Assembly (NCBI RefSeq): GCF_013407925.2
Contig: NZ_CP060201.1
Coordinates: forward strand, 1,364,001 to 1,428,000
Length of the DNA: 64,000 nt
Direction of reading: 5' to 3'
DNA from: Pseudomonas protegens
Lineage (GTDB): Bacteria; Pseudomonadota; Gammaproteobacteria; Pseudomonadales; Pseudomonadaceae
In this document: positions 1 to 64,000 of the stretch, one piece after another
Layout: each line of letters opens with the position of its first letter
How positions within the stretch are numbered: the stretch's first letter is position 1
Position numbers and translations under genes: made by a program
Notes under the pieces: model-generated
Database searches by the model: none
Told to the model about the DNA's origin: nothing
The model's input: only the letters and a program-made list of their open reading frames with translations

Positions 1-101
1 TCCGGGATCAATTCTTCTTCGGTGGCATCCTGCAGCAAAGCGTCCAGGTACGACTGCAGCGCCAGCTGGGGCCGGCTCTTGATATCCAGCGGACGGTTCA
101 T
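1..101 (-). CDS. parP: CheW-like chemotaxis protein (ParP type), N-terminal fragment cut by the window edge
   Basis: The frame opens with ATG at 101-99 and runs off the left edge; the first residues read MNRPLDIKSRPQLALQSYLD. This N-terminal peptide and the place directly after a ParA ATPase gene match the CheW-domain protein that follows motCD-parA in Pseudomonas. In Vibrio the ParP protein binds CheA and the ParA-like ParC and so tethers chemoreceptor arrays to the pole. The CheW domain itself lies outside the window, so the family call rests on the N-terminal peptide and on gene order. The gap to the parA stop is 84 bases. Confidence 0.7.
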   Translation of the reverse strand, partial: MNRPLDIKSRPQLALQSYLDALLQDATEEELIP

Positions 102-185
102 AAGGATACCCACGCGCAAACCTCGACACAGTGACCTGTGGAGGTTATCGGCCAGGCCGTCGGGCGACTTGAATAAGCCTTCACG

Positions 186-974
186 TCAAGCCACCTGCGC
201 CACGAGTTGCTGGGCCAGCAAGTGCTTGAGCAAGGCCTTGTAGGCCAATACGCCGCGACTCTTGCCATCGAACTGGGAAGGCGTGACGCCGGCCCGGCTG
301 GCGTCCCGCAGGCGGGTATCCACCGGGATGTAGCCTTGCCAGATTTCGTCGGGAAACTTGTCCCGCAGGATCCGCAGCGTGCCCAGGGACGCCTGGGTCC
401 GGCGATCGAACAGGGTCGGCACGATGGTGAACGGCAGTGGTTGCTTGCGCGAGCGGTTGACCATGGCCAGGGTGTTGACCATGCGCTCCAGGCCCTTGAC
501 CGCCAGGTGTTCGGTCTGCACCGGGATCACCAGCTGCTGGCTGGCCGCCAGGGCGTTGACCATCAACACGCCGAGCAACGGCGGACTGTCGATCACTGCA
601 TAGTCGAAATCCTGCCACAGCTGCGCCAGGCTCTTGGCGATCACCAGGCCCAGGCCGCTCTGCCCCGGCGACTGGCGCTCGAGGGTGGCCAGGGCGGTGC
701 TCGACGGCAACAGGGAAATGTGTTCGTGGCTGGTGCCCAGCAGCAATTGGCCCGGCAGGTCCTGGGGCACGTTGCCCTTGTGCAGGAACAAGTCGTAGCT
801 GCTGTGCTCCAGGCTGTCCGGGTCATAGCCGAAGTAGCTGGTCATGGAACCGTGGGGGTCGAGATCGACCACGACCACGCGCTTGCCCGCCTCGGCCAGC
901 AAGCCGGCTAAAGCGATGGAACTGGTGGTTTTACCAACACCACCCTTTTGATTGGCGACTGCCCAGACTCTCAT
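186..974 (-). CDS. parC: ParA-family ATPase for polar placement of chemotaxis arrays
   Basis: 262 residues. A deviant Walker A motif QKGGVGKTT sits at residues 9-17, followed by the ParA-type VVVVDLDPHGS and VIDSPP segments. This is the ParA/Soj/MinD fold, but the gene lies between motD and a CheW-like gene rather than with parB at an origin, so it is the chemotaxis-dedicated ParA (ParC in Vibrio, a Soj paralogue in older Pseudomonas annotation). Family members dimerise on ATP and mark the old pole for array inheritance. It follows motD after about 50 bases and is probably co-transcribed from the che/mot operon. The polar role is inferred from homologues. Confidence 0.9.
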   Translation of the reverse strand: MRVWAVANQKGGVGKTTSSIALAGLLAEAGKRVVVVDLDPHGSMTSYFGYDPDSLEHSSYDLFLHKGNVPQDLPGQLLLGTSHEHISLLPSSTALATLERQSPGQSGLGLVIAKSLAQLWQDFDYAVIDSPPLLGVLMVNALAASQQLVIPVQTEHLAVKGLERMVNTLAMVNRSRKQPLPFTIVPTLFDRRTQASLGTLRILRDKFPDEIWQGYIPVDTRLRDASRAGVTPSQFDGKSRGVLAYKALLKHLLAQQLVAQVA

Positions 975-1024
975 TCGGTTGGTTCCTCCCGCCCGGCCAC
1001 AGCAGGGCGAGACATAGCGCTAAG

Positions 1025-1909
1025 TTATAAAGCGGGTGACGGAGAATTGACGGCGCTTCCCTGTACCGGCGTTTTGACCGGGGTTGGTGCAGTTTGTGTG
1101 CCAGCACGCTTGAGTGCCGCATCCGGCGTTGCATTGGCGGTGCCGGTGCCGGTCAGGCTGCGCCGCACATCGAGGTTGCGCGACACCACCAGCACCACCC
1201 TCCGATTGCGCGCCCGGCCTTCGGCGGTGGCGTTGTTGGCCACCGGCTGGAACTCGCCATAGCCCACGGAAGCCATCCGCGCCGGATTGACGCCCTGCAT
1301 CGCCAGCATGCGCACGATGCTCGCCGAACGAGCCGAGGACAGTTCCCAGTTGGTCGGGTACTGCGCGGTCTGGATCGGCTGATTGTCGGTGAAGCCTTCG
1401 ACATGGATCGGGTTGTCGAAGGGTTTGAGGATCTTCGCCACCTTGTCGATGATGGTGAACGCCTGGTCGCTGGGCATGGCGTCGCCACTGCCGAACAACA
1501 GGCTGGAGTTGAGTTCGATCTCCACCCACAGCTCGTTGCCGCGCACGGTCATCTGGTTCGAGCTGATCAGGTCGCCAAAGGCCGCGCTGATGTCATCGGC
1601 GATGCTCTTGAGCGGATCGCTGCCGCCGGAAATCCCGGCGTCGGTCTGCTCGCTGTCCTTGACCAGCGGCTTGGCCGGGGTCACGGTCTTGGGCCGTTCA
1701 TCACCGATGGGAATCGGCTTGAGGCTGCGGTCGGAGTCGGTGAAGACCCCGATCAGCGCCTCGGAAATCACCTTGTACTTGCCCTCGTTGATCGAGGAAA
1801 TCGAGTACATGACCACGAAAAACGCGAACAGCAGGGTGATGAAGTCGGCGTAGGAAACCAACCAGCGTTCGTGGTTGACGTGTTCTTCTTGCTGGCGACG
1901 ACGAGCCAT
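1025..1909 (-). CDS. motD: Flagellar stator protein MotD (MotB family)
   Basis: 294 residues. One membrane helix spans about residues 20-38 (YADFITLLFAFFVVMYSIS) and carries Asp22, the counterpart of the proton-binding Asp of MotB. A periplasmic plug/linker follows, then an OmpA-like peptidoglycan-binding domain at about 150-265 with the VEGFTDNQPI and RARNRRVVLVV signatures. With MotC it forms the second Pseudomonas stator, the one needed for swarming and for swimming in viscous media in P. aeruginosa. The start lies 2 bases after the motC stop, so the two are translationally linked. Gene order cheB-motC-motD separates it from MotAB, which lie elsewhere in Pseudomonas genomes. Confidence 0.96.
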   Translation of the reverse strand: MARRRQQEEHVNHERWLVSYADFITLLFAFFVVMYSISSINEGKYKVISEALIGVFTDSDRSLKPIPIGDERPKTVTPAKPLVKDSEQTDAGISGGSDPLKSIADDISAAFGDLISSNQMTVRGNELWVEIELNSSLLFGSGDAMPSDQAFTIIDKVAKILKPFDNPIHVEGFTDNQPIQTAQYPTNWELSSARSASIVRMLAMQGVNPARMASVGYGEFQPVANNATAEGRARNRRVVLVVSRNLDVRRSLTGTGTANATPDAALKRAGTQTAPTPVKTPVQGSAVNSPSPAL

Positions 1910-1911
1910 AG

Positions 1912-2652
1912 TCAGTCCATGAAGCCTTGCAGCTTCAACTCGATGGAGCGGGGGTTTTCGCCTTCGGCGATCGACAGGATGCCTTCGAGCAGCATTTCCC
2001 GGTAACGGGACTGACGCAGGGCGATGGACTTCAGCTTGGCGGCGATCGGCAGCAACACCAGGTTGGCGCTGGCCACCCCGTAGATGGTGGCGACGAAGGC
2101 CACGGCAATGCCGCTGCCCAGCTGCGACGGATCGGCCAGGTTGCCCATGACGTGAATCAGCCCCATGACCGCACCGATGATGCCGATGGTCGGCGCATAG
2201 CCGCCCATGCTCTCGAAAACCTTGGCGGCCTCGATATCACGGCTTTCCTGGGTGTAGAAATCCACTTCGAGGATGCTGCGGATGGCTTCCGGCTCGGCGC
2301 CGTCCACCAACAGCTGCAAGCCCTTGCGCGAATAGGTGTCCGGCTCGGCATCGGCCACGCCTTCCAGGCCCAGCAGGCCCTCCTTGCGCGCGGTCAGGCT
2401 CCAGTTGACCACCCGGTCAATGCCGCCAGGCAGATCGACCCGGGGCGGAAACAGGATCCACACCAGGATCTGCATGGCTCGCTTGAAAGCGCTCAACGGC
2501 GACTGCAGCAAAGCCGCGCCGATGGTGCCGCCGAGCACGATCAGCGCGGCCGGGCCATTGGCCAGTGCCGACAGGTGGCCACCTTCCAGGTAGTTGCCGC
2601 CGATGATGGCGACAAACGCCATGATGATCCCGATTAGGCTGAGTACATCCAT
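1912..2652 (-). CDS. motC: Flagellar stator protein MotC (MotA family)
   Basis: 246 residues. It starts [20 protein letters not shown], and there are four predicted membrane segments: two near the N terminus, then a large cytoplasmic loop (about 75-150), then two around 150-200 containing MGLIHVMGNLADPSQLGSGI. This is the ExbB/MotA proton-channel fold; five copies surround two MotD subunits and torque is passed to FliG. The cheB stop and the motC ATG overlap in TGATG, which implies translational coupling. Length and topology are normal for the family. Confidence 0.96.
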   Translation of the reverse strand: MDVLSLIGIIMAFVAIIGGNYLEGGHLSALANGPAALIVLGGTIGAALLQSPLSAFKRAMQILVWILFPPRVDLPGGIDRVVNWSLTARKEGLLGLEGVADAEPDTYSRKGLQLLVDGAEPEAIRSILEVDFYTQESRDIEAAKVFESMGGYAPTIGIIGAVMGLIHVMGNLADPSQLGSGIAVAFVATIYGVASANLVLLPIAAKLKSIALRQSRYREMLLEGILSIAEGENPRSIELKLQGFMD

Positions 2653-3767
2653 CAGAGACAGGCCTCGACCAGGTGCCGGCCGATGTCGTCCAGGCTGTAC
2701 ACCGCGTCCGCCAGGTTGGCCTTGACGATGGCCATGGGCATGCCATAGATCACGCAGCTGGCTTCATCCTGGGCCCAGACCGCGCTGCCGCCCTGCTTGA
2801 GCAAGCGCGCGCCTTCACGACCGTCGGCGCCCATGCCGGTGAGTACCACCGCCAGAACTTTGTCGCTGTAGGACTTGGCCGCAGAACCGAAGGTGATGTC
2901 CACGCACGGCTTGTAGTTCAGACGCTCGTCGCCGGGCAGGATCTTCACCGCGCCACGACCGTCGATCATCATCTGCTTGCCGCCCGGCGCCAGCAGCGCC
3001 AAGCCTGGGCGCAGGATGTCGCCATCCTCGGCTTCCTTGACGCTGATGCGGCAGAGCTTGTCCAGGCGCTCGGCAAAGGCCTTGGTGAACGCCGCGGGCA
3101 TGTGCTGGATCAGCACGATGGGGGCCGGGAAGTTGGCCGGCAGCTGGGTCAGGACCCGCTGCAAAGCCACCGGACCGCCAGTGGAGGTACCGATCGCCAC
3201 CAGCTTGTAGGCCTTGCGCTTGGGCGCCGGCGATGCAGGACCTGCAGCCGCTGCCGGAGCACGAACCGGAGCCGGCGCTGGCGCCGGACGACTGCTGCCA
3301 AAGCTCGACGGGGTCGGAGCCGGTGCAGCCGGTTGCGGCGCCGGGGCGCTGTAGCTGCTGAAACGACGATTGCTGCGCGAGATGCTGTGGACCTTCTCGC
3401 ACAGCAGTTGCTTGACCTTCTCGGGATTGCGCGAGATGTCCTCGAAATTCTTCGGCAGGAAATCCACGGCCCCGGCATCCAGCGCATCGAGGGTCACTCG
3501 AGCGCCTTCGTGGGTCAGGGAAGAGAACATCAGGACCGGCGTCGGGCAGCGCTGCATGATATGCCGCACTGCAGTGATGCCATCCATCATCGGCATCTCG
3601 TAGTCCATGGTGATCACGTCCGGCTTGAGGGCCAGGGCCTGATCGATCGCCTCTTTACCGTTGGTCGCCGTACCGACGACCTGGATATTCGAATCCGCTG
3701 AAAGAATTTCCGAGACGCGGCGGCGGAAAAAACCCGAATCGTCCACCACCAGGACTTTGACTGCCAT
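2652..3767 (-). CDS. cheB: Chemotaxis methylesterase/deamidase CheB
   Basis: 371 residues from ATG 3767, chosen over a 17-residue upstream extension because a GGAG ribosome site lies just upstream and the receiver begins [14 protein letters not shown]. Residues 1-120 form a receiver with phospho-acceptor Asp55. A Pro/Ala-rich linker spans about 140-185. The C-terminal esterase has the triad Ser195 (GTSTGG), His222 (IQHMP) and Asp315 (GMGADG). When phosphorylated by CheA it demethylates chemoreceptors and resets adaptation. It sits between cheA and motC, with a 47-base gap after cheA. Confidence 0.97.
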
Positions 3768-3814
3768 AAACACTCCGTTAGGTGGGGCGAGGCCAACCGC
3801 CCCTCCCCGCCGAA

Positions 3815-6088
3815 TCAAATACGCCGTGCGGCGTAACGCTTGAGCATGCTCGGAACATCGAGAATCAGAGCGATGCGGCCGTCACCGGTAATGGTGGCGC
3901 CGGACATGCCTGGGGTTCCCTGGAGCATTTTGCCCAAGGGCTTGATGACCACTTCTTCCTGGCCCACCAACTGATCGACGACAAAGCCGATCCGCTGAGT
4001 GCCCACCGAAAGGATCACTACGTGGCCTTCACGCTGCTCTTCATGAGCGGCGGAACTGACCAGCCAGCGCTTGAGGTAGAACAGGGGCAATGCCTTGTCA
4101 CGCACGATCACCACTTCCTGGCCGTCCACCACATTGGTGCGGGACAGGTCGAGGTGGAAGATTTCGTTGACGTTGACCAGAGGGAAGGCGAACGCCTGGT
4201 TGCCCAGCATCACCATCAGGGTCGGCATGATCGCCAGGGTCAACGGCACCTTGATGACGATCTTCGAACCCTGGCCCTTGGTCGAGTAGATGTTGATCGA
4301 GCCATTGAGCTGGGAAATCTTGGTCTTCACCACGTCCATGCCCACGCCACGGCCGGAGACGTCGGAGATCTCGGTCTTGGTGGAGAAGCCCGGGGCAAAG
4401 ATCAGGTTGTAGCACTCGGTATCGCTCAGGCGGTCGGCGGCGTCCTTGTCCATCACGCCGCGCTTGACGGCAATGGCGCGCAGAACGTTGGGGTCCATGC
4501 CCTTGCCGTCGTCGGAAATCGACAGGAGGATGTGGTCACCTTCCTGCTCCGCCGCCAGCACCACCTTGCCGCCACGGGCCTTGCCCGAGGCTTCGCGCTC
4601 TTCGGGGGATTCGATGCCGTGGTCCACCGCGTTGCGCACCAAGTGCACCAGCGGGTCGGCCAGGGCCTCGACCAGGTTCTTGTCGAGGTCGGTTTCTTCC
4701 CCCACCAGTTCCAGGTTGATCTCTTTCTTGAGCTGCCGGGCCAGGTCGCGAACCAGGCGCGGGAAGCGCCCGAAGACCTTCTTGATCGGCTGCATGCGGG
4801 TCTTCATCACCGCGGTCTGCAGGTCGGCGGTCACCACGTCCAGGTTGGACACCGCCTTGGACATGGCTTCGTCGCCGCTGTTCAGGCCCAGGCGCACCAG
4901 ACGGTTACGCACCAGCACCAGCTCGCCCACCATGTTCATGATTTCGTCCAGGCGCGCGGTATCGACCCGCACCGTGGTTTCCGCTTCGCTGGCCGGTTTT
5001 TCTGCCGGCGGCGCCGCGGCGGCACGAGCCGGTGCCGGCGCTGCAGCCGCTGCCGCAGCCGGTTTTGGCGCCTCGGCCTTGGCTTCGGGCTTCTTGGCCA
5101 CGGGTTTGGCGACGGCGGCGCTGGTTGCCGCAGCCGGTGCCGCGGCAACTGCCGCTGCCGGTTTGGCCGCACCCGGAGCTTCAGAGAACTTGCCCTTGCC
5201 GTGCAGCTCATCGAGCAGGGATTCGAATTCGTGATCGGTGATCAGATCGCTACCGGCTGCGGCGGCGCTGGGCGCCTGCGCGGCAGGCACGGCGGCCACT
5301 GCCGACTCCAGTGCGTCCACGGCAAAGTTGCCCTTGCCATGCAACTGGTCCAGCAGCGCTTCGAACTCGTCATCGGTGATTTCGTCGCCCGCCGCGGCAG
5401 CGCCAGCGGCAGCAGGAGGTGCTGCGGGAGCTACGGCATCGGGAGCGAACTGCCCCTTGCCATGCAACTGGTCCAGCAGGGACTCGAACTCGGCGTCGGT
5501 GATCTCGTCGCTGGCGGGCTCGCCCTCGGCCGCCGGCGCGGCAGCAGGTGCGGCTTCGGCGTCGGCCTTGGCGGCATTCAGCGAATCGAGCAAGAGTTCG
5601 AATTCGTTATCGGTGATATCCCCTGACGGGGCCTCAGGCTCAGGCTCGACAGCAACTTCGGCCACTTCTTCGACCACCGGCGCTGCAGGCTCGGCACCGG
5701 CAGGTTCGGCCAGACGCGCCAAGGCGGCCAGCAGTTCCGGTGTCGCGGCAGTGATTTCGCTGCGCTCACGGACCTGGCTGAACATGCCGTTCACCGCGTC
5801 CAGCGCCTCGAGCACCACGTCCATCAGCTCCGAATCGACCCGTCGCTCACCCTTGCGCAGGATGTCGAAGACGTTCTCGGCGATGTGGCAGCACTCCACC
5901 AGCTCATTGAGCTGGAGGAAGCCGGCGCCCCCTTTAACAGTGTGAAAACCGCGAAAAATTGCATTGAGCAGGTCCGCATCATCCGGTCGGCTTTCCAGCT
6001 CGACCAGTTGTTCGGACAGTTGCTCTAGAATCTCGCCGGCCTCAACCAGGAAATCCTGAAGGATCTCTTCATCGGCGCCGAAGCTCAT
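3815..6088 (-). CDS. cheA: Chemotaxis histidine kinase CheA with four acidic helix repeats
   Basis: 757 residues, longer than the E. coli enzyme (654). The P1 Hpt domain (1-105) has His49 in [10 protein letters not shown]. From 157 to 301 there are four copies of a motif reading (D/E/L)ITDxEFExLLDxL, the last three extended by HGKG, separated by Ala/Pro/Glu-rich linkers; no standard P2 domain is recognisable. P3 (about 370-430) precedes the P4 ATPase (about 435-620, with [10 protein letters not shown] and GRGVGMDVV) and the P5 CheW-like domain to the end. It phosphorylates CheY and CheB. It follows cheZ by 12 bases. The repeats may bind response regulators or polar tethers; that is inference. 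Confidence 0.97.
5186..5620 (-). repeat. Four in-frame repeats of an acidic helical motif inside cheA
   Basis: Residues 157-170, 195-214, 236-255 and 282-301 of CheA share the core ITDxEFExLLDxL. Copies 2-4 add HGKGxF. The spacing is about 38, 41 and 46 residues, filled by Ala/Pro-rich linkers. The copies are similar but not identical in DNA, so they are diverged, selected protein repeats rather than recent tandem duplications. They occupy the place where canonical CheA carries P2. Confidence 0.85.
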
Positions 6089-6100
6089 TAATGGGTGCTC

Positions 6101-6889
6101 CTAGAATCCAAGGCTGGAAAGCAAATCGTCTACATCGTCCTGACCGGACACAACGTCTTCCCGTTTATCGGCATGAATCTGCGGACCTTCACCCTTGGCG
6201 AGATGTTTTTGCGGATCTTTTTCCGCGAGGATCGATTCACGGTCATGTTCGATACCGGCGAAACGATCGACCTGACTGGCCATCAAGACAAGTTTGAGCA
6301 GATTGCTTTCGACTTCCGTGACCAACTGGGTCACACGCTTGATCACCTGACCGGTCAGGTCCTGGTAATCCTGCGCCAGCAGAATGTCGTTGAGGTGGCC
6401 GGAAACGGTACGGGTTTCCTGCTCGCTGCGCGTCAGGAAACTGTCGACCCGGCGCGCCAGTTCGCGAAACTCTTCAGCACCGACCTCGCGCCGCATGAAG
6501 CGCCCCCAATCTGCGCTCAGGGCCTGGGCTTCAGTGCTCAGGCCATTGACCAGCGGGGTGCTGCTCTCTACCAGGTCCATGGTGCGGTTGGCGGCGGCTT
6601 CCGTGAGCCGGACCACATAGGACAGGCGCTCAGTGGCATCCGTGATCTGTGAAACTTCCTCGGCTTGCGGCATGTGCGGGTCAATCTGGAAATTGACGAT
6701 CGCGCTATGCAGCTCGCGGGTGAGCTTGCCCACTTCCTGATACAGGCCGCGGTCACGGGTCTGATTGAGCTCATGGATCAATTGCACCGCTTCGCCGAAC
6801 TTGCCCTTTTCCAGGCTTTCGACCAGTTCCAGCGCATGTTTTTTCAGGGTCGACTCAAAGTCGCCCAGTGAAGATTCGTTATGCTCCAT
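6101..6889 (-). CDS. cheZ: CheY-P phosphatase CheZ
   Basis: 262 residues, mostly helical. The active-site segment AQDYQDLTGQVIKRV contains Gln176, the counterpart of the catalytic glutamine of E. coli CheZ. The C-terminal tail DDVDDLLSSLGF is the CheY-binding helix joined by a flexible acidic linker (about 215-250). It removes phosphate from CheY-P and so limits the lifetime of the motor-switching signal. It lies between cheY and cheA with short gaps (28 and 12 bases), as in other Pseudomonas che clusters. Confidence 0.97.
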   Translation of the reverse strand: MEHNESSLGDFESTLKKHALELVESLEKGKFGEAVQLIHELNQTRDRGLYQEVGKLTRELHSAIVNFQIDPHMPQAEEVSQITDATERLSYVVRLTEAAANRTMDLVESSTPLVNGLSTEAQALSADWGRFMRREVGAEEFRELARRVDSFLTRSEQETRTVSGHLNDILLAQDYQDLTGQVIKRVTQLVTEVESNLLKLVLMASQVDRFAGIEHDRESILAEKDPQKHLAKGEGPQIHADKREDVVSGQDDVDDLLSSLGF

Positions 6890-6919
6890 AGCTCCCCCGT
6901 GGCGGAATGGCTACGTACA

Positions 6920-7291
6920 TCAACCGATGCGTTCGAAGATCTTTTCGATCTTCTCTTTCAACGCCTGAGCCGTGAATGGTTTGACTACATAGCCGTTAAC
7001 GCCGGCCTGGGCCGCTTCGATGATCTGCTCGCGCTTGGCTTCCGCAGTCACCATCAACACCGGCAGGTGCTTGAGCTTTTCATCGGCACGCACGTGGCGC
7101 AGCAGGTCGATCCCGGTCATGCCCGGCATGTTCCAGTCCGTTACCAGAAAGTCGATGCTCCCGCTGTTGAGTACCGGAATGGCGGTAGTGCCATCGTCGG
7201 CCTCGACCGTGTTGGTGAAACCCAGATCACGCAACAGGTTTTTTATGATCCGCCGCATCGTTGAAAAGTCATCAACGATGAGGATTTTCAT
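6920..7291 (-). CDS. cheY: Chemotaxis response regulator CheY
   Basis: 123-residue single receiver domain. Acidic pocket Asp7/Asp8, phospho-acceptor Asp52 ([10 protein letters not shown]), Thr82 and Lys104 (VVKPF) are all present. The start was set at ATG 7291 ([11 protein letters not shown]), as in other Pseudomonas CheY proteins. An 8-residue extension from TTG 7315 is open but overlaps the GGAGGT sequence that probably serves as the ribosome site. CheY-P binds FliM/FliN to change rotation. First gene of the che-mot block after fliA; the 165-base gap to fliA contains no promoter I can defend. Confidence 0.97.
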
Positions 7292-7456
7292 GTTCTTGTC
7301 CAATTCGACCTCCAAGCAGTCTTAAACGCATCCAGCACCTGAACGCGCCATTCAATCAATTCGGCATAACACACAACGACTGCATGGAGCACATACTGCA
7401 AGACCGGCGCAGCGCTTGCCTTACCGGTCCCGATCGCAGTGTCCCCACACTGCCTG

Positions 7457-8197
7457 TCAGCGCGCTCGCCACTCCCCCAAACGCCCCCGCAAACGGGCCG
7501 CGCACTGGCTGTGTAACTGGCTGACCCGCGATTCGCTGACCCCCAGGACCTCACCGATTTCCTTGAGATTCAGTTCTTCGTCGTAGTACAGCGCCAACAC
7601 CAGTCGCTCGCGCTCCGGCAAATTGGCAATCGCATCCGCCAAGGCGGCCTGGAAGCGTTCATCCTCCAGGTCCCGTGACGGCTCGAGATGAGCACTGGCG
7701 CCATCCTCATGCAGCCCTTCATGTTCGCCGTCCTGCAACAGGTCGTCGAAACTGAACAGGCGGCTGCCCAGGGTGTCGTTCAAAATCCCGTAATAATCGT
7801 CGAGACTCAATTGAAGTTCGGCCGCAACTTCGTGATCTTTAGCGTCACGACCGGTTTTAGCTTCAATTGCACGAATGGCATCACTGACCATGCGTGTATT
7901 ACGGTGCACCGAACGCGGTGCCCAGTCGCCTTTGCGAACCTCGTCGAGCATCGCCCCGCGGATACGGATACCCGCATAGGTTTCGAAACTCGCCCCCTTG
8001 CTCGCGTCGTACTTGGTCGACACTTCGAGCAAACCGATCATCCCGGCCTGAATCAGGTCTTCCACCTGAACACTGGCCGGCAACCGCGCCAGCAGGTGAT
8101 AGGCAATACGCTTGACCAGGGGCGCGTAGCGCTCGATCAATTCATATTGGCTGTCACGCGCGGACTTCTTGTAGAGGTTGTAGCCGCTGGCAGTCAT
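7457..8197 (-). CDS. fliA: Flagellar sigma factor FliA (sigma-28)
   Basis: 246 residues from ATG 8197; the longer upstream frame runs inside fleN. It shows sigma-70-family region 2 (YAPLVKRIAYHLLARLP, DLIQAGMIGLLEV, GASFETYAGIRIRGAMLDE), region 3, and region 4 with the C-terminal helix-turn-helix LKEIGEVLGVSESRVSQLH. It directs late genes such as fliC, and a matching promoter is visible at 36582-36608. The ATG overlaps the fleN stop in ATGA, so translation is coupled to the flagellar number regulator. It is held by the anti-sigma factor FlgM, which is not in this window. Confidence 0.97.
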   Translation of the reverse strand: MTASGYNLYKKSARDSQYELIERYAPLVKRIAYHLLARLPASVQVEDLIQAGMIGLLEVSTKYDASKGASFETYAGIRIRGAMLDEVRKGDWAPRSVHRNTRMVSDAIRAIEAKTGRDAKDHEVAAELQLSLDDYYGILNDTLGSRLFSFDDLLQDGEHEGLHEDGASAHLEPSRDLEDERFQAALADAIANLPERERLVLALYYDEELNLKEIGEVLGVSESRVSQLHSQCAARLRGRLGEWRAR

Positions 8198-9024
8198 AGC
8201 ACCGGTCCCGCTGTTTGATGCACTAGGCGCTCGACAAAAAACTCCAGATGCCCGCGTGGGTTCGCCGGCAACGGCCAGGTATCGACTTTTTGCGCGATGG
8301 CCTTGAACGCCAATGCACACTTCGAACGAGGAAAGGCTTCATAGACCGCACGCTGCTTTTGCACGGCCTTGCGCACGCTTTCGTCGTAGGGAACTGCGCC
8401 GACGTATTGTAAGGCCACGTCCAGAAAGCGATCCGTGACCTTGGTCAATTTTGCAAACAGGTTGCGCCCTTCCTGAGGGCTTTGGGCCATGTTGGCCAGG
8501 ACCCGGAAACGGTTCATGCCGTAGTCACGGTTGAGCAACTTGATCAGCGCATAGGCGTCGGTGATCGAAGTCGGTTCGTCGCAGACCACCAGCAACACTT
8601 CCTGGGCCGCGCGGACAAAACTGACTACCGAGTCACCAATACCCGCAGCAGTATCGATCACCAGCACATCGAGGTTGTCGCCGATGTCGCTGAAGGCCTG
8701 GATCAGGCCGGCGTGCTGGGCGGGACTCAGGTGCACCATGCTCTGGGTGCCGGAGGCGGCCGGGACGATACGGATACCGCCAGGACCCTGGAGCAGCACA
8801 TCGCGCAACTCACAGCGCCCTTCGATGACATCCGCCAGGGTGCGTTTGGGTGTCAGGCCCAACAGGACATCGACGTTGGCCAGTCCCAAGTCGGCATCCA
8901 GCAGCAAGACCCGCCGGCCGAGCTCAGCCAGAGCCAGGGACAAGTTCACTGACACATTAGTCTTGCCGACGCCACCCTTGCCGCCGGTCACCGCAATCAC
9001 CTGTACGGGATGCATGCTGCCCAT
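8194..9024 (-). CDS. fleN: Flagellar number regulator FleN (MinD-like ATPase)
   Basis: 276 residues. It begins MGSMHPVQVIAVTGGKGGVG, with the deviant Walker A motif GGKGGVGKT at 14-22 and a VLVIDTAAGIGD Walker B. FleN (FlhG) antagonises FleQ and, together with FlhF, limits Pseudomonas to its normal flagellar number; FleQ, also in this window, is its target. Order flhF-fleN-fliA is the conserved polar-flagellate arrangement. The gap to flhF is 118 bases and the stop overlaps the fliA start. Confidence 0.96.
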   Translation of the reverse strand: MGSMHPVQVIAVTGGKGGVGKTNVSVNLSLALAELGRRVLLLDADLGLANVDVLLGLTPKRTLADVIEGRCELRDVLLQGPGGIRIVPAASGTQSMVHLSPAQHAGLIQAFSDIGDNLDVLVIDTAAGIGDSVVSFVRAAQEVLLVVCDEPTSITDAYALIKLLNRDYGMNRFRVLANMAQSPQEGRNLFAKLTKVTDRFLDVALQYVGAVPYDESVRKAVQKQRAVYEAFPRSKCALAFKAIAQKVDTWPLPANPRGHLEFFVERLVHQTAGPVL

Positions 9025-9142
9025 GTTCTTTCTTTACCTTGTCTTACTTAGACGGGGCCACATAACTGGCTGCGCGTTCACCGTTGGAACAATGCATGGC
9101 AGACCATCGATGTAGATACACTGCAATCTATTCATGTCTAAC

Positions 9143-10465
9143 TCAGCCGACCCGCTTGGTCGGGCTGTGATAGAGATCAGCGAACATGTCGGCCATGGCT
9201 TCTTCGCTGGGTTCTTCCTGCATCTGCACGCTCACGGCGCGGCTCACCAGTTGATGCCGGCGAGGCAGGTGCAAATCGTCAGGAATCCGCGGGCCATCGG
9301 TCAGATAGGCAACCGGCAATTCATGACTGATGGCCAGGCTCAAGACCTCGCCAAGACTGGCTGTTTCATCCAGTTTAGTCAGGATGCAGCCGGCCAGACC
9401 GCAGCGCTTGTAGCTGTGGTAGGCGGCGGTCAGCACCTGCTTCTGGCTGGTGGTCGCCAGCACCAGATAGTTCTTCGCGCGGATCCCGCGACCGGCCAGG
9501 CTCTCCAACTGCATGCGCAATGCCGGGTCGCTGGCCTGCAGGCCGGCGGTGTCGATCAACACCACGCGCTTGCGCAGCAGCGGATCCAGGGCCTGGGCCA
9601 GGGACTGGCCAGGATCGACATGGGTCACCGAGACATTGAGGATGCGCCCCAGGGTCTTGAGCTGCTCCTGGGCACCGATACGGAAGCTGTCCATGCTGAC
9701 CAGAGCAATGTTCTGTGCGCCGTACTTGAGTACATAGCGCGCGGCCAGCTTGGCCAGGGTGGTGGTCTTGCCCATGCCGGCGGGGCCGACCATGGCAATC
9801 ACGCCCCCTTCTTCCAGAGGCTCGACTTCCGGCGTGAGGATCATCCGCGCCAGGTGCGCCAGCAGCATGCGCCAGGCCTGGCGCGGCTCATCGATATCGG
9901 TGATCAGTGCCAGCAGATCACGGGCCAGCGGACCGGACAGGCCGATGCGCTGCAGACGGCGCCAGAGGTTGGCCTGCTCCGGACGACTCCCCTGCAATTG
10001 GCTCCAGGCCAGGGAACCGAGCTGCACTTCCAGCAGCTCGCGCAGGCCGTTGAGCTCGAAACGCATCGAGTCCAGCGCACGGGAATCAGCAGCCGGTGCG
10101 GCTGGCGCCGGGGCCGGGCGCGGACGCTCGGTCAGGGTCGGCTCGATCAGTGGTTCGGCAGCGGTCAGCGGCAGGCCGGCGAACAGCTGGCGATTGGTGA
10201 TCGAGGCATTGTCGCCCTCGCCCCGCAGGCTCAGTTCGGCCTGAGCGGTGACGATCCGCGACTGAGTCTTGCGCAACTCGTCCTCAAGCTCCATGTTCGG
10301 AACCCGCGGCGACAGGGCCGACAACTTGTAATCCAGCGCAGCCGTCAGCTCGACCCCGCCGGCAATCCGCCGGTTGCCGATGATGGCAGCTTCAGCGCCC
10401 AACTCATCACGAACCAGTTTCATGGCCTGACGCATATCGGCGGCGAAAAAACGCTTAACTTGCAT
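9143..10465 (-). CDS. flhF: SRP-type GTPase FlhF, polar flagellum placement
   Basis: 440 residues. The basic N-terminal B domain starts MQVKRFFAADMRQAMKLVRD. A Pro/Ala-rich stretch covers about 110-130. The NG domain carries P-loop GPAGMGKT at 227-234, VVLIDTAG and LTKLDETASLG. FlhF homologues dimerise on GTP and recruit the MS-ring/export core to the cell pole. The start is 11 bases after the flhA stop, so it is co-transcribed with flhA, and fleN follows. Confidence 0.96.
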   Translation of the reverse strand: MQVKRFFAADMRQAMKLVRDELGAEAAIIGNRRIAGGVELTAALDYKLSALSPRVPNMELEDELRKTQSRIVTAQAELSLRGEGDNASITNRQLFAGLPLTAAEPLIEPTLTERPRPAPAPAAPAADSRALDSMRFELNGLRELLEVQLGSLAWSQLQGSRPEQANLWRRLQRIGLSGPLARDLLALITDIDEPRQAWRMLLAHLARMILTPEVEPLEEGGVIAMVGPAGMGKTTTLAKLAARYVLKYGAQNIALVSMDSFRIGAQEQLKTLGRILNVSVTHVDPGQSLAQALDPLLRKRVVLIDTAGLQASDPALRMQLESLAGRGIRAKNYLVLATTSQKQVLTAAYHSYKRCGLAGCILTKLDETASLGEVLSLAISHELPVAYLTDGPRIPDDLHLPRRHQLVSRAVSVQMQEEPSEEAMADMFADLYHSPTKRVG

Positions 10466-10476
10466 AACCCACTACC

Positions 10477-12606
10477 TCAGCCGTTGGGCCCTACTGTCGC
10501 AACGATGGTCACTTGCTTGTTGTCAGGAATTTCCTGGTACGCCAGCACATGCAAACCTGGAACGGCGAGACGCCCGAACCGCGAAAGCATGGCGCGGACC
10601 GGACCCGCTACCAACAGAATCACCGGTTGACCTTGCATCTCTTGACGCTGCGCCGCTTCGATCAGCGAACGTTGCAGCTTCTCAGCCATGCTTGGCTCCA
10701 GCAGAACGCCTTCTTCCTGGCCTTGTCCTGCCTTCTGCAAACTGCTGAGCAAAATTTGTTCCAACCTTGGCTCCAAGGTGATCACAGGCAGCTCAGACTC
10801 AGTGCCTACAATGCTTTGGACGATTGCACGGGACAGTCCGACGCGAACCGCCGCGACCAAAGCGGCAGTATCTTGACTCTTGGCGGCATTGTTGGCGATG
10901 GCCTCGGCGATGCTGCGGATGTCGCGCACCGGCACCTGTTCGGCCAGCAGCGCCTGCAGCACCTTGAGCAGTTGCGACAGCGACAGCACCCCCGGCACCA
11001 ACTCCTCCGCCAGCTTTGGCGAACTCTTGGCCAGCAGTTGCATCAATTGCTGCACTTCCTCGTGGCCGATCAGCTCGCTGGAGTGCTTGTAGAGAATCTG
11101 GTTCAAGTGGGTGGCGACCACGGTACTGGCGTCCACCACGGTGTAGCCCAGGGACTGCGCCTGGGGCCGCTGGCTGATCTCGATCCACACCGCCTCCAGG
11201 CCGAACGCCGGGTCCCGGGCCGAGATACCGTTGAGCGTGCCGTAGACCTGCCCCGGATTGATCGCCAGCTCGCGATCCGGGTAGATCTCGGCCTCGGCCA
11301 GGATCACCCCCATCAGCGTCAGGCGATAGGCGCTGGGCGCCAGGTCCAGGTTGTCGCGGATATGCACGGTGGGCATGAGGAAACCCAGGTCCTGGGAGAG
11401 CTTCTTGCGCACCCCCTTGATCCGCGCCAGCAACTGCCCACCCTGGTTGCGGTCCACCAGGGGAATCAGGCGATACCCCACTTCCAGGCCGATCATGTCG
11501 ATCGGAGTGACGTCGTCCCAGCCCAGCTCCTTGGTTTCCATGGCGCGGGCCGGAGACGGCAGCAGGTCCTGCTGACGCTGGATCTCTTCCTGCGCCTTGA
11601 CCTTGACCAGATTCTGCTTCCGCCAGACCAGGTACGCTGCGCCGCCGGCCACTGCCGCCAGGCTGAGGAAGGAGAAGTGCGGCATGCCCGGCACCAGCCC
11701 CATCACCGCCATCAGGCCCGCAGCCACCGCCAGCGCCTTGGGCGAGGCGAACATCTGCCGGTTGATCTGCTTGCCCATCTCTTCGGAGCCCGAAGCTCGG
11801 GTGACCATGATGGCCGCCGCGGTGGACAGCAACAGCGATGGCAACTGCGCCACCAAACCGTCACCAATGGTCAGCAAGGCGTAGACCTTGCCGGCGTCGG
11901 CAAAGGTCATGTTGTGCTGGAAGATACCGACCGCCATGCCGCCGATCAGGTTGATGAAGAGGATCAGCAGACCGGCGATGGCGTCACCGCGGACGAACTT
12001 GCTGGCACCGTCCATGGAACCGTAGAACTCGGCCTCCTGGGCCACTTCCAGACGGCGCAGCTTGGCCTGGTTCTGGTCGATCAGCCCGGCGTTGAGGTCG
12101 GCGTCGATGGCCATCTGCTTACCGGGCATGGCATCCAGGGTGAAGCGCGCGCTCACCTCGGAGATCCGCCCGGCGCCCTTGGTCACGACCACGAAGTTGA
12201 TGATCATGAGGATCGCGAACACCACGATACCGACCACGTAGTTGCCGCCGATCACCACCTCACCGAAGGCCTGGATCACCTTGCCCGCAGCTGCGTGGCC
12301 CTCTTGGCCGTGGAGCATCACCACCCGGGTCGAGGCGACGTTGAGCGCCAGTCGCAACAGGGTGGCCACCAGCAGGATGGTCGGGAATACCGCGAAATCC
12401 AGCGGCCGCAGGGCGTACACGCAGACCAGCAGGACCACGATCGACAGGGCGATGTTGAAGGTGAAGAACACGTCCAGCAGGAACGCCGGCACCGGCAGCA
12501 TCATCATGGCCAGCATGACCAACAGCAGCACCGGTACACCCAGGTTGCCTCGACCGAGGTCAGCCAGGTTACTGCGAGCCGTGCTGATTAACTGAGAGCG
12601 ATCCAC
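10477..12606 (-). CDS. flhA: Flagellar type III export gate protein FlhA
   Basis: 709 residues from GTG 12606, giving MDRSQLISTARSNLADLGRG; the 59-residue upstream extension is Arg/Ser-rich noise and was rejected. The N-terminal half (to about 330) has about eight membrane helices, beginning VPVLLLVMLAMMMLPVPAFL, and the FHIPEP-family cytoplasmic loop. The C-terminal half is the cytoplasmic domain forming the nonameric ring that receives chaperone-substrate complexes such as FliS-FliC. It is first in the flhA-flhF-fleN-fliA block, with a candidate sigma-54 promoter about 60 bases upstream. Confidence 0.97.
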   Translation of the reverse strand: MDRSQLISTARSNLADLGRGNLGVPVLLLVMLAMMMLPVPAFLLDVFFTFNIALSIVVLLVCVYALRPLDFAVFPTILLVATLLRLALNVASTRVVMLHGQEGHAAAGKVIQAFGEVVIGGNYVVGIVVFAILMIINFVVVTKGAGRISEVSARFTLDAMPGKQMAIDADLNAGLIDQNQAKLRRLEVAQEAEFYGSMDGASKFVRGDAIAGLLILFINLIGGMAVGIFQHNMTFADAGKVYALLTIGDGLVAQLPSLLLSTAAAIMVTRASGSEEMGKQINRQMFASPKALAVAAGLMAVMGLVPGMPHFSFLSLAAVAGGAAYLVWRKQNLVKVKAQEEIQRQQDLLPSPARAMETKELGWDDVTPIDMIGLEVGYRLIPLVDRNQGGQLLARIKGVRKKLSQDLGFLMPTVHIRDNLDLAPSAYRLTLMGVILAEAEIYPDRELAINPGQVYGTLNGISARDPAFGLEAVWIEISQRPQAQSLGYTVVDASTVVATHLNQILYKHSSELIGHEEVQQLMQLLAKSSPKLAEELVPGVLSLSQLLKVLQALLAEQVPVRDIRSIAEAIANNAAKSQDTAALVAAVRVGLSRAIVQSIVGTESELPVITLEPRLEQILLSSLQKAGQGQEEGVLLEPSMAEKLQRSLIEAAQRQEMQGQPVILLVAGPVRAMLSRFGRLAVPGLHVLAYQEIPDNKQVTIVATVGPNG

Positions 12607-12666
12607 CGATTTACCCCGTTCCGTAAAGCAAACTTTTGACGCCTGAAGCGGCACGGGGCTGCTACT

Positions 12667-12681
12667 GCAAGAAGCCTTCCA
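12667..12681 (-). promoter_or_regulatory. Candidate sigma-54 promoter for flhA
   Basis: Minus-strand TGGAAG-N5-TTGCA with the invariant GG-N10-GC spacing. The -12 half is perfect; the -24 half keeps TGG but not CAC. It lies about 60 bases before the flhA GTG. A sigma-54 promoter is known for flhA in P. aeruginosa. A nearby TGCGCC/GCAAA stretch was rejected for wrong spacing. Confidence 0.5.
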
Positions 12682-12818
12682 ACTTTGCCGAGGCGGCGCA
12701 AACGTGCGCCAAACCTGAAGCAATCCGGGTATCGACGGACAGGATCGCGGGTCTGCTCTTAACCGCCAGATGGGACGGCGCAAGGCCAGCCAAAGGAGCC
12801 AGGGTTACGAAGTCAAAT

Positions 12819-12870
12819 AATGGCAATTAGCCATTTTTCTGACAAAGACAAGACCTGGTCGCCGACCAGG
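12819..12870 (-). terminator. Two hairpins downstream of flhB, probable terminator
   Basis: Reading on the minus strand after the flhB stop, the first hairpin is CCTGGTC-GGC-GACCAGG (12854-12870), followed by a T-rich run. The second is AATGGC-TAATT-GCCATT (12819-12835), followed by ATTTG. They end the fliL-flhB operon. The remaining 284-base gap before flhA holds the sigma-54 candidate and no gene I can support. Confidence 0.5.
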
Positions 12871-12890
12871 CCGGACCTGAATGCCTGTGA

Positions 12891-14066
12891 CTAGAGCGGC
12901 TCGACGGGACCACCGGGGGATTGCTTGCCGGACGTGTCACGCCGCAAGTCCGGCGGAATCGGCAGGTCCTTGAGCGGATCGGGGCGCTTGCCCTTGCCCG
13001 CGCGATGCTGGCGGATCTGATAGACGTAGGCCAGGACCTGAGCCACCGCCAAATACAGGCCCGCAGGAATCTCTTCCTCAAGCTCGGTGGAGTAGTAGAT
13101 CGAACGCGCCAGGGCCGGGGATTCCAGCAGCATCACTTCATGGGCCACGGCAATCTCGCGGATCTTCAAGGCCAGGAAATCACTGCCCTTGGCCAGCAGC
13201 ACCGGCGCCCCGCCCTTCTCGGCGTCGTACTTGAGAGCCACGGCGTAGTGGGTCGGGTTGGTGATGACCACGTCGGCCTCGGGAATCGCCGCCATCATCC
13301 GTCGCTGGGACATCTCGCGCTGAGTCTGGCGAATCCGCTGCTTGACCTCGGGCCGCCCCTCCTGGTCCTTGTGCTCGTCACGCACTTCCTGCTTGGTCAT
13401 CAACAGCTTCTTGTGGGCCTGATAGATCTGCACCGGCACATCCACCGCCGCGATCAGGATCAGCCCGCACGCCATCCACAAGGTGCTCCAGCCCACCACC
13501 TGGACGCTGTGGATGATCGCCAGCTCAAGGGGTTCGTGGGCGATCCGCAGCAGGTCGTCAATGTCCGACGACAACACCGAAAGCGCCACGAACAGCACCA
13601 GGCCGAACTTGGCCAGGGCCTTGAGCAGCTCGATCACCGCCGAGAAAGAAAACATCCGCTTGAGACCAGCGGCCGGGTTCATCCGACTGAACTTGGGCGC
13701 CAGGCTCTTGCCCGCGAACAGCCAGCCCCCTAGGGAAATCGGGCCGATGATGGCCGCCAGCAACAAGGTCAACAGCACCGGCTGCACCGCCAGGATGGCG
13801 ATCTTGCCCGAGTGCAGCAGGTACTGCCCCATGGATCCCGGGCTCAGCAGCACCTCCCGGGGCAAGGAGAAATTCAGACGCATGATTTCCAGCAGGTCCA
13901 GGGCCAGGCCACCGCCATACACCAGCAGGCCGCCCGCCCCCGCCAACATGATCGCCAGGGTATTGAGCTCCTTGGAACGGGCGATCTCGCCCTTTTCCCG
14001 GGAGTCCTTCTTGCGCTTCTCCGTGGGGTCTTCTGTCTTGTCCTGACCGCTCTCGCTTTCCGCCAT
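12891..14066 (-). CDS. flhB: Flagellar export switch protein FlhB
   Basis: 391 residues. The charged N terminus contains the SGQDKTEDPTEKRKKDSREKG signature. Four membrane helices lie between about 35 and 215. The cytoplasmic domain carries the self-cleaving NPTH motif (Asn270-His273) in VITNPTHYAVALKYD. Autocleavage there, with FliK, switches export from rod/hook to filament substrates. The C-terminal tail is Pro-rich and slightly longer than in some homologues. It is last in the fliLMNOPQR-flhB operon; the start lies 3 bases past the fliR stop. Confidence 0.97.
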   Translation of the reverse strand: MAESESGQDKTEDPTEKRKKDSREKGEIARSKELNTLAIMLAGAGGLLVYGGGLALDLLEIMRLNFSLPREVLLSPGSMGQYLLHSGKIAILAVQPVLLTLLLAAIIGPISLGGWLFAGKSLAPKFSRMNPAAGLKRMFSFSAVIELLKALAKFGLVLFVALSVLSSDIDDLLRIAHEPLELAIIHSVQVVGWSTLWMACGLILIAAVDVPVQIYQAHKKLLMTKQEVRDEHKDQEGRPEVKQRIRQTQREMSQRRMMAAIPEADVVITNPTHYAVALKYDAEKGGAPVLLAKGSDFLALKIREIAVAHEVMLLESPALARSIYYSTELEEEIPAGLYLAVAQVLAYVYQIRQHRAGKGKRPDPLKDLPIPPDLRRDTSGKQSPGGPVEPL

Positions 14067-14069
14067 GGC

Positions 14070-14852
14070 TCAGCGCGCCTTTGCCAGTTCGCGTAAGAAC
14101 TGCAGGGCCTCGGAGGCCAGCGGTTGATACTGGTTGAGAATGTCGGCCAGGCTGATCCAGACAATGGCCATGCCCAGCACCAGGGTCAGCGGGAAGCCGA
14201 TGGAGAAGATGTTCAACTGCGGCGCCGCCCGGGTCATCACGCCAAAGGCGATGTTGACCACCAGCAAGGCGGTGATCGCCGGCAGCACCAGCAGCAGCGC
14301 CGCCCCCAGCACCCAGCCCAGCTTGCCCGCCAGCTCCCAGTAGTGATTGACCATCAGGCCACCGCCAACAGGCAGCGTGGTAAAGCTCTCGGTGAGCACC
14401 TCGAACACCACCAGATGGCCGTTCATGGCCAGGAACAGCAGGCTGACCAGCATGGTGAAGAACTGCCCGATCACCGCCACCGACACGCCGTTGGTGGGGT
14501 CGACCATGGAGGCGAAGCCCATGCCCATCTGGATCGCCACGATCTGCCCGGCAATCACGAAGGACTGGAAGAACAACTGCAGCGAGAAGCCGAGCACCGC
14601 GCCGATCAGGATCTGCTCGGCAATCAGCAGCAGGCCGCTGAGGTCCAGGGCATGCACCTCGGGCATGGGCGGCAGGCCCGGGGCGATGACCACGGTAATC
14701 GCCAGGGCGAAGTACAGACGCACCCGGCGCGGCACCAGGGTGGTACCGAAGATCGGCATCACCATCAGCAAGGAAGTGACCCGGAACAGCGGCAGCATGA
14801 AGCTCGCCACCCAGGTACTGATCTGGGTGTCGGTCAACGCCAGCAGGGACAT
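14070..14852 (-). CDS. fliR: Flagellar export core protein FliR
   Basis: 260 residues, strongly hydrophobic with about six membrane segments. It begins MSLLALTDTQISTWVASFML and contains the FliR/SpaR-family stretch QLFFQSFVIAGQIVAIQMGMGFASMVDP. It assembles with FliP and FliQ as the helical export gate inside the MS-ring. The start is 4 bases after the fliQ stop. Confidence 0.96.
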   Translation of the reverse strand: MSLLALTDTQISTWVASFMLPLFRVTSLLMVMPIFGTTLVPRRVRLYFALAITVVIAPGLPPMPEVHALDLSGLLLIAEQILIGAVLGFSLQLFFQSFVIAGQIVAIQMGMGFASMVDPTNGVSVAVIGQFFTMLVSLLFLAMNGHLVVFEVLTESFTTLPVGGGLMVNHYWELAGKLGWVLGAALLLVLPAITALLVVNIAFGVMTRAAPQLNIFSIGFPLTLVLGMAIVWISLADILNQYQPLASEALQFLRELAKAR

Positions 14853-14856
14853 CGGC

Positions 14857-15126
14857 TCAGCCGATCAGCTGAGGAATACTGCCGTACAACTGACGGATGT
14901 ATTCCATGAAGGTTTGCACCAGCCAGGGGCCGGCGACGATCAGGGTCACCAGCATCACCAGCAGGCGCGGCAGAAAGCTCAGGGTCTGCTCGTTGATCTG
15001 GGTGGCCGCCTGGAACATGGCCACCATCAAGCCCACCAGCAGGCTGGGCACCACCAGCACCGCCACCATCATGGTGGTCAGCCAGAGCGCTTCGCGAAAC
15101 AGGTCTACCGCGACTTCAGGAGTCAT
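14857..15126 (-). CDS. fliQ: Flagellar export core protein FliQ
   Basis: 89 residues with two membrane hairpin helices. It starts MTPEVAVDLFREALWLTTMM and contains FQAATQINEQTLSFLPRLL, the conserved FliQ loop. Four copies pack around FliP-FliR in the export gate. The family's usual length is about 89 residues. It lies 24 bases after fliP and just before fliR. Confidence 0.96.
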   Translation of the reverse strand: MTPEVAVDLFREALWLTTMMVAVLVVPSLLVGLMVAMFQAATQINEQTLSFLPRLLVMLVTLIVAGPWLVQTFMEYIRQLYGSIPQLIG

Positions 15127-15150
15127 TGTCGAATACCCGCCAACAAGGTT

Positions 15151-15900
15151 TTAGACACCACCGAAACTGCCCGCCAAGGTGCCGATGATCAGGGCCCAGC
15201 CATCCACCAGGACAAACAGCATGATCTTGAACGGCAGGGAAATGATCAGCGGCGAGAGCATCATCATGCCCATCGCCATCAGCACACTGGCCACCACCAG
15301 GTCGATGATCAGGAACGGGATGAAGATCATGAAGCCGATCTGGAACGCGGTCTTGAGCTCGGAGGTGACGAAGGCCGGCACCAGGATGGTCAGCGGCGCC
15401 TGGTCGGGACTGGCGATGTCGGTGCGCTTGGACAGGCGCATGAACAGCTCCAGATCGCTGCTGCGGGTCTGCGCCAGCATGAAGTCCTTGATCGGCACCT
15501 GCGCCTTGGCCACCGCATCCTGGGCCGTGAGCTTTTCCGCCAGGTACGGCTGCAAGGCGTCCTGGTTCACCCGATCGAATACCGGCGCCATGATGAACAT
15601 CGTCAGAAACAGCGCCATGCCGGTGAGGATCTGGTTCGACGGGGTCTGCTGCAGGCCCAGGGCCTGACGCAGGATCGAGAAGACGATGATGATCCGGGTG
15701 AAGCTGGTCATCAGCATGACGAACGCCGGGATGAAGCTCAGCGCGGTCATGATCAGCAGGATCTGCAGGCTGACCGAGTACTCCTGCTGGCCGCTGGCGT
15801 TGGTGCCAAGGGTGATCGCCGGGATCGACAACGGGTCGGCGGCCAGCGCCAGTGGCGCCGCCAACATCAGTGCCAACGTCAAGATGATGCGCAACGGCAT
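15151..15900 (-). CDS. fliP: Flagellar export core protein FliP
   Basis: 249 residues. It has a signal peptide ([20 protein letters not shown]), typical of FliP. The conserved [20 protein letters not shown] and RALG-type [20 protein letters not shown] segments and four membrane helices follow. Five FliP subunits form the core of the export pore, assembled with help from FliO. The ATG overlaps the last base of the fliO stop (TAATG), implying coupled translation. Confidence 0.97.
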
Positions 15901-16343
15901 TACTTCTTATCCTTCTGATCCTTGCCCAACAGCTCCATCAGGCGCTGGGCGAACTCGGGCGTCGCCTGCTCGGCAGTGGGCACCTGCACCGGCTCTTTGA
16001 GTACATGCAACGGCGTGATGGTGCCCGGGGTCAGGCCCAGCAGAATCTGCTCATTGCCGACCTGCACCAGCACCAGGCGATCCCGCGGCCCCAGGGCCCG
16101 GGAACCGATCAGCTCGATCACCTGGCCCTTGCCCGCAGGACCGGCCTGCTGCACCCGGCGCAACAGCCAGGCGAGGAAGAAGATCAGCCCGATCACCAGC
16201 AGCAGGCCCAGCACCAGCTGGGTCAACTGGCCACTGACGCTGCCCGTTGCCGGCGCGGCCGCAGCCACCGCAGCGGTGGCCGCCGGCTCTGCGGCCAGGG
16301 CGCTCAGGGGCAGCGCGAGCGCAATGCCAAGCAGCTTGTTCAC
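15900..16343 (-). CDS. fliO: Flagellar export assembly factor FliO
   Basis: 147 residues from a GTG directly abutting the fliN stop (TAAGTG). An N-terminal signal-like segment (about 1-18) is followed by an Ala-rich stretch and one membrane helix at about 42-62 ([19 protein letters not shown]). The cytoplasmic domain with [15 protein letters not shown] is the FliO/FliZ family signature. It acts as a scaffold for FliP assembly. FliO is the least conserved gene of the operon; position between fliN and fliP supports the call. Confidence 0.93.
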
Positions 16344-16805
16344 TTAGCGCAGCTTCTTGATGCGTTCGCTGGGGCTGATCACGTCGGTCAGGCGAATGCC
16401 GAACTTTTCGTTGACCACCACCACCTCGCCGTGAGCGATCAGGGTGCCGTTGACCAGCACGTCCAGCGGCTCGCCGGCCAGGCGGTCAAGCTCGATCACC
16501 GACCCCTGGTTGAGCTGCAACAGGTTGCGGATGTTGATGTCGGTGCTGCCCACTTCCATGGAGATCGACACCGGAATGTCGAGAATCACATCCAGGTTGG
16601 GACCATCCAGGGTGACCGGCTCGTGGCTCTTGGGCACGCTGCCGAACTCTTCCATCTGCAAACGCCCGGAACTTGACGCAGCCCCCGCGTCCGCCGCCAG
16701 CAGAGCGTCGATATCCGCTTGACCGGCATCACCGGTTTCTTCCAGCGCAGCAGCCCATTCGTCGGCCAGAGCCTGGTCGTCCTGGGAGTTAATTTCGTCA
16801 GCCAT
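16344..16805 (-). CDS. fliN: Motor switch protein FliN
   Basis: 153 residues from the second of two tandem ATG codons. The GAGG ribosome site is 7 bases from it and only 4 from the first (16808), so either may be used. The acidic N-terminal region (to about 60) is followed by the SpoA/FliN domain, with LDVILDIPVSISMEVGSTDINIRNLL and GTLIAHGEVVVVNEKFGIRL. It forms the lower C-ring with FliM and binds CheY-P and FliH. It follows fliM after about 55 bases. Confidence 0.95.
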   Translation of the reverse strand: MADEINSQDDQALADEWAAALEETGDAGQADIDALLAADAGAASSSGRLQMEEFGSVPKSHEPVTLDGPNLDVILDIPVSISMEVGSTDINIRNLLQLNQGSVIELDRLAGEPLDVLVNGTLIAHGEVVVVNEKFGIRLTDVISPSERIKKLR

Positions 16806-16860
16806 CATGGGTCCTCGACGGGCAAAAATTCATTGAACAGCAAACAGGTTGGTGCGCCGC

Positions 16861-17829
16861 TCAACGGCGCTCGATCGGCTCGATCACTTGCAGCGCCAGA
16901 TTGCCCTTGTGGGAACCCAGCTTGACCTTGAACGACGGCACGCCGTTGGCGCGCATGATCATGTCTTCCGGCAGCTCCACCGGGATCACATCGCCCGGCT
17001 GCATGTGCAGGATGTCGCGCAGGCGCAGCTGACGCCGGGCCACGGTGGCGCTCAGCGGCACGGCCACATCCAGCACGTCCTCGCGCAGGGCCTTGCTCCA
17101 GCGCTCGTCCTGGTCGTCCAGGTCGGACTGGAAGCCGGCGTCGAGCATTTCCCGGATCGGCTCGATCATCGAGTACGGCATGGTCACGTGCAGGTCGCCG
17201 CCACCGCCATCGAGTTCGATATGAAAGGTCGACACCACAATGGCTTCGCTGGGGCCGACGATGTTGGCCATGGCCGGGTTCACTTCGGAGTTTATGTACT
17301 CGAAGTTGACCGGCATGATCGCCTGCCAGGCTTCCTTGAGGTCGATGAAGGCCTGTTCCAGCACCATGCGCACCACCCGCAGCTCGGTAGGGGTGAACTC
17401 ACGCCCTTCGATCTTGGCGTGGCGGCCATCGCCGCCGAAGAAGTTGTCCACCAGCTTGAACACCAGCTTGGCGTCAAGAATGAACAACGCCGTGCCGCGC
17501 AGCGGCTTGATCTTCACCAGGTTGAGGCTGGTGGGCACGTACAGCGAGTGCACGTACTCACCGAACTTCATGACCTGCACGCCACCTACCGCCACATCGG
17601 CGGAACGCCGCAGCATGTTGAACATGCTGATACGGGTGTAGCGGGCGAAACGCTCGTTGATCATTTCCAGGGTCGGCATGCGTCCGCGGACGATGCGATC
17701 CTGGCTGGTCAGGTCGTAGCTTTTGACACTGCCGGGTTCGGCAGCATGTTCGGTCTGTACCAGACCGTCGTCGACACCATGCAACAGCGCGTCGATCTCA
17801 TCCTGGGACAGCAGGTCCTGCACGGCCAT
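16861..17829 (-). CDS. fliM: Motor switch protein FliM
   Basis: 322 residues. The N-terminal CheY-P-binding peptide is DLLSQDEIDALLHGVDDG (about 5-22). The middle CheC-like domain contains the GGVQVMKFGEYVHSL region, and a C-terminal SpoA domain ends near SHKGNLALQVIEPIERR. FliM links FliG and FliN in the C-ring and is the primary CheY-P receptor. The start is 10 bases after the fliL stop. Confidence 0.97.
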   Translation of the reverse strand: MAVQDLLSQDEIDALLHGVDDGLVQTEHAAEPGSVKSYDLTSQDRIVRGRMPTLEMINERFARYTRISMFNMLRRSADVAVGGVQVMKFGEYVHSLYVPTSLNLVKIKPLRGTALFILDAKLVFKLVDNFFGGDGRHAKIEGREFTPTELRVVRMVLEQAFIDLKEAWQAIMPVNFEYINSEVNPAMANIVGPSEAIVVSTFHIELDGGGGDLHVTMPYSMIEPIREMLDAGFQSDLDDQDERWSKALREDVLDVAVPLSATVARRQLRLRDILHMQPGDVIPVELPEDMIMRANGVPSFKVKLGSHKGNLALQVIEPIERR

Positions 17830-17838
17830 GTCGTGTTC

Positions 17839-18339
17839 CTACTGCAGTACGAAGTTAGTAAAGAGCAACTGTTCGACCACCACTTTGCCCACCTCTTTCT
17901 GCGCCACTTCCTGGACGCTGGCCGTGGCTTTCTGGCGGAGCATTTCCTGGCCGACCGGAGTCGCCAGGGTGTCGAAATTCTGTCCGGAGAACAGCATCAC
18001 CAGGTTGTTGCGGATCACCGGCATGTGCACTTTCAGCGCGTCCAGATCAGCCTGGTTGCGCGCCAGCAGGGTAATGCTCACCTGCATGTAGCGCTGCCGG
18101 CCATTCTGCGTGTAGTTGGCGACAAAGGCCGGGGCCATGGGCTCGTAGATCGCCGCCGGCTTGACGTTGCTGGCGGTTTCCGCAACCGGTGCGGGCTTGC
18201 TCTGAGCACTGTGCATGAAGTACCAGGTGGCGCCGACCGACAGGCCGATGGCCAGCAACAACGCCAGGACAATCAAGAGGATAAGCTTGAGTTTGCTTTT
18301 CCCTGCGGTGGGTTTCTCTGCTGCTTCGCTCTTCGCCAT
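17839..18339 (-). CDS. fliL: Basal body-associated protein FliL
   Basis: 166 residues. A short basic cytoplasmic N terminus is followed by one membrane helix at about 18-38 (LKLILLIVLALLLAIGLSVG) and a periplasmic stomatin-like FliL domain (ISLLARNQADLDALKVHMPV region, then MLFSGQNFDTLATPVGQEML). FliL surrounds stators and supports torque under load. It is the first gene of the fliLMNOPQR-flhB operon, with a strong sigma-54 site about 50 bases upstream. Confidence 0.95.
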   Translation of the reverse strand: MAKSEAAEKPTAGKSKLKLILLIVLALLLAIGLSVGATWYFMHSAQSKPAPVAETASNVKPAAIYEPMAPAFVANYTQNGRQRYMQVSITLLARNQADLDALKVHMPVIRNNLVMLFSGQNFDTLATPVGQEMLRQKATASVQEVAQKEVGKVVVEQLLFTNFVLQ

Positions 18340-18389
18340 GCCAATAATCCGTCACTATTCGGGGGTTCACAGTCGCACGGCAAGGCAAG

Positions 18390-18405
18390 AGCAAGTGTTA
18401 TGCCA
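18390..18405 (-). promoter_or_regulatory. Sigma-54 promoter of the fliL operon
   Basis: Minus-strand TGGCAT-N5-TTGCT with exact GG-N10-GC spacing, about 50 bases before the fliL ATG. Only one base of the TGGCAC/TTGC core differs. This fits RpoN-dependent control of fliLMNOPQR in Pseudomonas, driven by FleQ or FleR. Confidence 0.75.
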
Positions 18406-18458
18406 GATTTGTCAGAAAGCCGGGGATGAACGGCCAAGGGCAAGGCTGCGAGGGGAAA

Positions 18459-18513
18459 CCTGCGGCGGCAGCCACACCGCAGGGATCGGCGTGGGGACCG
18501 GGAACCGGCCCCC
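18459..18513 (-). terminator. Pair of GC-rich hairpins downstream of fliK
   Basis: On the minus strand just after the fliK stop, a 9-bp stem with one G-U pair and loop TTC spans 18493-18513. A perfect 7-bp stem CCTGCGG/CCGCAGG lies at 18459-18483. No clean T-run follows, so they may only weakly terminate or protect the fliK message before the separate fliL promoter. Confidence 0.4.
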
Positions 18514-18521
18514 GACAAGGG

Positions 18522-19952
18522 TCAAGCGTAGTAGTCGACGGCGCTGCTACCAATCACTGTCTGTACCGGAGCCTGCACTTCTGCCACGGCAGGCGACAAC
18601 TCATCATCACCAGCGTCCAGGCGCCCACCGCTGGTGCTGGAACCGCTGCGACGATTCTGCTCCTGTTGCGCCTGTTCCTGCCCCTGCCAGCCACGGGACT
18701 GATCGGACACGTTGACGTCCACCTGCCCCAGGCCCTGCTGGTTGAACATGTCGCGCATGCGGTGCATCTGCCCTTCCAGGGCTTCGCGGACGCCAGCATG
18801 GGCGCTCATGAAGGTGACCTGGGTCTGCTGGTCCGGAATCATGTGCACGCGAATATCCAGGCGCCCCAGTTCCGCAGGCTGCAACTGGATGTCCGCCGAC
18901 TTGAGATTGGTACTGGACAGGTACATCACCCGGTTGACCACTTCATCGGTCCAGCCGCTCTGGTGCATGGCCAGGGGCTGGTTGACCGGCACCGCGTTGG
19001 CGGTCTTGGGCGTTGCCGCCTGCATCAGGGCCGCCAGGCGATTGGCGAAATCATCCACCCGGGTATCGCTGGACGCGCCCTTGAGGTCTTTCAGGCCATC
19101 GGCAATCAGACCGGTGAAGGCTTTTTCGCCACCTTGTTCGGTACTGCCCTTGCCGGCCTGCTGCTCCAGCATGCCGACCATGGCATTGGCGAAGTTCTGC
19201 ACCGACGTCAACTGGCCCTCGGCATTGGCGCTTGCAGGGGCGGCCTTGGGCTGCGCCTGACTGGAAGCCGAGACGTGACCGCCCTGCTCCATGGCCAGAC
19301 GCACGGCCGGCATGGCATCCAAAGGATCGGCTTCGGGATCGAACACCGCCTCGGGCGGCTCGGCCGCAGGGGGCACCGCCGGCACTGCCGCGGCCACCAC
19401 TGGCGGCACCACCACGGGTACTTCCACCTGAGGTTGCGGCGCCACCACCGGCGGCGGCACTTCCGCGACCTGAGGTTGCGGCTGGATGGCCGGCAACAGG
19501 CTAGGGTCCAGCGGCACCGGATTGACCGGGGCATCAGCCTGGGTGTTGTCGACCGGCTGGCTATCAGCCGACTTGCTGTCGGCCGGCTTACTGGCGTCAC
19601 TGGCGGCGCTGGCCGGTTTGCTGTCGCTGCTCGTCGCTTTGTCGGCAGGCAAGGATTTGCCGCTATCGGCAACCACGGGCTGCGACGCGGCAGACTGATC
19701 GCTGGCGACATCTTTCTTTGGACTATTGTCGGCACCCTTGTCGCGCACCGGCTTGGGCGAGTTGTCGGCAAAGGTCAGCGACTTGTTCTGCGGCTTGCTC
19801 TGGGCCTCTTTGGCATAGAGCTGGGCGAAGCTGGGCGCCTTGTCACCAGGCTCGGCAACGCTTGCCAGGGGGCTGGCAGGAGTCGCTTGAGTCTTGGACT
19901 TAGCGCTGGCCTGAGCGGCGGCCTGAAGAAGCGTATTGGGGGTAACAGCCAT
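18522..19952 (-). CDS. fliK: Flagellar hook-length control protein FliK
   Basis: 476 residues. The first about 350 are low-complexity Ala/Ser/Pro/Lys/Asp, as in the secreted ruler part of FliK. The globular C-terminal domain (about 365-445) has LKSADIQLQPAELGRLDIRV and QVTFMSAHAGVREALEGQM, the FliK/Flg_hook signature that contacts FlhB. A Gln/Arg-rich tail closes the protein. GGAGA lies 7 bases before the ATG. Isolated between hptB and fliL, it has its own sigma-54 promoter and downstream hairpins. Confidence 0.93.
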   Translation of the reverse strand: MAVTPNTLLQAAAQASAKSKTQATPASPLASVAEPGDKAPSFAQLYAKEAQSKPQNKSLTFADNSPKPVRDKGADNSPKKDVASDQSAASQPVVADSGKSLPADKATSSDSKPASAASDASKPADSKSADSQPVDNTQADAPVNPVPLDPSLLPAIQPQPQVAEVPPPVVAPQPQVEVPVVVPPVVAAAVPAVPPAAEPPEAVFDPEADPLDAMPAVRLAMEQGGHVSASSQAQPKAAPASANAEGQLTSVQNFANAMVGMLEQQAGKGSTEQGGEKAFTGLIADGLKDLKGASSDTRVDDFANRLAALMQAATPKTANAVPVNQPLAMHQSGWTDEVVNRVMYLSSTNLKSADIQLQPAELGRLDIRVHMIPDQQTQVTFMSAHAGVREALEGQMHRMRDMFNQQGLGQVDVNVSDQSRGWQGQEQAQQEQNRRSGSSTSGGRLDAGDDELSPAVAEVQAPVQTVIGSSAVDYYA

Positions 19953-20002
19953 GGGACAGTCTCCGCTGCACGGGGATCATAGGTACAGTCACGAGACTTG
20001 AT

Positions 20003-20018
20003 TGCAAGGGTCGAGCCA
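20003..20018 (-). promoter_or_regulatory. Sigma-54 promoter of fliK
   Basis: Minus-strand TGGCTC-N5-TTGCA with exact GG-N10-GC spacing, about 50 bases upstream of the fliK ATG. Only one base of the TGGCAC half departs from consensus. It lies in the 95-base gap between hptB and fliK, so fliK is probably transcribed apart from the fliE-hptB block. Confidence 0.72.
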
Positions 20019-20047
20019 GTTTCGTCAACCCGCTGAAAAAATATTGC

Positions 20048-20392
20048 TCAACAGTGAAAGCGTTGCAGTTCCTGCTCGCACAGGCGCCGGACAATGGCGA
20101 ACTCGCCGTCGATCTCTCCCACCAGGCGGGCGATGCCATCGGTGGCGGACTGCCCGGCCCGCAACTCCAGCTCATGGCAGAGTTCCGCCAGGCGGATGGC
20201 ACCCATGTTGCTACTGCTGCCCTTGAGGCTGTGAGCGGTGGCCACCAATTGCAAAGCGTCCTCGGATTTGTGCAGCAGCCGCACCCGCTCCTCGGAATCG
20301 CAGACGAAAGTGTCCAGCAGGACGGGGTATTCATCCTCCATCACTTCCTGCAATGCATTGAGCACCGTGTGGTCCAGATGTATCTCAGCCAC
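20048..20392 (-). CDS. hptB: Histidine phosphotransfer protein HptB
   Basis: 114 residues forming a single Hpt domain with phospho-acceptor His54 in AHSLKGSSSNMGA. In P. aeruginosa HptB takes phosphate from hybrid kinases such as RetS, PA1611 and SagS and passes it to HsbR, affecting swarming, biofilm and small RNA rsmY. It follows hsbR at 31 bases, and the hsbA-hsbR-hptB order supports the assignment. The role here is inferred from that system. Confidence 0.9.
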   Translation of the reverse strand: MAEIHLDHTVLNALQEVMEDEYPVLLDTFVCDSEERVRLLHKSEDALQLVATAHSLKGSSSNMGAIRLAELCHELELRAGQSATDGIARLVGEIDGEFAIVRRLCEQELQRFHC

Positions 20393-20423
20393 TTGTTCAC
20401 TCCTTGATCAAGAACCCGCGGGA

Positions 20424-22121
20424 TTATGCCAGAGCGTCCCAGGAAAACTCCACGCAGACACTGCGCCCATCGTCCGACCACTGCGCCTGACGGCTCATCT
20501 GTCGGATCAGGCTGACGCCACGCCCCGAAAACCGTCCGGCATCGTTGGGACGGGCCATAACGGCCGCCACATCAAACCCATCACCACTGTCTTCGACCCG
20601 AACCACCAAGCGCCCTCCGGTTTCCAGAGGCTGCACCTGCAGGTGCACCCGGACAAAACCTTCCTGCAACTGCTCCAGCCTCAACGCGCGCTCGCGGTAG
20701 TAGCGGGTAAACCCCTCGGCATCGCGCTTGAGCCGGGAATCGAGCTTGAGCACGCCATGCTCCAGAGCATTGGAATAAAGCTCGGCCAGAACACTGTAGA
20801 GCACCCCGCTCTGGGAGCGCAGGCCGTGCACTTCAAGCAACAGTTGCAGCAGGTATGGCAGCGGATTGAAGCGCTTGAGAGTGGCCGCGCGAAACTCGAA
20901 ACTCACCGACCAGTCCAGTGGACAGGACTGACCGCTGTCGGAGTACACCGGGGCCGGCGGCGCCAACCTGGGGAACTCCGGCAACCCGACCTCGACCATG
21001 CTCACATCGTCCCGGGCACTGCCACCAAAGCGCTCCAGGGCCTGCTGGACCTCCTCGAACAGCCGCTCCGGCTGGCGGTTGGCGGCAAACACCCGATACA
21101 GCCGCTCCACGCCAAACAGCTCCTCGTCGGCATTGCAGGTGTCGATCACCCCGTCGGACAACAGGAACACCCGATCCCCGGGCATCATGGAGAACACCTC
21201 GGTACGATCCTCGAACGCCTCGGCGCTCAATATTCCAAGGGGCAGATGCCGTGCCACCAGGGGCGTGCGCGCGTCACTGGCATGACGATACAGGTAGCCC
21301 TCGGGCATGCCGCCGTTCCACACCTCCACCGACCGTCGCTGGTAGCTCAGGCACAACAGGGTCGCGCAACAGAACATGTCCACCGGCAGGATGCGCTTGA
21401 GCTTGGCGTTCATCTCCCGCAGGGTTTCCGGCAAACCGTAGCCCTTGGCGGTCATGCCATAGAACACCTCAGCCAGGGGCATCGCCCCCACGGCCGCAGG
21501 CAAACCGTGCCCGGTGAAGTCCCCCAGCAGCACATGCATGTCCCCCGCCGGGGTATAGGCCGCCAGCAACAGATCGCCGTTGAACAGCGCATAAGGCGAT
21601 TGCAGATAGCGGATATTCGGCGCGTCCAGGCAGCCGGAATGGGCCACCTTGTCGAACACGGCCTTGGCCACGCGCTGCTCGTTGAGCAGGTAATCGTGGT
21701 GGCGGGTGATCTGGTCGCGCTGCGCCAGCACGGTTTCCTGCAGGCGGCGCAGCCGGTCCATGGCATTGATCTTGGCGCCAAGGATCACCGGGTTGTAGGG
21801 CTTGGCCAGAAAGTCGTCGCCGCCCGCTTCCAGACAACGGGCAAGCGCCTCGCTCTCGCTGAGGGAGGTCAGAAAGATGATCGGCACCAGCGTCTCGCCC
21901 GCCAGGGCCTTGATCCGCCGCGCGGCCTCGAAGCCGTCCATCACCGGCATCAGCGCATCCATCAAGACGATTTGTGGTCGCTGCTGCTCGAACAACGCCA
22001 GGGCCTCGGCGCCATTGCTGGCCGCCAGCACCTGATGCCCCTGGCGCCGGATAATGCTGGACAGCAGCAGACGATCCGCCGCGCCATCTTCGGCAATCAG
22101 CACACACAGGGGCTCGGCCAT
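20424..22121 (-). CDS. hsbR: Response regulator/serine phosphatase/kinase HsbR
   Basis: 565 residues in three parts: a receiver (1-125) with Asp55 (VLMDALMPVMDG), a SpoIIE/PP2C phosphatase domain (about 190-385, with LLLAAYTPAGDMHVLLGDFTGHG and FLLSDGVID), and a C-terminal GHKL anti-sigma-kinase-like ATPase (about 430-560, with ELYSNALEHGVLKLD and SGRGVSLIRQMS). In P. aeruginosa HsbR dephosphorylates or phosphorylates the STAS protein HsbA depending on HptB phosphorylation. The start is 14 bases after hsbA. Confidence 0.93.
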   Translation of the reverse strand: MAEPLCVLIAEDGAADRLLLSSIIRRQGHQVLAASNGAEALALFEQQRPQIVLMDALMPVMDGFEAARRIKALAGETLVPIIFLTSLSESEALARCLEAGGDDFLAKPYNPVILGAKINAMDRLRRLQETVLAQRDQITRHHDYLLNEQRVAKAVFDKVAHSGCLDAPNIRYLQSPYALFNGDLLLAAYTPAGDMHVLLGDFTGHGLPAAVGAMPLAEVFYGMTAKGYGLPETLREMNAKLKRILPVDMFCCATLLCLSYQRRSVEVWNGGMPEGYLYRHASDARTPLVARHLPLGILSAEAFEDRTEVFSMMPGDRVFLLSDGVIDTCNADEELFGVERLYRVFAANRQPERLFEEVQQALERFGGSARDDVSMVEVGLPEFPRLAPPAPVYSDSGQSCPLDWSVSFEFRAATLKRFNPLPYLLQLLLEVHGLRSQSGVLYSVLAELYSNALEHGVLKLDSRLKRDAEGFTRYYRERALRLEQLQEGFVRVHLQVQPLETGGRLVVRVEDSGDGFDVAAVMARPNDAGRFSGRGVSLIRQMSRQAQWSDDGRSVCVEFSWDALA

Positions 22122-22135
22122 GGAGCGCGGCCCGC

Positions 22136-22441
22136 TTAACTGATGTCGAAAAGCTTGTCGAAATTGGAAATGGCGAGAATCTTGCGCACATCCGAGTTGC
22201 TGTTGATCACCCGGACATCGGCGTTGTCGCCGCCGGCATGGTCACGCAACAGGAGCAGCATGCCCAGGGCAGAGCTGTCGAGGTAGGTGGCCTCCTTGAG
22301 GTCCACCACGATGGACTCCGGCGTCCGGTTGAGCCGCTCGTAGGATTCGCGAAACTCCTGATGACGCCCGAAATCAAAGCGCCCGCGAATGGAAATCGTG
22401 AGTTTCTGACCGTCCGGGGATATTTCTGTAACGACCGACAT
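22136..22441 (-). CDS. hsbA: STAS anti-anti-sigma protein HsbA
   Basis: 101-residue STAS domain. The phosphorylatable serine lies in TYLDSSALGMLLLL (Ser56, as in P. aeruginosa HsbA). In that species unphosphorylated HsbA binds FlgM, freeing FliA for flagellin transcription, while phosphorylated HsbA binds the diguanylate cyclase HsbD and promotes biofilm. An 87-base gap separates it from fliJ; no sigma-54 or terminator sequence is evident there, so it may be read through from the fli operon. Confidence 0.92.
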   Translation of the reverse strand: MSVVTEISPDGQKLTISIRGRFDFGRHQEFRESYERLNRTPESIVVDLKEATYLDSSALGMLLLLRDHAGGDNADVRVINSNSDVRKILAISNFDKLFDIS

Positions 22442-22528
22442 GTGACTGCTTCCTTGTCATTGACGACGTCTAAAAGGTGTAGCACCCAGCTGGCAGTCGA
22501 ACAACCTGCAGACCGAAAATGAGCGCTA

Positions 22529-22978
22529 TCAGTAAGGATTCTGACGGGGCAGCCGCTGGGAAAGTTCATCCAGCAGCTTCTGCTCGCGCTTGTCCTCAAG
22601 CGCCCGAGCCTCGTCGATGTAGCGCTGCACCAGCTTGCGCAGCCCCTCTACCCGGGCATAGGCCTGCTGCCAGGCCTCCCGCGCGCGATCGAGGTTGTTC
22701 TGATGCCAGGCCAGGCTCTGCCGTTGCTGGGCCACCGCCGTGTCCAACTGACTGAGAAAGTACTGGTAGTTCATCAGCCAGTGACCGCTGACGCCCAGCT
22801 TGCCGCGCTCGACCCACTGCTCCTGGTAATCGCCGCGAAAGCGCTCCAGATCCCCCAGCTTGCTCTCGGCCACGCGCACCTGCCCATGGAAGTACTCCAG
22901 GCGCTGGGCAGCGGTACGCTCGGCGCTTTCAGCCATGTCCACCACTGGCGCCAGGCGCGCCGCACGGCTATCGGCCAT
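22529..22978 (-). CDS. fliJ: Flagellar export chaperone/stalk protein FliJ
   Basis: 149 residues, almost entirely helical and coiled-coil, rich in Arg/Gln/Glu, with LAWHQNNLDRAREAWQQAYA and LEDKREQKLLDELSQRL. FliJ forms the central stalk of the FliI ATPase ring and contacts FlhA. The sequence is weakly conserved, but length, composition and the place directly after fliI are typical. The start is 6 bases after the fliI stop. Confidence 0.92.
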   Translation of the reverse strand: MADSRAARLAPVVDMAESAERTAAQRLEYFHGQVRVAESKLGDLERFRGDYQEQWVERGKLGVSGHWLMNYQYFLSQLDTAVAQQRQSLAWHQNNLDRAREAWQQAYARVEGLRKLVQRYIDEARALEDKREQKLLDELSQRLPRQNPY

Positions 22979-22984
22979 GGCCGG

Positions 22985-24343
22985 TTAACCGCCCGTCGCC
23001 GGAGCGAAAAGCATCTCCAGGTGGGTTTGGCTGTGGCCCAGGCTGACGTTGTCGTTCAGCCCCTGGCGCAGGTAGGCAACCATGGCCGGCTGCAGGGAAA
23101 TCGCGGTATCGGTGTCGCGATCACCACCGGCCACATAAGCGCCGACGCTGATCAGATCCCGCGCCTGCTGATAACGCGACCACAACTGCTTGAAGTACTG
23201 GGCGCGCGCCATGTTGTCAGGGCTGATCACCGCCGGCATGACCCGGCTGATGGAGGCTTCGATGTCGATGGCGGGGTAATGCCCCTCCTCCGCCAGGCGC
23301 CGGGACAGCACGATATGCCCGTCGAGCACGCCTCGGGCCGAGTCGGCGATAGGGTCCTGCTGGTCATCGCCCTCGGACAGCACGGTATAGAAGGCCGTGA
23401 TCGAACCCCCGCCGGCCTCGGCATTACCGGCCCGCTCCACCAGCTTGGGCAGCTTGGCGAACACCGAAGGCGGATAACCCTTGGTAGCGGGCGGCTCACC
23501 AATGGCCAGGGCGATTTCCCGCTGGGCCTGGGCGAAACGGGTCAGGGAGTCCATCAGCAGCAGGACGTTCTTGCCCTTGTCGCGAAAATATTCGGCGATC
23601 CGCGTGCAGTACATCGCCGCCCGCAAACGCATCAACGGCGCGTCGTCCGCTGGCGAAGCCACCACCACCGAACGCTTGAGGCCTTCTTCGCCGAGAATGT
23701 GCTCGATGAACTCCTTGACCTCACGCCCCCGCTCACCGATCAGCCCGACCACGATGATGTCGGCCTCGGTGAAGCGAGTCATCATGCCCAGCAGCACACT
23801 CTTGCCCACGCCGGTACCGGCGAACAGGCCAAGACGCTGGCCGCGGCCCACCGTCAATAAACCGTTGATGCTGCGGATCCCCACATCCAGCGGCTGACTG
23901 ATGGGGTCGCGCTTGAGGGGGTTGATGGTCGGACCATCCATCGGCACCCAGTCTTCGGCGCGCATGGAGCCCTTGCCGTCCAGCGCCCGACCGGCACCAT
24001 CCAGCACGCGCCCGAGCATGCTCATGCCCATGGGCAGGCGCCCGGTGTCGGCCTGCGGGACCACGCGGGCACCCGGGGCAATCCCGGCCACGCTGCCCAC
24101 CGGCATCAGGAACACCTTGCCCCCGGAGAACCCCATGACTTCGGCCTCGACCTGGACCGGGTGATAGCTGTCATCGTTGATCACCAGGCAACGAGTGCCC
24201 ATGGCCGCACGCAACCCTTCCGCCTCCAGGGTCAGGCCGACCATGCGCAGCAGGCGCCCTTCCAGGATGGGCTGCCCCGGCAGTTTGACGGCGCCGGCGT
24301 AGCCCCCCAGACGCTTGCCGAAACTGGTGCGTTCAAGGCGCAT
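22985..24343 (-). CDS. fliI: Flagellum-specific ATPase FliI
   Basis: 452 residues from ATG 24343 ([12 protein letters not shown]); the 28-residue upstream extension lies in fliH and was rejected. The P-loop GTGVGKS is at 176-182, with Walker B in [20 protein letters not shown] and the FliI/SctN signature [16 protein letters not shown]. The hexamer drives export together with proton motive force. It overlaps the 3' end of fliH by 11 bases. This is the rotary type III ATPase family, close to F1-beta. Confidence 0.97.
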
Positions 24344-25169
24344 CAGCAGTTTCCGCAGGCTCGGGGTGCTCGGTGAGCAAAGATTGCTCGGCATCGATAT
24401 CCGGCAACGATGGCGTCCGTGGACCAAGATCCAGGCTCAGGTCCGCGGCCGCCGGGTGCAGCGATTGCTCGTGCATCTGATCGAACAACTGATCCATGGC
24501 CTGGGTGATGCGGGTTTCGACGCTGGCATCGATGCGGCTGTGCTCGGTTTCGACCCGACAGCCGCCAGGCAGCAGCGCTTCGTCCTCGACGATGCGCCAG
24601 CTTTCCTCGTGCCGCTCGCGCAGGCTCTTGACCTGCTCGAAGTCCTGGGGATTGACGTAGAGACGCACATTGCCAACACCCAGGGGCAGCAGCTTGAGAG
24701 CTTCGCGCATGACGTGCTCGATCTGGCTGGAATCCATCGCCAGTTCACGCTGAATCACCTCACGGGTAACGTGCTTGACCAGCTCCACCAGGGTTTTCTC
24801 GATCTGCGTGTCCTGTTCGGCAATCGGCTCGAACAGGTTGACCATCAGTTGCTCGAGGGCCTGCAGCTTGGCGTTCAAAGCCACCTCAGCCTCCTGCCGG
24901 ACCTTGAGCGTCGTGCTGTGGAAGCCTTCCTTCTCGCCGGTGGCGAAACCTTCGTTATAGGCTTCCTGACGAATGCTCTCGAGCTCTTCGAGGGTCAGCG
25001 GCTGGACTTCATCCAGCGGCACCTCCTCGATCTCTTCCGGAATCTCTTCAGGCTCCGGTTCGGGCTCGGGCGGCTCGGGGTCGAAACTGGGCAGCGCCCA
25101 GACGTCAAAACCCTCGACGTCCCGGGCACGAATCAGTTCGCTGTGGGACTCATCACTGCTGGACGACAT
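24333..25169 (-). CDS. fliH: FliI regulator FliH
   Basis: 278 residues. The N-terminal region is very acidic and proline-rich (about 29-50, [19 protein letters not shown]). A GxxxG-like/coiled-coil middle (about 60-130) and a FliH/YscL C-terminal domain with [20 protein letters not shown] and QFDxV-like segments follow. FliH dimers bind FliI and FliN, anchoring the ATPase to the C-ring. The gene sits between fliG (9-base gap) and fliI (overlap). Confidence 0.95.
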
Positions 25170-25178
25170 AAAGCGACC

Positions 25179-26198
25179 TTAGATCATTTCTTCGCCGCCC
25201 TTCCCGCCGAGAACGATCTCTCCGGCTTCGGCCATACGGCGGGCAATGGTGAGGATTTCCTTCTGCGCCGTTTCCACGTCGCTGACGCGAACCGGCCCCT
25301 TGGCTTCCAGATCGTCGCGCAGCAGCTCCGCCGCACGCTTGGACATGTTCTTGAAGATCTTTTCCTTGACCCCTTCGTCCGACCCCTTGAGGGCCAGTAC
25401 CAGCACGTCGGAGGACACTTCGCGCAACAGCGCCTGAATGCCACGGTCGTCGACATCGGCCAAGTTGTTGAACACGAACATCAGGTCTTCGATCTGACCG
25501 GACAGGTCTTCGTCGACTTCGCGGATCGAATCCATCAACTGGCCTTCGATCGAGCTGTCGAGGAAGTTCATGATGTCGGCCGCACGCTTGATACCACCCA
25601 AGGTGGTACGAGAAGCGTTGGAGTTGCCGGAGAACTGCTTCTCGAGAATCTGGTTTAGCTCTTTGAGCGCCGCCGGCTGCACGGTATTGAGCGAGGAAAC
25701 CCGCAAAATGATGTCCAGACGCGCCTTGTGGTCGAAGTTGCCCAGCACTTCGCCGGCCTGATCCGGATCCAGATAGGCCACGACGATCGCCTGGATCTGC
25801 GGGTGCTCGTAGCGGATCACGTCAGCCACGGCCCGGGGTTCCATCCACTTCAGGCTGTCCAGGCCGCTGGTGTTGCCACCCAGCAGGATGCGGTCGATCA
25901 GGCCGTTGGCCTTGTCTTCGCCCAGGGCCTGGGTGAGCATTTTGCGCACATAGTCATCGGAACCCACGCCGAGGCTGGTCTGATCGCCGACGATGTCGAC
26001 GAACTCGCTCATCACCTGCTCGACCTGCTCGCGGTGCACGTTGCCCATTTGCGCCATGGCCACGCCCACACGCTGGACCTCTTTGGGCCCCATGTGGCGC
26101 AGCACTTGCGCGGCATCGGTGGAACCCAGGGACAGCAGCAGAATCGCGGCTTTGTCGACCCGGGTCAGTTTGGCGGTAGCGGCTCGGTTATCACTCAT
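25179..26198 (-). CDS. fliG: Motor switch protein FliG
   Basis: 339 residues, all helical, with N, middle and C domains. The middle-domain segment contains EHPQIQAIVVAYLDPDQAGEVL and the C-terminal torque helix region has LALKGSDEGVKEKIFKNMSKRAAELL. The C-terminal charged residues face MotA/MotC stators; the N terminus binds FliF. The start overlaps the end of fliF by 8 bases, consistent with stoichiometric, coupled production of the MS-ring and C-ring. Confidence 0.97.
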   Translation of the reverse strand: MSDNRAATAKLTRVDKAAILLLSLGSTDAAQVLRHMGPKEVQRVGVAMAQMGNVHREQVEQVMSEFVDIVGDQTSLGVGSDDYVRKMLTQALGEDKANGLIDRILLGGNTSGLDSLKWMEPRAVADVIRYEHPQIQAIVVAYLDPDQAGEVLGNFDHKARLDIILRVSSLNTVQPAALKELNQILEKQFSGNSNASRTTLGGIKRAADIMNFLDSSIEGQLMDSIREVDEDLSGQIEDLMFVFNNLADVDDRGIQALLREVSSDVLVLALKGSDEGVKEKIFKNMSKRAAELLRDDLEAKGPVRVSDVETAQKEILTIARRMAEAGEIVLGGKGGEEMI

Positions 26199-27978
26199 CT
26201 GCGTTAATCCACTCTTTCACGACCTGAGCCACACGACCCGGGTCTTCAGCCACCAGACTCTTGATTGCGTTCAACTGAGCGTCATAACCCTCGCTCGGGC
26301 TCGGCAACAGAATGCTTTGCGGGCCACCGAGGCTGACGCGATCGTTGGCCAGCTCGCCATCCAGGCCGCCCATGCCGCCCAGCTCGACGTCGCTGCCCAG
26401 CCCTGCCAGTTCCTTGTTCTTGCCGCCGCCAGTGATGTTGTTGAGCACCGGACGCAGCACGCCGAACACCAGCACCAGGATGAACAGCACGCCCAGGACC
26501 TGCTTGACGATGTCCCAGAACCAGGGCTGCGAATAGAACGGAATATCGGCGACCACCTCTCCACGCTCGGCGGAGAACGGCACGTTGATCACACTGACGC
26601 TGTCGCCACGGCTGGCGTCGAAACCTACCGCGTCCTGCACCAGTCGGGTGAAACGCGCCAATTCGTCGGCGCTCCAGGGAGCACGGGTGGTTTCGCCATT
26701 GGCCGGATTGACCTTGACCTGATCGTCCACCACCACCGCTACCGACAGGCGATTGACTCGCCCCTGCTGCTGCTTGGTGTGGCTGATGGAGCGATCGAGC
26801 TCGAAGTTCTTGGTGGATTGTTGACGCTTGTCCGCCGGGTACGGTGCCAGCATCGGCTGACCGGTGGCCGGATCCATGACCTGTTGACCATTGGCGTCCA
26901 GCAGCGGCTGGCCGGGTTGCACCATGCCCGCAGAAGCGGTGGCGCCACCAGTGGTTTGCGGCGCGGACGCCGGTGACGGCGGCTGGTTGCTCAGAGCGCC
27001 TGGCACGCCTTGCGGGCCATTGCTGCTGGAGCGCTGCTCGTTGACCGATTGCTCGCTGCGCAGGGCCGGCTGATCGGGGTTGAACTGTTCGGAAGTGGAC
27101 TCCACTGCGCTGAAGTCGACGTCCGCCGAGACTTCAGCCTTGTAGCGATCGTTGCCCAGCACCGGCTGCAGAATGTTGTGCACCCGTTGGGTCAGCATGC
27201 TTTCCAGACGGCGGCTGTAATCGAACTGCTTGCCGGCCATGGTCAATGCGGAGTTTTCCGCCTGATCGGAGAGCAGGTTGCCCTTCTGGTCGACCACTGT
27301 GACTTGGGACTTGCTCAGCTCAGGGACACTGGTGGCCACCAGGTTGACGATGGCCATGACCTGACCCGGCTCCAGAGAGCGGCCAGAGTAAAGCTCTACC
27401 AGTACCGATGCGCTGGGCTTGCGCTCGTCGCGGACGAACACCGAGCTTTTCGGGATCGCCAGGTGCACGCGGGCACCCTTGACGTTGTTCAGGCTGGAGA
27501 TGGTCCGGGCCAGCTCGCCTTCCAGGCCGCGACGATAGCGGGTCGCCTCCATGAACTGGCTGGTGCCCAGGCCCTGGTCCTTATCGAGGATTTCGAATCC
27601 GACGTTACCGTCTCCCGGCGCCACGCCAGCGGCCGCCAGCTTCATGCGGGCCCGGGACAGATCATCGGCCTTGACCAGCAAGGCACCGGAATTGGGCTCG
27701 ACGGTGTAAGGAATGTCGGCAGAAGCCAGGGTATCCATGACCTGCTTGGCATCCATACCGGCCAGGCTGCCATACAGCGGCCGGTAATCGGGCTGCTGCG
27801 ACCAGAGCACCACGGCAAAGCCGATCGCCACGCTGGCGGCCAGGCCTACCAACAGGCCAACCTGACGCAGCATGGTCATCTGGGACAGGTTTTCCAGGAA
27901 GGACAGACCGAACAGCGGCGGTTTACCGTCTATCGGGGTGGCCTTGGCCGGTACGTTATCGGCGACTGCTTCTGCCAT
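26191..27978 (-). CDS. fliF: Flagellar MS-ring protein FliF
   Basis: 595 residues. Two membrane helices are seen, at about 38-58 (VGLLVGLAASVAIGFAVVLW) and about 480-500 (VLGVLFILVLVFGVLRPVL), enclosing the periplasmic ring-building motifs, with ALLVKADDLSRARMKLAAAG and ARVHLAIPKSSVF. A Gln/Pro-rich insert lies around 320-385. The C-terminal cytoplasmic tail binds FliG and ends VKEWINADE. The start follows fliE by 15 bases. Confidence 0.97.
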   Translation of the reverse strand: MAEAVADNVPAKATPIDGKPPLFGLSFLENLSQMTMLRQVGLLVGLAASVAIGFAVVLWSQQPDYRPLYGSLAGMDAKQVMDTLASADIPYTVEPNSGALLVKADDLSRARMKLAAAGVAPGDGNVGFEILDKDQGLGTSQFMEATRYRRGLEGELARTISSLNNVKGARVHLAIPKSSVFVRDERKPSASVLVELYSGRSLEPGQVMAIVNLVATSVPELSKSQVTVVDQKGNLLSDQAENSALTMAGKQFDYSRRLESMLTQRVHNILQPVLGNDRYKAEVSADVDFSAVESTSEQFNPDQPALRSEQSVNEQRSSSNGPQGVPGALSNQPPSPASAPQTTGGATASAGMVQPGQPLLDANGQQVMDPATGQPMLAPYPADKRQQSTKNFELDRSISHTKQQQGRVNRLSVAVVVDDQVKVNPANGETTRAPWSADELARFTRLVQDAVGFDASRGDSVSVINVPFSAERGEVVADIPFYSQPWFWDIVKQVLGVLFILVLVFGVLRPVLNNITGGGKNKELAGLGSDVELGGMGGLDGELANDRVSLGGPQSILLPSPSEGYDAQLNAIKSLVAEDPGRVAQVVKEWINADE

Positions 27979-27993
27979 GACTCAATCTCGTCC

Positions 27994-28320
27994 TTAAACC
28001 GGCATCTGCATGATGTCTTGATACGCCTGAACCAGCTTGTTGCGCACCTGGGTCAAAGCTTGAAAAGACACACTGGCCTTTTGCGAGGAAATCATTACGT
28101 CAGTCAGGTCGACGCCGCTTTTGCCAATTTCAAAAGCGCTGGCCAGCTGGTTGGAAGCCTGCTGAGTGTCATTGACCTTGTTCACAGCCTGACCAAGCAT
28201 GTCAGCGAAGCTGCTGCCGCCGACTTCTGCCACTGCGGCGGATTTAGGCTGCGACATCGCGTCCATCTGCATGGCCCGCATATCCAGCATCAACCGATTA
28301 AATTCAACACCTTGGCTCAT
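27994..28320 (-). CDS. fliE: Flagellar rod/MS-ring junction protein FliE
   Basis: 108 residues. The N terminus reads [20 protein letters not shown]; the conserved C-terminal part contains [20 protein letters not shown] and [20 protein letters not shown]. FliE joins the MS-ring to the rod and is the first exported subunit. It heads the fliEFGHIJ block; a near-perfect sigma-54 promoter lies about 65 bases upstream. Confidence 0.96.
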
Positions 28321-28382
28321 GGTCTACTCTCTCTGACGGCCCGCAATTTTTTGACACTCACTGTGCGGTTAGTGAGGTGTTA

Positions 28383-28397
28383 GCAACAAGGGTGCCA
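28383..28397 (-). promoter_or_regulatory. Sigma-54 promoter of the fliE operon
   Basis: Minus-strand TGGCAC-N5-TTGC, matching the -24/-12 consensus exactly with GG-N10-GC spacing. It sits in the fleR-fliE gap, about 63 bases before the fliE ATG. Known targets of FleR with RpoN in P. aeruginosa include fliE. Confidence 0.8.
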
Positions 28398-28416
28398 GCT
28401 CCATGGCCTTGCGCGA

Positions 28417-28436
28417 CAAAAGCCTCTCCGTGGCTT
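28417..28436 (-). terminator. Weak terminator after fleR
   Basis: Minus-strand AAGCC-N7-GGCTT followed by TTTG just after the fleR stop. The stem is short (5 bp), so termination is uncertain; it sits between the fleR stop and the fliE promoter. Confidence 0.35.
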
Positions 28437-28449
28437 CGCCCATGAACGA

Positions 28450-29856
28450 TCAAGTGGCAAACAGATAGGCTTCGACATCCATTCCGGCGTCACGCATCTG
28501 CGCCAACTTGTAACGCAGGGTGCGCGGACTGATCCCCAATCGCTCCGCCGCCTCCTTGCGACGCCCGCGTTCGGAACGCAAGGTATCGATGATCATCTGG
28601 AATTCCCGGCGCCGCAGATCATCGCCCAGGCCACCCGATTCCTGGGGCGCGCCTTCACCGGCATTGACCACGCTGCGCGGCGCCGACTGAGCGGCCACCG
28701 CCAACGCCGGCAGTGGCGCACAGGCGACCGGCCCGGCCAGACAGAAGTCCTCCGGCTGGATCAACCCTCCTTGCTGCAGGATCAGGGCTCGCTGCAAGGC
28801 ATTGTCCAGTTCGCGAACATTGCCCGGCCAGGGATAGGCCAGCAGACAGGCCTGGGCCTCGGCAGAGAGTCTGGCGGCGGCATGCTTCATTTTATTGACG
28901 TGCTTGGCCAACAATCGCTCGGCCAGCGGCAGGATATCGGCGGTCCGCTCCCGCAGTGGGCGCCACGCCAGGGGAAATACCGACAGGCGATAGTACAGGT
29001 CTTCACGGAAGCGCCCGGCCGCCACCTCCACCGCCAGATCGCGGTTGGTGGTGGCCACCACGCGGATATCGAGAGTGATGGGCTTACGGGCGCCGACCCG
29101 CTCCACCTCGCGCTCCTGCAACACCCGCAGCAACTTGGCCTGCAGTCCCAGGGGCATTTCGGAGATTTCATCCAGAAGGATGGTGCCGCCGTCGGCCTGC
29201 TCGAACTTGCCGGGCTGGGCCGCAATGGCACCGGTAAAGGATCCTTTCTCATGCCCGAACAGGGTGGCTTCAAGCATGTTGTCGGGAATCGCCGCACAGT
29301 TGATGGCGATGAAAGGCTGGCTGGCCCGATGGGAATGCTGATGGATATAGCGCGCCAGCACTTCCTTGCCGGTGCCGGATTCGCCAGAGATCAGCACCGT
29401 GGAATCGCTGCGAGCAACGCGCGCGGCCAACTCCAGCAACTGCGCACTGGCCGGCTCGAATGCCACCGGCCCTTCGCCGTCACTCGCCCCCAGACAGCCC
29501 AAGGCATGACGAGCCACCAGTTCCAGCAGCGCCTTGGGCTCGAAGGGTTTGACCAGATAATCGGCAGCCCCCTGACGCATGGCCTCCACGGCACGCTCGA
29601 CGGCGCCGTGGGCAGTCATCAGCAACACCGGCAATTGCGGCTGACGGGCACGCAGCAGCCCCAGCAACTGGTGGCCATCCATGCCCGGCATGTTCACATC
29701 GCTGACCACCAGGCTGAAGGACTCGACAGCGACCGCGTCCAACGCCTCTTCCGCGCTGCCGACCGCCTTGTAGTCATGACCGGCCAGCAGCAGGGTATCC
29801 GCCAGGGCCTCGCGCAAAGCGCGATCGTCTTCAACCAGTAGAACCTTGATTGCCAT
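28450..29856 (-). CDS. fleR: Sigma-54-dependent response regulator FleR
   Basis: 468 residues from ATG 29856 (MAIKVLLVEDDRALREAL). Receiver 1-120 has Asp53 (VVSDVNMPGMDG). The AAA+ domain has Walker A GESGTGKE and the sigma-54 contact loop as GSFTGA rather than the usual GAFTGA. A Fis-type helix-turn-helix lies near the C terminus (RRKEAAERLGISPRTLRYKL). It activates hook and basal-body genes with RpoN. It lies 5 bases after its cognate kinase gene fleS. Confidence 0.96.
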   Translation of the reverse strand: MAIKVLLVEDDRALREALADTLLLAGHDYKAVGSAEEALDAVAVESFSLVVSDVNMPGMDGHQLLGLLRARQPQLPVLLMTAHGAVERAVEAMRQGAADYLVKPFEPKALLELVARHALGCLGASDGEGPVAFEPASAQLLELAARVARSDSTVLISGESGTGKEVLARYIHQHSHRASQPFIAINCAAIPDNMLEATLFGHEKGSFTGAIAAQPGKFEQADGGTILLDEISEMPLGLQAKLLRVLQEREVERVGARKPITLDIRVVATTNRDLAVEVAAGRFREDLYYRLSVFPLAWRPLRERTADILPLAERLLAKHVNKMKHAAARLSAEAQACLLAYPWPGNVRELDNALQRALILQQGGLIQPEDFCLAGPVACAPLPALAVAAQSAPRSVVNAGEGAPQESGGLGDDLRRREFQMIIDTLRSERGRRKEAAERLGISPRTLRYKLAQMRDAGMDVEAYLFAT

Positions 29857-29861
29857 TGCCT

Positions 29862-31073
29862 TCACTCCACTCCATGAGCACTGGAGAACAGAGGCAGTGT
29901 CACCAGCGCACAAGTACCGCGCCCAGGACGCGAACGCAGGGACAATTCTCCCTGATGAGCACGGGCCACCGCCTTGACCACCGTCAGGCCAAGCCCGGTG
30001 CCATTGGCCTTGGTGGTGAAAAACGGCTCGCCCAAGCGCTCCAGAACCGCAGCGTCTATGCCGCTGCCACTGTCACTGATACACAACCTGAGGGTGTCGC
30101 CGCGGGTATACAGATGCACTTTGAGCCGCGCCGCGCCCGCACTGGCCTGCACGGCGTTTTCGATCAGATTGAGCAAGGCACCGACCAGGGTGTCGCGATT
30201 GCACAGCAATTCCCCTTGATGACTGTCGCACTGCCAGCGCACGGCAACATCCTGGACGTGGGTCTGGGCCGCCGCCTGCAACGACTGCAGTAGCGACTTG
30301 GGGGACAGGCGATCGGTCAGGGGCAATTCGCCACGGGCGAATACCAGCATGTCGCGCACCTGATGCTCCAGCTCATGCAAGCGCTCTTTGAGCCGCCCAG
30401 CGAACCGCTGATGGGTGGCCAGTGGCAACTCCTGTTCGGTGAGGTGACTGGCATACAACAAGGCTGCCGAGAGGGGGGTGCGAATCTGGTGCGCCAGGGA
30501 GGCGACCATCTTACCCAGGGAGGACAGGCGCTCGTGACGAGCCAGTTGATCCTGCAGATGGCGGGTTTCAGTCAAGTCGTTGAGCAACACCAGTTGCCCG
30601 GGCTCGGCATCCAGCGAACGGGTGGCAATCGACAGGCGCCGACCGTCGCGCAGGGAAATTTCATGACCGTCGTCCTCACGGGGCGCAAAACTGCGGGCGA
30701 TGATGTTGCGCCACAGCTCCCCTTCCAGGGGCAAGCCCAGAAGGTCACACGCCGCCGGGTTGGCTTCGCTGACGATGCCCTGGCCGTCGATGACGATGAC
30801 GCCACCCGGCAACAGGTCGAGAAGATTCTGCAGACGGTTGGCCAGGCGCTCTTTTTCCGCCAGCTCCTGCATGCGCTGGGCGCTGACCACGGCCAACTCG
30901 CCCTTGAGCTCGGTCACCCTGGCCTCAAGCATGCTGTAGGAGTCAGTAAGTTGGCTCGACATCTGGTTGAACAAGGCGAAGGCCTGCTCAAGACCTAGCC
31001 GGCTTGCCTGCTCTACGGACGACGATTGCCCCGCAGCATCGGGGGCAGGAGACATCTGGGCGGCTTGGGGCAT
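29862..31073 (-). CDS. fleS: Flagellar sensor histidine kinase FleS
   Basis: 403 residues with no membrane segment, so cytoplasmic. A coiled region (about 25-85) and a PAS domain (about 85-175, LLDLLPGGVIVIDGQGIVSE) precede the HisKA domain with His195 (SLAHQIRTPLSAA) and the HATPase_c domain ending with GTGLGLTVVKAVARAHQG. It phosphorylates FleR. The signal it senses is unknown. A clear sigma-54 promoter precedes it, consistent with FleQ control. Confidence 0.96.
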   Translation of the reverse strand: MPQAAQMSPAPDAAGQSSSVEQASRLGLEQAFALFNQMSSQLTDSYSMLEARVTELKGELAVVSAQRMQELAEKERLANRLQNLLDLLPGGVIVIDGQGIVSEANPAACDLLGLPLEGELWRNIIARSFAPREDDGHEISLRDGRRLSIATRSLDAEPGQLVLLNDLTETRHLQDQLARHERLSSLGKMVASLAHQIRTPLSAALLYASHLTEQELPLATHQRFAGRLKERLHELEHQVRDMLVFARGELPLTDRLSPKSLLQSLQAAAQTHVQDVAVRWQCDSHQGELLCNRDTLVGALLNLIENAVQASAGAARLKVHLYTRGDTLRLCISDSGSGIDAAVLERLGEPFFTTKANGTGLGLTVVKAVARAHQGELSLRSRPGRGTCALVTLPLFSSAHGVE

Positions 31074-31126
31074 CGTGCTCTCTCGCTTGGCTGACCGTCA
31101 GTTAAACGGAACGTTGCAAGAGACTT

Positions 31127-31142
31127 AGCAATACCCGTGCCT
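31127..31142 (-). promoter_or_regulatory. Sigma-54 promoter of fleSR
   Basis: Minus-strand GGCAC-N5-TTGCT with correct spacing, about 55-70 bases before the fleS ATG and just after the fleQ terminator region. It fits the known FleQ/RpoN activation of fleSR. Confidence 0.75.
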
Positions 31143-31180
31143 AAAAAAAACCACCCAGTTTTCAACGACTTGAAAAACAG
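31143..31180 (-). terminator. Probable terminator after fleQ
   Basis: Just past the fleQ stop, an A/T-rich hairpin (CAA-GTCG-TTG core extended by T and A runs) is followed by an 8-T run at 31143-31150 on the minus strand. The stem is AT-rich with a bulge, so the strength is uncertain. Confidence 0.45.
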
Positions 31181-31183
31181 GCG

Positions 31184-32659
31184 TCAATCATCCGCCTGTT
31201 CATCACCTTCACGACGGCTCATGCCGTACTTGCGCATCTTCTCCACCAGGGTCGTGCGACGGATGCGCAGGCGCTCTGCGGCGCGCGCCACGATGCCATT
31301 GGCGTCATCCAGAGCCTGCTGGATCAACCCCTGCTCCAGGCTACCGAGGTAATCCTTCAGGTCCAGGCCTTCCGGCGGCAGCATGGCGGTGGCAGCGAAG
31401 TCCGGCGCATGACCGTTGATTGCCACCCGCTCTTCCAGGTCACTACGCAAGCTGTCCACCAATTGCTCGTCTTCATCATCGACGTAGCGGAATTTCTTGG
31501 GCAGCTCGACCACACCGATCACCCCGTACGGATGCATGATCGCCATGCGCTCCACCAGGTTGGCCAGCTCTCGGACGTTGCCCGGCCAGCCATGCCTGCA
31601 CAGCGACATGATGGCGGCGGAGTTGAAACGAATCGAACCGCGCTTCTCATGCTCCATGCGCGAAATCAATTCATTCATCAGCAGCGGAATATCTTCCACA
31701 CGCTCACGCAGCGGCGCCATCTCGATAGGGAACACGTTGAGGCGGTAGTACAGATCCTCACGGAAGGTCCCGACCTCGATCATGCTTTCCAGGTTTTTGT
31801 GGGTGGCGGCAATGATTCGCACATCGACACCCTGGGTCTTGTTGCTCCCCACACGCTCGAAGGTCCGCTCCTGCAGCACCCGCAGCAGCTTGACCTGCAT
31901 CGGCAACGGCATATCGCCAATTTCATCGAGGAACAGAGTGCCGCCATTGGCCAACTCGAAGCGACCGGCACGACTGGTAATCGCCCCGGTGAACGCGCCC
32001 TTCTCGTGACCGAACAACTCGCTTTCCAGCAGCTCGGCAGGGATGGCTCCGCAATTGACCGGTACGAAAGGCGCATCACGGCGCTTGGAGTGATAGTGCA
32101 GATTGCGCGCCACCACTTCCTTGCCGGTTCCCGACTCCCCAAGGATCAACACGCTGGCGTCGGTATCCGCGACCTGCTGCATCATCTGCCGCACATGCTG
32201 GATCGCGCGACTGGTGCCTACCAGGCTACGGAACAGATTGGGCTCGCGGTGACGGCCGCGCTCGCGGGCCTGATCGTACATTTCACGATAGACCTGGGCG
32301 CGGTGCAGGGAATCAAGCAATTTGCTGTAGCTGGGCGGCATTTCCAGGGTGGAAAGCACTCGACGCCGCTGGTCTTCCGGTAAATCAATGGAAGAATTTT
32401 CGCCCATTAGCAAAACCGGAAGGAACTCATCCCAGGTCGAGAGTGTCTTTAGCAGACCCAGAAGCGCGCCAGGAGCATTTACGGTCCCGATGAGGACGCA
32501 AATTACTTCACGACTTGACGACAAAGAGCCGACAGCCTGCTGCCAGTCATGGCTACCGCAGGGTAAATTTTCTTCGCCGAGAAAATTTAAAATCACCGCC
32601 AAGTCGCGGCGGCGCACGCTATCGTCATCGATCAGCAGAATTTTGGTTTCACGCCACAT
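31184..32659 (-). CDS. fleQ: Flagellar master regulator FleQ
   Basis: 491 residues. The N-terminal FleQ domain resembles a receiver ([18 protein letters not shown]) but lacks a phospho-acceptor Asp at the usual place ([12 protein letters not shown]). The LFRS motif at 142-145, a known c-di-GMP contact in P. aeruginosa FleQ, is intact. The AAA+ core has Walker A GESGTGKE (174-181) and GAFTGA (221-226), followed by a Fis-type helix-turn-helix near the end. With RpoN it activates early flagellar genes; c-di-GMP and FleN oppose it. The 171-base leader lacks a sigma-54 site, fitting sigma-70 transcription; I could not fix its promoter. Confidence 0.97.
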
Positions 32660-32830
32660 GCAATAGCAACTTCCCTAGTCAACTCAATGCCCAGAATAAG
32701 GGGCAAGCTAGACGCGCTTGTAGGCATTTTCTGCCTTATAGACGCCTGAAATCTGAAAACAGCCACTAGTTAAGTCAAAAATGCGTGCACAGTCAAATTT
32801 ATGGCGCGCAACGTTCGGATTAACTCAACA

Positions 32831-33127
32831 TCAACCGAACAAATGGTAAACCTTTGCCGCGTTCTGCGCTTGGGTGATCTGCGACATCTCGTCGACTATC
32901 GCCTGGCGCTCGCCGGTTGCCACCTCAAGCAGCTGCCGGTAAACCCCCAACAACTCCTCCAGATTGTCACGCAAGGCGACCTCATCGACCTGAGCCTCGC
33001 TGAGCACGTCCTCCATGCACGAACGACAAGCCAGATCCAACTCACCAATGGCTTGCCAATTGCGCTCAGCAAGGGCGTCGACCAATGCCTCGCGAGTTTC
33101 TTCGATACGTTGCAGGACAGCGCTCAT
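32831..33127 (-). CDS. fliT: FliT-like flagellar chaperone (FleP position)
   Basis: 98 residues, all helical: MSAVLQRIEETREALVDALA, then a central ELDLACRSCMEDVLSEAQVD with two cysteines. Its size, helical make-up and place directly after fliS match the FliT/FleP gene of the Pseudomonas fliD-fliS-fliT cluster. FliT chaperones the cap protein FliD in enterics. The sequence is poorly conserved, so the call leans on position. Confidence 0.75.
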   Translation of the reverse strand: MSAVLQRIEETREALVDALAERNWQAIGELDLACRSCMEDVLSEAQVDEVALRDNLEELLGVYRQLLEVATGERQAIVDEMSQITQAQNAAKVYHLFG

Positions 33128-33138
33128 GGAATTTCTCC

Positions 33139-33534
33139 TTAAAACTGCGGACCCGGTGCGGCGATGGCGTCCCAGCCCTCTTTGACCGTACGCAGCAGAT
33201 CGGCGACCTCGTCCAGAATCTTCGGATCGGTCTTGATGTTGGCTTCAGCCAAACGCTTCATCATGTAAGTGTACAGAGCGTCTAGATCACCCAGAGTGTC
33301 CAGGGAGTTTTCCAGATCCAAGCCTTCGCGCAAGCCGCCGATGATGCCGATGGCTTTGCTGATGAACACGCCCTTGTTGGCAATATCCTTGCGTTCCATC
33401 GCACCCTTGGCCTGCGCGATACGATCCAGGCCGCCTTCCATCAACATCTGCACCAGACGATGTGGACTGGCTTCGGAGGTCTGCGCCTGCGCGCCGACTT
33501 TCTGATACTGCCGAAGGGCTAACATCGGATTCAT
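33139..33534 (-). CDS. fliS: Flagellin export chaperone FliS
   Basis: 131 residues from ATG 33534 (MNPMLALRQYQKVGAQAQTS), preferred over a 5-residue extension because AGAGGT lies 6 bases upstream. The FliS four-helix signature SPHRLVQMLMEGGLDRIAQA and a C-terminal ALYTYMMKRLAEAN are present. It binds the disordered C terminus of flagellin and delivers it to FlhA. It lies between fliD (after a terminator-like hairpin) and fliT. Confidence 0.95.
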   Translation of the reverse strand: MNPMLALRQYQKVGAQAQTSEASPHRLVQMLMEGGLDRIAQAKGAMERKDIANKGVFISKAIGIIGGLREGLDLENSLDTLGDLDALYTYMMKRLAEANIKTDPKILDEVADLLRTVKEGWDAIAAPGPQF

Positions 33535-33610
33535 GTGATACCTCTTCAAAACTCAAGGGTTCGTATATGCAATGTATCGACGTAACGTCAAAAAACTTTA
33601 GGTCAAATGC

Positions 33611-33648
33611 AAAAGCCCGGAGCGCTTAAAAAACGCTGCCGGGCTTTT
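33611..33648 (-). terminator. Terminator between fliD and fliS
   Basis: A near-perfect hairpin AAAAGCCCGG-(C)-AGCG / CGCT-CCGGGCTTTT with a T/A-rich loop follows the fliD stop. The T-run on both sides makes it potentially bidirectional. If efficient, fliS-fliT would need readthrough or a separate promoter in the remaining 75 bases, which I could not identify. Confidence 0.75.
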
Positions 33649-33663
33649 GGCACAGGCCGGATA

Positions 33664-35121
33664 TTAGCCTTTTTTCTGTGCGTTCAACGCATCGAACATC
33701 GACGTGATGTTGCTGGCAGTGGCCTTCAACTTGCCCACCAGGGTATCCATATCGTTGTACTTCTTGGTCAGCACCGCCGTCAGTGTTGCTACTCGACGAT
33801 CCAGAGCATCCTGCTGATCAGAAAGCTTTTTCTTGGTCAGATCCAGGGTCTTGCTCCGAGTGGTCAAGATCCCCTCTTTACCGCCTACGCCCTCAGTGAA
33901 CGGCTTGATCGCCTTGGTCATGCGGTCCAGCAGGCCCGGGTTGGTGCCATCACCGGTAAACAGCTTCTGCACTTCACCACCGAGCTTCTTGTCGGTCATG
34001 GCGGCAGTGAACTTCTTGTCGTCGAAATCCAGCGCACCGGTCTTCTGGTTGGTGGTAATCCCCAACTGCGCCAGTACGGTGAGCTTATCGCCTGCGCCGG
34101 TCTCGGACAGCGGCGCACGAATGGCTGACAGAATCGAGCGAGGCAGCGAGTCACCAGTCAACTGCGCCGGTACTGTCGGGTTGCCGCTGTCGTCCAGAGA
34201 AGGCTTGGTCAGAGTAGTAATACCGTTGGCCACAGCGTTGTAGGCATCGACAAATTTCTGGATCGAGGTTTTCAAACCCTCGGTGTTGGTCGCGACCGTC
34301 ACGGTGATAGGCGTGTTAGCCGCGGTCGGAGCAACAAGGTTAAGCTTCAGACCGGAAATGGCCTGGGTCACCGTATTGGTTTTACTGGTCAGCTGCATGC
34401 CGTCGACGGTGAAAACCGCGTCCTTGGCCAACCCGCCGATATTACCGGACGAGGTTGCCGTGGCTGGATTGGCATCAGTCGACATGGACTGGGTGCCATC
34501 GATCTCCAGCCCGGCAATACCGCTGACCGAAATATCAGAGCCGACGCCCGTCTTGTCGGAGCCGATCACCAGTCGTGAACCGAACGAATCAGTCACGATG
34601 TTCGCGCTGAGCCCAGCCATGTTCATCTTCGAATCAGCGTTGATCGAATCGCGCACCGACTGCAACGTCGCATTGGCGCCGATGGTCAGCGGATAGTTAA
34701 TGCCATTTTGAGTGATGTTTAACGTACCACTCGGAATGGCACTGGTATTGCCTCCGGAAAAAGCAGCGCTGGCCACTTTTGAGGAGGTTGCAAGATTTTT
34801 AACGGTAACCGTGTATTTGCCGGCAACCGCATAGTTGTCCGCCGTGGCATCCACGGTCTTGCTGTCGCTGGAGGTTGCAGCAAAGCCGGCAAAGGCAGGA
34901 TTGACAGCACTTCCCAATCCGGCGACCGACAAGGTGCTCTGAAAGGTCGACAGCAGCGACTGCAAGGTCCCGATACCAGAAATACTGGCGCTATTGGTGG
35001 TGGTCGCACGATCGATCTGACCCTGCTTGGCCGCTTTGTCAGACGCCACAAGCGCCTTGACGATAGCACCTGTGTCGAGACCAGAACCCAAACCAGTACC
35101 CGGTAGAATTGGACTTGCCAT
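33664..35121 (-). CDS. fliD: Flagellar filament cap protein FliD
   Basis: 485 residues. FliD_N (about 5-100) begins GTGLGSGLDTGAIVKALVAS, and FliD_C spans about 225-465 with LKLNLVAPTAANTPITVTVA and the coiled tail LTKKYNDMDTLVGKLKAT. The Thr/Ser/Asn-rich middle is typical of the exposed, variable cap surface. The pentameric cap helps flagellin fold at the filament tip, and in Pseudomonas it also binds mucin. It follows flaG by 82 bases; a TGGCAT/TTGC pair there has the wrong spacing for sigma-54. Confidence 0.96.
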   Translation of the reverse strand: MASPILPGTGLGSGLDTGAIVKALVASDKAAKQGQIDRATTTNSASISGIGTLQSLLSTFQSTLSVAGLGSAVNPAFAGFAATSSDSKTVDATADNYAVAGKYTVTVKNLATSSKVASAAFSGGNTSAIPSGTLNITQNGINYPLTIGANATLQSVRDSINADSKMNMAGLSANIVTDSFGSRLVIGSDKTGVGSDISVSGIAGLEIDGTQSMSTDANPATATSSGNIGGLAKDAVFTVDGMQLTSKTNTVTQAISGLKLNLVAPTAANTPITVTVATNTEGLKTSIQKFVDAYNAVANGITTLTKPSLDDSGNPTVPAQLTGDSLPRSILSAIRAPLSETGAGDKLTVLAQLGITTNQKTGALDFDDKKFTAAMTDKKLGGEVQKLFTGDGTNPGLLDRMTKAIKPFTEGVGGKEGILTTRSKTLDLTKKKLSDQQDALDRRVATLTAVLTKKYNDMDTLVGKLKATASNITSMFDALNAQKKG

Positions 35122-35203
35122 GTGTGTCTCCCTTCATAGTGCCGCCAGTCTTTTGACCACTAGAGCGCCCAAAAGAACCCAGCAACAAATTTCATGCCAG
35201 CTA

Positions 35204-35575
35204 TCAGACTTTCGCGCTGAACAGCAGGCTACTGGCGTCATTCAAGCTGTGAGCCAATCTCAGCACTTCTTCGTTGGGGATCTGACGAACCACCTCACCC
35301 GAATCACTGGCAATGACCTTGACCACAACCTGGCCGGAGGGCTCATCGATAGAGAACTCCAGGTTACGCTTGACCGACTGGACGAATTTTTCGATTTCCT
35401 GGACGGCCATCTTCAACTTTTCCTGCTCGGTCCGAGCTTCCTTCTTACTGTCCTGACTGGTGGTTTCGACCACAGCCGGGACCACCTCTCGAGGCTTCTC
35501 GACGGGCTTGTCAGTGACTGGCGTCACCGGCTTGGCCGCAGGATAAGACAAGTTCAGCTTCACGCTCATATCCAT
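35204..35575 (-). CDS. flaG: FlaG-family filament-length protein
   Basis: 123 residues from ATG 35575 (MDMSVKLNLSYPAAKPVTPV), chosen over two upstream GTG codons because GAGG is 8 bases from it. A Pro/Val/Lys-rich N-terminal half precedes the FlaG domain (about 65-120) with KRNLEFSIDEPSGQVVVKVI and VVRQIPNEEVLRLA. FlaG proteins limit filament length. It is located between fliC and fliD, the usual Pseudomonas place, just after the fliC terminator. Confidence 0.93.
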   Translation of the reverse strand: MDMSVKLNLSYPAAKPVTPVTDKPVEKPREVVPAVVETTSQDSKKEARTEQEKLKMAVQEIEKFVQSVKRNLEFSIDEPSGQVVVKVIASDSGEVVRQIPNEEVLRLAHSLNDASSLLFSAKV

Positions 35576-35590
35576 GTCCACCACCTCTTA

Positions 35591-35631
35591 AAGTAAAAAA
35601 GCGAGAGAGCACGACCAGCGCACTCCCCCGC
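35591..35631 (-). terminator. Strong intrinsic terminator after fliC
   Basis: On the minus strand a 12-bp stem (starting GCGGGGGAG, closed by CTCTCTCGC with several G-U pairs) is followed by TTTTTTACTTT. It lies between the fliC stop and flaG, so fliC is expected to give a monocistronic message. Confidence 0.75.
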
Positions 35632-35648
35632 CAAAGCTTAGCCAGCTA

Positions 35649-36500
35649 TTACTGAAGCAGTTTCAGTACAGCGGATGGCAGTTGGTTGGCCTGGGCCAGA
35701 ACTGCGGTCGAAGCTTGTTGCAGAGTCTGCTGCTTGGTCAGCTGGGCAGTTTCAGCAGCGAAGTCGGTATCTTGTACGCGACCCAGTGCAGCACTGGCGT
35801 TTTCGTTGATGTTCTGCAGGTTGGAGATGGTGCTGGTCAGACGGTTCTGGGCAGCACCAAGGTCAGCACGGCTGGAGTTGATGGTAGCCAGAGCGGTGTC
35901 GATCGCGTTCATTGCAGCCGAAGTGTTGGTTTCAGCAGTAGCGGAGTCGTTACCGGTAATGTTGATGGTGCCGGAAGCAACACCCAGGGTGGTAGCGTCG
36001 AAACCGCTAGCCAGGGTGATGGTGATCTGGTTGGTAGCACCAGTGTTGGAACCAACCTGGAAGGTCATGGTGCCAGCGGAACCGTCGATCAGGTTCTTGC
36101 CGTTCAGGTTGGTCGACTTGGCGATACGAGTCAGCTCGTCCGACATCTGAGCAAATTCTTTGTTCAGAGCAACACGGTCTTGAGTACCGTTGGAGTCGTT
36201 TCGCGACTGAACAGCCAGTTCACGCATACGCTGCAGGATGTTGGTGGATTCTTGCATCGCGCCTTCAGCGGTCTGGGCGATGGAGATACCGTCGTTGGCG
36301 TTCTTGATCGCCATGGTCTGACCACGGATCTGCGAAGTCATACGGGTAGCGATCTGCAGGCCGGCGGCGTCGTCTTTTGCACTGTTGATTTTCAGGCCGG
36401 AAGACAGGCGAGTCATCGAAGTCGACAGAGCGTCGGAAGCGCGGTTCAGGTTTTTCTGAACGTTCAACGACGTGACGTTAGTGTTTACTGTTAAAGCCAT
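35649..36500 (-). CDS. fliC: Flagellin FliC (short type)
   Basis: 283 residues, among the shorter Pseudomonas flagellins. Conserved D0/D1 helices cover 1-about 140 and about 200-283; the central variable part is small. The N-terminal conserved segment at residues 30-51 contains KINSAKDDAAGLQIA, the core of the flg22 epitope seen by plant FLS2. The central part is rich in Ser/Thr (for example GNDSATAETNTSAA), which are candidate O-glycosylation sites for the adjacent Maf/pseudaminate system. It is expressed from a sigma-28 promoter with a 5' leader of about 75 bases and is followed by a strong terminator. Confidence 0.97.
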   Translation of the reverse strand: MALTVNTNVTSLNVQKNLNRASDALSTSMTRLSSGLKINSAKDDAAGLQIATRMTSQIRGQTMAIKNANDGISIAQTAEGAMQESTNILQRMRELAVQSRNDSNGTQDRVALNKEFAQMSDELTRIAKSTNLNGKNLIDGSAGTMTFQVGSNTGATNQITITLASGFDATTLGVASGTINITGNDSATAETNTSAAMNAIDTALATINSSRADLGAAQNRLTSTISNLQNINENASAALGRVQDTDFAAETAQLTKQQTLQQASTAVLAQANQLPSAVLKLLQ

Positions 36501-36581
36501 GACGAATTCCTCGTTGGTTGGGTACTGCGGCTTCCGGCCCTGGCAACCGCCGGGTAATGGCCTAGAGAACCTTCGTAATAG

Positions 36582-36608
36582 TTATCGTCGGTAATGCAAG
36601 TTGCTTTA
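36582..36608 (-). promoter_or_regulatory. Sigma-28 (FliA) promoter of fliC
   Basis: Minus-strand TAAA-N15-GACGATAA, one base away from TAAA-N15-GCCGATAA. It is about 80 bases upstream of the fliC ATG. The match in both boxes and spacing makes this the best late promoter in the window. Confidence 0.85.
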
Positions 36609-36644
36609 GGGCTTTTTCAAAAATATTTGCCATCACCCTGCCAC

Positions 36645-36661
36645 CCCTTGAAAAACAAGGG
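36645..36661. other. Perfect small hairpin upstream of the fliC promoter
   Basis: CCCTTG-AAAAA-CAAGGG, a perfect 6-bp stem, lies in the 233-base gap between the small orphan gene and fliC, about 40 bases upstream of the sigma-28 -35 box. On the minus strand it is not followed directly by a T-run. It could weakly terminate the maf-orphan transcript or be an operator. The rest of the gap shows only the fliC promoter. Confidence 0.3.
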
Positions 36662-36733
36662 CTTAAACCCCTGCCCAACTAAAAAATGACGCCAGAAAAA
36701 CCCCAACCAGAACCCGCTTGATGCATCCGCTCC

Positions 36734-37003
36734 TCAGTCTCCAAATGCCATGGACAGCCACTCCACCAGCTCATACTCCAGGTAGTCAGCCAACCCCAGC
36801 CAGTCCTGCGACTCCTGACACTTGAGCATCAGACTCAGCAACCCAGCCCAATCCTGCTGAACCTCCAGGGGCGCGACATCGACCAGGCCTTGCACCGGGT
36901 CGAACAGCTCGATCATGTTTACCGCCGCTTCGACATCCCGTCCCAGGCGGAACAGATCGGCAACCTCCCGGGCACGGGCAATCAAAGACTCAAGCCGGCT
37001 CAT
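36734..37003 (-). CDS. Small acidic protein of unknown function next to the Maf gene
   Basis: 89 residues: MSRLESLIARAREVADLFRL, then VNMIELFDPVQGLVDVAPLE, ending EYELVEWLSMAFGD. It is acidic and predicted helical, with no signal peptide or membrane segment. I do not recognise a family. It overlaps the maf stop by 4 bases (ATGA), so it is made with the flagellin glycosyltransferase and ends just before fliC. A chaperone, adaptor or glycosylation helper role is possible, but only from context. Confidence 0.75.
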   Translation of the reverse strand: MSRLESLIARAREVADLFRLGRDVEAAVNMIELFDPVQGLVDVAPLEVQQDWAGLLSLMLKCQESQDWLGLADYLEYELVEWLSMAFGD

Positions 37004-38286
37004 TGAACAAAATCCTCATGGAAGGTGGTGCCCGCGATCATTGCGCCGCTACGACTGGTATTGAAAAACCTGACCTCGGGCTGACTCTGAATGTAGCGCT
37101 CCAGCTCGCACAGGTAGCTGCGGAAATTGAGCTGAGTCTTGACTCGCTGCCCGTTGCCGTCCAGCACCCAATGCTTGGCGGCCTTGAGTTGCGGCCCCAG
37201 GTCGCCGTCCTGCCAGCCGGCATGGGTTCGATCCATCGGAAAGGCAAAATCCGCACCGAACAACGTGATCCGCCGCCCCCCCATCTTCACCGCCAGGTCC
37301 ACCGCGGGATGGATCACGCTACCTCCAGCGTGCAACAGCGCCTTCGGCCATCGCTGGCGCATAGGCGCAAAGACCGGGCTGGCCGAGTAAGCGACGTAAC
37401 GCGGCCCTTGCCAGCCTGCAAGCACCAGCGGATCCGCCAGAGGCATATACACCAGGGTCGTGTTGGCACTCCCCTGAGCCGGAAGATGCCGGCTGGAAAT
37501 ACGCTGATCGATACTCACCACCACGTCCGGCTCAATACCGTGGCGCTGCAGGGGCTGATAAGCGGTGTCGACACAGATCAGCAACGGTCGTTGCGGTCGC
37601 TCGCGCAACGCCTGCAAGGCCGCAAAATGCTGCTCCAGGCTCGGACCGGTCGCGATCACAAAAACCTCGCGCCCACTGTCGCGGCCAAACAACTCGGCGA
37701 CATCGGCATCAGCCCGCACCCAGGGCTCAACGGCAGCCAGGCGCTCGGCGACACCCGCCTCCTCGGTGAACAGGCGGTTGTTGAACGACACATGAGTTTC
37801 ACTGACCAAGCGGTCGCGGATCTTCGCGTTGTAGTCATCGGCCAGCACCAACTCGGCCGGCAGGGCAAAGAACGGCAACTGAATCTCCGACAGGTCGCCG
37901 GCATAGAGCAGCTCGACCCGCGGATCGGTCAACCAGAACTGCTGATCGAGCAACTGCAGCACCAGCTTGAACAGCGCGCCGTTGAGAATATGCACGTAAA
38001 GTCGCGTCAGCCCCGGCCGCTCAAGCAACACCTGTTGCAGATCCCCCAAGCCACAGCCATACAGATGCAGGACCGGCGCCTCGGGCAGACTGGCCGCCTG
38101 GGTACGAGCCTCACGAGCGCGATCATGGCGACTGGTGAGCTGGATACCGGCGACGCTCAGGGTCGACCCCAGGCCTTCCACCAGGTCCGCCTGCAATGCA
38201 GCGCTGTCCTCAGCCAACAGCCGCTCCAGCAGGGCCGGCCAGCGCTCCCTCAGTACCTGGGCATTGTCTTCCAAGCTATCGCTCAT
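37000..38286 (-). CDS. Maf/MptE-like (DUF115) flagellin glycosyltransferase
   Basis: 428 residues. The core has VFVIATGPSLEQHFAALQAL and VDTAYQPLQRHGIEPDVVVSI-type segments, then HAGGSVIHPAVDLAVKMGGR and ITLFGADFAFP, all typical of the MAF_flag10/DUF115 family. Maf proteins move pseudaminic or legionaminic acid from the CMP-sugar to Ser/Thr of flagellin. A CMP-pseudaminate pathway upstream and fliC downstream support that role. It starts only 23 bases after the terminator hairpin of the ketoacyl synthase gene. Sugar specificity is inferred. Confidence 0.88.
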   Translation of the reverse strand: MSDSLEDNAQVLRERWPALLERLLAEDSAALQADLVEGLGSTLSVAGIQLTSRHDRAREARTQAASLPEAPVLHLYGCGLGDLQQVLLERPGLTRLYVHILNGALFKLVLQLLDQQFWLTDPRVELLYAGDLSEIQLPFFALPAELVLADDYNAKIRDRLVSETHVSFNNRLFTEEAGVAERLAAVEPWVRADADVAELFGRDSGREVFVIATGPSLEQHFAALQALRERPQRPLLICVDTAYQPLQRHGIEPDVVVSIDQRISSRHLPAQGSANTTLVYMPLADPLVLAGWQGPRYVAYSASPVFAPMRQRWPKALLHAGGSVIHPAVDLAVKMGGRRITLFGADFAFPMDRTHAGWQDGDLGPQLKAAKHWVLDGNGQRVKTQLNFRSYLCELERYIQSQPEVRFFNTSRSGAMIAGTTFHEDFVQ

Positions 38287-38308
38287 GCTGCCTCGCTTAT
38301 CACTCGCG

Positions 38309-38346
38309 CAAAAAAATAGCGCTCAAGATTACACCTTGAGCGCTAT
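38309..38346 (-). terminator. Strong intrinsic terminator between the ketoacyl synthase and maf genes
   Basis: Perfect 12-bp stem ATAGCGCTCAAG/CTTGAGCGCTAT with a 7-base loop, followed on the minus strand by seven T. This is the cleanest terminator in the window, yet it ends only about 23 bases before the maf ATG, leaving little room for a separate maf promoter. Confidence 0.85.
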
Positions 38347-38368
38347 ATGTACCGCCGGGAACGGCAAC

Positions 38369-39295
38369 TCAGGCGCGATAGATGATCGCCGAGCCCCAGG
38401 ACAGGCCAACGCCGAAACCACTCAAGGCCACGCGCTTCCAGCTGGAATCGAACATGTGTTTTTCCAGCAACAGCGGAATGCTCGAGGAAACCGTATTGCC
38501 GGTTTCCACCATGTCCTTGATGAACTTGTCCGGATCGCCCTCAAAGCGCCGGGCCACGGCATCGACAATGGCCGCACTGCCCTGGTGAATGCAGAACGCA
38601 TCGATGTCGTCCGGCTGCAAGCCCGACTCGGCCAGCAACTCATGCAGATGCGCCGGCACCTTGAGCAACGCGAAGTTGAACACCTGACGACCGTTCATGA
38701 AGAACACGCCATCGCTGACCTTCAGGTGCGGAGCGCCGGAACCGTCGGTGCCGAACTTGGCCTTGCCCAATTGCCAGGTCGCCCCCTCGCCGAGCCAGGT
38801 GGCGGTGGCGGCATCGCCGAACAGCATGGTGGTGTTGCGGTCTTCGGGATCGACGATCTTCGAATAGGGATCGGCGGTGACCAACAGGCCGTTCTTCAGG
38901 CCCGCGGCTTCCATGAAGCCCTTGATGGCATAGATGCCGTAGACATACCCGGAACAGCCCAGGGAGATATCGAAAGCGGCGACGGTGGTCGGCAGGCCCA
39001 ATTTGTCCTGCACGATCGCGGCGGTGTGGGGCAACCCTTCCTCGTCACCGTTCTGGGTGACCACGATCAATACGTCGACGGCTTCGCGCTTGAGATCCGG
39101 GTTACTGGCGAACAGGGCATTGACCGCTTCAACACACAGATCGGAGGTTTCTTGTCCGGCGTCTTTGCGCGGCAGAAAAGCAGAACCGATCTTGCCCAGG
39201 ATGAAGTCTTCATCCTTGGCGAATTTTGCACCTTGTGCGTAATTGTCCACGCCGGCTACAGGCACGTAGCTCGCAATGCTTTTTATGCCAATCAT
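38369..39295 (-). CDS. Ketoacyl-ACP synthase III family protein (FabH-like)
   Basis: 308 residues, starting MIGIKSIASYVPVAGVDNYA. The thiolase-fold catalytic triad is intact: Cys114 (SLGCSGYVYG), His237 (CIHQGSAAI) and Asn267 (ETGNTVSSS). KAS III enzymes condense an acyl-CoA with malonyl-ACP or, in some branches, transfer acyl groups. Here it lies between pseI and maf, so it may supply an acyl group for the flagellar glycan rather than housekeeping lipid. That use is inferred. It ends in a strong terminator, and a stem-loop occupies its leader. Confidence 0.9.
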   Translation of the reverse strand: MIGIKSIASYVPVAGVDNYAQGAKFAKDEDFILGKIGSAFLPRKDAGQETSDLCVEAVNALFASNPDLKREAVDVLIVVTQNGDEEGLPHTAAIVQDKLGLPTTVAAFDISLGCSGYVYGIYAIKGFMEAAGLKNGLLVTADPYSKIVDPEDRNTTMLFGDAATATWLGEGATWQLGKAKFGTDGSGAPHLKVSDGVFFMNGRQVFNFALLKVPAHLHELLAESGLQPDDIDAFCIHQGSAAIVDAVARRFEGDPDKFIKDMVETGNTVSSSIPLLLEKHMFDSSWKRVALSGFGVGLSWGSAIIYRA

Positions 39296-39326
39296 TACGG
39301 CTTCCCAATAATAAACAGCTCAATAC

Positions 39327-39350
39327 CCCCGCTCAGTCACTGAGCAGGGG
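39327..39350. other. Stem-loop in the leader of the ketoacyl synthase gene
   Basis: CCCC-GCTCA-gtcac-TGAGC-(A)-GGGG, a 9-bp stem with one bulge, lies about 30 bases upstream of the start codon. On the minus strand a T7 run precedes rather than follows it, so it does not look like a normal terminator. The 231-base gap 39296-39526 contains nothing else I can support; a TGTCACG direct repeat lies near 39411-39428. Confidence 0.35.
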
Positions 39351-39526
39351 CTGCCGAAAAAAATACAGATACTTGCGCCGAACACAACGGCATCGGGAAG
39401 AACCAAGGGCTGTCACGGGTCCTGTCACGCAGGGCTGGCGCCATCTTCCCGGGCAATACAATACAGTGAAGATGCACGTTATGACTCACAGGTCACGCCA
39501 TTTTGCCGAATCAGCCCCACAAAGAC

Positions 39527-40579
39527 CTATTCGACGAATGCCCAGTCCAGTGCGGTACCGCGCTTGAGGGCCTGACGCGCGCGACGGCCAAGCAGCGCGT
39601 CGTAGTGCTTGGGAGCCAGCCCCAGCCCGGGACGGATGGCCCGTACATTGTCGGCGCTGAACAGCTCTCCGGCCTGCATGTCGCGGGTGACATACAGCGA
39701 CCGACGGTAAACCAGTGATTTGCTCTCGGCCTGGGTGGCGCCGTAGCGCACCTGCCCCATGGCCTGCCAGGCGCGTTCGGTTTCCAGCACCAGGCTGGCC
39801 AGTTCCGCAGGCTCCAGAGAGAAGCTGGCATCGACCCCGCCAGCGGCGCGATCCAGGGTGAAGTGCTTTTCGATCACCGTGGCACCCAGCGCCACCGCCG
39901 CCACCGAGACGCCAACCCCCATGCTGTGGTCGGACAACCCCACTTCGCAGCCGAACAGCTCCCGCAGATGGGGAATGGTCAGCAGATTGCTGTTCTCCGG
40001 CGAGGCCGGGTAGGTGCTGGTGCACTTGAGCAGCACCAGGTCACGGCAGCCTGCTTCACGGGCAGCGCGGACACTTTCGTCCAGCTCGGCGATGCTGGCC
40101 ATGCCGGTGGAGATGATCAGCGGCTTGCCGGTGGCGGCGACCCGGCGAATCAACGGCAGATCGGTGTTTTCAAAGCTGGCGATCTTGTAGGCAGGAACGT
40201 CAAGGCTTTCAAGAAAATCCACCGCGCTTTCATCGAACGGCGTGGAAAACGCCAGCATGCCCAGGGCCTTGGCCCGGGCAAAAATCGGCTGGTGCCATTC
40301 CCAGGGCGTATGGGCCTTCTGGTACAGGTTGTATAACGATGAGCCAGCCCAGAGGCTATCCGCATCCTTGATGAAGAATTCGCCCTGATCCAGATCCAGG
40401 GTCATGGTGTCCGCAGTGTAGGTCTGCAATTTCAGGGCATGGGCACCGGCCTTGGCCGCCGCCTCGACAATCTGCAAGGCCACATCCAGTGACTGATTAT
40501 GGTTGCCGCTCATCTCGGCGATGATCAACGGCGCATGGCCGGCGCCCACAGGGCGCGAACCGATCTTGAAGCTAGTCAT
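39527..40579 (-). CDS. pseI: Pseudaminic acid synthase PseI (NeuB family)
   Basis: 350 residues. It begins with the NeuB core (PLIIAEMSGNHNQSLDVALQ) and contains LKCTSTYPASPENSNLLTIP and GLSDHSMGVGVSVAAVALGA, closer to PseI than to sialic or legionaminic synthases. A C-terminal SAF domain (about 290-350) starts SLVYRRSLYVTRDMQAGELF. It condenses 6-deoxy-AltdiNAc with phosphoenolpyruvate. It overlaps pseGH by 8 bases and is the last gene of the glycan operon. A legionaminate synthase is the main alternative, but the pathway genes point to Pse. Confidence 0.93.
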   Translation of the reverse strand: MTSFKIGSRPVGAGHAPLIIAEMSGNHNQSLDVALQIVEAAAKAGAHALKLQTYTADTMTLDLDQGEFFIKDADSLWAGSSLYNLYQKAHTPWEWHQPIFARAKALGMLAFSTPFDESAVDFLESLDVPAYKIASFENTDLPLIRRVAATGKPLIISTGMASIAELDESVRAAREAGCRDLVLLKCTSTYPASPENSNLLTIPHLRELFGCEVGLSDHSMGVGVSVAAVALGATVIEKHFTLDRAAGGVDASFSLEPAELASLVLETERAWQAMGQVRYGATQAESKSLVYRRSLYVTRDMQAGELFSADNVRAIRPGLGLAPKHYDALLGRRARQALKRGTALDWAFVE

Positions 40580-42077
40580 CTAGATGTTCCTTCAATACTC
40601 GGGTGAATTCGCAGATGCCCTGGTGATAGCCGGCTCGGCGAAACAAATGCAGCGACACCTGATTCTCTGCCATGACCTGCGCCCGCAGGCGCCGTACATC
40701 AGGCCAATGGCGCACCAGGCAAGCCTCGCCCTGCTCCAGCAACGCAGCCCCCCAGCCCAGCCCCAGGCGCTCGGCAAACAGGTAGATCGAAACTTCGGCC
40801 TGGACGCCTTGGCGGTCATAACGCAGCACCCCCACCGGCCCCTCGGGCACTTGCGCAATCAGCAACAAGCGCTGCGGATCCTTCAGACAAGCCTCCAGCC
40901 AACGCAGATGGTCCGGCCACTCAAGCGTCCCGGGCTGCTGCGACCAACGCCTGACAAGCTCGGCATTGCGCCCGTCGAACAGCAGGCGGGCATCATCCAG
41001 GGTCGCCGGACGCAAGCGCAGCGCGGCGGCAAACAACGCCGCCGCCACGCGCTGCACGCCCAGGCCATCCACCAGCTCGCGGGCCCGCCGGGCCAGGCTA
41101 TGACGCAACCATGGGTTGTCCAGCAGCAGGCTCACGGCCTGCCGCACCTGCTCCACACTGACCTGCTCACAAGGCCCCAGATACAAGTGGGCGCCGGCTT
41201 CGGCCAGCAAGCGCGCATTGAGCTCCTGGTTGCCGGCCACGGTGATGCACAGCGTGGGCACGCCCAGCACCGCGCGTTCCCAACTGGTACCGCCCCCGGC
41301 GCCCAGGCACAGATCGGCCTCGGCCAGCAGAGCGGCAAAATTCTTCACATAGCTGTGCAGGCGCCAGTGCGGCCGCTCGGCGGCCAAGGCCTGCATGGCC
41401 TGCCAGTCCGGATTGCCGCTGCCGGCGACGAAATCCACCTGCAACTGGTGGAAATCCGCCAGCGCCAACATGGCCTTGTGGGTCTGGCCGGCGGCATCGA
41501 AGCCACCGAAGTTCACCAGCACCCGCCGCGGCTGGGGGCGAATCGGGATAGCGGGACGTCGGAACTCGTCACGCAGCAAGGCGAAATGCGGGCCGAACAG
41601 GGTCCGGCAGTGCTCGTCATGCAACCCGGCATAAGCCTGGGCGCTGCCGCTGAAATTCTGGTCCAGCAACAGGTCCACGGCGTGCCTACGGTTGGCCAGG
41701 TCGTCGATGGCGGCGATCCTCGGCGCCCACTGCCGAGCCGCACACTGCCATTGATGATCAAGGCCGTAATGGTCCACCAGCACCCAATCGAAGGCTGGCT
41801 CAGTGGCCAGTGCCTGCTGCAACGCGGCGATGTCCGCCTGCCAGGGCAAGGGCGTCTCGATCCCCAACTCGGGATGCTCGTCGGCATAGCGTTCTGGCAA
41901 TTCGAAAGTCTGGAACCCCTCGGCCTGCAGCGCCTCCAGGCGATGCCCGGGCAGACGCCGACAGGCAAATGCCACGCTGGCGCCCTGGCGGCGCAGCTCC
42001 TGAGCCAGGGTCAGGCAGCGGGCCACATGGCCACTGCCGATGGCCGGCGAAGCGTCGGCGCGAATCAGCACCCTCAC
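40572..42077 (-). CDS. pseG: PseG-PseH fusion: UDP-sugar hydrolase plus N-acetyltransferase
   Basis: 501 residues from GTG 42077. Residues 1-about 350 are PseG (UDP-6-deoxy-AltdiNAc hydrolase): RADASPAIGSGHVARCLTLA has His17, the catalytic base of Campylobacter PseG, and the GT-B donor loop reads LGAGGGTSWERAVLGVPTL. Residues about 353-495 are a GNAT domain starting LRLRPATLDDARLLFDGRNA, the fold of PseH, which acetylates the 4-amino sugar. No separate pseH occurs in the cluster, so the fusion supplies both steps. It overlaps pseF by GTGA. Confidence 0.9.
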   Translation of the reverse strand: MRVLIRADASPAIGSGHVARCLTLAQELRRQGASVAFACRRLPGHRLEALQAEGFQTFELPERYADEHPELGIETPLPWQADIAALQQALATEPAFDWVLVDHYGLDHQWQCAARQWAPRIAAIDDLANRRHAVDLLLDQNFSGSAQAYAGLHDEHCRTLFGPHFALLRDEFRRPAIPIRPQPRRVLVNFGGFDAAGQTHKAMLALADFHQLQVDFVAGSGNPDWQAMQALAAERPHWRLHSYVKNFAALLAEADLCLGAGGGTSWERAVLGVPTLCITVAGNQELNARLLAEAGAHLYLGPCEQVSVEQVRQAVSLLLDNPWLRHSLARRARELVDGLGVQRVAAALFAAALRLRPATLDDARLLFDGRNAELVRRWSQQPGTLEWPDHLRWLEACLKDPQRLLLIAQVPEGPVGVLRYDRQGVQAEVSIYLFAERLGLGWGAALLEQGEACLVRHWPDVRRLRAQVMAENQVSLHLFRRAGYHQGICEFTRVLKEHLDD

Positions 42078-42781
42078 TCCAGCTCTCCCCCGGCCTTGAG
42101 CGCGGCGTACAGGTATTCAGCGCGCCGCCAGTCCTCTTCGGTATCGATGTCTTGCACCAGGTGCCGGGGCAGGATCACCGGCAGGCTGCGAGGCGAGAAC
42201 AGCGCCTCACCTTGCAGCCAGGCCTGGCTCCGCCCCCAATAGAACTGCGCCGCATCCTGATAGGCCGCTGGCAGATCCTGGGAACGGCTCTGGCGAAACT
42301 GCGGGTACAGCGCATCGAGCGCCCCTTGCTCATCGAGGATCAAAGCCCGTTGCACGGGAAAGCCGAAACCGCACACCGAAAAGGCAAACCCCTTGTCCGG
42401 GTGCCGCATCAATATCTCCAGCCCCTGACGCAGATAACGCGCCTGCAGCAAGGGCGCCGTGGCGTAGATACAACAGGCGTACTCGAATTCCCGCCCCAGC
42501 TCCCGCAACGCCTGCAAGGCATGGACAATCACCGCCGCGGTGCCCGTGAAGTCATCCGCCAGGGCCTGCGGCCGGATAAAGGGCACCTCGGCCCCACAGG
42601 CGAGCGCCAACTCCGCGATCTCCGGGTCATCGGTACTGACCACCACCTGCCGGAACAACCCGCAACTCAGCGCCTTGTCGATGGAGCGCGCGAGCATCGG
42701 CACGCCATCGAAGGCCTTGAGGTTCTTGCGTGCAATACGCTTGCTGCCGCCTCGGGCAGGAATGATGGCAACCGCACTCAC
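42074..42781 (-). CDS. pseF: CMP-pseudaminic acid synthetase PseF
   Basis: 235 residues from GTG 42781, which overlaps the pseC stop as GTGA; an upstream TTG would add 8 residues. It begins SAVAIIPARGGSKRIARKNL, the CMP-NeuA/PseF signature, and has VVSTDDPEIAELALACGAEV. It activates pseudaminic acid with CTP for the Maf transferase. The stop overlaps the pseG start in the same way. Confidence 0.93.
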   Translation of the reverse strand: MSAVAIIPARGGSKRIARKNLKAFDGVPMLARSIDKALSCGLFRQVVVSTDDPEIAELALACGAEVPFIRPQALADDFTGTAAVIVHALQALRELGREFEYACCIYATAPLLQARYLRQGLEILMRHPDKGFAFSVCGFGFPVQRALILDEQGALDALYPQFRQSRSQDLPAAYQDAAQFYWGRSQAWLQGEALFSPRSLPVILPRHLVQDIDTEEDWRRAEYLYAALKAGGELE

Positions 42782-43944
42782 GATGCTAACGACTCCTGCA
42801 CCCAACGCCGTACCTGCTGGACAATGAAATCCTGTTCGCTGTCACTCAACCCGGGATAAATCGGCAGGCTGATGGCTTCTGCGTAATAGCGCTCGGCCTG
42901 GGGAAAGTCCCCTTGAGCAAAACCCAGCGCCTGGTAATACGGCTGCAGATGCACCGGAATGTAATGCAGATTGACCCCAACTCCCGACTCACGCAGCCCC
43001 TCGAAAACCTGTCGATGAGAGTGCTTCAGTCCTTCGAGCTGCAACCGCACCACATACAGATGCCAGGCCGACTGTGCATCGGCCTGGGGCAGCGTCAATG
43101 GCAGGTCCTGCAATAGGCGCTGATAGCGAGCCGCCAGATATTGGCGGCGGCGCACAAAGTCATCCAGCCTGTTCAACTGGGACAAACCCAGCGCAGCCTG
43201 AAGATCGGTCATCCGATAGTTGAAGCCCAGCTCCACCTGCTGGTAGTACCAGGGACCATGACTGGCCTCGCTCATCTGTGCCGGATCACGGGTCATGCCA
43301 TGGCTGCGCAGGCGTCGCAGGCGATCCGCCAGTTCGGGGCGATTGGTCAGAACCATCCCGCCCTCGGCGCTGGTAATGATCTTCACCGGATGAAAGCTGA
43401 ACACGGTCATCGCGGCAAACTCACCGCAACCGACTGGCCGGCCCGCATAGCGCGCGCCCACCGCGTGGGAGGCATCCTCGATCACGGTGAAGGCATATCG
43501 CTCAGCCAACTGCGCCAACCGGCGCATGTCGCAGCTCTGCCCGGAAAAAGCCACCGCCACCACCACCTTGGGCAACCGCCCACAAGCCTGGGCAGCCTGC
43601 AGCTTGTCGGCCAGGGCCTCGACATCAAGATTCCAGGTCTGCGGATCGATATCGACAAAATCCACATCCGCGCCGCAGTAACGCCCACAGTTGGCCGACG
43701 CCAGAAAGGTATTGGGGCTGGTCCACAGCCAATCACCTGGCCCCAGGCCGGCCGCCAGGCAAGCGATATGCAAAGCCGCCGTGGCATTGCAGACGGCCAC
43801 GCCATGGGCCGCCTCGCAGCGCGCGGCCATGGCCTGCTCAAAGGCTTCGATGGCCGGCCCCTGAGTCAGCCAGTCGGACTGCAGAACCGCCACGACGGCA
43901 TCGATATCCGCCTGGTCGATACTCTGGCGACCGTAAGGAATCAT
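42778..43944 (-). CDS. pseC: UDP-4-keto-6-deoxy-N-acetyl-altrosamine aminotransferase PseC
   Basis: 388 residues of the DegT/DnrJ/EryC1 PLP family. PLP-lysine Lys188 lies in FSFHPVKIITSAEGG, with EDASHAVGA (157-164) and an N terminus YGRQSIDQADIDAVVAVLQS typical of PseC. It converts the PseB product to UDP-4-amino-4,6-dideoxy-AltNAc. It overlaps pseB by 4 bases and pseF by 4 bases. Confidence 0.94.
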   Translation of the reverse strand: MIPYGRQSIDQADIDAVVAVLQSDWLTQGPAIEAFEQAMAARCEAAHGVAVCNATAALHIACLAAGLGPGDWLWTSPNTFLASANCGRYCGADVDFVDIDPQTWNLDVEALADKLQAAQACGRLPKVVVAVAFSGQSCDMRRLAQLAERYAFTVIEDASHAVGARYAGRPVGCGEFAAMTVFSFHPVKIITSAEGGMVLTNRPELADRLRRLRSHGMTRDPAQMSEASHGPWYYQQVELGFNYRMTDLQAALGLSQLNRLDDFVRRRQYLAARYQRLLQDLPLTLPQADAQSAWHLYVVRLQLEGLKHSHRQVFEGLRESGVGVNLHYIPVHLQPYYQALGFAQGDFPQAERYYAEAISLPIYPGLSDSEQDFIVQQVRRWVQESLAS

Positions 43945-44942
43945 GCCGAAATTCCGTCATGCAACTCGGCAATCTGCCCCACCGAGAGAAAGTGCGGATT
44001 GGTATCGGAGCGGTACTCGAAATCCTCGGCGACCGAAACGCCCCGCTCCCCCACGCCATCAACGGCAAAGTCGACATTGACGCTGGTAAAGCGAATGGAC
44101 GGTTGAATCGTGTAGTGATCGGCAAACTCCAGGGTCATGCGCGCATCATCCAGCGGCACCATCAACTCATGGAGCTTCTCTCCTGGGCGGATGCCGACCT
44201 GCTTGTGCGGCAGATGGGCGGCCATGCCTGACGCCAGGTCGACAATGCGAATCGAAGGAATCTTGGGCACGAAGATCTCACCGCCGTGCATGCGGGCAAA
44301 GCTATCCAGAACAAACTGCACACCGTGATCCAGCGTGATCCAGAAACGCGTCATGCGCTCATCGGTGATCGGCAGTTCCCTGGCTCCCTCGGCAATCAGC
44401 TTGCTGAAAAACGGCACGACCGAACCACGGGAGCCGGCGACATTGCCGTAGCGCACCACGGCAAACCGGGTTGGCTGCTCACCGGCGATGTTGTTCGCCG
44501 CCACAAACAGCTTGTCCGACAGCAGCTTGGTGGCGCCGTACAGGTTGATCGGACTGGCCGCCTTGTCGGTGGACAAGGCCACGACCTTTTTCACCCCGTT
44601 GTCGATGGCCGCGGCGATGATGTTCTCCGCACCATTGACGTTGGTGCGAATGCATTCCGTGGGGTTGTATTCGGCGGCCGGCACCTGTTTCAGTGCTGCG
44701 GCATGCACCACATAGTCGATGCCGCGCATGGCCTGGCGCAAACGCTCGGCATCGCGCACATCACCAAGGAAGTAACGCATGCAGGGCGCATTGAAGGTCT
44801 GCTGCATTTCGTACTGCTTGAGCTCGTCGCGGGAAAACACCACAACCCGCTTGGGCTGGTACTGCTCCAGCAGACGTCGAATGAAGCTGCGCCCGAACGA
44901 ACCGGTGCCACCGGAAATGAAAATCGACTTACCGTTGAACAT
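43941..44942 (-). CDS. pseB: UDP-GlcNAc 4,6-dehydratase (5-inverting) PseB
   Basis: 333 residues, a short-chain dehydrogenase. NAD(P)-binding GGTGSFG at 11-17, then STDKAASPINLYGATK with Asp126, Lys127 and Tyr135 matching the FlaA1/PseB active site. It dehydrates UDP-GlcNAc and inverts C5, the committed step of pseudaminic acid synthesis. The start lies 10 bases after the stop of a glycosyltransferase gene. Confidence 0.95.
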   Translation of the reverse strand: MFNGKSIFISGGTGSFGRSFIRRLLEQYQPKRVVVFSRDELKQYEMQQTFNAPCMRYFLGDVRDAERLRQAMRGIDYVVHAAALKQVPAAEYNPTECIRTNVNGAENIIAAAIDNGVKKVVALSTDKAASPINLYGATKLLSDKLFVAANNIAGEQPTRFAVVRYGNVAGSRGSVVPFFSKLIAEGARELPITDERMTRFWITLDHGVQFVLDSFARMHGGEIFVPKIPSIRIVDLASGMAAHLPHKQVGIRPGEKLHELMVPLDDARMTLEFADHYTIQPSIRFTSVNVDFAVDGVGERGVSVAEDFEYRSDTNPHFLSVGQIAELHDGISA

Positions 44943-44952
44943 GACTGAATCC

Positions 44953-47889
44953 TTATCCGAGCAACTGAGCCCAGTTCACCGCGCCAGCAACGCCCAGGGC
45001 AAAGCCCTTGCCGCTCAATGAAAGGTTCGGGTTATAGGCACTATCCTGGGCAAAGCGCGCCGCCCACTTGTCCCGCAGCGCCGCTGCGGCTTGTGGATCC
45101 TGCGCCAGGGTGCCCGGATGCTGAATCTGCGCCTGGGGAGTCACTACGGTGAGGTATCCGGCATCGGAGGCTTTCAGGCACAGGTCGACATCGGCGAAGG
45201 CCTGGTCGAAATGCTCTTCGTCCAGTCCGCCCACCGCCTCGAACAGGGTCTTGGCGATCATCAGGCAGGCACCGGACACCGCCGAGTAGTTCTTCTCCAC
45301 CCACAGGCTGTTCATGTAGCCCGCGGCGTCCTTGGCCTCGCCGGCAAAAGCTGCGCCCAGGTGACCATTGAGGCCGAGGATCAAGCCAGCCTGGGTGGTC
45401 TCTGCGCTGGCATTCACCAGTTTGGCGCCGACAATCCCCACTTCCGGCCGTTGGGCCTGGTTGAGCAGGCTTTCGAGCCAATTGGCATTGACCACTTCAG
45501 CCTCCGCCGAGAGCAGCACCAGGTACTCGCCACGCGCTTCCTGGCAAGCCAGGTTGTGCAGGGCCGACGTGCTCAGGCGCTGGCCGCTGCGCAGCACGCG
45601 AATGCGCTCGCCACGGTTCTCCAGGCTGGTCAGCCAACTATCAAGCGCGACATTCTGACTGTGGTTCTCGGCAATCAGCACTTCGTAGCGCTGGTAGCGG
45701 GTACGCTGCAGCACGCTGACCAGGCAGCGCTGCAGTTCGGCGAAGTTGTCCTGGCTGGGCAGGATGATCGACACCAGCGGCCGCTCGGCATGCTGATAAT
45801 CGATCTGATAGGTGCCCGGCTGCGCCGAGCTGACCTGGGCGCGGTAGCCCCGCGCGGCCAGATGCCGGGTCAGCACCTGAGCCTCTTCAGCCGCGGCTGC
45901 GCGCCCCGGCTCCCGGCAGATCAGCAACGGCTCGGCCAGATGCGCCAATCCACCAAGGCCGCCGTCCTGGATCAGTTTCAACAACAGATCGAACTCCAGC
46001 GCCTGCTTCAGATCCCGGGAAAAGCCACCGACCTGCTGCAAAGCTTCGCGCTGCAGCAGCCAGTGCCGCGCCATCAGCGACGGGGCACTCTGTAGCTGAT
46101 CCAGATTGACCCCAGGGCGGAACACCGCACTCAAGGTGAAATCCTCTCGACGCTGGACCTCATCCATCGCCACCGCACGGATGCCTTCAGCGCCCAACAG
46201 TTCCAGGCTGGCTCGCAACAACCCGCTGCGGGTGAACTGATCACCTGCTTCGGCCAGCAGCACCCAGTCGGCGCGGGACTGCTCGACGATCTGATTAAGC
46301 CGCTCGACGTAGTTGCTCTCGGTCACCTTGACGAAGTGCAGGGTGTCCTCGGCCCGGGTGGTCGCCGGCAAGTCGCCGGTGGTCAGCACCACCAGCTTGA
46401 ACGCCCTGAAATGGCTGGCTACCAGGCTGTCGAACGTGGCTTGCAGCTTGACCATGTCGGCATCGAGGTCGAGCAGCAGGATCTGCACCTGAGGGCCGCC
46501 AGCATGGCGCGCCAGATGAGCATTGATGGCCTTCAACTGAGCTGGTTGCGGCTCACGCGCCTGCAGCCATTCAAGCAGTCGGCCCGACTGGGTAGCACTG
46601 AGCAGTTCCAGGCTGTCCGGTCCCGGCACCGACTCCAGACGCTCAGCCCAGGCCTGCAGCTTGCGTGCCTCATCGGGTTCGTCACTGTCGCGCATCGATT
46701 CGGCCAGGCGCTTTACAACCCGGCGATTGAACAGATTCAGGGTCAAGGCTTCCCAGAGCCGACTGCGCAGGGTCTGCACGGTGTCATTGGGGTGCTCGCG
46801 CATCAGCTCTTCCTGACGCAGTAGCACGCCTTCCAGCTCCTGAAGCTGAACCCGACCCGCCGGCATGGCATGCATGAGGAATTCGAACTGGGTCAACAGA
46901 TCGAACATCGGCTGGTTATAGAACGGCATCTCGACGAACTGCTCAGGAGCGAAAGAACGTATCGGCTCAGCCCCCACCTCGACCCAGGCCGAACGGAAAA
47001 TGATCGCGCCCTTGAGGGAGCGTCTCGACAGCAGGCAATCGGCCAAGGCGGCAAAACTGTCCAGGGCGATCTGCTTCACCTGCTGCGGGTCACGACCACT
47101 GAAGCCCGTGGGCAGCGAGGCCAGGAACTCGGCAAAAGCCTCGCGTTGCGCCATCGACCGGGCGTCCTGGTAGGCCAGCACCGTCAACACATCGGTGTCG
47201 TGATCCGAAACCCCGTAATTGGCTTCCCGCACGGCAAAGGGAATTGGCAGGATACGCGCCTTGGCGCAGGCCAGCAGGTAGAAGCTATGGCCAATTTCCT
47301 GCCACTCGAAACTGACTCCCGGCGGCAGTTGGTTGTACCACTGGCGCAGCAGATCGGTGCGCGTCACCGCATAGAACGGCGGCAGGAACTGCCCCATGAA
47401 ACTCATCACCCGATCTTCGGGATCATCAGAGGCGTAGTCCTCCATCACCCGACGATCGCGGCGGTAGAAGTTGGTTTCCGAAGCCCGAGCCAGGTACATC
47501 ATTCCGTACCCATGGCACACACCGTAATCCGGGTTGGCTTCGAGAAACTCCACCGATGCGGTCAGCGCATCATGGATCAGGAAGTCGTCATCGGCGGCAA
47601 ACACCATGTAAGGGGTAGTGACTTGGTTCACACCGTAGGTGAGCTTGTCCTGCAACCCCTTGTAGTTGAACTGCGGAAGGTGCCGGTAGTCGACCTGAGG
47701 GTAGCGCTCGGCCAATGCCTGATTCGCCTCCAGGGAGGAATCCAGAACCAGGATCGAACAGGGGTAAGTACTGTAGTACTGCAAGGTGCGTTGCAGGAAC
47801 GCCTTGCGGTTGTGGGTCATCACCACGAGGGTGAAACGTTCGCTCATCGGCGTTGCGCTGTTGTTCATCACTTTGTCTTCACCCCACAT
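44953..47889 (-). CDS. Two-domain glycosyltransferase (TIGR00180-like plus GT2)
   Basis: 978 residues from ATG 47889 (MWGEDKVMNNSATPMSERFT); a 185-residue extension upstream is a shadow of the next gene. The N-terminal GT-A domain (about 20-330) starts FTLVVMTHNRKAFLQRTLQY and has a DDD metal motif near 95-97. The C-terminal GT2 domain (about 700-930) has PLVSIILPSQDNFAELQRCL and NWLESLLNQAQRPEVGIVGA. A helical region joins them. It probably builds the flagellar glycan, adding the CDP-sugar or linking residues. Its C-terminal part is clearly related to the middle domain of the protein at 54505-58074. Confidence 0.85.
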   Translation of the reverse strand: MWGEDKVMNNSATPMSERFTLVVMTHNRKAFLQRTLQYYSTYPCSILVLDSSLEANQALAERYPQVDYRHLPQFNYKGLQDKLTYGVNQVTTPYMVFAADDDFLIHDALTASVEFLEANPDYGVCHGYGMMYLARASETNFYRRDRRVMEDYASDDPEDRVMSFMGQFLPPFYAVTRTDLLRQWYNQLPPGVSFEWQEIGHSFYLLACAKARILPIPFAVREANYGVSDHDTDVLTVLAYQDARSMAQREAFAEFLASLPTGFSGRDPQQVKQIALDSFAALADCLLSRRSLKGAIIFRSAWVEVGAEPIRSFAPEQFVEMPFYNQPMFDLLTQFEFLMHAMPAGRVQLQELEGVLLRQEELMREHPNDTVQTLRSRLWEALTLNLFNRRVVKRLAESMRDSDEPDEARKLQAWAERLESVPGPDSLELLSATQSGRLLEWLQAREPQPAQLKAINAHLARHAGGPQVQILLLDLDADMVKLQATFDSLVASHFRAFKLVVLTTGDLPATTRAEDTLHFVKVTESNYVERLNQIVEQSRADWVLLAEAGDQFTRSGLLRASLELLGAEGIRAVAMDEVQRREDFTLSAVFRPGVNLDQLQSAPSLMARHWLLQREALQQVGGFSRDLKQALEFDLLLKLIQDGGLGGLAHLAEPLLICREPGRAAAAEEAQVLTRHLAARGYRAQVSSAQPGTYQIDYQHAERPLVSIILPSQDNFAELQRCLVSVLQRTRYQRYEVLIAENHSQNVALDSWLTSLENRGERIRVLRSGQRLSTSALHNLACQEARGEYLVLLSAEAEVVNANWLESLLNQAQRPEVGIVGAKLVNASAETTQAGLILGLNGHLGAAFAGEAKDAAGYMNSLWVEKNYSAVSGACLMIAKTLFEAVGGLDEEHFDQAFADVDLCLKASDAGYLTVVTPQAQIQHPGTLAQDPQAAAALRDKWAARFAQDSAYNPNLSLSGKGFALGVAGAVNWAQLLG

Positions 47890-47939
47890 AAAACCTTCCC
47901 CACCACCGGCCACACGTCCGGAACTGCAACCATTGATAT

Positions 47940-48677
47940 TCAGCGAACCCGACGCAGGTAACCGTCCGGTGCCACGGTGATCAGCAGCTTGTTCTGCATC
48001 TGCTGGTCGATCTCGAAATCGCGGTTCTCCTCCAGATAGGCCCAGACCGCGGTTTTTGGGTTGTCGCCCGGGCCCCAGGGACGATCCGGGAAGAACTCCG
48101 GCGGCATATCCTCGACCACGGTGTCCATGACCACGCAGTAGCTGTCGACCGACACCAGCGGCGCATACAGGCGCAGCTCTTCGAGCACGTGCTCGTGGGT
48201 GTGGTTGGAGTCCAGAACCAGGATCACCTTCTTGCCCGCCGCCGCGGCCCGCACCTGCTCGGCGATGGCCGGATCGATGCTCGAGCCTTCGATCATGCGG
48301 ATGCGCTTGCTCATCGGATGCTGCTCGATGGCTTCGCGGTTGTGCGGGCGGATGTCCAGGTCGATGCCCAGCACTTCGCCATGACCCTGCAGCTCCAGCA
48401 GCGAGGCGTAGTAGATGATCGAACCGCCATGGGCGATGCCGCATTCGATCACCAGGTCCGGCTTGACCCGCCAGATGATCTCCTGCATCGCCATCATGTC
48501 CTGGGGCAGCTGGATGATCGGCCGGCCCATCCAGGAAAAGTGATAGCTGTACTTGTGCGCCGCGGATTCATTGAAAAAATCGCGGGCCAGGCCCTTGAGC
48601 TTTTCATCCTGGCCCTGGGCGCTGATCTGCGCCTGGCATTCTTGTTCAAAGGCTTGAATGACGTTGTGCTCGGTCAT
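47940..48677 (-). CDS. Cephalosporin-hydroxylase-family (CmcI-like) protein
   Basis: 245 residues. A Rossmann methyltransferase-like core shows DLVIECGIAHGGSIIYYASL, LGIDLDIRPHNREAIEQHPM and ILVLDSNHTHEHVLEELRLY. CmcI-family members in glycan clusters are usually SAM-dependent O-methyltransferases (as in rhamnosyl O-methyltransferase). There is no signal peptide or membrane segment. It lies between a C-methyltransferase-like gene and a glycosyltransferase with short gaps (20 and 50 bases). Substrate unknown; O-methylation of a flagellar sugar is a reasonable inference. Confidence 0.8.
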   Translation of the reverse strand: MTEHNVIQAFEQECQAQISAQGQDEKLKGLARDFFNESAAHKYSYHFSWMGRPIIQLPQDMMAMQEIIWRVKPDLVIECGIAHGGSIIYYASLLELQGHGEVLGIDLDIRPHNREAIEQHPMSKRIRMIEGSSIDPAIAEQVRAAAAGKKVILVLDSNHTHEHVLEELRLYAPLVSVDSYCVVMDTVVEDMPPEFFPDRPWGPGDNPKTAVWAYLEENRDFEIDQQMQNKLLITVAPDGYLRRVR

Positions 48678-48697
48678 GTTCGGTTCTCAATGGCAAA

Positions 48698-49768
48698 TTA
48701 GCTGAACGAAGCGCTGTCAACGGCGTGATAGACATAACGGCCGTCGGTCATGCGCTTGATTTCTTCGAGGTAGTTGGAATTCATCACGAACAGGTTGGCG
48801 CCCGCCGGCAGTGCCTGCATGGCTTCTTGTGGCGAGGACACGCGCATGCCACTGAGCGGCAGGTAGCGGCCCTGTTTGGCCGGGTTGATATCGACGACCT
48901 GATCCACTGCCACGCCCGCGCGTTGCAAAAACAGCGAATAGATCACGCCCTTGGACGATGCGCCCCAGATCCCGGCGGCGGTGTGCGGCGCCGACTGGAT
49001 GATGCGCTTGGCAGACTCGATGCTGGCGGTGAAATCCGCCGGCATCTGCAGCGGCTGCAGCGGCGCCGGCAATGTCGACTGCAAGCTGCCCAGGTCCGCC
49101 ACCACATACAGGTATTGGCCGCCGAACAGATGCCCGGCTTCATGCACGGTGCCGAACATGCGCTGCAGGTCTTCTAGACGGAAGTAGTTGACGTGCTCAT
49201 AGAACACGTCGAACCAGGCGCGATGTTCAAGGATCCAGTCGAAACACGGCACTTCGATGTAGATCTGCCCGCCCTGGTTGGCATCGGCAATCTCCGCCAG
49301 AAAGGCCAGCGGATCGGCAATATGCTCCAGCACATGCCGCAGCACGATGGCCTCGGCCGCCAGCCCCAGGCCGCGGGTGAACGGCGCCTTGATCACCTCG
49401 GGGTTGCTCCCCTCGTAGGCCGGGTCAATGCCGGTGATGGCATAGCCCTTGCCGCGCAACAGCTCAAGGAAATAGCCCTTGCCGCAACCGACCTCGATCA
49501 GTTCCTGGCCCTTGAAGTGGCGGGCGATGATGCCCTCGACGTCCGTCAGGTGCTGCTGGAACTGCGCCGAGTGAGCCTGCTCGTTCTGATAGTCGCTGTC
49601 GTAGCTGAGCTTGTCGGCATCGAAGGCCTGATTGAAGATCAGCCCGCTCTGCAGGTCCTGCACCAGCACGATGTCCGCAGACGCCGAGGCCCGGGCACTC
49701 TGGGCATCGGCGAAGGTGCGGTTCTGCAGCACCGGCAAGTCGGCAACCCGATACAACTCATGCGCCAT
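48698..49768 (-). CDS. SAM-dependent C-methyltransferase-family protein lacking the zinc motif
   Basis: 356 residues. The SAM-binding motif I is LIEVGCGKGYFLELLRGKGY (about 90-110). The C-terminal Methyltransf_14-like domain has GIWGASSKGVIYSLFLQRAG and DINPAKQGRYLPLSGMRV, shared with the neighbour at 50621-51847. Unlike that protein it has no Cys-rich N terminus. It may methylate the same or another sugar, or have lost C-methylation chemistry. It overlaps the preceding SDR gene by 11 bases. Confidence 0.82.
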   Translation of the reverse strand: MAHELYRVADLPVLQNRTFADAQSARASASADIVLVQDLQSGLIFNQAFDADKLSYDSDYQNEQAHSAQFQQHLTDVEGIIARHFKGQELIEVGCGKGYFLELLRGKGYAITGIDPAYEGSNPEVIKAPFTRGLGLAAEAIVLRHVLEHIADPLAFLAEIADANQGGQIYIEVPCFDWILEHRAWFDVFYEHVNYFRLEDLQRMFGTVHEAGHLFGGQYLYVVADLGSLQSTLPAPLQPLQMPADFTASIESAKRIIQSAPHTAAGIWGASSKGVIYSLFLQRAGVAVDQVVDINPAKQGRYLPLSGMRVSSPQEAMQALPAGANLFVMNSNYLEEIKRMTDGRYVYHAVDSASFS

Positions 49769-50624
49769 GTTCGGCTCCTGTTATGTCCAACAAGCGCTGG
49801 TTCAAGCCCCAGAACGCCATGGGTTCGTAGTCCGGATACGGGTAATGCCCCAGGTTCAGGCGGATCGCCGCGCCGCGCTGAGCAATACGCTGCTCCACCA
49901 GGGAACGCACGGCTATCGGCCGGCCACTGGAGCAATTGACCACCCCGGAAAATCCTCGCTGCTCGAGCAACGCCGCCAGGTAGCCGGCGGCCGCCTCGAT
50001 GGCCAGGTAGTCCCGCAGTTGTTCGCCGCCGGACATGTTGAAAACCTCGTCACCGGCATCGATCGCTCGGTCCAGCGCCGCCAGCAGGCTCTTGGGGTTC
50101 TGCCCCGGGCCATGCAGGTAGAATAGCCGCGCCCACTGCAAACTGAAGGGCAACTGCTGCTGCAGAGCTTGCAGAAACAGATGCAGGCTGTGCTTGGCCA
50201 AACCGTAGGGATTGCTCGGGCGCGCCTCGACCTCTTCACTCAAGGGCCCGCTCTGCATGCCGTACTCGAAGCAGGTGCCGGTGACCAGCACCTGGCTCAC
50301 CCCGGCCTCGACCACCGCCTTGATAAAGCGGTAGTCGGCCATCAGGTTGTGTTCCAGATGAAACAGCGCCTGATAGTTGGGCAGCCCCGGCCAGGCCAGA
50401 TGGGCCAAGGCATCGACGCCATCCACCAGCGCCGCGATATCGAGCTGTGGGGCGTGCACGTCCAGGGCGCGAAACTCCACCGCGTCGAACCAGGACAGCT
50501 GTCGCGCCTTGTCAGCATCCCGCGCCACCGCGCGCACGCGGCATCCCCGGGCCAGCAAGGCCGCGACCAGATGCCGACCGACAAAGCCGGTGGCGCCGGT
50601 GACCAGCACCGTCCTGCCCTTCAC
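49758..50624 (-). CDS. NAD-dependent epimerase/reductase of the SDR family
   Basis: 288 residues from GTG 50624, which overlaps the upstream stop as GTGA; a longer frame into the neighbour was rejected. The Rossmann motif is VLVTGATGFVGRHLVAALLA, and catalytic Tyr/Lys lie in NPYGLAKHSLHL, with TGTCFEYG before it. In a CDP-hexose pathway it is the likely 4-ketoreductase that ends synthesis after epimerisation and C-methylation. Substrate is inferred from context only. Confidence 0.85.
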   Translation of the reverse strand: MKGRTVLVTGATGFVGRHLVAALLARGCRVRAVARDADKARQLSWFDAVEFRALDVHAPQLDIAALVDGVDALAHLAWPGLPNYQALFHLEHNLMADYRFIKAVVEAGVSQVLVTGTCFEYGMQSGPLSEEVEARPSNPYGLAKHSLHLFLQALQQQLPFSLQWARLFYLHGPGQNPKSLLAALDRAIDAGDEVFNMSGGEQLRDYLAIEAAAGYLAALLEQRGFSGVVNCSSGRPIAVRSLVEQRIAQRGAAIRLNLGHYPYPDYEPMAFWGLNQRLLDITGAEHGA

Positions 50625-51847
50625 AGCAGCTGCAACTCGGGCACGGCGATCACGAAGCGCCCGCCCCATTGCCGCACCTGGGCCAATTGCTCGCTGACTT
50701 CGCCGAGCAGGTTCCACGGCAGGACCAGCACATAGTCCGGACGCTCCTGATCGATACGCTCGGGCGCGACCACGGGAATACGGCTGCCCGGCAGGTACTT
50801 GCCCTGCTTGTGCGGGCTGGCATCGGCAACCCAGGCCAGGAGGTCGGGCTTGACCCCGGCGTAATTGAGCAAGGTATTGCCCTTGGCCGCCGCGCCATAA
50901 CCCACCACGCGCTTGCCTTCGGCCTTGGCCTGGAGCAGGAAACGCAGCAGCTCGTGCTTGATCCGCTCGGCGGCCGGCGCCAGGGTCTGGTAGTACTCGG
51001 GGGTACTCACCCCGGCCTGCTGTTCCAGCTGCAGCTGACGCGCCACGCTGTCCAGTACGGGACGGCGCTGGCCATCGACACGCTGCACGAACACCCGCAG
51101 CGAGCCGCCATGGGTCGACAGGGTTTCGACATCGAAGATTTCCAGGCCGTTGCGCTGGCACAAGCCCTGGACCGCGGTCAGCGACAGGTAGGAGTAGTGC
51201 TCGTGGTACAGGGTGTCGAACTGCTGCCCGGCCATCAGGGTCAGCAGCTGAGGAAACTCGAAAGTCGCCACGCCCGTCGGCTTGAGCAAAGTAGCGAAAC
51301 CGCAGAGGAAATCGTTGATGTCCGGCACGTGGGCCAGCACGTTGTTGGCCGCCATCAGGTCCGCAGCCCAGCCCTCCTCCAGCAACTGCGCGGCAGTGCC
51401 ACGGCCGAAGAACAGCTCACGGATCTGTAGGCCCTTGGCCCGCGCCGCCTGGGCGGTGCTGTGGGTCGGCTCGACCCCGAGGCAAGGGATGTCACGCTGG
51501 GCCACGTACTGCAGCAGGTAGCCATCATTGGCCGCCACTTCCACCACCCGGCTCCGGGCATCCAGGCCGAAACGCTCGACCATCTGCGCCACGTAGTCCC
51601 GGGCATGCTGCAGCCAGGTACTGGAGAACGAGCTGAAATAGGCGTAGTCGGCGTCAAACAAGTGGTCGGCGCGGGTGTAGTCCTCGGTCTGTACCAGCCA
51701 GCATTGCTGGCAGACCTGGACCTTGAGCGGCACCCATTGCTCGGCCTGATCCAATTGCTCGGCCCGCAGGTAAGCGTTGGACGGCGGCGAAGTGCCCAAG
51801 TCGATCAGAGGCAGGCTCAGGCAGGCGCCACAACCGCGGCAATTCAT
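50621..51847 (-). CDS. Zinc-containing NDP-4-ketohexose C-methyltransferase-like protein
   Basis: 408 residues. The N-terminal zinc-binding region has Cys3, Cys6, Cys9 and Cys46, Cys49 (CRGCGAC, VCQQCW), as in TylC3/EvaC-type sugar 3-C-methyltransferases. SAM motif VVEVAANDGYLLQYV follows, then a C-terminal Methyltransf_14 domain with GYGAAAKGNTLLNYAG and ASPHKQGKYLPGSRIPVV. Family members methylate C3 of 4-keto-deoxysugars. Next to rfbF-rfbG it predicts a branched 6-deoxyhexose. It overlaps the epimerase-like gene by ATGA. Confidence 0.88.
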   Translation of the reverse strand: MNCRGCGACLSLPLIDLGTSPPSNAYLRAEQLDQAEQWVPLKVQVCQQCWLVQTEDYTRADHLFDADYAYFSSFSSTWLQHARDYVAQMVERFGLDARSRVVEVAANDGYLLQYVAQRDIPCLGVEPTHSTAQAARAKGLQIRELFFGRGTAAQLLEEGWAADLMAANNVLAHVPDINDFLCGFATLLKPTGVATFEFPQLLTLMAGQQFDTLYHEHYSYLSLTAVQGLCQRNGLEIFDVETLSTHGGSLRVFVQRVDGQRRPVLDSVARQLQLEQQAGVSTPEYYQTLAPAAERIKHELLRFLLQAKAEGKRVVGYGAAAKGNTLLNYAGVKPDLLAWVADASPHKQGKYLPGSRIPVVAPERIDQERPDYVLVLPWNLLGEVSEQLAQVRQWGGRFVIAVPELQLL

Positions 51848-52404
51848 AGACTCACTCCAGCGAAAGCAGCATCGAGCAAGGGGTGGCTGGCATCCCGGGT
51901 CGACAGATTATTGACAGGCAACGGCCAGTTGATCGCCAGGCGCGGGTCCAGCACCGACAACCCGGCCTCGTGCTCGGGGGCGTAGTCGGCGCTGTGCAGG
52001 TAGAGCAGTTCGGCATCCTCGCTCAGGGTCTGGAAACCATGGGCGAAGCCCGCCGGCAACAACAGGCTGCGGCCGTCGCCCGCCCTCAGGTGCTCAGCGT
52101 GCCAGTGGAGGAACGTCGGCGACTCGGGGCGCAGGTCCACTGCCACGTCCCAGACCTCGCCCCGCAGACAGGTGATGAGCTTGGCCTCGGGACGCGCGGC
52201 GGTTTGATAGTGCAGGCCACGCACACTGCCCCGTTCCCGGGTGCAGGAGTGGTTGATCTGACGGATATGAAACGGCTGGCCGAAGGCACTCAGGCTGCCT
52301 TCGCAGAACAGGCGGGAAAAGTGCCCACGCTGGTCCTCGAAACGCTTGTGGCGTACCTCGAACAACCCGGCCAATGGCAGGGCCAGTACCTGGAACTCGC
52401 TCAC
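51844..52404 (-). CDS. RmlC-like sugar 3,5-epimerase
   Basis: 186 residues from GTG 52404, which overlaps the rfbG stop as GTGA; the 33-residue upstream extension is shadow sequence. It has the dTDP-sugar epimerase cupin: FEDQRGHFSRLFCEG, QINHSCTRERGSVRGLHYQT and AVDLRPESPTFLHWHAEHL. It would isomerise CDP-4-keto-6-deoxyglucose at C3 and/or C5 before methylation and reduction. Family known; nucleotide carrier inferred from rfbFG. Confidence 0.9.
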   Translation of the reverse strand: MSEFQVLALPLAGLFEVRHKRFEDQRGHFSRLFCEGSLSAFGQPFHIRQINHSCTRERGSVRGLHYQTAARPEAKLITCLRGEVWDVAVDLRPESPTFLHWHAEHLRAGDGRSLLLPAGFAHGFQTLSEDAELLYLHSADYAPEHEAGLSVLDPRLAINWPLPVNNLSTRDASHPLLDAAFAGVSL

Positions 52405-53483
52405 AGCGCCCCCCGGTACAGATTCAATTGCCCGAGGGTCACGGCGCGCATGTCCGCGCCGCTCTTCCAGGCCAGGTGCCAGTCCAGGGTTTGCACCAGG
52501 CACTGCTCCAGGGTCCAGCGTGGCATCCAGCCCAGCAACTGGCGGGCGCGACTGCTGTCCAGGCGCAACAGGCCGGCTTCGTGCAACTCACTGGGCTCGA
52601 TCAGCAGCCCCGGGGCTTCGGGCCAGTGCCGGGCCAGCAGCCCCACCACGTCACCGACGCTGCACATGTCCTGCTCGCCGGGGCCGAAGTTCCAGGCCCC
52701 CGCGTATTGCGGACCTTGCTCATACAAACCAGCCGCCAGTTGCAGGTAGCCGGCCAACGGCTCCAGGGCGTGCTGCCAGGGGCGCACCGCCTGGGGAAAA
52801 CGCAGGGTCACAGGTTCATCGGCGGACCAGGCCCTGAGCACATCGGGAATCAGCCGCTCGGGCGCGAAGTCGCCCCCACCCAGGACGTTACCGGCGCGGG
52901 CCGTGGCCAGGGCCAGGCCGTGCTCGGCGTAACGCTCGGCGGCAAAGAACGAGGAGGCATAGGACTGGGCCAGCAGCTCGCAACAGGCCTTGCTGCTGCT
53001 GTAGGGATCATGGCCACCCAAGGGTTCGTTTTCCCGATAGGGCCACAGCCATTCCTGATTGGCGTAGACCTTGTCGGTGGTCACCAGGACGCAGGCGCGC
53101 ACCCCACCGACCTGGCGGATCGCCTCCAGCAGGTTGAGGGTGCCCATGACATTGCTCGAGTAGGTTCCCAGCGGATCACGATAGGCTTCACGCACCAGGG
53201 GCTGGGCCGCCAGGTGCAGGACGATTTCCGGCTCGACCTGGGCGATCAGCTCCAGCAGGCTGCCCAGGTCCCGCAGGTCGCCACGATGATCATTGATCCC
53301 TTCGGCCACCCGGGCCAGTTCGAACAGGCTGGGCTCGGTACTCGGGTCCAGGGCGAAACCGCTGACCTCTGCGCCCAGGCTCTGCAGCCACAGGCTCAGC
53401 CAACTGCCCTTGAAGCCGGTATGGCCGGTCAGCAGGACCCGCTTGCCGCGCCAGAACTCCGGACTCAGTCCCACTGCTTCCAC
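52401..53483 (-). CDS. rfbG: CDP-glucose 4,6-dehydratase RfbG
   Basis: 360 residues, an extended SDR. NAD-binding [20 protein letters not shown], the active-site [20 protein letters not shown] and [20 protein letters not shown] match CDP-glucose dehydratase rather than RmlB. It forms CDP-4-keto-6-deoxyglucose from the RfbF product. It overlaps rfbF by 19 bases. No rfbH-type 3-dehydratase follows, so C3 oxygen is likely kept. Confidence 0.94.
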
Positions 53484-54238
53484 GGGGCCTCCCCGCTTTG
53501 CCAGAGCTGTTCCAGATGGTTCTTGTCGCGCAGGGTGTCCATCGGCTGCCAGAACCCACCGTGCTCGAATGCACGCAATTGCTGGTTCCTGGCCAGTTGC
53601 ATCAGCGGCTCGGCTTCCCAGGTGGTGCTGTCGCCATCGATGTAAGACAGCACCTTGGGCGACAACACGAAGAACCCGCCATTGATCCAGCCGCCGTCGC
53701 CACGGGGTTTTTCAGTGAACCCCAGGACCCGGTCGCCATCACGCTCCAGGGCGCCATAACGGCCAGGCGGTTGGACTGCAGTGACGGTGGCCAGCTTGCC
53801 GTGGGCCTTATGAAAATCCACCAGGGCGCCGATGTTCAGGTCGGACACACCATCGCCGTAGGTAAAGCAGAACGCCTCTTCATCCTGCAGGTAGCGCCCG
53901 GCACGGCGCAGACGACCGCCGGTCATGGTTTCCTCGCCGGTATCGATCAGCGTCACGCTCCAGGGCTCGCTGTAGTTCTGATGCACGTCCATGCGGTTGT
54001 TGCGCATGTCGAAGGTTACGTCCGAGGTATGCAGGAAGTAGTTAGCAAAGAAGTCCTTGATCGCGTAGCCCTTGTAGCCCAGGCAAATCACGAAATCATG
54101 AATCCCGTGAGCGGAATACTGCTTCATGATGTGCCAAAGAATTGGCTTGCCGCCGATCTCGATCATGGGCTTGGGCTTGAGGTGGGACTCTTCGCTGATT
54201 CGCGTACCCAGTCCACCAGCCAGAATTACGGCCTTCAT
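53465..54238 (-). CDS. rfbF: Glucose-1-phosphate cytidylyltransferase RfbF
   Basis: 257 residues from ATG 54238 ([20 protein letters not shown]), preceded by AGAGGA 5 bases away; a 32-residue upstream extension was rejected. Signatures include [39 protein letters not shown] and [15 protein letters not shown], characteristic of RfbF rather than RmlA. It makes CDP-glucose from CTP and glucose-1-phosphate. It is first of thirteen contiguous glycan genes, with a possible sigma-54 promoter about 140 bases upstream. Confidence 0.95.
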
Positions 54239-54374
54239 CGCTGTCCTCTTGCTCTTCGCGGGCTGAATCAGCCCTCCTGAGACCTGGCTGAGCACCAGCC
54301 GCAGATCATTCATTCGCAGCCAGATACCTTGCACAGCCTCGCTGCGAAGGTTTTATGGCGATATGCGAGGGACT

Positions 54375-54390
54375 TGCAGGAAGTGCGCCA
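54375..54390 (-). promoter_or_regulatory. Candidate sigma-54 promoter of the glycan operon
   Basis: Minus-strand TGGCGC-N5-CTGCA with exact GG-N10-GC spacing, about 137 bases upstream of the rfbF ATG and after the terminator of the preceding gene. Two core positions differ from TGGCAC/TTGCA. If real, it puts glycan synthesis under FleQ/FleR and RpoN. The 266-base gap 54239-54504 otherwise holds only that terminator. Confidence 0.45.
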
Positions 54391-54420
54391 ATTGCGCAGG
54401 CGACGCCTTGGGACGCGGCA

Positions 54421-54458
54421 AAAGAAAGCCCCTGGCCGTTACCTGCGACAGGGGCTTG
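54421..54458 (-). terminator. Intrinsic terminator after the large glycosyltransferase
   Basis: Perfect 9-bp stem AAGCCCCTG/CAGGGGCTT with a 14-base loop, followed on the minus strand by TCTTTT. It lies 47 bases past the stop and separates the glycosyltransferase from the rfbF operon. Confidence 0.8.
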
Positions 54459-54504
54459 GCAGAGCAGCCGGTCACCTTACGGAACGTCCCGGCCAGCGAT
54501 GGAA

Positions 54505-57500
54505 TCAGTCCGGCAACCAACCCCATAACCAGTGCTGCAGGTTGTCACTGCGCAGCATGAAGTCGCGATGCACCGCCTCACGCAACTCATCACCCATGCG
54601 ATAGCTGGCTACCGGATCGGCCAGGTGCATGCGGATCGCCTGCAACCACTCCTCGGTGCTATTGCTGCGGACCCGGGTACAAGGCAGGAAGCCACGATAG
54701 GCCTCGGTATCGGTGCAGATCACCGGATAACCGCAGGCCCCGTATTCCAGCAACCGCAGGTTGCTCTTGCAGTCGTTGAAGATATGGAACTCCAAGGGAG
54801 CCAGAGCCAGATCGAGGTTCAGGCTGGCCAGCTTGAAGGGATAGCCTCGCAGGCCAATCGCCGGATGGTACTCATGCACGTAGGGGCGCAATGCATCCGG
54901 GCACATGCCGAAGAACACCCACTCCACTTCATTGGCCAGCTCGCGCACCACCTCGGCGATGATCTCCAGATCGCCGGTGTGACTGGTACCGCCCCCCCAT
55001 CCAACCCGCGGTTTGCTGGAAGTGCCTCGACGACTGCTGAGCGTGGCCCATGGATCCGGCGCCAGCATGTTGGGCACGACCCGAATATCACCGTGCATAC
55101 CGGACAGGGCCTCGGCCAGCGGCTGAGTGGTGACCACCACCCGATCACACAAGGCAATGCCCTCGCGCAGCAGTTGTTCGGTATTGAGCGGTTGGTTTCG
55201 CGTGTGGACGTTCTTCTTCGGCGCGCTGACGATGTAGTCGTCGATCTCAAAGATGCGCAGCGCCCGGGAGTACTTTTTCATCCGCAGGATATCGCCGACG
55301 GCACCTTCGCTATAACGCCCCTGAAGGACGATGGTATCGGGAGACAGACGTTCGATTTCCACCGTCGATGGCGACTCATAGGCTACCCGCGCGATGACCC
55401 TGCCCGCTGCCTCGAGCGCACTCAGAGGCCCAGTGACCCGGTAGTGCCCAACCGCGCTGGTATTGACCGGCAAGCCCAGCACCAACGGCAAGTTGCGGGC
55501 GCAGAACGGACTCCAGTTGTCACGCAGGCTCGGCTCCAGGCTGAAGCTGGAGAAACCCAGACTGAGGGCCGGATTGTAAGCCGGGTCGCGAGCGATCTTC
55601 GGCAACCACTGACGGTAGAAGGCTTCATGCTCGGCCTCCACGGCCTGCTGTTCGATCGCCTCCGGCGGCGTGTCGGCCTGCGCCAGCATCAAGATGGCAT
55701 GTGGCGTCCAGACCACCAGATAGCCATTTCGATCGACCCGCAGACACAGGTCAGCAGTACTGAGTTCGCCATTGATCCCTTGCTCGTCCAGGCCACCAAG
55801 GCTGTCGAATACCTCCTTGCGCACCATCAAGCAATCGCCGCTGACCGAACTCCAGTTCTGCACCACTTGCAACCGCTGCATATACCCCCGGACACCCAGT
55901 GCCTCGCCAACAAAGGGCGAACCCACGGGACCGGCCAAGCCCAGGATATGTCCGGCATGCAGGACGGAACCGTCAGTGCTCAGAATCCGCGCGCCCACCA
56001 CACCGACCTCCGGGCGCTGGGCCTGATTGAGCAGCTCGTCCAGCCAGTCCCCGCTGCAGATCCGCGCATGATGGCTGAGCAGCAGCAGGTATTCACCACG
56101 CGCGTGCGCTGCAACAGCGTTGACCAGACTTGCCCGGTTGTCAGGACCGCGATACGGCAGCACCCGCAACATGGAGCCGCCCAATTGCGCCATGGCCACC
56201 AGCCAGTCAGCCATGGCCGGGTCTCGGCTGCCGCCATCCACCAGAAGAATTTCATAATGGTTGTAGGCGGTCTGCTCTATCAGGCCTTCGATGCAGAGCT
56301 GCAAGGCCGCCAGGGAGTCACCACAGGTCACCACGATCGACACCAGCGCTCGCGTCTCGTGCAAGTAGTCGATTCGGTTGAGCAAGGGCAAGTCATCATG
56401 ACCGATCTGGTGCTGCACGCCGATACGGCGCAAATGCGCAGCCACCAGGCCTTCACTGGCCTCGATCACCTGTGGCCGGGACAACCACTGAGCAAAGCTG
56501 AACTCGGATTCCAGCTGGATATCGGCAATATGCTCGATGGTCTGCGGGCCAGCGGCTTCCACCAACCGCCACAGCAAATCATGGGGAGCCAGCTCGCCGC
56601 GCACCGAATCGAACCCGCCCTCAAGCATGAAACGCTCACGGGAAAACGCCAGGGCACGTCCGACATAGGGATAAGTGCGCATCAAGTCGAGATTGAAGTC
56701 GGGCTTGAACACCGGCTCGCAGGACTCCCCCCGAAGCAAGGCACCTTCATCACTGTAGGCACAGAGCATGGCCGGGGTATTGGCGATCCGCTCGGCCAGC
56801 ACCAGCAGGGCGGAATCCCGCAGACGATCACCGGCCTGCAGCAAATAGAACCAGTCACATCCCTCCAGTTGCGGCACCAGTTCGTTCAGCTGTCCAGCCC
56901 AATCGGCGCGCAGCGGCTGCTGCAGAACCCGCTCGCGGACGCCACACTCGGCCTCGGACAGAACCACCACGGCCTGGGGCGCGTAGAGCTGATTGTCCAG
57001 ACTGTCCAGGGTTAGCCGAAGCGCGGCACTGTCCACCTGGTAGTCGATGATCACCGGAACGATACGCACCCGGCGCGGCCAACTGTCGATGCGCTGTGCC
57101 ATCAGCCGCTGCTCCGACACCGAAAACTTGCGCACCGCCAGCCATTCTCGATAGAACTCATCGTAGCTCTGGCTCTCGCCACCCACCCGCCCGTTGACCA
57201 CAGTATTGCGATTGCCCAGAACCCGAGCCACGAACAACTCTTGCCACTGACGTGGCCGCTCATGAGCCTGAAGCAGATCGACATAGCGCACCCAGCCTGA
57301 GGCAGGGGCGGACTCGCCACTGCGTACCGCCAGCATCTGCGCCAGCCATTGCCATTCAGTCGTGGCAAGACTGAGCATTTCCGGGGTGCTGCTAAGCCGT
57401 TCTGGGTAGAGCCGTTCGCAGCTCAACACACTGGTCAGCGCGGCGAAATTGCCACGGCGCATCAGGCAGATGAACAGCGCCAGGTCCAGCAAGGCAACAA

Positions 57501-58074
57501 ATCCGCCACTGTCCTGAATCAACGCCGGCAGCAACTCCAGCACGTCGGCACGGCGCATCAAGGCAGCACTGAAATTACCCAGGAAATTTTTCCGAGTACC
57601 CTCGAAGAGTGCCAGCAAGTCACTTCCCTTGAGCAATGCATCCTCTCGGGTGAAACGGCAGTTTTCAATTCGCGACGGCAGGATGAAGTTTCCCGCATCG
57701 CCAAACACTCGCAACGCACACACCAGGCTGACATCGGGGTTCTCCAGCAGCACGGGAACCTGCAAGGCAACACTCGGCGCAAACAGCCGGTCGTCATCGC
57801 ACAAGACCTTGATCAGCTCGCCACGAGCCTCCTCAACGCAACGCAGGATGTTCTTCTGCAAACCCAGGCGTTGCGGGTTGCGCAGGTAACGCACGGGATG
57901 CACAGGCTCGCCGATGGCTTCGACTATCCGCTGGATCTCATCGTCGGCACTGTCATCGCAGATGACGATCTCCAGCGGCTGGTAGGTCTGCGCCAGGGCA
58001 CTGTCCAGAGCCTGACTGAAGAAGCGTGGGTTGAAGGCGGGGATAACGATGCTGACAAGAGGGGCTTGGTTCAC
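54505..58074 (-). CDS. Large three-domain glycosyltransferase
   Basis: 1189 residues from GTG 58074 (then NQAPLVSIVIPAFNPRF); a TTG 17 codons upstream is less likely. Domain 1 (about 5-230) is GT2 with VICDDSADD and a CDDD metal motif at 92-95. Domain 2 (about 576-800) is GT2 with ALVSIVVTCGDSLAALQLCI and LLNQAQRPEVGVVGARI. Domain 3 (about 858-1189) is a GT-B family 1/4 type with VVPNMLAPDPWATLSS and KSNLRLLEYGACGYPVICTD. It lies between flgL and the glycan operon, so it likely assembles several linkages of the flagellar glycan. Polymerisation order unknown. Confidence 0.85.
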   Translation of the reverse strand: MNQAPLVSIVIPAFNPRFFSQALDSALAQTYQPLEIVICDDSADDEIQRIVEAIGEPVHPVRYLRNPQRLGLQKNILRCVEEARGELIKVLCDDDRLFAPSVALQVPVLLENPDVSLVCALRVFGDAGNFILPSRIENCRFTREDALLKGSDLLALFEGTRKNFLGNFSAALMRRADVLELLPALIQDSGGFVALLDLALFICLMRRGNFAALTSVLSCERLYPERLSSTPEMLSLATTEWQWLAQMLAVRSGESAPASGWVRYVDLLQAHERPRQWQELFVARVLGNRNTVVNGRVGGESQSYDEFYREWLAVRKFSVSEQRLMAQRIDSWPRRVRIVPVIIDYQVDSAALRLTLDSLDNQLYAPQAVVVLSEAECGVRERVLQQPLRADWAGQLNELVPQLEGCDWFYLLQAGDRLRDSALLVLAERIANTPAMLCAYSDEGALLRGESCEPVFKPDFNLDLMRTYPYVGRALAFSRERFMLEGGFDSVRGELAPHDLLWRLVEAAGPQTIEHIADIQLESEFSFAQWLSRPQVIEASEGLVAAHLRRIGVQHQIGHDDLPLLNRIDYLHETRALVSIVVTCGDSLAALQLCIEGLIEQTAYNHYEILLVDGGSRDPAMADWLVAMAQLGGSMLRVLPYRGPDNRASLVNAVAAHARGEYLLLLSHHARICSGDWLDELLNQAQRPEVGVVGARILSTDGSVLHAGHILGLAGPVGSPFVGEALGVRGYMQRLQVVQNWSSVSGDCLMVRKEVFDSLGGLDEQGINGELSTADLCLRVDRNGYLVVWTPHAILMLAQADTPPEAIEQQAVEAEHEAFYRQWLPKIARDPAYNPALSLGFSSFSLEPSLRDNWSPFCARNLPLVLGLPVNTSAVGHYRVTGPLSALEAAGRVIARVAYESPSTVEIERLSPDTIVLQGRYSEGAVGDILRMKKYSRALRIFEIDDYIVSAPKKNVHTRNQPLNTEQLLREGIALCDRVVVTTQPLAEALSGMHGDIRVVPNMLAPDPWATLSSRRGTSSKPRVGWGGGTSHTGDLEIIAEVVRELANEVEWVFFGMCPDALRPYVHEYHPAIGLRGYPFKLASLNLDLALAPLEFHIFNDCKSNLRLLEYGACGYPVICTDTEAYRGFLPCTRVRSNSTEEWLQAIRMHLADPVASYRMGDELREAVHRDFMLRSDNLQHWLWGWLPD

Positions 58075-58131
58075 GGTTGCAAACTCTCGAGCGGCGAGCC
58101 CCGGCCAGAAAGACCAGGGCTGCAAAACCGC

Positions 58132-58192
58132 TTAAAAAAGACGGCTGACGGCTCGACGATCACGGCATTCGAGGCGGGGCTCGAACGCCGTG
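58132..58192 (-). terminator. Strong inverted repeat and T-run after flgL
   Basis: 13-bp inverted repeat CACGGCATTCGAG/CTCGAACGCCGTG (one G-U pair) at 58161-58192, 3 bases past the flgL stop. A GACGGCTGACGGCTC stretch and a T6 run (58134-58139) lie downstream on the minus strand. It probably ends the flg operon, though the next gene starts about 60 bases later without a clear promoter of its own. Confidence 0.6.
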
Positions 58193-58195
58193 CAC

Positions 58196-59764
58196 TCAGA
58201 CCTTGTTGAACAGGCCGAGCTGAGTGATCTTGCTGAAGGCCAACTGCGAGGCCTGCAGCATGGTCTGTTGCAGGGTCAGGCGGGTCATGACTTCGGCCGG
58301 ATCGGAATCACTGATCGCAGAACGGGTGGTGGCGTTGGCTGACGCCAGGCTTTCGTTGATTTCGTTCTGGGTGGCCAACGCAGAGCCCCGACCACCGATG
58401 GAGCTGATACCGATGGACAGTTGATCGACACCACTGGCCAGGTTGGCTATCCCCGAGGCGAGGTCGGCCAACTGCTTCTGGGTCGCCAGGAGGTTACCGT
58501 CAGTGGGCGTGTTCAACGCGCTTTTCAACTGACTCACGGTGTCCAGGACGTTCTGGGTTTCGTGATTGTTAACCGCCACGCTGAACTGATCGTTGGCAGC
58601 CGGCGAAGGAGCGCCCGTCAGGGTGAAGCTCACGCCTGCCGCAGTGGCAATATTGCCCGGACCGACCACCCCCGAGGACACTGGCTTGCTGTCAGCGGTC
58701 AGCGGCGCGGCATACAGGTCGAAGTTGGTGGCGCTGGTGAACTTGAGCACCGCATTGCCGCTCGGGAATGTCGAGTTGTAGGCCACCGGATCAGTCACGC
58801 TGGTGGCTGAAACCTGAGTCATGCTCGGGTTGCCCGGAGAACGCGCAACGTTGAAGGTGTCCGGTTTCGACGCCAAGGTGAAGCTGTGTCCCGGCAGCAC
58901 CGTGTTAGCGACATCGCCGGACTTGAGGTTGACGTTCAGGGTCAGATCGACACCACGGAAACTCACCGTCTGATTCGGCGAAGTATCCACCACGCCGCCC
59001 TTGCTGGCCTCAGCGGTCACATCGTTGCCGCTGCCATCGAGGATCTTCAACTGGGTACCGCTGACGAACGACACGGTATAGGGCTCGCCAGCGCGGAACT
59101 GGCTGTTGTAGGCGCCACTGTTGCTCATCTGGCCGTTGGACAGGGAAACCCGTCCATCATCCACCGCCGGCGAGGTCATGGTGACCTGGCTACGACTGGT
59201 GTTGAGCGCCTGCTGGAACACATCCCAACCGGTACTGTTGGCCGCCATCATCATGGTGTCGCCCACCGGCAGCTTCAGGCTGCTCTGGTCACCGTTGTAG
59301 CTGTAGGTGCCATCGGAGTTGCGGCTGAACGGCGGAACATCGTCCTTGGAGCCACCGAAGAGGTACTTGCCGTTTTCGTCCTGAGAGTTCATCAGGCTCA
59401 GCAGCTGCTCTTCGATCTGCCCCAGCTCGGAAGCATTGGCCTGCCGGTCGGCATCAGTGTAACCGGCGCTGCCCGCGCCGGTGGCCAGTTCCTTGGCCCG
59501 GGCCAGGACGTTGTTGATGCTGGTCATCACCGACTCGGCCTGGCCCAGGGAGGCCTTGATCGAGTTGCTGTTGGCCTTGTACTGATCGAGCAAGGAGGCC
59601 TGCTGACCCAATTGCAGCAGGCGGGCAGCACCCACCGGATCGTCGGCGGCGGTCTTGACCCGGACCAGGCTGCTGGCCTCTTCGCTGCTCTTGACTACGT
59701 TGGAGAAGTTCTTCTGGTAGTTGGCAGCCGAAGACTCGTAAAACTGGGCGGTAGAAATGCGCAT
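58196..59764 (-). CDS. flgL: Hook-filament junction protein FlgL (HAP3)
   Basis: 522 residues, longer than the 317 of Salmonella, because of a large central insert. The N terminus MRISTAQFYESSAANYQKNF and the flagellin-like C terminus MTRLTLQQTMLQASQLAFSK are conserved. The middle (about 170-400) is Ser/Thr/Asn-rich and rich in beta strand, as in other Pseudomonas FlgL proteins. It joins the hook, via FlgK, to the filament. It follows flgK by 13 bases and is followed by a strong hairpin. Confidence 0.95.
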   Translation of the reverse strand: MRISTAQFYESSAANYQKNFSNVVKSSEEASSLVRVKTAADDPVGAARLLQLGQQASLLDQYKANSNSIKASLGQAESVMTSINNVLARAKELATGAGSAGYTDADRQANASELGQIEEQLLSLMNSQDENGKYLFGGSKDDVPPFSRNSDGTYSYNGDQSSLKLPVGDTMMMAANSTGWDVFQQALNTSRSQVTMTSPAVDDGRVSLSNGQMSNSGAYNSQFRAGEPYTVSFVSGTQLKILDGSGNDVTAEASKGGVVDTSPNQTVSFRGVDLTLNVNLKSGDVANTVLPGHSFTLASKPDTFNVARSPGNPSMTQVSATSVTDPVAYNSTFPSGNAVLKFTSATNFDLYAAPLTADSKPVSSGVVGPGNIATAAGVSFTLTGAPSPAANDQFSVAVNNHETQNVLDTVSQLKSALNTPTDGNLLATQKQLADLASGIANLASGVDQLSIGISSIGGRGSALATQNEINESLASANATTRSAISDSDPAEVMTRLTLQQTMLQASQLAFSKITQLGLFNKV

Positions 59765-59777
59765 GGGCTACGGCTCC

Positions 59778-61829
59778 TTAAAGGCTGTTGATCAGCGTGC
59801 TGAAGGTTTCCTGCGCAGCCTTGATGATCTGCGAAGACGCGGTGTAGTACTGCTGGAACTTGACCAGATTGCCGGTTTCTTCATCCAGGTCGACTCCGGA
59901 CAACGAGTCCCGGGCGCCCTTGGCGTTGGCCAGGATGGATCCGTTGGCAGCGGTGTCGAGCTTGGCCTGACTGGCCTTGGCGCCGACGTTCTCGATCAGC
60001 TTGCCGTAGGCATCCACCAGGGTGATGCCCTTGCTCGCCGAGCCGGTGTCCACGGTCTGCTTGGTCTGCAGGCCCGACAACGCCAGGCCGTTGCGGTTAT
60101 CGGAAGAGCCGGCGCCATTCACCGAGATGCTCATGTTGTCGCCAGCATTGGGCGAACCGGCAACGGTCATCTGCACCGTGAAGGTCTTGGTCACCGGTGG
60201 CGTGCCGCCGTCGGTGATCGGGTTGCCGCTGGCGTCGAGCATATTGACTTGCAGGTTCAGGACATTGCTCTGCCCCGGCACGATGGAGCCGCTGCCCATC
60301 TTGACGCCCTTGGCGTCGAAGTAGTCGTAGGTCTGACTGCCGCCGGACGCCGTATTGAACACCACCTTGACCGGGCCGGAGTTCTTCAGGGCGGTCTGCA
60401 TTTCCAGTTTGCTGGCGGCATCGGAGTTGTCGATCGGCACCGCCAGGGACGGCTGCGCAGAAATGCTCAGGGAGCTCTTGACCCCGGCGCCGAGCTCGGC
60501 CTTCAACGGTGCAGCCAAAGCCAGGCGCTTGGAGTCGGTCATTTCCGTCTGGATGGTGGCCGCGGCATTGCGGGTCGGGATGATCTTGAAGCTGTCACCG
60601 GCGGCCACCGTACCCGTGAGGTTCAGCGAGAAACCGTCGATCACCGGCGCAGGGCTGGTGGTCGTGCTGAAGCTGCCCATGTCGGTACCGTCGGAACGCT
60701 TGACGCTGTAATCCGTGGCGCTGCTGAAGGTCACCGTGTAGTCACTGGTGCTCAGCTTGCCGGTATCTTTGATCGTCACATTGAAGTTGCCCGAGCCGGC
60801 ACTGTTGGCGGCGCTGGCCATACTGCGCTGACTGATCATCCGCAAGCTGTTGATGTCGTTGAACAGGTTGCCGCCGAACTCACCGTTCTTGTCGATGCCC
60901 TGGGCCATCTGGCTGTTCATCTGGTCGGCAACCACCAGGGCCACGCGCCCCAGTTCATTCATGGCCGGGTCCAGCACTTCGCTGCGATAGCGCAACAGGC
61001 CACCAATCTCGCCACCCGTGGTGACGTTGGTGATGTCCGCGGTGCTGGTACCACGATTGATCTGCAGCATGGAGCGGGTCGGATCATTCTTGCCCTGCAC
61101 CACTTCCAGGGTGTTGGCGGAGTTGCCCATCACCAGCGGCTGGCCGCTGCCCAGGTACAGGTCGAGGCTCGAGCCGCGCTCCGACACCTGAACGCCGATG
61201 AACGTCGAAAGCTGGCGCACGGTTTCGTTACGAGCATCCAACAAGTCGTTGGGCATGCCGTTGCCGTTGGTCGACAGCTCGGAAATCTTCTGGTTGAGCT
61301 GAGCCACGGTGTTGGCCAGCTTGTTGACCTGGTCGGCCATGCTCGCCAAGTTGCCATTGATGTTGCTGTTCTGCTCGTTGAGCTGGCTGGACACCGAGTT
61401 GAAACGGTTGCTCAAGGCCTGGGTATCGCTGAGCAGCAACTGTCGGGAGGCCTCGTCGGTGGGCTTGGCGTTGAGGTTCTGCAGCGAGGCGAAGAACTTG
61501 GTCAGGGCGCCGTTCATGCCGGTGCCGTTGTCCGACAGCAACTGGTCGATCGGGCTGATCTGGCCCTGGTAGGCCGCGACGTCACTGTTGAGGGACGTGG
61601 CGGTGCGCAACTGGGCATCGAGGAAGCTGTTGTACACCCGGCGCACGTCGGCCAGGGTGGTACCGGTGCCGATGAAGACATTGCCGAATTGAGCGGAGGC
61701 CTTGGTGCCCTGCACGGTCTGCTGGCGCGAGTACCCGGCGGTGTCGGCGTTGGCAATGTTGTTACCCGTGGTCATCAACGACGTTTGGCTGGCGGCCAGC
61801 CCCGACATCCCGATATTGAGCAAACTCAT
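59778..61829 (-). CDS. flgK: Hook-associated protein FlgK (HAP1)
   Basis: 683 residues. The N-terminal rod/hook motif is MSLLNIGMSGLAASQTSLMT then NNIANADTAGYSRQQ; the C terminus has GVDLDEETGNLVKFQQYYTA. Ser/Thr-rich central domains (about 330-600) are extended compared with Salmonella (553). It is the first junction subunit on the hook. The start is 10 bases after flgJ. Confidence 0.96.
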   Translation of the reverse strand: MSLLNIGMSGLAASQTSLMTTGNNIANADTAGYSRQQTVQGTKASAQFGNVFIGTGTTLADVRRVYNSFLDAQLRTATSLNSDVAAYQGQISPIDQLLSDNGTGMNGALTKFFASLQNLNAKPTDEASRQLLLSDTQALSNRFNSVSSQLNEQNSNINGNLASMADQVNKLANTVAQLNQKISELSTNGNGMPNDLLDARNETVRQLSTFIGVQVSERGSSLDLYLGSGQPLVMGNSANTLEVVQGKNDPTRSMLQINRGTSTADITNVTTGGEIGGLLRYRSEVLDPAMNELGRVALVVADQMNSQMAQGIDKNGEFGGNLFNDINSLRMISQRSMASAANSAGSGNFNVTIKDTGKLSTSDYTVTFSSATDYSVKRSDGTDMGSFSTTTSPAPVIDGFSLNLTGTVAAGDSFKIIPTRNAAATIQTEMTDSKRLALAAPLKAELGAGVKSSLSISAQPSLAVPIDNSDAASKLEMQTALKNSGPVKVVFNTASGGSQTYDYFDAKGVKMGSGSIVPGQSNVLNLQVNMLDASGNPITDGGTPPVTKTFTVQMTVAGSPNAGDNMSISVNGAGSSDNRNGLALSGLQTKQTVDTGSASKGITLVDAYGKLIENVGAKASQAKLDTAANGSILANAKGARDSLSGVDLDEETGNLVKFQQYYTASSQIIKAAQETFSTLINSL

Positions 61830-61839
61830 GATTCAGACC

Positions 61840-63105
61840 TTATAAATTCGTGGAAACGCCCGCCGCAGCGTAGTTCTGGTAATGCTTCATCTGCTTGGCT
61901 ATCTGCGAAATCTTGCTAGCGTAATCCGGGTCCGTTGCATACCCGGCTTTTTGCAACTCGCGAACAAACTGTTCTGGTTTATCGGCCACCTTCAGCACTT
62001 CTTGATAGCGATTGTTGCTCTGCAACAAGGTCACCAGATCGTGGAAGCTGTCCTGATAGGAATCGTAGGAACGGAACGCCGCCGTCTCCTTGACCATCTG
62101 CCCATCGCGGAACTCGCTGGTGATCGCCCGGGCCTGAGCGCCCTGCCAGCTCTTGCCGGCCTTGATGCCGAACAGGTTGTGACTGCTGGTGCCATCCTGC
62201 TGGCGCATCACCGATTTGCCCCAGCCGGTCTCCAGCGCGGCCTGGGCCACCAGATAGCGTGGATCGACGCCGATCCGCTGCGCCGCCTGCTGCGCCATTG
62301 GCAGCATGGTGGCGACGAAGTCGTCGGCGGAGCTGAAGGCACGCTTGGCAGGTGCCAGCGGCGGCTGAGCCATGGCCCGGCCATACACGCGCATCTTGCC
62401 CTGGGACGCGGCATAGCCCTGGTTGACCCGCCATTCGCCGCGCAGCACCGCATCCGCGGCCGCCGTGGTGCGACTCGGCGCAGCGTTCTGAGTGGAAGCA
62501 TCGGCAACACCGCCGGCCGACGGCACGATCCCGGTCAACAGGCGATCGGTCAGCTTACTTGGCAGCGACAGGCGACGCTGGTTGAGCAGGACCATGTCGT
62601 TATGGGCCACGCTGGTCCGCAACGGATCATGGGCTCGCGAAGCCCACAACGGCCGCTGGCCGTTGGACCGGCTCAAGGGACCATCCTGGGCGCTGGTGCC
62701 CGCGGCAATCGGCGTCGGCGTCGCTGCCACCACCGGCGCAGCCGCCGCGGGTGGCGTGGCACCCGGCGTGGCCGGCTTGTTCTTCATCATCTGGCGCATC
62801 AGCACATTGGCCAGGCCAATACCGCCGCCCTCGCGCGACAGGGACACCGCGAGCTGCTGATCGTACATGTCCTGATACTGCTTGGCGGCCGGAGTATTGA
62901 GCGGGTTGTCCTGGGCGATGACATCAGTGGCCTTGCGCATGGACTTGAGCATTTCGTTGAGGAACAGCGACTCGAACTCCTGCGCCACCTTGCGCACGTT
63001 GGCCTCGCCGTTCTTGTCACCGACCTTGAGTTGCTGCAGGCGATTGAGGTCGGAATAGGACCCGGAATCGCCGCTGCCAATCAATCCGCTCTTACGTATA
63101 TCCAT
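61840..63105 (-). CDS. flgJ: Rod-cap/peptidoglycan hydrolase FlgJ
   Basis: 421 residues from ATG 63105 (MDIRKSGLIGSGDSGSYSDL), chosen because GAGG is 8 bases upstream; a GTG at 63114 is the alternative. The N-terminal rod-binding domain (about 30-110) has VRKVAQEFESLFLNEMLKSM. A variable linker (110-240) leads to a C-terminal glucosaminidase (about 255-410) with AQAALETGWGKSVM carrying the presumed catalytic Glu and SHNLFGIKAGKSWQG. It bores the wall for the rod. It lies 10 bases after flgI. Confidence 0.95.
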   Translation of the reverse strand: MDIRKSGLIGSGDSGSYSDLNRLQQLKVGDKNGEANVRKVAQEFESLFLNEMLKSMRKATDVIAQDNPLNTPAAKQYQDMYDQQLAVSLSREGGGIGLANVLMRQMMKNKPATPGATPPAAAAPVVAATPTPIAAGTSAQDGPLSRSNGQRPLWASRAHDPLRTSVAHNDMVLLNQRRLSLPSKLTDRLLTGIVPSAGGVADASTQNAAPSRTTAAADAVLRGEWRVNQGYAASQGKMRVYGRAMAQPPLAPAKRAFSSADDFVATMLPMAQQAAQRIGVDPRYLVAQAALETGWGKSVMRQQDGTSSHNLFGIKAGKSWQGAQARAITSEFRDGQMVKETAAFRSYDSYQDSFHDLVTLLQSNNRYQEVLKVADKPEQFVRELQKAGYATDPDYASKISQIAKQMKHYQNYAAAGVSTNL

Positions 63106-63115
63106 GGCCGCCACC

Positions 63116-64000
63116 TCAAATCACGATCAAGTCGGCTTGCAGCGCGCCGGCCTGTTTCAAGGCTTCGAGAATCGCCATCAGGTCGCCCGGGGCCGCGCCC
63201 ACCTGGTTCACCGCGCGAACGATCTCATCCAGGGTGGTGCCCGGGCCGAACTTGAACATCGGCTTGGCTTCCTGCTGCGCATTGACCCGCGAACGCGGCA
63301 CCACCGCGGTCTGTCCATTGGACAGCGGACCGGGCTGGCTGACGATCGGATCCTCGGTAATGGTTACGGTCAGGCTGCCGTGGGTCACCGCCGCCGGCGA
63401 CACCTTGACGTTCTGGCCGATGACGATGGTGCCGGTCCGGGAGTTGATGATGACCTTGGCCACCGCCTGCCCCGGATCGACTTCCAGGTTCTCCAGGATC
63501 GACAGGTAATCCACGCGCTGGCTTGGGTCCAGGGGCGCGGTGACCCGAATCGAACCGCCATCGATGGCCTGGGCCACGCCCGGGCCGAGCATGTCGTTGA
63601 TCTTGTCGACGATGCGCTTGGCGGTGGTGAAGTCCGAACGGTTGAGGTTCAGGGTCAGGCTGTTGCCCTGGTTGAAACCGCTGGGTACGGCCCGCTCCAC
63701 CGAAGCGCCGCCGGGAATCCGCCCGGCCGATGGAACGTTGACGGTGATCTTCGAACCATCGCGCCCTTCGGCGTCGAAACCACCCACCACCAGGTTGCCC
63801 TGGGCGATGGCATAGACGTTGCCGTCGATCCCCTTCAGGGGCGTCAGCAACAGGGTGCCGCCACGCAGGCTCTTGGAGTTACCGATGGACGAAACAGTGA
63901 TGTCCACCTGCTGGCCCGGCTTGGCGAACGCCGGCAGATCGGCACTCACCGACACTGCCGCAACGTTCTTCAACTGCACGTTGCCGGAACCGGCCGGCAC
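63116..64000 (-). CDS. flgI: Flagellar P-ring protein FlgI, 3' part (gene runs past the window edge)
   Basis: 294 C-terminal residues are visible; the usual family length is about 365-370, so roughly 75 N-terminal residues including the signal peptide lie outside. Conserved segments include [40 protein letters not shown] and the C-terminal [20 protein letters not shown]. FlgI forms the periplasmic ring around the rod. A GTG near the edge is internal, not a start. It is followed by flgJ after 10 bases. Confidence 0.95.

Follow-up and report, generated by a model that had tools for sequence, protein, structure and literature searches.

Within the 64,000-nucleotide window from Pseudomonas protegens, the whole stretch of DNA analyzed here, thirteen genes from rfbF to pseI follow one another on the minus strand from position 54238 down to 39527, between flgL and fliC of a 6.8-Mb genome (Table 1). 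Their junctions range from -28 to +50 nt, where the 50-nt maximum is obtained with the RmlC-like start at 52404 and the glycosyltransferase start at 47889 and the initial starts give -28 to +20 nt, and the block is separated from its neighbors by 266 nt upstream of rfbF and 231 nt downstream of pseI. A preliminary description of the locus had proposed thirteen co-directional genes with a largest gap of about 50 bases in a flagellar setting, and both points hold. Upstream, the operon is flanked by a 1206-aa glycosyltransferase gene; downstream of it come genes for a KAS III-like and a Maf-like protein, followed by fliC. The interval from flgL to fliC thus contains both glycosyltransferases and the KAS III-like gene expected of a Pseudomonas flgL-fliC glycosylation island, and the KAS III-like gene is found at loci with or without either donor cassette. 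Both rfbF (E ≤ 1e-10) and the NeuB family gave a single match in the genome, the former located in this operon and the latter being its pseI.

Table 1. Features between flgL and fliC and the predicted acceptor, with positions in the window
Feature	Position	Strand	Model matches and remarks
1206-aa multi-domain glycosyltransferase	54505..58125	-	GT2-family domains; Fgt-like by position
Sigma-54 (-24/-12)-like element	54375..54390	-	TGGCGC-N5-CTGCA; 152 nt before rfbF
rfbF, glucose-1-phosphate cytidylyltransferase	53465..54238	-	TIGR02623 465.6 bits (cut-off 300.25)
rfbG, CDP-glucose 4,6-dehydratase	52401..53483	-	TIGR02622 471.2 bits (cut-off 278.45)
RmlC-like sugar epimerase	51844..52404	-	PF00908 190 bits; GTG start
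CMT1, sugar C-methyltransferase of TcaB9/MtmC kind	50621..51847	-	Methyltransf_13 + 23 + 14
SDR, predicted 4-ketoreductase	49758..50624	-	PF01370
MT2, second C-methyltransferase-fold protein	48698..49768	-	Without zinc-binding cysteines
CmcI/rhamnosyl O-methyltransferase-like	47940..48677	-	PF04989 318 bits; NF045824 114 bits (cut-off 400)
Glycosyltransferase	44953..47889	-	N-terminal TIGR04440 domain, C-terminal GT2 domain
pseB	43941..44942	-	TIGR03589 563.7 bits
pseC	42778..43944	-	TIGR03588 557.6 bits
pseF	42074..42805	-	TIGR03584 315.1 bits
pseG-pseH fusion	40572..42077	-	TIGR03590 315.4 bits; TIGR03585 38.8 bits
pseI	39527..40579	-	TIGR03586 502.5 bits
FabH/KAS III-like gene	38369..39295	-	PF08541/PF08545; recurrent flgL-fliC scaffold member
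Maf/PseD-like flagellin modification protein	37000..38286	-	PF01973; NF050051 42.5 bits (cut-off 670)
fliC flagellin, predicted acceptor	35649..36500	-	PF00669/PF00700, NF009444

RfbF and RfbG, the pair that marks a CDP-6-deoxyhexose pathway, both score above their curated NCBIfam cut-offs. The RmlC-like protein falls slightly below that of TIGR01221 (150.6 vs. 155.75 bits), with RmlC 3,5-epimerases as its best solved relatives (119.3 bits) and NovW, a 3-epimerase, close behind (111.7 bits). As a set, the operon holds the gene families for CDP activation, 6-deoxygenation, C-methylation, epimerization, ketoreduction, and O-methylation that CDP-vinelose biosynthesis needs, and the CDP half is most likely to make a CDP-6-deoxy-3-C-methyl-hexose of the vinelose type, which is probably O-methylated. 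A CDP-3,6-dideoxyhexose product (paratose, abequose) was considered and rejected: no RfbH/E1 dehydrase is present among the operon genes, and PseC, the sole DegT-type protein there, reaches 136.4 bits with the RfbH model (cut-off 423) vs. 557.6 bits with its own.

Of the 11 solved relatives listed for CMT1, the ten best are entries for TcaB9, sugar 3-C-methyl transferase, or D-mycarose 3-C-methyltransferase, and TcaB9 residues Y76, H181, Y222, E224, and H225, which according to the entry titles were mutated in solved TcaB9 entries, are conserved in 111/111 of the CMT1 sequences that passed identity, coverage, and no-stop filters. On the strength of this homology CMT1 would methylate C3 rather than C5; NovU-type C5-methyltransferases have the same gene neighbors. 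The predicted model of MT2 aligns over nearly its full length with TcaB9, sugar 3-C-methyl transferase, and D-mycarose 3-C-methyltransferase structures, so that, as modeled, it shares the overall fold of the TylC3/TcaB9 sugar C-methyltransferases; it has no match to PF08421 (Methyltransf_13, the zinc-binding N-terminal domain), whose cysteines are missing in the alignment. The presence of all five TcaB9 catalytic residues in CMT1 and the like predicted fold of MT2 support the CDP-derived, probably branched, deoxysugar expected from the preliminary description. In the second half of the operon PseB, PseC, PseF, PseG, and PseI all exceed curated NCBIfam cut-offs, and the putative PseH half, a GNAT domain fused to PseG, stays below its own (38.8 vs. 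93.1 bits). The Maf-like protein is predicted to be the pseudaminate transferase.

The gap before rfbF contains the motif TGGCGC-N5-CTGCA, which resembles the sigma-54 (-24/-12) consensus. With a match defined as a GG/GC core and at most two mismatches to that consensus, the element is found in 77/77 related named upstream regions vs. 3.5% of dinucleotide shuffles, and conservation is 0.97 at the site and 0.82-0.90 in adjacent 20-nt blocks; 11 such matches occur on the minus strand within positions 29000-64000 of the window, and the element is missing at 9/25 divergent loci, including both Azotobacter loci. A scan of the same 29000-64000 interval for sigma-28 sites gave no match in the gap before rfbF, one exact match inside flgJ (62005), and a one-mismatch match before fliC (36608), while sigma-70-like promoters (1 found vs. 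3.7 in shuffles) and terminator-like sites (12 vs. 13.6) did not exceed shuffled expectation. Transcription of the operon probably begins at a sigma-54 promoter of its own, and the recurrence of the element agrees with the flagellar-type regulation predicted earlier.

Across the named-locus set, consisting of the best 80 of 274 Pseudomonas loci confirmed by CMT1, rfbG and the RmlC-like, CMT1, CmcI, and second glycosyltransferase genes recur at 80/80 loci and rfbF at 79, and because of this recurrence the gene set is no chance assembly. The SDR is missing at 20/80 loci, with a DegT-type gene (PseC-like, 26-30%) in its place, and between these two classes CmcI identity is 70%, compared with 94% and 92% within them. 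Four loci lack CMT1; in this comparison, whose rows are related genomes, identity to the window is 66% vs. 85% for the RmlC-like protein, 67% vs. 75% for the SDR, and 80% vs. 83% for MT2, with rfbF, rfbG, and CmcI hardly changed, and rmlC, CMT1, and SDR may be exchanged as one block. That CmcI is unchanged when C3 is unbranched is unexpected if it methylates the neighboring 2-OH. CmcI identity is slightly lower (84% vs. 89%) at loci without MT2, and CmcI matches (E ≤ 1e-20) occur in 66/199 genomes of the genus, 60 of which also carry CMT1. In view of this distribution, CmcI was considered as a possible ortholog of the P. syringae methyltransferase VioM. The 1206-aa glycosyltransferase is also present at loci without the CDP cassette, and the scaffold flgL-GT-GT-KASIII-fliC occurs at two loci (L158, L160) without either donor cassette. 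The identity-profile ratio of the glycosyltransferase domain is 0.99 in 85 cassette loci vs. 0.81 in 9 without, where the ranges overlap and one of the 9 (L159) has a different rfbF-rfbG cassette; a domain assignment from these profiles would be suggestive only.

Work of the 1960s on Azotobacter reported CDP-vinelose, a branched nucleotide sugar; vinelose is a 3-C-methyl sugar. An Azotobacter genome that is almost certainly A. vinelandii (it has three NifH, and its CMT1 is identical to a protein labeled Azotobacter) shares with the Pseudomonas operon rfbF, rfbG, the RmlC-like gene, CMT1, SDR, and CmcI, their proximity to fliC, and a single rfbF. To these the Azotobacter cluster adds a hexapeptide acyltransferase, a PhyH dioxygenase, and a TylF-type O-methyltransferase, extras that presumably fit CDP-4-O-(O-methylglycolyl)vinelose: nine consecutive genes match the nine steps that this compound would need, among them an acetylation, a hydroxylation that gives glycolyl, and an O-methylation. 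The cluster stretch has no MT2 match and no pse match, and a second Azotobacter-group genome (L126) has an MT2 homolog (31%). A literature search did not find the word vinelose, nor methylglycolyl among the matches listed. We tentatively propose, at somewhat less than even likelihood, that the genes so far missing for CDP-vinelose are those of the cassette, with flagellin glycosylation as their purpose, that the product in Pseudomonas is related to vinelose and may bear a second C-methyl, and that strain-to-strain swaps of the enzymes for the C3, C4, and O-methyl steps diversify flagellin surfaces.

From gene content and order, enzyme families, catalytic residues, the predicted MT2 fold, the promoter-like element, and module separability we infer product identity, stereochemistry, step order, acceptor, glycan order, and regulation as follows. 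The reading that we favor, with moderate confidence, is a modular flagellin glycosylation island in which one operon provides two sugar donors for two arms on flagellin. RfbF and RfbG would yield CDP-4-keto-6-deoxyglucose, CMT1 would methylate C3 and so create the branch, the RmlC-like enzyme would epimerize, probably at C5 to give an L-sugar, and the SDR would reduce C4; CmcI would contribute an O-methyl group, most likely 2-O, and MT2 would add another methyl, which may form a second branch. PseB-C-H-G-I-F would provide CMP-pseudaminic acid, from which Maf would transfer pseudaminate to flagellin as one arm, and the two Fgt-type glycosyltransferases flanking the CDP cassette would build the second glycan, probably with rhamnose as its core and the branched sugar as its cap; the genome encodes an RmlD over its cut-off.

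The preliminary description had instead joined the two donors in a single glycan, with pseudaminate on flagellin carrying the CDP-derived branched deoxysugar, an arrangement that we now regard as unlikely. The one tight operon speaks for it, as do the 53 of 63 CMT1-carrying genus genomes that have PseI, within 20 kb in 46/53, but the other 10 have none over the cut-off, and CMT1 occurs without Maf in 13/63. Maf was found in 65 genomes, with PseI in 65/65 and without CMT1 in 15; among 13 of these 15 that were examined, 4 still carry the other genes of the CDP cassette and in the remaining 9 no rfbF appears in the stretch, and a further pattern, in 4 genomes, keeps the CDP cassette and Maf near flgL with PseI elsewhere, all of these co-occurrence counts ignoring phylogeny. 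Because Maf occurs only with PseI and each donor module is also found without the other, two parallel arms are likelier, and because CMT1 and PseI are so strongly associated, a single chain is disfavored only. The earlier interpretation is upheld in part: the flagellar setting, the probably branched CDP-derived deoxysugar, and flagellar-type regulation find support, and the one glycan does not.

CDP-deoxyhexoses are also classic O-antigen sugars, and cassettes at five loci with ~54% CMT1 identity (L133, L134, L137, L138, L139) show no flagellar gene; among the divergent regions examined as a whole, 6/20 show none. It is nonetheless very unlikely that the CDP-sugar serves LPS or another polysaccharide and lies in the flagellar cluster incidentally: flgK, flgL, maf, or fliC is visible at 61/80 named loci (best 80 of 274), 9 more show a flanking glycosyltransferase, and the remaining 10 end at contig edges there; flgK, flgL, or fliC is contained in 14/20 divergent regions, Azotobacter included, and the sigma-54-like element is recurrent. 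In a noviose-like route, the RmlC-like protein would act as a 3-epimerase and CMT1 (or MT2) would methylate C5, and the sugar made would be of the 5-C-methyl (gem-dimethyl) kind. The near-equal NovW score, the same gene types in NovW-NovU-NovS, and the two C-methyltransferase-fold enzymes of the operon are all compatible with it, but the named solved relatives of CMT1 and MT2 are C3-methyltransferases and vinelose, from an organism with the same cassette, is 3-C-methyl, so that we consider this route quite improbable.

PseB, PseC, PseF, PseG, and PseI with a Maf-like protein adjoining fliC resemble the Pse/Maf flagellin glycosylation systems of Campylobacter and Aeromonas, and differ from them in the fused PseG-PseH, with its PseH half below cut-off, and in the junction with a CDP pathway. 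The actinomycete noviose, mycarose, and tetronitrose pathways likewise combine an RmlC-like epimerase, a TylC3/NovU-type C-methyltransferase, and a ketoreductase, yet make dTDP-sugars for antibiotics, whereas CDP-sugars for flagellin are predicted here. The P. syringae flagellin glycan system has glycosyltransferases fgt1/fgt2 upstream of fliC, a terminal modified, O-methylated 6-deoxysugar, a KAS III gene, vioS, and a large transferase, VioT (1173 aa), all of which have counterparts here, the sugar a predicted one, but its dTDP-viosamine comes from a separate viosamine island, whereas here the CDP-sugar genes lie inside the flagellar locus, together with C-methylation and a Pse-Maf arm (PMC3927599). 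CDP-4-keto-6-deoxyglucose genes are described from flagellar glycosylation islands of Enterobacteriaceae and Clostridium butyricum, as here; the Clostridium island is predicted to make paratose via RfbH and RfbS, whereas the present operon lacks RfbH and contains C-methyltransferases (PMC4875605, PMC13317340).

Little work seems to exist on flagellin glycans of the P. fluorescens group, and no title on them was found among the matches listed in the literature search. The island predicts a specific sugar pair, a nonulosonate and a methyl-branched deoxysugar, and its natural enzyme swaps, with the C-methyltransferase lost, the ketoreductase replaced by an aminotransferase, or the second methyltransferase lost, offer a ready series for CDP-branched-sugar enzymology. 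The operon context suggests a function for the branched sugar, a claim that is testable, and if the Azotobacter link is true, an orphan nucleotide sugar would gain both its genes and a function.

In the 6.82-Mb single-contig genome around the window, the minus strand carries flgJ, flgK, flgL, a 1206-aa glycosyltransferase, rfbF, rfbG and an RmlC-like epimerase, then a TcaB9-type sugar C-methyltransferase (CMT1), an SDR predicted to be a 4-ketoreductase, a second C-methyltransferase-fold protein (MT2), a CmcI-like O-methyltransferase and a second large glycosyltransferase, and finally pseB, pseC, pseF, pseGH, pseI, a KAS III-like gene, a Maf-like gene (predicted pseudaminate transferase), fliC and fliD, with flgJ, flgK, flgL and fliD identified from position and by eye. 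With two gene starts corrected, neighbouring genes from rfbF to pseI overlap or lie no more than 50 nt apart, all on the same strand, and the 13-gene arrangement of the preliminary description is confirmed. Judged by CMT1, the named relatives closest to this genome are Pseudomonas sp. Au-Pse12, at 97%, and P. protegens, at 95-96%. Because rfbF and the NeuB family each have a single match in the genome, both donor pathways end at this locus.

Features with coordinates or motif at the window locus and in the compared genomes (L, fetched locus; G, genome)
Feature	Source	Position	Description
Terminator-like hairpin	window	38316-38346	strong; 14 pairs, T-run; between KAS III-like gene and maf
Sigma-54-like element	window	266-nt gap before rfbF	TGGCGC-N5-CTGCA, GG/GC core
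RTX-like repeat gene	L048	3686-7354	1222 aa; repeats by eye; upstream glycosyltransferase-rfbF interval
RTX-like repeat gene	L055	4646-7294	882 aa; repeats by eye; upstream glycosyltransferase-rfbF interval
PseI- and PseF-like proteins	L045	19021-20972	only 48-53% identity
PseI- and PseF-like proteins	L061	18066-19864	only 48-53% identity
NifH-family match	G250, C1	4961279-4962100	over cut-off; one in-frame TGA
TPR + GT41 + GT2 protein	L125 (Azotobacter)	1637-5410	1257 aa; adjoins flagellin gene and CDP cassette

The interpretation first attached to the operon holds for the link to the flagellum, the branched CDP sugar and probable co-regulation; its placing of both sugars in a single chain, pseudaminate carrying the CDP-derived deoxysugar, is probably wrong, since the donor modules are separable among 199 genomes of the genus. 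CMT1 is found in 63 of these, PseI over its cut-off in 80 and Maf in 65, every one of the latter also having PseI; 13 CMT1 genomes lack Maf, 10 of them PseI as well, and 15 Maf genomes lack CMT1. CMT1 and Maf are nonetheless associated, with both in 50 genomes (Fisher p about 1e-21, uncorrected for relatedness). CMT1 and PseI co-occur in 53 genomes, within 20 kb of each other in 46 and not in seven, four of which (G039, G112, G124 and G160) have Maf close to CMT1 and flgL.

Loci were fetched from 13 of the 15 genomes that have Maf but no CMT1, as well as from seven genomes that lack Maf. Four of the 13 (L145, L146, L147 and L153) hold the CDP cassette minus CMT1, and the remaining nine have pse genes but lack rfbF in the stretch; at six (L148, L149, L151, L152, L155 and L156) the order is plainly glycosyltransferase, glycosyltransferase, pse. 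L158 and L160 contain only flgL, both glycosyltransferases, the KAS III-like gene and fliC. L164 has flgL, the KAS III-like gene and fliC, and no glycosyltransferase match lies between them. Among the named loci, the best 80 of 274 Pseudomonas loci confirmed by CMT1, L038, L063 and L070 lack pse in the interval from the second glycosyltransferase to the KAS III-like gene; a PseB occurs elsewhere in their genomes. Since loci can hold one or neither donor cassette, the flgL-fliC scaffold is wider than either. The two glycosyltransferases flank the CDP cassette, and the second of them and the KAS III-like gene flank pse. By threshold, pseC occurs without a full pseB at 20 of the 80 named loci (including L035, L036, L044, L053, L054 and L059), a count against which L048 and L073 show pseB matches in another comparison; all six searched genomes of pseB-less loci lack PseB over cut-off, with only a 314-330-bit homologue. 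The divergent PseI- and PseF-like set of L045 and L061 perhaps makes a different nonulosonate.

On the acceptor side, PMC3927599 places fgt1 and fgt2 upstream of fliC in P. syringae, where Fgt1 rhamnosylates serine and the chain ends in a modified viosamine. By position, the two glycosyltransferases of the window locus are probably Fgt-like, and RmlD is over its cut-off in the same genome. For the second glycosyltransferase, the ratio of identity in the first 220 residues to that in the rest is 0.99 where the CDP cassette is present (85 loci) and 0.81 where it is absent (nine loci), with overlapping ranges, which is a hint that the N-terminal domain could handle the CDP sugar.

The element before rfbF resembles the sigma-54 consensus. 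Matches of this kind are in themselves not uncommon, with 11 on the operon strand in window 29000-64000. It recurs with at most two mismatches in all 77 of the 80 named loci with sufficient upstream sequence, 81 of 94 matches sit about 140-160 nt before rfbF, and 3.5% of dinucleotide shuffles contain one. In an alignment of 78 upstream regions, conservation averages 0.97 over its 16 positions, the 20-nt blocks beside it are also high (0.82-0.90), and the mean over the whole 260 nt is 0.55, low partly because the far end does not align. A match is present at 16 of 25 divergent loci and absent from nine, including both from Azotobacter. This pattern supports flagellar-type control of the predicted transcript. 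At L159 and L161 the cassette is a different one, rfbF-rfbG-aminotransferase accompanied by a NeuB-like gene, and rfbF is preceded by an exact sigma-54 consensus.

Natural enzyme replacements suggest an order for the steps. Of 78 classed loci (L039-L112 plus four lacking CMT1; L033-L038, which are the six nearest relatives, were left out), 44 have SDR and MT2, 10 SDR without MT2, 20 a PseC-like aminotransferase replacing SDR, and four no CMT1. Without CMT1, identity to the window falls to 66% from 85% for the RmlC-like epimerase and to 67% from 75% for SDR, slightly for MT2 (80% vs. 83%) and hardly at all for rfbF, rfbG and CmcI. In pairwise comparisons of the four loci without CMT1, 15 of the 44 and 12 of the 20, RmlC is 66% identical between loci with and without CMT1 and 91-92% identical among those with it, irrespective of the C4 enzyme, whereas CmcI is 70% identical between SDR and aminotransferase loci and 90% between loci with and without CMT1. 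A slight difference in CmcI also accompanies the lack of MT2 (84% vs. 89%). From these shifts, RmlC and SDR look adapted to a branched intermediate, and it looks as if CmcI acts after the C4 step; exchange of the rmlC-CMT1-SDR stretch as one block, which may have occurred, would produce the same picture.

CMT1 matches occur in 14 of 148 family genomes. G250, which has three NifH matches over cut-off and whose CMT1 has the same sequence as a protein assigned to Azotobacter by its source, we take from its nif positions to be A. vinelandii. Its cassette comprises nine genes on one strand (rfbF, rfbG, RmlC-like, CMT1, hexapeptide acyltransferase, SDR, CmcI, PhyH-family dioxygenase and TylF-family O-methyltransferase) close to the flagellin gene, a 1257-aa glycosyltransferase lying between them, and, rfbF having a single match, is the only recognisable CDP-glucose route of this genome. 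A nucleotide sugar of A. vinelandii is CDP-4-O-(O-methylglycolyl)vinelose, where vinelose denotes 6-deoxy-3-C-methyl-2-O-methyl-L-talose; the acyltransferase, dioxygenase and TylF-type methyltransferase would yield the acetyl, glycolyl and O-methylglycolyl groups. No flagellar gene lies within about 10 kb of the CMT1 cassettes of about 54% identity at L133, L134, L137, L138 and L139. According to PMC4465626, A. vinelandii DJ possesses flagella genes and, for rhamnose, an rfbBDAC cluster.

CDP-sugar genes are known in flagellar islands of Enterobacteriaceae (PMC4875605), and PMC13317340 cites Erwinia and Pantoea for such islands and covers a Clostridium butyricum flagellar island with predicted paratose. 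Our literature search, with most subscription journals outside its coverage, found no paper on flagellin glycosylation in P. protegens, two papers that combine rfbF, rfbG, flagellin and Pseudomonas, neither with a title on Pseudomonas, and, among the matches listed, none with the combination of the window locus. The flagellar glycosylation island is of a known kind; its C-methylated CDP cassette, together with the Azotobacter counterpart, marks it as a variant.
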